Positions 1 through 20,122 of a stretch of DNA of 20,122 bases are shown here, in pieces (the first letter of the stretch is position 1; each line of letters opens with the position of its first letter). This DNA comes from a virus. The translations under genes and the position numbers were made by a program. Location of the stretch: IMG/VR virus record IMGVR_UViG_3300025478_000027, positions 1 to 20,122 of that record. One strand, given 5' to 3'. The notes beneath the pieces were generated by a model that saw nothing but the letters and a program-made list of their open reading frames with translations, was not told where the DNA came from and ran no database searches.

Positions 1-137
1 AGGTAGTAGGTGTTGTTCTCTGCCTTCATATCACCACTTACAGATACATGTGCCTTATACGCGGCATAGTTCAAGAGAGCCTCTGTGTACGTGTGAGGGA
101 GCTCTAGCTTGGATCTAATGTTCTTAGATAATACCAC
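1..137 (-). CDS. Adaptor-like virion protein, partial at window edge
   Basis: An open frame runs from a GTG at 137 off the left edge, with no stop in the visible 45 codons. The residues LELPHTYTEALLNYAAYKAH resemble the C-terminal half of phage adaptor proteins (DUF6682-like), where a 'Leu-Pro...Tyr...Ala-Leu-Leu-x-Tyr' helix is typical; the gene at 15538-16158 has the related stretch LPDEFLPLMTDYMVYRAF. The frame is closed upstream by a TAA at 159-161, and GTG 137 is the only plausible start codon, but no clear ribosome binding site precedes it. The usual first hundred or so residues of the family are therefore absent. It may be a short N-terminally reduced relative, or a gene with an unusual start. 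It follows the giant gene by 8 bases. The coding nature is fairly convincing; the family is tentative. Confidence 0.5.
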   Translation of the reverse strand, partial: MVLSKNIRSKLELPHTYTEALLNYAAYKAHVSVSGDMKAENNTYY

Positions 138-145
138 TTTAACCG

Positions 146-3100
146 CTACTGCACAACCTTAAATTGATTTAATATTGGTAATGACTTAGTAAACTTACGT
201 CCCCAGTCTTCTGTCGTGTATATATCAGATATTTTACTGATAGTCGGTCCAGTAACCCCTAGTAGCGGATTATTACCCCACTCACCCTGTTTCTGAACAT
301 CTAGGAATACCTGCGCAATACTATACAGTCCTGAACGCTCCATAGCATCTGCGAAGTCACGCTCAGGTGGCTCTTCATCTGCCATAGCATAACGGATCGT
401 ATCCCTAAGTAATAGCCCCATTAACCCGAGAGGTATAGTAGTCGCCACCGTAAGTATTGGTAGCATAGCCCTTGCATAAGCCCCACCGTTCGCGTGCTGT
501 TTCGCCTCCCGCCCAACTTGGTTCATTATAGTAAGTTGGAACGAATACATAAACTGTTTGAGATGCCACAATAACGTCCACTTAGGATCCGATGCCCATA
601 TTGGCCGTTGTGTAGCATCAGGGCGCATAACAGCCTCATCTACAAAGCGGGTCATAGCCTCAATAATAAGTTTCTCGTTAACATTAGCTGCTGATGGGCG
701 GGGTTTGCGCTTACCATTCTTAACCCAAGTATCAACCGCTTCTTTAGTAAGTCCTAATGCCTCAAGGTTCGCTTTATCCCCTGAAGCCGCCCACTTGAGC
801 ATAGACTGCTCGCCCATTGATAGTGCCATTAACCGTGAGAATCTAGTGAACGCCTGCATACCGTTATACTTAAATAGCTTATCGTTCCATTTATGCGCTT
901 TCTCGTACATAAAGCCGTGCTCATACTGCTCTTGGACTGCGTGCTGCACATTCTTCTCTGTAACAATCCCCCACCACTCAGCAGTTTCTTGCAGTAATTT
1001 AGGATCACTACGCATAGCTTTAAACGCGTCCTGCATACCTTTCCACGAATCTTTAAGTCCTGCATCCCCGCGTATAGCTGGTCCCACGAGATCAGGTAAC
1101 TGTGAAGTAAGTGCTAACGGGAGGATTAACCAGTTAACGAGTGCTAATGCCCAACCCTGTGTTTTATACAATGAGTCGTTCATATCAAGACCTAGGCGGC
1201 CTTCAAGCGCAAGCATAGCTTTACTGAACATATCCACCTGCTTTTCCGTAGCTCCCATAACTTTCATCGAACGTACATGAGAGTGAATAGATGCTGATGG
1301 GTCCCACTGTGTACCGAAGTCAGTATGCACATACCCACCGAAACGCTCATTCCACTCTAATCCTTTAGCGACACCGTGATTATATTCTGTGAATATATCA
1401 CCTAGTGAACTTCGAATAAGCCCATGCTTCAGTAGTACATCTGTAGGTATATTTAATATCCTATGCTTATCCCGTTTAATACTTGCTGGAGTCTGTGAGA
1501 ACTCCTCTGCATCTCTAAATAATGCGTCACTTCCGCGTGTTGATAATTTATCGAACATATCTTCTTTATCAACCTTCGGAGTATACTCATCGAAGAGCTT
1601 AAACATAAGGTCTTTATTCTTAGCGACTACGATCTCGTCCCATATATGCGGGATATAGTTCTCCCGTTTCTGAATACGATCAGCCGGCTTCATACCCATT
1701 TTTGTCTGTTCGGCTAAGATATTATCAAACATTTCATCGAAAACGGCTTTAACCTTAACACCCTTAGCTGATAATTTATCACCATTAATAATAGCATCTA
1801 ATATCTGCTTCTGTTCAGTAGCAATATCCCTATCTTTCATACCTTTAAATATACGGTCGAACTGCGTCTGATATTCACCTGTACGGTTCTGCAACGACTC
1901 CCGGAAAACCTGAGTCTTCCCAGATATATTCTCCGTAACTTTAGTACGTGTCTTATGATAAAACTCAGATATAACTCTGTCAGCTCCGGGAACCTTAAAT
2001 GATTCTAGCATCCACGGAAGTGTCCATAAAGTCTTACGGGTTACGTCCCAAATGGGAGATCCCACTCCCCTGATACTCCGTCCGATTGCGGCGAAGAGGG
2101 CTTTCTCCCTACCGGGGCTGACGGCATTTTCGTAATGCGCGGGGTTTTTGCTATTACCGCTTTGTTTCTTCGTTGCCACTCCGGGTCCGACGCTACCCGC
2201 CGCCCCGTGTGTCCTAGTCCCTGTGCCACTTCTAGCTCGCTTAATTTTTGCATAACTGCCCTCTATATATTTAGTAATTGCAGGATACTCACCCCGCTTT
2301 TCGTGATGTAACAGGTAAGCCGCCGCGTACTGCGCGTGCAGCTCTAAAAGATACGCGCCCATCATATCGGGTTTAACGATTACACGGTCATTTTTAATAT
2401 CCGCGAGTTTTCCGTTATTGTATGGATGTGCGAAAAAAGATGTGTATGGAGCTAACCCTTTAGAAGCCTCATACGCCTTAACGAACTTTTTATACTCTAC
2501 TTCAACCGATGCAGGAGTAAAGTCCATATCATAACCATCGGCTGCGTGATGAATTGCGTGCCCTAACTCGTGCGCAAAAACATGAGCCATTTGCACCTTG
2601 TCCATCTTTTTGTCTTTCTCTGAGTACGCAATAACAATATATTCCCCCGGCATGTATGAGCCTAAAGTTGTTTCACCATCCTGCTGATCGGCTATCCATA
2701 CACCATTTTTTAGGTTGTTAAACACCTCTTTAGGTAAACCATTCCCTTCAAAAAAGTCGAGCGCAGCATTGAAAAGTGCTATCTCCTCACCTTTTGGAGC
2801 TCTAAAGTTTTTATAGCTATTACGCATATCTGCATCTGGTTTTATAGCTCCTTGAGATATAACTCGTGGAGAAGCAGTTTTTTCTGTATTTGGGATAGTA
2901 AGATTTATATTAGTTGGAACATATTCTTTTAGTTCTCTCTCAAAAACTGCTGATCCGTTATCGCCTACATATTGGTCAACTCGTATTGAACTGTGTTTAC
3001 TGAACTCAGCCTTAGCTGCATCTAATTCACGTTTACTTCCATTAAGTCTTATCGCCAGTTCATTAAGCGCATCGACTATAGGTGTATCGTGCATCTTACC

Positions 3101-6100
3101 CTTCTTATCACGAATTGGTATATTCCCATCAAGTACACCTAAATTAGCCGCTTCTTTTAGCTGCTTATTCATCGAGTCTATTACATCATCTATAATGTTA
3201 TAGTTAGTCGATCTATCGAGGAACGCCTCATTAAGTGTTTGCCCAATATCTGGCATAGCGATAGGTGAAGCTTCAGCCGCATCATGTAAATTCAAGAACG
3301 GAGTTGCGGCTACATGTTTATTTAACGCTTCAACACTATTAGCCCCATCATACGAGTGCGTAAGTACAGGCATCGTAGCTGACCCAGGGTCAATAATACT
3401 TTTATGCCTAATACCTGCGCTTATACTCTTTTGCCCATTTACTGCCATATGAATCTGAACAGGTGGAGTATTACTCGCTATTTTCTTAGATTTCCCGAAG
3501 ATTATCTCGCCAGTACCACCCTTCATACGAGGGAGCATAGGTTCTAAACTCTTCTCTATCTCCGCACGCTCGGCTTTAGTAATAAGGTCTTTACCCTTAA
3601 ACGCTGCATCTCTAGCCTTAGCATATAAAGCTGCCTGTATAGACATAGCATCTGTAACTACTTTGTAGAAACTTCTAATTTCTGTGAGCTCTTTCTCTAG
3701 TATAGTAGCTATAGCACCTACCTCTGTATCATAGGACATAACCTCCACATCTATCGGTGTGGTTACGTCGCCTTTAGCCTCAGCCGCCTCATATAGCGCC
3801 ATCTCAACACTATTAAACATACTACTATATAGTAACGTCGTTTTAACTGACTTTTTACTAGCCCCGTACATATATATGGTAAACGGTGACTTCAATAGCT
3901 TACGCCAAGGGGCATTAACGTGCCCTTTGGTTGTTACTGGCCCAAAGAGCTTAATTAGTTCCGGTATCTCTGAGGCAGGTATTTTTTTAGCTAGTGTCTG
4001 GTAAGCATCGGTTGTCTGCTTATCCTGTGCATACAAGCTGCTATTTTTATGCTTACTACCGGGGACAAACACTCCAATCTTACCTAGCCAATCAGTCCAT
4101 TTAGTAATAAGCGGGCTGTTCATAAGTCCGATAGCAAACCCATTAGTTTTACCATCCATTTCTAGTGATATATTTGAAGTGAATATCGCCTCAGAGTTAT
4201 ACTTCTGAAGTTCAATATACGCCTTAAACCCATCGTAATCTACAGCGTCAAACTCAACTAAGAACTCTTTAGCGTGCGCAGTTGATACTGGCGCTTTATT
4301 AGCCTCTATCCATGCCAATGCCTTTTTGAATGTAGCTACATGCACGCTTCTTTTAGTATTTTCATCATTACCAAGGTGGTGCGAAATAGCTAAAACATAC
4401 TGAGAGTAATTGCTTGAAGCTGACTTGATCTTAGGATTAACCCTAAACGACTGCTTTGCAGGACGTATAAATAATCTATGGAGTTTACTCCCCTGAGGAG
4501 TAATGATCCCCTGCATACCCATACGGATATTAGCCCACGCTTCATTCATGATAAAGAATGGATCCCATACTTTATCCCGCTGGGTTAGCGTGGAGAACTC
4601 CATCATATTATCCAAGTCCCGCTTAGTAGCTGCTAACTTAGCCCTTTCATCTTCTCTACGACCTTCGTGGATTTTATCAAAATCAACGTTCGTTCCTGAT
4701 AACTCTAGTAGGAAATCTTCAAACCCCTTTGTATCACGAAGATTCTTAAAGCTATCGTCGTATACCCACTTAACATGCGAATACTTAAATAACGCATTTA
4801 ACTGTTCTTTCTGTACTTTGAAATCCACCCCAAACTTAGCTTTAATAAATTTCTTAATTTGTTTAAAAGTAGGTTCCGCAAATGACGGCTCTTCAAATAC
4901 ATTATTTACACCGACTAATATATCGTATACAACATTATTAGACTTAGCTATGTCCATCGCAACTTGTACGTTTTTATGAGGTTTTTCAAGCCCCTGTTTA
5001 TCGACAGTATGTATTACTTTAATAAAGTTAGTTTTAGACGCGCCCTTCTCTGACACTCCCGAAAATTTAAACTTCGTCCGCTCCGCAGCAGTCATACCCT
5101 GTATTTTAACAAGTGACATATCAGTTATAACACCCAGCGCAAACGTACCTAACGCCGTGTTCATACGCGCATCCATATCATGGATAGTATCATCAACCGC
5201 TTTAATACCTAACGCACTTTTAATCTGCCCCCCTAGCTCATTAGCAGCTACAGTCATTGGTATACCCATAGACTTAACTTTCTTATACTGAGCGTTAGTA
5301 GGTCGGGCATCCATAAGCATAATATTCTTAACCTGATCTTTACTCAGATTAAGCGTGCCACTACTACGCTGCGCAACCCACCGATGGGCAACTACTGATA
5401 TAGTAGCTAAATCCGCATCGCTATACATAGCAAAACCATCTCGCATCTGCTGTATAAGTAGTGATGGATCATTTAATATATCGTCAGGGTATATCTTTTT
5501 ACGTTGTGGAACTCTGCCTATTTTAATGGCCGCAGCACTAAAGATACCCTTAAACTTATTAATACTAGCCGTCAGTTTACCAATATCAGTAGCTTCTTCA
5601 AGTTTACGAAGCTGATCTTTATCAGTAGTTTCTAATGTTTCGGGTAATACCTTTTTATCATCACGGGTAAAGTTATCCTCAAATGTAGTACCCTTTAAGC
5701 CTTTACCTTGATTGCCAGACGGTATAACTTCTATCGGGGTACCCTCTTTAGCCTCTACTACCAGCGGCTTCTTCTTGTCCCCCTTAATATATGCGATAAC
5801 CGTATCAGCACTAATACCATATTGTTTAGCGAATGATGCAACATCTGGTTTAAACGGTAAGTCATCAATGACCGTTTGCCATTCAGCTTTCTGTTGCTTA
5901 GCCTCTACTACCAGCGGCTTCTTCTTGTCCCCCTTAATATATGCGATAACCGTATCAGCACTAATACCATATTGTTTAGCGAATGCTGCAACATCTGGTT
6001 TAAACGGTAAGTCATCAATGACCGTTTGCCATTCAGCTTTCTGTTGCTTAGGCTTAGGTGCCACCGCACCAATACTTTTAGCATACGCCTTAATCATTGC

Positions 6101-6730
6101 AGTTTTACTTGCTCCGTACTCAGTAACGGCATCCTCAACACTCATCCCATTATCTAATGCTACTTGCCATTCAGCTTTCTGTTGCTTAGGCGCTGGTTTA
6201 GGCTTAGGCGCTGGTTTAGGCGCTGGTTTAGGCTCTTTCGCTGCTGCTACATCAGCTTCTAACTTCGCGGTATATTGGGTATAAGCCTCGGGGGCTCTAA
6301 CTTTCATCGCTGCTAGTAGATGCTTTAGTTCATCATACTGCATTTGCATTATACGCTTCTGCAGGTCCGATAGATCCTGCTGGTTACCACTCAATAGAGC
6401 AACAGCCGCACCCCACCGGTGATGAACTTCTTTAAAGAAGTAATGATTAGACACCTCAGTTTTGTTACTCCACGGCACTCCATCAAAAGCTTCCGCCACT
6501 TCCGCAGCACTAGGGTGTATAACTTCACCTTTATCGGTGTATGTAGTTTTAGGTCGCCACTGTAACCACTTGTCTTCTACTTGAGGATTAGTATCTTTTT
6601 CTATTTCAGGAAATCCATTAGATGCACTTTCTTTTACCCGCGCCTTAGACCTCTCCTGCGCCATATCAGTATAACGCGTTTTAATAGCCTCTACTAATTG
6701 GGCACGGTTAAGATTTGAGCAACTAGCCAT
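146..6730 (-). CDS. Giant virion protein: N4 vRNAP-like RNA polymerase, zinc-protease motif and HTH-like repeats
   Basis: A 2194-residue protein, probably packed in the capsid and ejected with the DNA. Start ATG 6730 overlaps the previous stop as TAATG; the GTG nine bases upstream is less likely. Visible layout: an N-terminal helical part; a Lys-Pro-Ala linker (about residues 164-181); three repeats of about 50 residues with helix-turn-helix-like sequence (181-328); a region with single-subunit RNA polymerase motifs (about 700-1180: R736, DGxxxG at D859, RxxxKxxxxxxxYG at R943-G956, then D1128 or D1150); a zinc-protease motif HELGH at 1387-1391; a Gly/Ser/Thr-rich linker (about 1493-1564); and a C-terminal region with hydrophobic segments near 1860 and 2095 that resembles the ends of phage large polyvalent proteins. 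N4 virion RNA polymerase is larger (about 3500 residues) but is similarly central-core with big flanks. Existence of the gene is certain; the polymerase call is by motif and spacing. Confidence 0.85.
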   Translation of the reverse strand: MASCSNLNRAQLVEAIKTRYTDMAQERSKARVKESASNGFPEIEKDTNPQVEDKWLQWRPKTTYTDKGEVIHPSAAEVAEAFDGVPWSNKTEVSNHYFFKEVHHRWGAAVALLSGNQQDLSDLQKRIMQMQYDELKHLLAAMKVRAPEAYTQYTAKLEADVAAAKEPKPAPKPAPKPKPAPKQQKAEWQVALDNGMSVEDAVTEYGASKTAMIKAYAKSIGAVAPKPKQQKAEWQTVIDDLPFKPDVAAFAKQYGISADTVIAYIKGDKKKPLVVEAKQQKAEWQTVIDDLPFKPDVASFAKQYGISADTVIAYIKGDKKKPLVVEAKEGTPIEVIPSGNQGKGLKGTTFEDNFTRDDKKVLPETLETTDKDQLRKLEEATDIGKLTASINKFKGIFSAAAIKIGRVPQRKKIYPDDILNDPSLLIQQMRDGFAMYSDADLATISVVAHRWVAQRSSGTLNLSKDQVKNIMLMDARPTNAQYKKVKSMGIPMTVAANELGGQIKSALGIKAVDDTIHDMDARMNTALGTFALGVITDMSLVKIQGMTAAERTKFKFSGVSEKGASKTNFIKVIHTVDKQGLEKPHKNVQVAMDIAKSNNVVYDILVGVNNVFEEPSFAEPTFKQIKKFIKAKFGVDFKVQKEQLNALFKYSHVKWVYDDSFKNLRDTKGFEDFLLELSGTNVDFDKIHEGRREDERAKLAATKRDLDNMMEFSTLTQRDKVWDPFFIMNEAWANIRMGMQGIITPQGSKLHRLFIRPAKQSFRVNPKIKSASSNYSQYVLAISHHLGNDENTKRSVHVATFKKALAWIEANKAPVSTAHAKEFLVEFDAVDYDGFKAYIELQKYNSEAIFTSNISLEMDGKTNGFAIGLMNSPLITKWTDWLGKIGVFVPGSKHKNSSLYAQDKQTTDAYQTLAKKIPASEIPELIKLFGPVTTKGHVNAPWRKLLKSPFTIYMYGASKKSVKTTLLYSSMFNSVEMALYEAAEAKGDVTTPIDVEVMSYDTEVGAIATILEKELTEIRSFYKVVTDAMSIQAALYAKARDAAFKGKDLITKAERAEIEKSLEPMLPRMKGGTGEIIFGKSKKIASNTPPVQIHMAVNGQKSISAGIRHKSIIDPGSATMPVLTHSYDGANSVEALNKHVAATPFLNLHDAAEASPIAMPDIGQTLNEAFLDRSTNYNIIDDVIDSMNKQLKEAANLGVLDGNIPIRDKKGKMHDTPIVDALNELAIRLNGSKRELDAAKAEFSKHSSIRVDQYVGDNGSAVFERELKEYVPTNINLTIPNTEKTASPRVISQGAIKPDADMRNSYKNFRAPKGEEIALFNAALDFFEGNGLPKEVFNNLKNGVWIADQQDGETTLGSYMPGEYIVIAYSEKDKKMDKVQMAHVFAHELGHAIHHAADGYDMDFTPASVEVEYKKFVKAYEASKGLAPYTSFFAHPYNNGKLADIKNDRVIVKPDMMGAYLLELHAQYAAAYLLHHEKRGEYPAITKYIEGSYAKIKRARSGTGTRTHGAAGSVGPGVATKKQSGNSKNPAHYENAVSPGREKALFAAIGRSIRGVGSPIWDVTRKTLWTLPWMLESFKVPGADRVISEFYHKTRTKVTENISGKTQVFRESLQNRTGEYQTQFDRIFKGMKDRDIATEQKQILDAIINGDKLSAKGVKVKAVFDEMFDNILAEQTKMGMKPADRIQKRENYIPHIWDEIVVAKNKDLMFKLFDEYTPKVDKEDMFDKLSTRGSDALFRDAEEFSQTPASIKRDKHRILNIPTDVLLKHGLIRSSLGDIFTEYNHGVAKGLEWNERFGGYVHTDFGTQWDPSASIHSHVRSMKVMGATEKQVDMFSKAMLALEGRLGLDMNDSLYKTQGWALALVNWLILPLALTSQLPDLVGPAIRGDAGLKDSWKGMQDAFKAMRSDPKLLQETAEWWGIVTEKNVQHAVQEQYEHGFMYEKAHKWNDKLFKYNGMQAFTRFSRLMALSMGEQSMLKWAASGDKANLEALGLTKEAVDTWVKNGKRKPRPSAANVNEKLIIEAMTRFVDEAVMRPDATQRPIWASDPKWTLLWHLKQFMYSFQLTIMNQVGREAKQHANGGAYARAMLPILTVATTIPLGLMGLLLRDTIRYAMADEEPPERDFADAMERSGLYSIAQVFLDVQKQGEWGNNPLLGVTGPTISKISDIYTTEDWGRKFTKSLPILNQFKVVQ
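2320..2640 (-). other. Zinc metallopeptidase-like motif region
   Basis: Within the giant protein, residues about 1364-1470. VFAHELGHAIHH contains the zinc-binding HExxH (H1387, E1388, H1391). The metzincin continuation HExxHxxGxxH is not present, so a glutamate third ligand is more likely; E1463 in ELHAQYAAAY is a candidate, although it lies 76 residues downstream, which is long for that class. A protease on an ejected protein could mature virion proteins, cut itself between domains, or act in the host envelope. The motif is seen directly; the activity is inferred. Confidence 0.6.
3190..4640 (-). other. Candidate single-subunit (N4 virion type) RNA polymerase core
   Basis: Within the giant protein, about residues 700-1180. 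Motif B is exact: R943-xxx-K947-xxxxxxx-Y955-G956 (RKLLKSPFTIYMYGAS), as T7 RNA polymerase R627, K631, Y639, G640. Motif A is D859 in MDGKTNG, matching the T7 pattern DGxxxG at D537. For motif C the candidates are D1128 in THSYDGANS or D1150 in NLHDA. A preceding segment, NIRMGMQGIITPQGSKLHR, recalls the region after the TxxGR motif of N4-type enzymes; R736 is kept but the Thr and Gly are not. Spacing supports it: R736 to D859 is 123 residues (T7 112), D859 to R943 is 84 (T7 90), Y955 to D1128 is 173 (T7 173). This would transcribe early phage genes right after ejection, as in N4. Confidence 0.65.
5748..6190 (-). repeat. Three tandem HTH-like repeats, two from a 150-bp duplication
   Basis: The stretches 5748-5897 and 5898-6047 are 150-bp direct tandem copies that I find to differ at one base only (5836 A versus 5986 C, giving Ser versus Ala). 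A diverged third copy occupies about 6048-6190 and shares the KQQKAEWQ opening. Each repeat encodes roughly 50 residues: AEWQ, then a helix, then a helix-turn-helix-like stretch such as AKQYGISADTVIAYIKG, then a Lys/Pro tail. The length is an exact multiple of three, so the frame is kept. Near-identity suggests a recent duplication. Confidence 0.9.
6189..6240 (-). repeat. Lys-Pro-Ala linker repeat
   Basis: Short degenerate DNA repeats (units like GGCGCTGGTTTA and GGCTTA on the plus strand) encode a basic, extended Lys-Pro-Ala linker immediately before the HTH-like repeats of the giant protein. Such linkers are flexible and may let the N-terminus thread or move independently of the enzymatic core. 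Confidence 0.8.
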
Positions 6731-8487
6731 TATGTACACGCCCCCATCTGCTTAGCTACATTATTTAGATCAGTCATACTAATATTTTTCCCGTTTTTAA
6801 ACCAACTATCGGACTTTAGTTTACCATCCTTACGGAATATATTAATAGGTATTTCGTCTCGAACCTCTTCTTGCCTAGTGGCCGTCTCGCCTACAGGGGG
6901 TACATCTGAATCCCAAACAGGTGGAGGAGTGACATCTGCCTGTACATTGTCTTCTATTCCTTGCGCCCGCTTGAGCCCCGCAGCATCAACTACTTCAACT
7001 CGGACGTTATCTAATTTATCTATATTACCTATATCCACCTGCAGTGTTTCAGGGGTAGTCGGGACTATAGTCACCGTATCCCCTGTATCACGATCATATG
7101 CGACAATACCAGCGGCATTACTATTTGTATCTAAAGTTTCGTCTTCTGCGGTACGCCGCGCCTGCATAGCTCCTACTGCATCAACACCTGTCGATATCCC
7201 CATAGCCGCTGCCCCAGCAGCAACAGTCGTACCACCACCCGCCGCAGCTCCAGCAACAGCTGCTTGGTTACGTTCACTAATAGCCTCTGGGCTCATCATA
7301 TCATAGTCAGGGTTATGGTGCTTCTTGTTAAGTTGACCTATAGCCGTTTGTGCGTACTCAGTTGCACCCTCAGCCACTGACGTTACTCCCGCCGCCCCCA
7401 TAAGCTGTTTAAGTCGCCCTTTAATACCCCTAGACGTACTACCAGTAAGTTTCGCTAACTTACCTATAGCAATGCCTAACGGGGCAAACTCTAGAGCTGC
7501 ACCCGGTACGCCAGCTATAAGCGACGAACCCGCAGCATCATCGGCACTAACGCCCTCAGCTAATAACTCATTGAAATATTCGCCCGACTGCACGCCATAC
7601 GCACCCGCAGCACCACCAGCTATGAAAGCGTTCGTACCACTAATAAACGCTTTACCCACAGCGGCTCTACCCGCTAAACCTACTACACCGCCACTAAGCA
7701 TAACCGCGAGGTTCGGTAGGTTCTCCACCATCTTCTCAATGATAAAGCCACCTGTATCAGCGAGGCTATGAACATCATCAGTAGTCGCGAACTTAGGGGG
7801 GTTTCTAGCAGCTTCAACTAGGTTCTGTACACGTCCCTCATCCATCCACGCTTCAGCAGATTCCAATCCAAACTTATTAGATACAGCCTGCCCAAAACCA
7901 TATAACATACCCTGAGTTTGGTCTACTCCTCTACGAAGCGCCCCGCCTACTAAAGGTTGTTTATATGGTTTTCTAACGTTACTACGTGTTATAGCACCGT
8001 GTAAACCTGCGGCTCTATTAGCCTCTCCGACCTTAACAAATTCAGATAGCGTATCATATTCTGGAGTACCTTCTATCGCTGATTGTCTATTAAACTCGCC
8101 TCTTGCTATATCATAGGCGTTAAACTTCGTGACATCGTGTCGTGCAACATCACCAACACCTTTAGCCACCATAACAGCATTAAGGTTACGCCCACTTGCA
8201 TCTCTGGCAACTCCTAGTGGTCTACCGTAGTAACCGTATCCATCCTGCTCAATATGGTCTAATTTTGATAATGTCTCAGTTGCTATCCTATTTTCAATCT
8301 CTGACCCACGGGTTCCATAAATAGACCCACCTTCCGAAGCAATATCTCCACTAACGTGGCCTTCTTCTTTGGCATCAAACCCAAGAAGCCTGTACCGTTG
8401 TATAGTATCCGCATCTTCCATACCGCGAGCATCAGTTACATCAGATGCTCCGGCTATTAACCGTGCGACGGTATCGTCAAGACTCAT
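6730..8487 (-). CDS. Ejected internal virion protein with N-terminal SNase-like nuclease domain
   Basis: A 585-residue protein. Residues about 15-115 read as a staphylococcal (micrococcal) nuclease-like fold: DADT (25-28), YRLLGFDAKE (32-41), then YGRPLGVA (87-94) and GRNLNAVMVAKGVG (99-112). R33, D38, E41 and R89 line up with S. aureus nuclease R35, D40, E43 and R87, so the catalytic Arg-Glu-Arg set is present; D27 fits the calcium-binding D21. The central part (about 240-440) is rich in Ala and Gly with several hydrophobic segments, typical of ejection proteins that enter membranes; the tail is acidic then basic. ATG 8487 overlaps the upstream stop by four bases (ATGA), and its own stop shares TAATG with the giant gene, so the three ejection genes are translationally coupled. 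Likely role: packaged, ejected, and able to cut nucleic acid in the host. Confidence 0.75.
   Translation of the reverse strand: MSLDDTVARLIAGASDVTDARGMEDADTIQRYRLLGFDAKEEGHVSGDIASEGGSIYGTRGSEIENRIATETLSKLDHIEQDGYGYYGRPLGVARDASGRNLNAVMVAKGVGDVARHDVTKFNAYDIARGEFNRQSAIEGTPEYDTLSEFVKVGEANRAAGLHGAITRSNVRKPYKQPLVGGALRRGVDQTQGMLYGFGQAVSNKFGLESAEAWMDEGRVQNLVEAARNPPKFATTDDVHSLADTGGFIIEKMVENLPNLAVMLSGGVVGLAGRAAVGKAFISGTNAFIAGGAAGAYGVQSGEYFNELLAEGVSADDAAGSSLIAGVPGAALEFAPLGIAIGKLAKLTGSTSRGIKGRLKQLMGAAGVTSVAEGATEYAQTAIGQLNKKHHNPDYDMMSPEAISERNQAAVAGAAAGGGTTVAAGAAAMGISTGVDAVGAMQARRTAEDETLDTNSNAAGIVAYDRDTGDTVTIVPTTPETLQVDIGNIDKLDNVRVEVVDAAGLKRAQGIEDNVQADVTPPPVWDSDVPPVGETATRQEEVRDEIPINIFRKDGKLKSDSWFKNGKNISMTDLNNVAKQMGACT
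8143..8445 (-). other. Staphylococcal nuclease-like domain
   Basis: Residues 15-115 of the 585-residue internal protein. The family pattern is DGDT, then a strand RLxGIDxPE, then YGRxLg, then a Gly plus Asn-rich strand ending in GLA. Here these read DADT, RLLGFDAKE, YGRPLGVA and LNAVMVAKGVG. R33 to E41 is 8 residues, as in S. aureus nuclease R35 to E43; E41 to R89 is 48 against 44. The hairpin between DADT and R33 is shorter than in the reference enzyme, which is the main point of doubt. Confidence 0.72.
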
Positions 8488-10157
8488 TGCGGTTTCATCG
8501 GCTCAGACGTATCTTTCTCACCTATAATACGTGCGATAAGTTTGTCTAGCGTAATACCCGCATTATCGGCTTCTTCCCGCAATAACGCGACATCAAACTG
8601 TTTCTTACTTCCATCTTTAGTAAGTAGTGCGATTGTACTCTGTGACTCAGAAAACTTAGCTAGGAATTTAGATATCAGCATATTACCTGTACTGAGATTA
8701 GCTGCTCTGTCTTCAGACATTGGGTTGTACCAACTAGACTGACTCCCTTGGAAATCATTAGATCTATTCATACCTATAATCTTCCCTGCGAGTGCGAAAT
8801 CTGCTGGTGTCATTTCATCCATACTACGCCTTCCAAAAACTACTGCTATCGCCGCGGGTGATTGTGATAAGGTGTTATATATATCAGACTTAGCCTTATC
8901 GGTATCAAACTTTTTAACCCCCTTAGCACTTTTAGTAAAGTACCCTCGTGCCCCCCCATAATAGTCTTCCAGCCCAGGGACCACCATATCTAATGTGGAG
9001 CTAACCCCCTTCATTATATCGGATTTACTTTTAACCTTACTAGCCAAATCCTTAGCTGACATAGACAGTGTTCCGGTTTCAATGAAATTGGATAACGAAT
9101 CCTTCCCGAGAATACCACCTTCTTGTAGTCTTCGTACAGCGGCTAACTTACGTGCGTTCCAAGCCTTAGTAGCCGTAGAAAGTACCTTAGTGGCCTCAGT
9201 CTCAGTCATTTCAATACCAGCCGCGTTCTTCCACATACGCTCAGTAGGCTCACCTGCTGGCGACGGAATATCCCCAGAGGGGTCTTTTTTATGTTCATTA
9301 ACTTTAGCTTTCTTCTCATCATCTGAGAGCGCGCTACTGCCTAGATATACCGCTCCGCCAACCGCTGCAGTTTTACTTGATGTAAGTACATTTTTAACTG
9401 TAGGCGCAATCGTCCACTTCCCGTTAGCCGTCTGGATAACTTCTTGTGAACCCGCACGATAGTTACTCGCATTTAATGAACGCTGCGCTGCGGCCTCAGT
9501 ATCAAAGTTTCTGCGGTTTGCTGGTATAGTTCTTCTACGGCCAAAAGCCCCTGGATCCCCATACTCACGGCGCGTTCTCCCTAACCCACGGCGTGTAGCA
9601 ACCGTAGCACGTTTACTTAGTTCATCTGCAGCTTTTACGACCTGTTTACCTTTCTTATATACGCCATAGAGCTTACCCCCTGCACTAAATGATCTTAATA
9701 CTGCAGATGCTACCCAACCAACTCCGGGAACAAACATAGCAGCAGTAGCTGCTGCATCTAATGGGTTTTCGGTAATCCAATCCCCCACCTTAGTCATCAC
9801 CCCCGGATCTTTAACTATATCAGCTTCTATCTTTTGGGTATCTCCCAGCTTAGACTGAGTTTCTATATCCTCAACCGTAACAGCGGGTGGTTTAACCGTA
9901 ACAGCGGGTGGTTTAACCGTAACAGCGGGTGGTTTAACTCTCGATAGACCTAACGACTGTTGCGTAGGTCGGTTACTTTGGAAAGCTTCAATATCGCCTA
10001 CCGCTTGTTCAGCTAAGAACTTTTCACGCTCACTCTTCTGGATGGCCTCAGCTCTTGCCAGCTCATTAGTAGCACGTTGTTGATTCTGTGTATCATACAC
10101 ACTACGCTGCTGGTTACCGTAACTAATAGACCTAGCTAGATTACCTAATGAACTCAT
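8484..10157 (-). CDS. Internal virion (ejection) protein, 557 residues
   Basis: Family not recognised by name. The N-terminus (1-65) is Gln/Ala/Arg-rich and likely helical. Residues about 74-95 hold three copies of VKPPAVT from a perfect 21-bp repeat. A Gly/Ala-rich hydrophobic stretch, AAATAAMFVPGVGWVASAVL, lies at about residues 135-155 and could insert in a membrane. A strongly basic Arg-rich part follows (about 185-215), then a long mostly helical C-terminal half. Position between the 282-residue protein and the nuclease-bearing protein, and the composition, fit the internal proteins of podoviruses that form the ejection channel (compare T7 gp14-gp16 or P22 gp7, gp16, gp20). ATG 10157 shares TAATG with the previous stop and has a very strong ribosome binding site. 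The stop TGA overlaps the next start. Confidence 0.7.
   Translation of the reverse strand: MSSLGNLARSISYGNQQRSVYDTQNQQRATNELARAEAIQKSEREKFLAEQAVGDIEAFQSNRPTQQSLGLSRVKPPAVTVKPPAVTVKPPAVTVEDIETQSKLGDTQKIEADIVKDPGVMTKVGDWITENPLDAAATAAMFVPGVGWVASAVLRSFSAGGKLYGVYKKGKQVVKAADELSKRATVATRRGLGRTRREYGDPGAFGRRRTIPANRRNFDTEAAAQRSLNASNYRAGSQEVIQTANGKWTIAPTVKNVLTSSKTAAVGGAVYLGSSALSDDEKKAKVNEHKKDPSGDIPSPAGEPTERMWKNAAGIEMTETEATKVLSTATKAWNARKLAAVRRLQEGGILGKDSLSNFIETGTLSMSAKDLASKVKSKSDIMKGVSSTLDMVVPGLEDYYGGARGYFTKSAKGVKKFDTDKAKSDIYNTLSQSPAAIAVVFGRRSMDEMTPADFALAGKIIGMNRSNDFQGSQSSWYNPMSEDRAANLSTGNMLISKFLAKFSESQSTIALLTKDGSKKQFDVALLREEADNAGITLDKLIARIIGEKDTSEPMKPQ
9873..9935 (-). repeat. Perfect 21-bp triple tandem repeat in a Pro-rich linker
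   Basis: Three exact copies of a 21-bp unit (9873-9893, 9894-9914, 9915-9935) encode repeated VKPPAVT heptads in the internal virion protein. The first four bases of a further copy (9936-9938) then break off. The frame is kept, so copy number can vary without killing the gene. Perfect identity suggests recent slippage expansion. Confidence 0.92.
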
Positions 10158-11005
10158 TACGCATCCTCCTTGTTAACATTAGCTCCTGCCATATTTATGA
10201 TAGCCTTTTCCAATAAAGTATTACGTGTTGATTCGTTTGCGTTACGTATGTTTGCTTGCTCATAAGCATTTTTATCATAAGCATCTTGGTTATACCTAGA
10301 TTCAAAACGTTGCCCTAACCCTGCGATAGCGTTCTGCGTAGCTTGAGCATCTCGGCTATATCGGTTAGCATCCTGACCATATCCTTGCCCAAGTGCTCTC
10401 TGACTAGTAGCCATATCGCCATATGCTGAACCAACTCCAGTGGTATTACTTAGCGCATTACCATAGTTAACATCGCCAGTAGCCACATAGGATCTTGCTT
10501 TATTTCTAATATCTGCACCCTCTTTAGCACCCCTAGTTCTTTCACGAGTAATAGCTGCTGCTTTACCTAGTGCTTGACCAGATACATTATGGTATCCCGA
10601 TCTAGCTAGTTTAGTAGGATCTATACCCATGCCAAGACTTTGACGTTGCTGAGATTGAGCTGCAGTATCATACTGCTGACCTATGGTAGAAGCTACCTCA
10701 CCTAACCGTGCTGTACTATTGCCTGATAGCTCACCAGTAGCTGTAACATCTGCTAAACGTCCTTCTTGTTGTCGTTTAGCCTCAGCAATAGATGCGTCTC
10801 TAGCCTTAATCTCATAATCTAAACGCTTCTGAGATATGGCATTAGCTTCACGCATAGCTGCTGCAGACTCTCTCTGTGCTGCTGCTGCTCTTTTACGATC
10901 ACTACGTCCAGCAAAATGACCTAGGAGTGATGATCCTGCTGTAATAGCTGCAGAACCAAGAGCACTAGTGCCTCCTCTACTATTCTCGTACCAAGGTGTA
11001 GACAT
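10157..11005 (-). CDS. Internal virion protein, coiled-coil, 282 residues
   Basis: A Gly/Ala/Arg/Gln-rich protein. The N-terminus has a short hydrophobic stretch, SAAITAGSSLLGHFAG (about 17-32), followed by a long charged helix (about 33-90) predicted by eye to form a coiled coil, then Gln/Ser/Gly-rich low-complexity helices. Size, composition and place just before the larger ejection proteins resemble the small internal proteins of podoviruses such as T7 gp14 or P22 gp7, which enter the host envelope first. ATG 11005 has a good ribosome binding site (GGAGAA) in a 36-base gap, one of the few non-overlapping junctions here. The stop overlaps the next start as TAATG. Confidence 0.7.
   Translation of the reverse strand: MSTPWYENSRGGTSALGSAAITAGSSLLGHFAGRSDRKRAAAAQRESAAAMREANAISQKRLDYEIKARDASIAEAKRQQEGRLADVTATGELSGNSTARLGEVASTIGQQYDTAAQSQQRQSLGMGIDPTKLARSGYHNVSGQALGKAAAITRERTRGAKEGADIRNKARSYVATGDVNYGNALSNTTGVGSAYGDMATSQRALGQGYGQDANRYSRDAQATQNAIAGLGQRFESRYNQDAYDKNAYEQANIRNANESTRNTLLEKAIINMAGANVNKEDA
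10163..10171 (-). promoter_or_regulatory. Very strong ribosome binding site
   Basis: AAGGAGGAT lies five bases before ATG 10157 and inside the last codons of the upstream gene. It is the best Shine-Dalgarno match in the window, so the 557-residue protein can be initiated independently of translational coupling. Confidence 0.75.
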
Positions 11006-11041
11006 AATTATTTCTCCGTTGTTTGTTTAAGTATATCATAG

Positions 11042-12067
11042 TTAATCGTAATCTGCACCATCGATTATTGGTACTATTATCGGAAGAGGTATAGTTTTTT
11101 GCCCGTATAACGTATCCGATGCCGCATTCCCACTAGACTCTGTAACCCCCCAATCTAGTTTGGTTGCAACATTGAAATTTGCTGTAATAGTTGTACCATT
11201 CCAATAAAAACCCGATACCACCCCGATTGTTATAAACCAGTGGTACACCCACGCTGAATCAGCATAAATACATGCTGGGGAACCAAAGATAGGGTCATAA
11301 TACATAGACTGCCTATCACTCGGACTTTCTAGCCTACGATACCACCTTGCCCAATCCACCGAAGCCCACATAGGTTTAGACATAGAAGAAACTTCAGTCC
11401 CTCCAGTATATGTGTAGCCTATAGTACCTAATGTTTGTCCGTCTACGTCAAGGGCTGTAATAGTCATAATATCTTTAATATTTAAAATAGTTTTATTACT
11501 ATCAAATGTATTACTCCCCGTTGAATCAAACACAGCTAATCCCTGGCCGGTAGGCGTACCTGTGTTATATGCAAAGCAGTACACCTCCATCGCTGCAACT
11601 CCCGATGGGTCCCCAGCGGGGTAATCAACTAGTAAAGCTATATCCCACCTAGTCTCGCCCTCACCGTTAGTTACCCCCGTATCAGTGATACTAGCTGTAG
11701 CACTGCCAGCCGAGAACACTATAGGGCGGTGCATACTATATACATAAAAAATAGCTGTTCCCCCATCATCTGGAATAGTGTAGTATGTCGTCAGACTCCC
11801 GCAATTATAATTTTTTGTACAAGATCTATAATAACCATTATATGTACGTATTTCAAAACTACCCGAGCCTGATAGACTCCCAGAACAGTTTTGGCTACCC
11901 CTATTACCGTGGTCATAATAGTAAGACCTCCCTTTCCACGATGAAGGTACAGAAGTGTGTGATACTAACGAGTCATACGTAGCTTTACCTATAAACATAT
12001 AACTAGGTGCTTTATCTTGGATAAGGAAGTTTCCACTATCATTCTTTATTTCTAATCCGTAAGCCAT
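11042..12067 (-). CDS. Putative tail-tip or receptor-binding protein, 341 residues
   Basis: The start, MAYGLEIKNDSGNFLIQD, follows a pattern common in phage tail-tip and host-contact proteins ('MA(F/Y)G(I/L)...(S)G...L'). The small upstream gene begins in the same way (MAFGIQLMDSSGNTTLD). The rest is rich in Tyr, Ser, Gly, Thr and Asn with alternating beta-type sequence and no visible enzyme motif. No signal peptide or membrane segment. It starts two bases after the upstream stop and is the last gene of the tail module before the ejection genes. Receptor binding is inferred from style and place, not from a recognised domain. Confidence 0.6.
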   Translation of the reverse strand: MAYGLEIKNDSGNFLIQDKAPSYMFIGKATYDSLVSHTSVPSSWKGRSYYYDHGNRGSQNCSGSLSGSGSFEIRTYNGYYRSCTKNYNCGSLTTYYTIPDDGGTAIFYVYSMHRPIVFSAGSATASITDTGVTNGEGETRWDIALLVDYPAGDPSGVAAMEVYCFAYNTGTPTGQGLAVFDSTGSNTFDSNKTILNIKDIMTITALDVDGQTLGTIGYTYTGGTEVSSMSKPMWASVDWARWYRRLESPSDRQSMYYDPIFGSPACIYADSAWVYHWFITIGVVSGFYWNGTTITANFNVATKLDWGVTESSGNAASDTLYGQKTIPLPIIVPIIDGADYD

Positions 12068-12069
12068 TA

Positions 12070-12390
12070 CTAGTTACCCATAATAAACAGCTGAACCAAT
12101 CCACCATTTCCGACACTCTGGTTAGAGTCATATGCAACTGTAGGTACCCCAGAAGGATATGTAATCCCTACATCTACCCCTGACCAATCAACAATATCGT
12201 TATAGTCACTATACGTAGCAAAGTCCTGTATCTGCGAAACATATATAGTCCACCCAACTAAATTAGGGTATGCTTGGCTGCCAGACGCTCCTTTAGCTAC
12301 TGAAATAACATCTATGTGTGAATATGCTACCGTTGTAGAATCTAGCGTAGTATTACCACTACTGTCCATTAACTGGATACCAAAAGCCAT
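12070..12390 (-). CDS. Small tail-associated protein, 106 residues
   Basis: Begins MAFGIQLMDSSGNTTLD, similar to the start of the neighbouring 341-residue protein, so the two may be partial paralogues sharing an attachment head. The remainder is beta-type, with Gly and aromatic residues and a hydrophobic end (LVQLFIMG). The start shares TAATG with the upstream fibre-like gene. It is probably a tail-tip component or an alternative tip piece; no function is recognised. Confidence 0.55.
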   Translation of the reverse strand: MAFGIQLMDSSGNTTLDSTTVAYSHIDVISVAKGASGSQAYPNLVGWTIYVSQIQDFATYSDYNDIVDWSGVDVGITYPSGVPTVAYDSNQSVGNGGLVQLFIMGN

Positions 12391-13229
12391 TAGCTAAGAT
12401 CCCCTATCTTCACCCTTAGGGTGCCGGCTGAGTCATATACTTTTAAAGTACTATTGGTCATCTCCATTCTAGCACCAGAAGTTGCACTCTTAACGTTAAG
12501 CGTCCCTCTAAATGTTCCAGAGTTAAACTCAGCACTACCATCTTTACCTATATTCCACCCAGTTACACCCGCAAAGTAGTTATGGCTCTGGACACTGGTC
12601 ATAGCCGCTTTAGTAAAACTAGCCTCATATGCTGTAATCTCTGTAGCAATACCATTCTGCCACGTCCCAGAATCAGCCCCTGCATTAAATGCTCCGCTAA
12701 CCCCAGCACTAGCCGCTGGATACGGATCACTATTAGCACCAGCAGTTGTCCTTAATCTAACCCAATAGTAATATGTACCAGAAGTTGGTGGGACATCAGC
12801 CATAAGCTTACCAGCTTCGACCGCTATCATCGTACACCCATCCAAACCAGTAAAATCACAGCTGCTGCTAGTACTTCTCCATATCTCAGTGACATCATGC
12901 CCAGCATATGATGCCCAATCCCAAGTAAGAAATATCTGGTCCGTAGAAGGGGTAGTAGCGAGTGAGGTAGGTGCCGAAGGTACAGCTGGAGTATAACTAC
13001 TAGCTGCCGATCCATATCCCGTACTACTATCCTCTGGGGCTGATACAGCACTACCAGCACTAGCAACGATAACGCCAGAACTAAACAACTCTCTAAGCGT
13101 TACAGCTCTATCAAGCTTATCCCCTCTTAACCCGAGCCTTACTTCAACTGCATTCTTTACGGCTGAGAGGAACCCATAGAGTGTACCTTGAGGTGGTTCA
13201 GGGATGGCCGGTATCTTAGTCTCGGCCAT
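12390..13229 (-). CDS. Fibronectin type III-bearing tail fibre-like protein, 279 residues
   Basis: Residues about 84-180 fit a fibronectin type III domain: PSAPTSLATTPSTDQIFLTW opens it, YYYWVRLRT is the typical late strand, and a Pro/Ala linker ends it. The N-terminus (about 14-55) is of the kind found at the attachment end of phage fibre proteins (LDRAVTLRELFSSG). The C-terminus, with GWNIGKDGSAEFNSGTFRG, resembles the end of tail-tip proteins of the lambda J and DUF1983 type. Together these suggest a short fibre or tip adapter. The gene starts within TAATG of the nozzle-like gene and ends the same way with the next. Confidence 0.6.
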   Translation of the reverse strand: MAETKIPAIPEPPQGTLYGFLSAVKNAVEVRLGLRGDKLDRAVTLRELFSSGVIVASAGSAVSAPEDSSTGYGSAASSYTPAVPSAPTSLATTPSTDQIFLTWDWASYAGHDVTEIWRSTSSSCDFTGLDGCTMIAVEAGKLMADVPPTSGTYYYWVRLRTTAGANSDPYPAASAGVSGAFNAGADSGTWQNGIATEITAYEASFTKAAMTSVQSHNYFAGVTGWNIGKDGSAEFNSGTFRGTLNVKSATSGARMEMTNSTLKVYDSAGTLRVKIGDLS

Positions 13230-14926
13230 TACAACGACCCTAGATCTTTTACTGTATTACCCAAAGTTATAGAATCAACTGTAGTAGTACCTGATACTTG
13301 TATTTCGTACTTATAAACTCTTGGGTAACTAGGCAACCTAACTGGACTATTACTTGTAATAGACACTGCTGTCTGCTCAACCCCATCTAAAGTCAGTGTA
13401 AGTACTACAGGTTCAGCAACTGTATGATGCCCTATAACTTGTACTGCTGAAAAGGCTAAAGGTTTATCTAACATTAACTCAGCAGATTTCCATGTAAACG
13501 TACCCGCGGTACCTTGTGCCCACTTAGTAATACTCGTACCCTGCGATATATACAGTGAATCCTCTTCTAATATATTGTGCCCCGCCGTAGCCGTATGAGT
13601 AAACGTAGTAAAGTCATTGCTGCTCGGGGCATATATAAACCCGCCAGTACTGTGGAAACCTACATACTTATCTTCCCAGTAATAGGCGTGGATTCCGCTA
13701 GGTGTAAGACTCTGCCAGTAGTCACGATCTATAATATCTCCTGTAACTAACTTAGCTCCAAAACTCTTAACTTGAACAATACCATCTGGTGCTGCATATA
13801 GAACACTCTCACCCATGTCCACCATACTACGACTAGACACACAAGCCTGATTAACCTCTAGCTTAGTTTGCGTAAGTGAGTTAGGTGATACACCAGTAAC
13901 TAGGTAAGGGTTGCCCTTAGTGGATACCACAAGTGTCTGTCCAACTGCAGCTAATCCCACTATGTCATAGTCTATAGTGATCCGATACTCTTCAGGCCAA
14001 GCATGTGGGTAGTAGGCTTCACTAAAACAAATCTCTTTACCTGTATACCCTGCCATAATGCCGTTAGCCATCATAGTAAGACCTTTGAGCGCACCTGTAG
14101 GGTAGGCCCAGTCATACTGGTATGTAGTTGATGAAACCGCTACTGTGTTGAATGGAGGTGGTGGAAGCCAGTTAGTGCTAGTAATAGACGCGGCTAGATT
14201 CTCTGTAAGCGTACCGTCTGTTATAACGTTGCCCGGAGTAGTCTCCGTCACATACTGATATGCTGCTCCAGTCGTACCTGTAGCTACACGGTATATACGC
14301 ACCTTCGTTATGTTAGGTGTGGGTGCGCCCGTAGGAGTTGTAATGCTTGGCGTACTAGGAACTGTAACGGTCACTTCTTGATCTACATAATATATATCAA
14401 TAAGTCCAGATGGCACACTAGGAGGACCTTCTTCATACTGGTCCGTAACGTAAGTACACACATATGCAGTAGTAATTTTATCTGAATCAGCTGGATCAGT
14501 ATGCTCATCCTTTGTACTTGGCGTACCAATACCTGGTGCGCTAACCGGAGGTGGAACCCCAAGACGGCGTGTAGTATTAGGGAACGGTGCTACTCCAGTA
14601 TTTAGTGAGGCATATGTCATCTCTGGAACTGCCCCACCACTAAGGTAAGTTCTGTTCTCAGTAGTCCCTGGTACTGCCCCTTGTACTACGCTATGCTCGT
14701 CGTTATCCTCAAACCATAAAGTACCAGCCCCATTAGGAAACCCATATAAACTTTTAGCAACAGCTGAAACTGTGCTACTCCCTGATGCTAACGGGGATTT
14801 TAACGGGTTTATTTTACCTGAGGTAAGGTCTATATTTGAGGCTATCTGTGCATACCCGCCCTGCAACTCTTTAGGATCTAACTTTGGGGATATACCTTTA
14901 AATAATTTAAATGATACCGAGGCCAT
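13229..14926 (-). CDS. Tail nozzle-like structural protein, 565 residues
   Basis: The N-terminus, FKGISPKLDPKELQGGYAQI followed by ASNIDLTSGKINPL, is the pattern of podovirus nozzle or tail tubular protein B-type proteins: F-x-G-(I/M)-x-P-x-(L)-x-P then 'A-x-N-(I)-x-L-x-x-G-x-(L/I)-x-P'. A Pro/Thr-rich middle has a fibronectin-like feel (TTAYVCTYVTDQYEEGPPS at about residues 152-170), followed by a blade-like repeat region (GLAAVGQTLVVST, ESVLYAAPDGIVQV), as in a beta-propeller, and a beta-rich end. It follows two adaptor-like genes, the expected order for a short-tail tube. The start shares TAATG with the upstream stop. Confidence 0.65.
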   Translation of the reverse strand: MASVSFKLFKGISPKLDPKELQGGYAQIASNIDLTSGKINPLKSPLASGSSTVSAVAKSLYGFPNGAGTLWFEDNDEHSVVQGAVPGTTENRTYLSGGAVPEMTYASLNTGVAPFPNTTRRLGVPPPVSAPGIGTPSTKDEHTDPADSDKITTAYVCTYVTDQYEEGPPSVPSGLIDIYYVDQEVTVTVPSTPSITTPTGAPTPNITKVRIYRVATGTTGAAYQYVTETTPGNVITDGTLTENLAASITSTNWLPPPPFNTVAVSSTTYQYDWAYPTGALKGLTMMANGIMAGYTGKEICFSEAYYPHAWPEEYRITIDYDIVGLAAVGQTLVVSTKGNPYLVTGVSPNSLTQTKLEVNQACVSSRSMVDMGESVLYAAPDGIVQVKSFGAKLVTGDIIDRDYWQSLTPSGIHAYYWEDKYVGFHSTGGFIYAPSSNDFTTFTHTATAGHNILEEDSLYISQGTSITKWAQGTAGTFTWKSAELMLDKPLAFSAVQVIGHHTVAEPVVLTLTLDGVEQTAVSITSNSPVRLPSYPRVYKYEIQVSGTTTVDSITLGNTVKDLGSL

Positions 14927-15537
14927 TAGATGCCCCCGTATTGAACTGTGTGCGTTGTCCTAACGCCGCCTGTCTCACTTTTAGTTGTAATTACGTCTAT
15001 AAGATCACGGTACTCATCCCTATGATATCCCGCTAAAGACCCATCAGTCCACGGCTTATTAGCCATAGCAAATAGCCTCATAAGTGCCCCATGCCTGAAA
15101 GCATCAGAATACTCATTAAATATATAATCTTCAATCCGTTTAGCAGTCGTAGACGGTTTAAGCACTACCAGCATATCTAGTGCCTTACCCGCTACCGGAG
15201 TAGGTGAAAGTCTTATTACCTTAGGGTTAATCATCCCATAATACTGGGTAGCCCCAGATGTATAATTAATCAGCTTCTCATAAGGTTTTCCCACGAGGAT
15301 AGTGCCACCGTACTCAACTCTGATAATCTCAGATACGACCGCCCCTGATGGAGGCTCCATATCATATTCACTATTAGTCGTGGTTATTATAGTATCCTGC
15401 TCGAACTTCCAGCAACGAGTCCGCTCACAGAAATCTATCGCTATATTGCGAACTTCACGGATAGCTAGAGCATCAACTACCTCTGGAATATCTATTCGTA
15501 GTTCATCGGCTAAAGTTTCAAATGCTACCTGTGCCAT
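14926..15537 (-). CDS. Adaptor / tail tubular A-like protein, 203 residues
   Basis: The protein has the layout of phage head-to-tail adaptors: an N-terminal helical part with IREVRNIAIDFCERTRCW, a beta middle (YDMEPPSGAVVSEIIRVEY, then IRLSPTPVAGKALDMLVVL), and a C-terminal helical part (RHGALMRLFAMANKPW, then a Tyr/Arg/Asp helix). In this class the 'GAL...L..M..KPW' stretch is characteristic. It probably forms the ring between portal and nozzle. Its ATG follows directly on the stop of the previous adaptor gene (TAAATG). The stop overlaps the next start. Confidence 0.65.
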   Translation of the reverse strand: MAQVAFETLADELRIDIPEVVDALAIREVRNIAIDFCERTRCWKFEQDTIITTTNSEYDMEPPSGAVVSEIIRVEYGGTILVGKPYEKLINYTSGATQYYGMINPKVIRLSPTPVAGKALDMLVVLKPSTTAKRIEDYIFNEYSDAFRHGALMRLFAMANKPWTDGSLAGYHRDEYRDLIDVITTKSETGGVRTTHTVQYGGI

Positions 15538-16158
15538 TTACGATGCACCTCTGGCGGCTATTCCCGCATTATAATTATCTAAATAAACTTTAGCATTAGT
15601 TGTACTGCCAAAATCTGTATCCTTTGCAAACGCTCTATACACCATATAATCTGTCATAAGTGGTAAGAACTCATCTGGGAGCTCTAAAGTATCGCCAGTA
15701 GCAGATACCTCAATAGGTAAAGTCGAATATTTTAGCTCAAGCCTAGTTGTCGTATTTACATTTGGGTATACATAGAAAACATCTGGGGATACTAAATCAT
15801 ACACATATCTTTCAGCTGTTGCTTTAGAATTAACCGCTGCTGTATGCCAACTTGTACTAATAATCCCGAGTTCGTCCTCTGTACTTAATAGCGTGACCCT
15901 ATTATCTGTATCATGCGTATTACGCATAACTTTAAGAAGCCTATGGAAGTTACTTATTCCTGATAAACTCTGCTCGCTACTACTGGCTACCGGAGTAAAC
16001 GAAGCTATAGTTGTATTAGCAGTAGGGATCTGAGACACTATATCACGCTGTGCATCACTGAGCCATCGTAGCATCTCATTATCTGTCCAATGCTTAACGC
16101 TACCTGTATCATTAAGCAGGTCTCGTACACGACTGATAACTGCGCTAGCTAAGGCCAT
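15538..16158 (-). CDS. Phage adaptor protein (DUF6682-like), 206 residues
   Basis: The N-terminus, VISRVRDLLNDTGSVKHWTD with the following NEMLRWLSDAQRDIV, is the DUF6682-type opening; the C-terminus has LELPDEFLPLMTDYMVYRAF. These are short-tail adaptor proteins between portal and tail. Start chosen at ATG 16158 (MALASAVIS), which shares TAATG with the upstream stop; the upstream in-frame TTG at 16173 would add five residues and is less likely. The downstream gene is also adaptor-like, so this phage seems to stack two related ring proteins. Confidence 0.7.
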   Translation of the reverse strand: MALASAVISRVRDLLNDTGSVKHWTDNEMLRWLSDAQRDIVSQIPTANTTIASFTPVASSSEQSLSGISNFHRLLKVMRNTHDTDNRVTLLSTEDELGIISTSWHTAAVNSKATAERYVYDLVSPDVFYVYPNVNTTTRLELKYSTLPIEVSATGDTLELPDEFLPLMTDYMVYRAFAKDTDFGSTTNAKVYLDNYNAGIAARGAS

Positions 16159-16511
16159 TACATAGCTTCCCAAGCCGCATCACGCTGCGCAGTAGTTATA
16201 TCCTTACCATAATACTCTTTTAATGTATCAAGCCTAGGCAAGCCCCTAGCTGTCAGCGGGTTACTCTCCTTATCCATCATATCTTTAAGCGCTGCTATAA
16301 GCTCCGCGCTAGCCCCATCAATGGGTTCATCTACTACCGCTGTAATTTGTACAGGGGTAGGTTCAGGACGGGCTCCTATGAGCTCCGCTCCTGCTGCAAG
16401 TGCCGCATCAACAAGACTATCGTCAATATCAATAGGTCGCCTAGAGGGTATATATCCTCTTTCTACACCGTTGGTAAATCTAATACCTAATCTTGAAAAT
16501 AATAATGCCAT
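16158..16511 (-). CDS. Small head-completion-like protein, 117 residues
   Basis: The start is ATG 16511 (MALLFSRLGIRF), with AAGGTG seven bases before it. A longer reading frame to 16580 would pass through the terminator hairpin and gives an unlikely N-terminus, so it is rejected. The C-terminal RGLPRLDTLKEYYGKDIT with a following helix resembles a small helical module found in phage head-completion proteins ('G-x-P-x-(V/L)-x-x-L-x-x-x-x-G-x-x-(V/I)-(S/T)'). The middle is Glu/Pro/Ala-rich. It lies just after the terminator, first in the connector transcript. Role inferred from place. Confidence 0.6.
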   Translation of the reverse strand: MALLFSRLGIRFTNGVERGYIPSRRPIDIDDSLVDAALAAGAELIGARPEPTPVQITAVVDEPIDGASAELIAALKDMMDKESNPLTARGLPRLDTLKEYYGKDITTAQRDAAWEAM

Positions 16512-16524
16512 TATGCCACACCTT

Positions 16525-16562
16525 AAAAAATAGGGACAACACCAGAAAAGACCAGTGTTGTC
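16525..16562 (-). terminator. Rho-independent terminator after the capsid module
   Basis: On the minus strand an 8-bp perfect stem (GACAACAC with GTGTTGTC, at 16555-16562 and 16535-16542) extends by two G-U pairs and one G-C, closes on a six-base loop, and is followed three bases later by TATTTTTT (T-run 16530-16525). The wobble pairs form only in the minus-strand RNA, matching the transcription direction. It lies between the decoration-like gene and the next gene, so it likely limits read-through, as T-phi does after T7 gene 10. Confidence 0.82.
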
Positions 16563-16574
16563 GGTTTTCCACAT

Positions 16575-16622
16575 CACCAATGAGGAAACTTGGTGGCCCC
16601 CGCTAAACCAATAGGGAGGGCC
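16575..16622 (-). other. Two further small hairpins upstream of the terminator
   Basis: Between the decoration-like gene stop and the terminator stand CACCAA/TTGGTG (16575-16580 with 16590-16595, perfect 6 bp, nine-base loop) and a GC-rich stem GGCCCTC against GGGGGCC (16616-16622 with 16595-16601). They overlap by one base and might protect the capsid messenger 3' end or be processing sites. Function inferred only. Confidence 0.5.
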
Positions 16623-16631
16623 ATTAGGGTT

Positions 16632-17012
16632 TTACGCCTGTACCTCACTAGATCTACCATCAACATAATACTCAACTACTAGGCGTGCTGCACCAGCAGT
16701 AGCCGTAGAGTTCATAGTAATATCAATAGTATCAGCCGCAGTATACTCATACCCTGTTAAGGTAAGAGCTGTGCGCCCAGTAGTTACTGCAACAGCAGTT
16801 GAAGTATAACGGTCGTCGTCACCACCATCACCTACATCTAGTGTAGCGCCTGTAGAGAAAGCAGTGTCAACTACGACAAAACCTCCTGTTACAACCGCAC
16901 CATTAGGTAGGTCAATAGCAGCTTCAGCAGAACCATTAGTTAGCGAAGCAAACGTGAAATCCACATCTGCAGTAAGTGTAGTCTGACGACCAGCATCTTT
17001 AGTAATTGCCAT
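16632..17012 (-). CDS. Small beta-rich virion protein, possibly head decoration, 126 residues
   Basis: A Thr/Ala/Val/Gly-rich protein with strand-like repeats (AAIDLPNGAVVTGGFVVVDT; RTALTLTGYEYTAADTIDIT). Proteins with this LPxGAVVxGG pattern are common directly after the capsid gene of many phages and are usually annotated as structural. ATG 17012 has GGAGAA a few bases before it, in a 12-base gap after the capsid stop. It shares a transcript with the capsid gene and ends before the terminator, so it is likely needed in high copy, which fits a capsid decoration. The decoration role is inferred. Confidence 0.6.
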   Translation of the reverse strand: MAITKDAGRQTTLTADVDFTFASLTNGSAEAAIDLPNGAVVTGGFVVVDTAFSTGATLDVGDGGDDDRYTSTAVAVTTGRTALTLTGYEYTAADTIDITMNSTATAGAARLVVEYYVDGRSSEVQA

Positions 17013-17024
17013 GATAGTTCTCCA

Positions 17025-18125
17025 TTAAATAGCAGTATCGACTGCGATTAGACCGAAGTCTTCAACGCCAGAATCGATGATTGAATGGAACTTAGGTTTC
17101 AACATACCCATAATCTTAGAGGTACTAATACCTTTCTGATTATTATAGTCGAAATCTTTCTCGTCCCAAGAAGGTTTGCCAAGGTCAGCCATAGCGAGAG
17201 CCTGAGCTCCACACATAAGAACTCGTTGACCCTTAACGCCCCAAGCACCTTCACCAGTATCAGCTGATGCTGCTGGAGTTAGTACGTGGCTATATTCATG
17301 AATCCACATACCGTCTACTAGCACAGAAGTTGAACCAGCAAAGAGCTCATTCTTAGATCCACGAACACCAGCGTTACGAACGTTAGCTAGGTAGTCTGAA
17401 TCAAGTTTAAGTTTAGCCATACCCTGTGGAGACATAAAGACGTGGAAAACTTCCTCGCCGCCGCCTGCACGAATACCGCGGATAAACTTATCTTTAGCCT
17501 TAGCTTTCATCTCGACAAGCATAGCATAACTAGGAGTATCAGCTGCGCCTACTGCAGTAACATCGCCAGTTGAAAGTCCATTAGTCGCATCCCACTGGAA
17601 GTGACGATTAGCTGTAGGTGCGCTTACATCTGAAGCGAACTCAAGACTAGCAAGACTAGACCCTGAACGTGCTACGCCACTAGTAGTATAATTAAAACCA
17701 ACGCCTGACATAGTCAAGAATGCCATCTGATCCATACGATCTGACAACCAATATGCTAATGCATCACGTGAGTTCTCACGGAAGTTAACGATAGTTTTCT
17801 GATCAGCCATACGACCTGTAGTACGATTCGCGTGACGGATTTGGTCAATGCGAATTACTTTATCGTATGCCTTGATCTGCTCTTCGTTACCTTCAAGTGT
17901 ATTATCACCTACAGTACCGTCGCCTTCAAGATCAGTTAAAAGTGTGATGACCGCTTGGTCTCCACGCTCAGTTTTAGTAAGCTCACTAATACGCTGAACC
18001 ATAGCATTAGAGCCTGATCCTGCAAATTTATTAATGAAAGAGTTATTACGTGCATATTTCCATAAGTCACGTGACCATACTTTCTTCTGTTCAGAAGTTA
18101 GTGCGGCAAAGTTAGTAAAAGCCAT
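17025..18125 (-). CDS. Major capsid protein, N4 gp56 family, 366 residues
   Basis: The sequence matches the N4 gp56-like major capsid family in style: an N-terminal helical arm (KKVWSRDLWKYARNNSFINK), then RGDQAVITLLTDLEGDGTVG, an E-loop-like stretch with YDKVIRIDQIRHANRTTGRM, and a long helix (NSRDALAYWLSDRMDQMAFL). Length is a little under N4 gp56 (about 400). The gene is preceded by a 209-base gap with promoter-like sequences and a strong ribosome binding site (AGGAGA, 18133-18138) and is followed by the decoration-like gene. It assembles the HK97-fold shell with the portal and scaffold encoded just upstream. Confidence 0.85.
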   Translation of the reverse strand: MAFTNFAALTSEQKKVWSRDLWKYARNNSFINKFAGSGSNAMVQRISELTKTERGDQAVITLLTDLEGDGTVGDNTLEGNEEQIKAYDKVIRIDQIRHANRTTGRMADQKTIVNFRENSRDALAYWLSDRMDQMAFLTMSGVGFNYTTSGVARSGSSLASLEFASDVSAPTANRHFQWDATNGLSTGDVTAVGAADTPSYAMLVEMKAKAKDKFIRGIRAGGGEEVFHVFMSPQGMAKLKLDSDYLANVRNAGVRGSKNELFAGSTSVLVDGMWIHEYSHVLTPAASADTGEGAWGVKGQRVLMCGAQALAMADLGKPSWDEKDFDYNNQKGISTSKIMGMLKPKFHSIIDSGVEDFGLIAVDTAI

Positions 18126-18132
18126 TTTGCTT

Positions 18133-18138
18133 TCTCCT
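18133..18138 (-). promoter_or_regulatory. Strong ribosome binding site of the capsid gene
   Basis: AGGAGA lies seven bases before ATG 18125 in an AT-rich, probably unstructured leader, consistent with very high translation of the capsid protein. Confidence 0.75.
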
Positions 18139-18199
18139 ATAAAGTTAAAATAAAAAACTAAGGATGGCGGCTCCTATTAACTGTAAATTTTACGCCCAA

Positions 18200-18227
18200 A
18201 ATATATTTTACTTGCCCAGTATAACAA
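18200..18227 (-). promoter_or_regulatory. Candidate sigma70-type promoter, proximal
   Basis: On the minus strand TTGTTA (18222-18227) and TATATT (18200-18205) are separated by 16 bases, 4/6 and 5/6 matches to the consensus, about 75 bases before the capsid start. AT-rich DNA gives such matches by chance, so this is a weak call supported mainly by position. Confidence 0.35.
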
Positions 18228-18228
18228 G

Positions 18229-18244
18229 AACTACTTTGGTAGTT
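18229..18244 (-). other. Small hairpin in the capsid leader
   Basis: A perfect 6-bp stem (AACTAC/GTAGTT) with a four-base loop sits between the two candidate promoters. If transcription starts at the distal promoter, it would be in the capsid messenger leader. It has no T-run, so it is not a terminator. Confidence 0.5.
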
Positions 18245-18288
18245 AATCTAAAGAGGCTCGACTCTCCGTGCTTGCGAGGTGTTTAATA

Positions 18289-18319
18289 ACACTACTATTA
18301 CATTAAAGAATAGTAGTGT
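18289..18319 (-). repeat. Perfect 11-bp inverted repeat
   Basis: ACACTACTATT (18289-18299) and its complement AATAGTAGTGT (18309-18319) are separated by nine bases. It lies just after the scaffold-like gene stop, has no following T-run, and overlaps both elements of the distal candidate promoter. It may be a protein-binding site, a messenger processing hairpin, or a weak terminator. Confidence 0.85.
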
Positions 18320-18322
18320 CAA
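18294..18322 (-). promoter_or_regulatory. Candidate sigma70-type promoter, distal, overlapping a dyad
   Basis: On the minus strand a perfect -35 TTGACA (18317-18322) is followed after 17 bases by AATAGT (18294-18299, 4/6). It would drive the capsid and decoration genes. N4 late genes are transcribed by the host sigma70 polymerase, so a host-type promoter here would fit. The perfect 11-bp inverted repeat overlaps both hexamers. Confidence 0.45.
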
Positions 18323-18334
18323 GTACTATTTCAC

Positions 18335-19210
<876 letters not shown>

Positions 19211-19237
19211 TATAAACTCCTATAGGTGATGTAAATT

Positions 19238-20122
19238 TTAGCCGCTCTTACTGCTACCATTAACTGCGGCCAGGGTTAATCTCGTTCCAGCATCAGTAGA
19301 TGCTTTCTGTATATTAGCGTCCGTATGAAGTTTAGCTAGTTTTAGTTTATTAGCTCTCTCCTCACGGGCGTTCATTAATGTCTGTTCAAGTTTATGAATT
19401 TCAAGCTCTAGGTCATCGCCATCGGTTTCGATATCGCGTACTTTAGCATTTGTTAGCGCTGCCTGTGCATTAATCTGAGCAATCTTACCTTCTGTCTCTG
19501 CCATCTCGAGCTCAAGCAATCTAGCTTCCATCGCCTCAGCCTGCTCCTGTACCGCACGCTCTTCTTCAGTAGGTGTACCCTGACCATTCATCTTACGTAT
19601 ACGTTCAGCCAGATTCGATTTCTGTGACAGATGTGAGTACTCAATAATAGCATCATCAGGGATCATAACACCTGCAGTACGGAGGTTCAACGCCTCTGCG
19701 AACTGTGACTCATCAAATGTATCGCGTGCAGGCTGATTACTAATAACCACATCGTACTCGCCTATAGTAAGATTATTAATAATCTCACCTGTAGCCGGAT
19801 CTGGGGCATTAATACTAATCGCTTCCCCCTGTTGTTCAGGGTGTGCCATATTACCACGGGTAATCTGTATCACGCGGTGCTCATTATAGAACCGTTGTAT
19901 AAGCTGTAACATATTCTCAGCAAGGAAGTGTCTAGTACGGGCCAAGTTATCAATCAGTGTTTGGATCTGAACCGATCCACGCTGAGTCTTCGCCTCAAGC
20001 GCTACACCTGAAACCTCTGCCGGACTTTGCCCCAACATAGCGTCAGATATACCGGAAATCTCTTTAATATTGTTTGCCGCTTTTGCTGATATGCGATCAA
20101 GCCCTGATGGGATTTGGTTAGC
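19238..20122 (-). CDS. Portal protein, P22-like, C-terminal part
   Basis: The frame is open to the right edge (an ATG at 20038 is internal), so 294 residues of a longer protein are visible. ISGISDAMLGQSPAEVSGVA and the following KTQRGSVQIQTLIDNLARTR are typical of P22-type portals. The C-terminal 120 residues are long charged helices (EEERAVQEQAEAMEARLLEL and on), as expected for the portal's helical end, finishing in a Ser/Gly tail. It forms the twelve-part ring through which DNA is packed and leaves. It precedes the scaffold and capsid genes in the usual order, with a 27-base gap. Confidence 0.78.
   Translation of the reverse strand, partial: ANQIPSGLDRISAKAANNIKEISGISDAMLGQSPAEVSGVALEAKTQRGSVQIQTLIDNLARTRHFLAENMLQLIQRFYNEHRVIQITRGNMAHPEQQGEAISINAPDPATGEIINNLTIGEYDVVISNQPARDTFDESQFAEALNLRTAGVMIPDDAIIEYSHLSQKSNLAERIRKMNGQGTPTEEERAVQEQAEAMEARLLELEMAETEGKIAQINAQAALTNAKVRDIETDGDDLELEIHKLEQTLMNAREERANKLKLAKLHTDANIQKASTDAGTRLTLAAVNGSSKSG

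Follow-up and report, generated by a model that had tools for sequence, protein, structure and literature searches.

Virion RNA polymerases (vRNAPs) of the N4 type are represented by gp50 of phage N4 (PDB 2PO4, 3C3L and 9PNR; PMC4496689, PMC12633501), a protein of 3500 aa in which an N-terminal domain, the RNA polymerase and the C1 and C2 domains form one chain. In the recently described N4 structure, C1 is the zincin-like domain, the 1125 residues after it form C2, which has a new fold, and the C-terminal domain represses (autoinhibits) the polymerase (PMC12633501). N4-like RNA polymerases are almost always fused to zincin-like domains, and in the survey of Iyer et al. 2017 the vRNAPs of this kind were confined to N4-like phages (PMC5512222). 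Zheng et al. 2023 used the vRNAP as a hallmark, discarded homologues shorter than 2500 aa and listed 287 contigs in which the vRNAP was the only hallmark (PMC10654107). The closest precedents for a short, split vRNAP are found in the Alteromonas phages V19 and R22Y, whose proteins reach only 2082-2083 aa (PMC11705849). Immediately upstream of its vRNAP gene, V19 has a second large gene; this phage is described as a schitovirus and has N4-type portal and capsid genes (35% identity to gp59 and 25% to gp56). A different kind of giant protein occurs in the podophages KPP25 and phiA008, where an HExxH motif stands upstream of the C-terminus and no polymerase is found in the giant or in the rest of the record.

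The locus described here lies in a window of 20,122 nucleotides, which is positions 1 to 20,122 of the IMG/VR virus record IMGVR_UViG_3300025478_000027; all features located in it below are on the minus strand. A sister contig, L189, is 99.4% identical across window positions 13069-20122, and it adds the small and large terminase subunits (TerS, TerL), the whole portal gene and a leftward replication module (PolA, primase/helicase, exonuclease). ORF1 (146..6730) encodes a giant virion protein of 2194 aa from an ATG at 6730, while an alternative GTG start 9 nt upstream would give 2197 aa. Its gene is the end of the virion module, as is that of gp50 in N4. Residues ~417-1200 of ORF1 (3131..5482) are an N4-type single-subunit RNA polymerase. 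In all likelihood, ORF1 is a catalytically competent vRNAP that a KPP25/phiA008-type short-tailed phage carries within its giant ejected protein. A preceding sequence-only reading had proposed an N4 vRNAP-like core in this 2194-residue protein, and this is borne out by PHROG, HMM, hhalign and AlphaFold2 results. The interval then assigned to the core, 3190-4640, does hold the palm and fingers, but the whole homologous domain extends over 3131-5482.

Detection of the polymerase depends on profiles. The PHROGs family phrog_2206, 'virion RNA polymerase', matches ORF1 with E 1.4e-60 over residues 420-965 and a second stretch. An HMM of six Schitoviridae vRNAPs, from which the window was left out, scores 181 bits in two collinear stretches (residues 447-975 and 1008-1191), and hhalign of ORF1 against a vRNAP profile without the window gives a probability of 100, with E 5.9e-57 over 740 columns. 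A further match, from a PDB profile search, does not serve as independent evidence, since N4 was part of the query. A Pfam search left the polymerase region without any match, and phmmer, run with the single ORF1 sequence against the PDB, returned none, which indicates that ORF1 is very divergent. Identity of its polymerase to the sampled vRNAPs does not exceed 24% (about 16-20% to gp50). The domain is very distant from those of V19 and R22Y and sits on a long branch of the tree.

The AlphaFold2 model of residues 417-1200 (pLDDT 85.1, pTM 0.85) has N4 vRNAP structures as all of its best PDB matches (Foldseek E 2e-22). In VIA, it aligns with N4 mini-vRNAP over 723 residues (Z 25.6, 3.9 A). Thus, the profile and structure comparison that the sequence-only reading had suggested came out in its favour, with the model following N4 mini-vRNAP end to end. 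After the N4 vRNAP chains, the next fold matches in Foldseek and VIA are the T7 and mitochondrial RNA polymerases. By profiles and by modelled fold, the domain is a member of the N4-type polymerase family. Moreover, ORF1 has one cysteine in its 2194 aa; nearly all sampled vRNAPs have zero, and gp50 itself is almost devoid of this residue.

The RxxxKxxxxxxxYG motif of ORF1 is exact, and R736, D859, R943, K947, Y955, G956, D1128 and D1150, counted from the ATG at 6730, all occupy the positions first reported for them. In 20,000 shuffles of ORF1, this motif alone appeared in 1.6%; 2 shuffles also had DGxx[NSGT]G upstream of it, and none had HD[ASTE] downstream in addition. Motif B is common to A-family DNA polymerases and single-subunit RNA polymerases, and PolA also has RxxxKxxxxxxxYG, so that this shared element could in principle mark an A-family DNA polymerase. 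The chance of such an identity is next to nil, and the fold and profile ranking refutes it: the top fold matches are all RNA polymerases, motif A has the vRNAP form ExDGxTNG, and the virus encodes PolA separately, in L189.

Each catalytic motif can be followed residue by residue. In the TxxGR motif only the Arg is kept (WANIR), as had been noticed before; this R736 (4523..4525) is the equivalent of R424 of N4 mini-vRNAP. BLAST pairs it with N4 R1421 (= R424), RMGMQGIITPQGSKLHR vs RMQMLGKYNPQSAKLVR, and by eye the two stretches are gapless up to the PQ motif. The motif A catalytic Asp is D859 (4154..4156; EMDGKTNG), corresponding to N4 D559. Motif B extends from R943 to Y955 (3866..3904), reads RKLLKSPFTIYMY and is followed by G956; it matches N4 K670/Y678, with K947 corresponding to K670 and R943 to the Arg that precedes it. 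For the motif C Asp, two candidates had been named, and D1150 (3281..3283; LHDA) is the one that stands. It aligns with N4 D1948, which is D951 of mini-vRNAP, though the motif is HDA in ORF1 and FDG in N4. According to the alignment, D1128 (3347..3349) belongs to the PVLTHSYDG block and is not the motif C residue; its distance to D1150, 22 residues, is the same as in the GTGDG...FDG spacing of N4. The T7-like spacing of 173 in the sequence-only reading had been measured to D1128, the wrong Asp, and has to be given up, as Y955 and D1150 are 195 residues apart.

In the alignment of 52 vRNAPs, R736, D859, R943, K947 and D1150 are among the 13 invariant columns, and Y955 (N4 Y678) is nearly invariant. 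Equivalents of N4 R424, D559, K670, Y678 and D951 are all present in ORF1, and it follows from the alignments that D859 and D1150 should pair in the active site. Catalytic competence is thus a well-supported prediction from conserved residues and the model. The long branch and the degenerate TxxGR motif might instead suggest a polymerase remnant, retained as a structural domain and no longer catalytic; with every catalytic residue kept and the fold complete, this is very unlikely. ORF1 therefore shares both the polymerase fold and the catalytic residues of gp50.

Promoter recognition is another matter. Conservation of the N4 promoter residues W129, D901 and R904 (PMC4496689) was not seen by eye in ORF1, which suggests that its promoter specificity probably differs from that of N4. 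The upstream sequence available from L189, where the early region is incomplete, yielded no hairpin promoter of the N4 type. This contig contains two early cassettes with a nearly identical 53-nt leader (3065-3117 and 3659-3711) before a small ORF, and a 62-nt terminator-like hairpin (2682-2743 and 3149-3210) after the small ORF of each. The leader was considered as a vRNAP promoter; its folding is no better than that of shuffles. Additionally, five AT-rich 21-nt iterons with TTGATnATCAA-type palindromes lie at L189 3822-3949, between the terminase and replication modules, and they are a possible operator or origin.

Downstream of the polymerase, ORF1 contains HELGH at residues 1387-1391 (2558..2572), a zincin-like metallopeptidase motif in the same place as HExxH in the N4-like vRNAPs inspected and in N4 domain C1. 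The motif and weak Pfam scores (Peptidase_M78, E 0.01) support a putative zincin-like domain. ORF1 lacks the 1125-residue C2 and has in its place a 655-aa C-terminal ejection-protein domain of another family (residues 1540-2194; 149..2113), which is common to the KPP25 and phiA008 giants and to about 90 giants from IMG/VR and genomes, and not to N4. The likeness to the KPP25 and phiA008 proteins covers the C-terminal 400-650 aa at 26-32% identity. Thus, the full gp50 architecture (NTD-RNAP-C1-C2 in one chain) is not found in ORF1.

The AlphaFold2 model of this C-terminal domain (pLDDT 81.9) had no significant match in Foldseek. Its three best VIA matches, 8vb2 (Z 7.8), 7eyb (Z 6.7) and 9vvp (Z 6.0), are all T7-type core/ejectosome proteins of the gp16 kind; they fall below the safe VIA level and have no sequence match, so kinship with such proteins is a lead only. 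N4 C2 was absent among the VIA rows for this model, though the two domains may still be related. In the N-terminal 400 residues of ORF1, HTH-like segments are repeated, and two of them constitute a 150-bp tandem duplication (99%; 5748..6051). The duplication is apparently recent and stands beside a Pro-Lys-Ala rich stretch.

The domain that precedes the polymerase in N4 is found in a neighbouring gene. ORF2 (6730..8487; 585 aa) matches phrog_6958 (E 2.4e-10) and phrog_2206 (E 1.4e-7), the latter at profile positions 211-476, which implies that the homologue of the gp50 N-terminal domain, part of a single chain in N4, is a separate gene here. The arrangement recalls the large upstream gene of V19. 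In phiA008 and L099, ORF2-like and C-terminal parts are joined in one protein, so that one phiA008/KPP25-type gene stands against two in this virus. A possible degenerate SNase segment (E 0.11) occurs at ORF2 residues 33-119, DADTIQRYRLLGFDAKE; at the N-terminus of the phiA008 giant, the SNase match is significant. ORF3 (8484..10157; 557 aa) and ORF4 (10157..11005; 282 aa) are putative ejection proteins by position, with no family match. ORF3 contains three exact 21-bp tandem repeats coding KPPAVTV (window 9873-9938). Further along are an internal virion protein (13229..14926; phrog_511, E 1.6e-137) and two SU10-type adaptor proteins (14926..16173; Pfam PF24175, E 2.9e-11 and 9.7e-27). Searches of the window for Rfam families and tRNAs found none. 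In the distantly related podophage phiARM81mr (L093 13151-14437), a retron-type reverse transcriptase is annotated within the virion module.

The genes for the shell and for packaging reveal what virus carries the polymerase. The major capsid protein (MCP; 17025..18125) belongs to phrog_334 (E 2.4e-86) and is 55% identical to that of KPP25 and 43% to that of phiA008. The window holds the C-terminal part of a phrog_156 portal (19238..20122), which is whole in L189 (E 4e-116). Among the TerL proteins compared, those of phiA008 (44%) and KPP25 (38%) are nearest to that of L189. It had been noticed from the letters that the neighbouring genes do not look like those of a standard N4 relative, and this is correct, as capsid, portal and terminase are KPP25/phiA008-type; the portal, then called P22-like, is better named after this type as well. 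By MCP, TerL and giant-protein C-terminus, the virus is a KPP25/phiA008-type podophage, with the same capsid and terminase families and a virion that, outside the polymerase, is not of the N4 type.

An N4-type polymerase and a preserved order of polymerase, zincin and C-terminus would also be expected if the virus simply belonged, as a divergent member, to the N4 family (Schitoviridae). However, the N4 portal (gp59) is phrog_1216 (E 2.8e-271) and the N4 MCP (gp56) is phrog_1357, a family not found in L189 by a search with N4 as the positive control. The phrog_1216 portal occurs in 28 of the 32 vRNAP-bearing records tested, and none of the 32 has a strong phrog_334 match. Since phrog_156 and phrog_334 reverse this pattern, the virus is not a schitovirus by portal and MCP markers. 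With TerL nearest to phiA008 and KPP25, and with the ORF1-type C-terminus in none of 80 vRNAP loci, a place in Schitoviridae is very improbable. The remaining four of the 32 records (L042, L059, L080 and L081) are without both tested portal families, and therefore the virus of the window may not be the sole exception. Three of these contigs, L080, L081 and L059 (38-70 kb), have neither of the tested portals nor the N4 MCP family, and they are possible further vRNAP carriers outside Schitoviridae.

The reverse search, for polymerases among phages with the ORF1-type C-terminus, was negative throughout. The polymerase HMM found none in about 90 giants with this C-terminus or in 43 whole records, mostly of phages that have it, while the same query detects the window. 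With hhalign, a dozen such giants showed no polymerase, the probability being below 1% for KPP25 and phiA008. No polymerase was found in the relatives with the nearest MCP either, many of which are fragments. A degenerate polymerase in the relatives' giants was thus rejected by hhalign and the whole-record HMM, with positive controls.

Peptide-pattern scans of IMG/VR based on ORF1 alone found no relatives. Since no other IMG/VR contig that covers ORF1 was found, the fusion rests on one assembly, a 20-kb metagenomic fragment. This, together with relatives that have the same C-terminus and no polymerase, is what a chimera of metagenomic assembly could produce. Such an artefact is nonetheless highly improbable: ORF1 is a single open frame of 6.6 kb in which both joins must be in frame, the polymerase segment resembles its neighbours in GC content (0.41-0.44) and codon usage, and at no more than 24% identity to the sampled vRNAPs, it has no known genome as donor. 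The compositional fit and the low identity make both a misassembly with a known phage and a recent import unlikely.

The reading of ORF1 as an active vRNAP of a KPP25/phiA008-type phage suggests the following course of infection. Judging from gene position and homology, ORF1 would most likely be packaged in the head with ORF2-ORF4. As in N4, it would be ejected at infection, threaded through the tail and then refolded in the cytoplasm, where the polymerase domain may transcribe the phage early genes without the host RNA polymerase. Relative to N4, the protein appears to be rebuilt: the N-terminal (membrane/ejection) domain would have been split off as ORF2, the order of polymerase and zincin-like domain kept, and the C-terminal ejection domain that belongs to the phage lineage put in the place of C2. 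We infer the direction of this swap. It is probable that an N4-type vRNAP crossed into an unrelated podophage lineage, with the polymerase-zincin cassette coming in and the autoinhibitory C2 giving way to the lineage's own ejection domain. A limit of 2500 aa such as that of Zheng et al. would have excluded ORF1, which has 2194 aa, and some of their 287 vRNAP-only contigs may be similar cases.

The new element is an N4-type polymerase, until now known almost exclusively from N4 and its relatives, in a phage whose capsid, portal and terminase are of the KPP25/phiA008 type. The natural absence of C2 makes ORF1 a test case for the C-terminal autoinhibition of the N4 vRNAP. If the domain exchange is true, ejection proteins would carry the N4-type vRNAP as a mobile cargo module, and it would not be the hallmark of one family. 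If vRNAPs do move between families, early transcription independent of the host may be more widespread than has been assumed.
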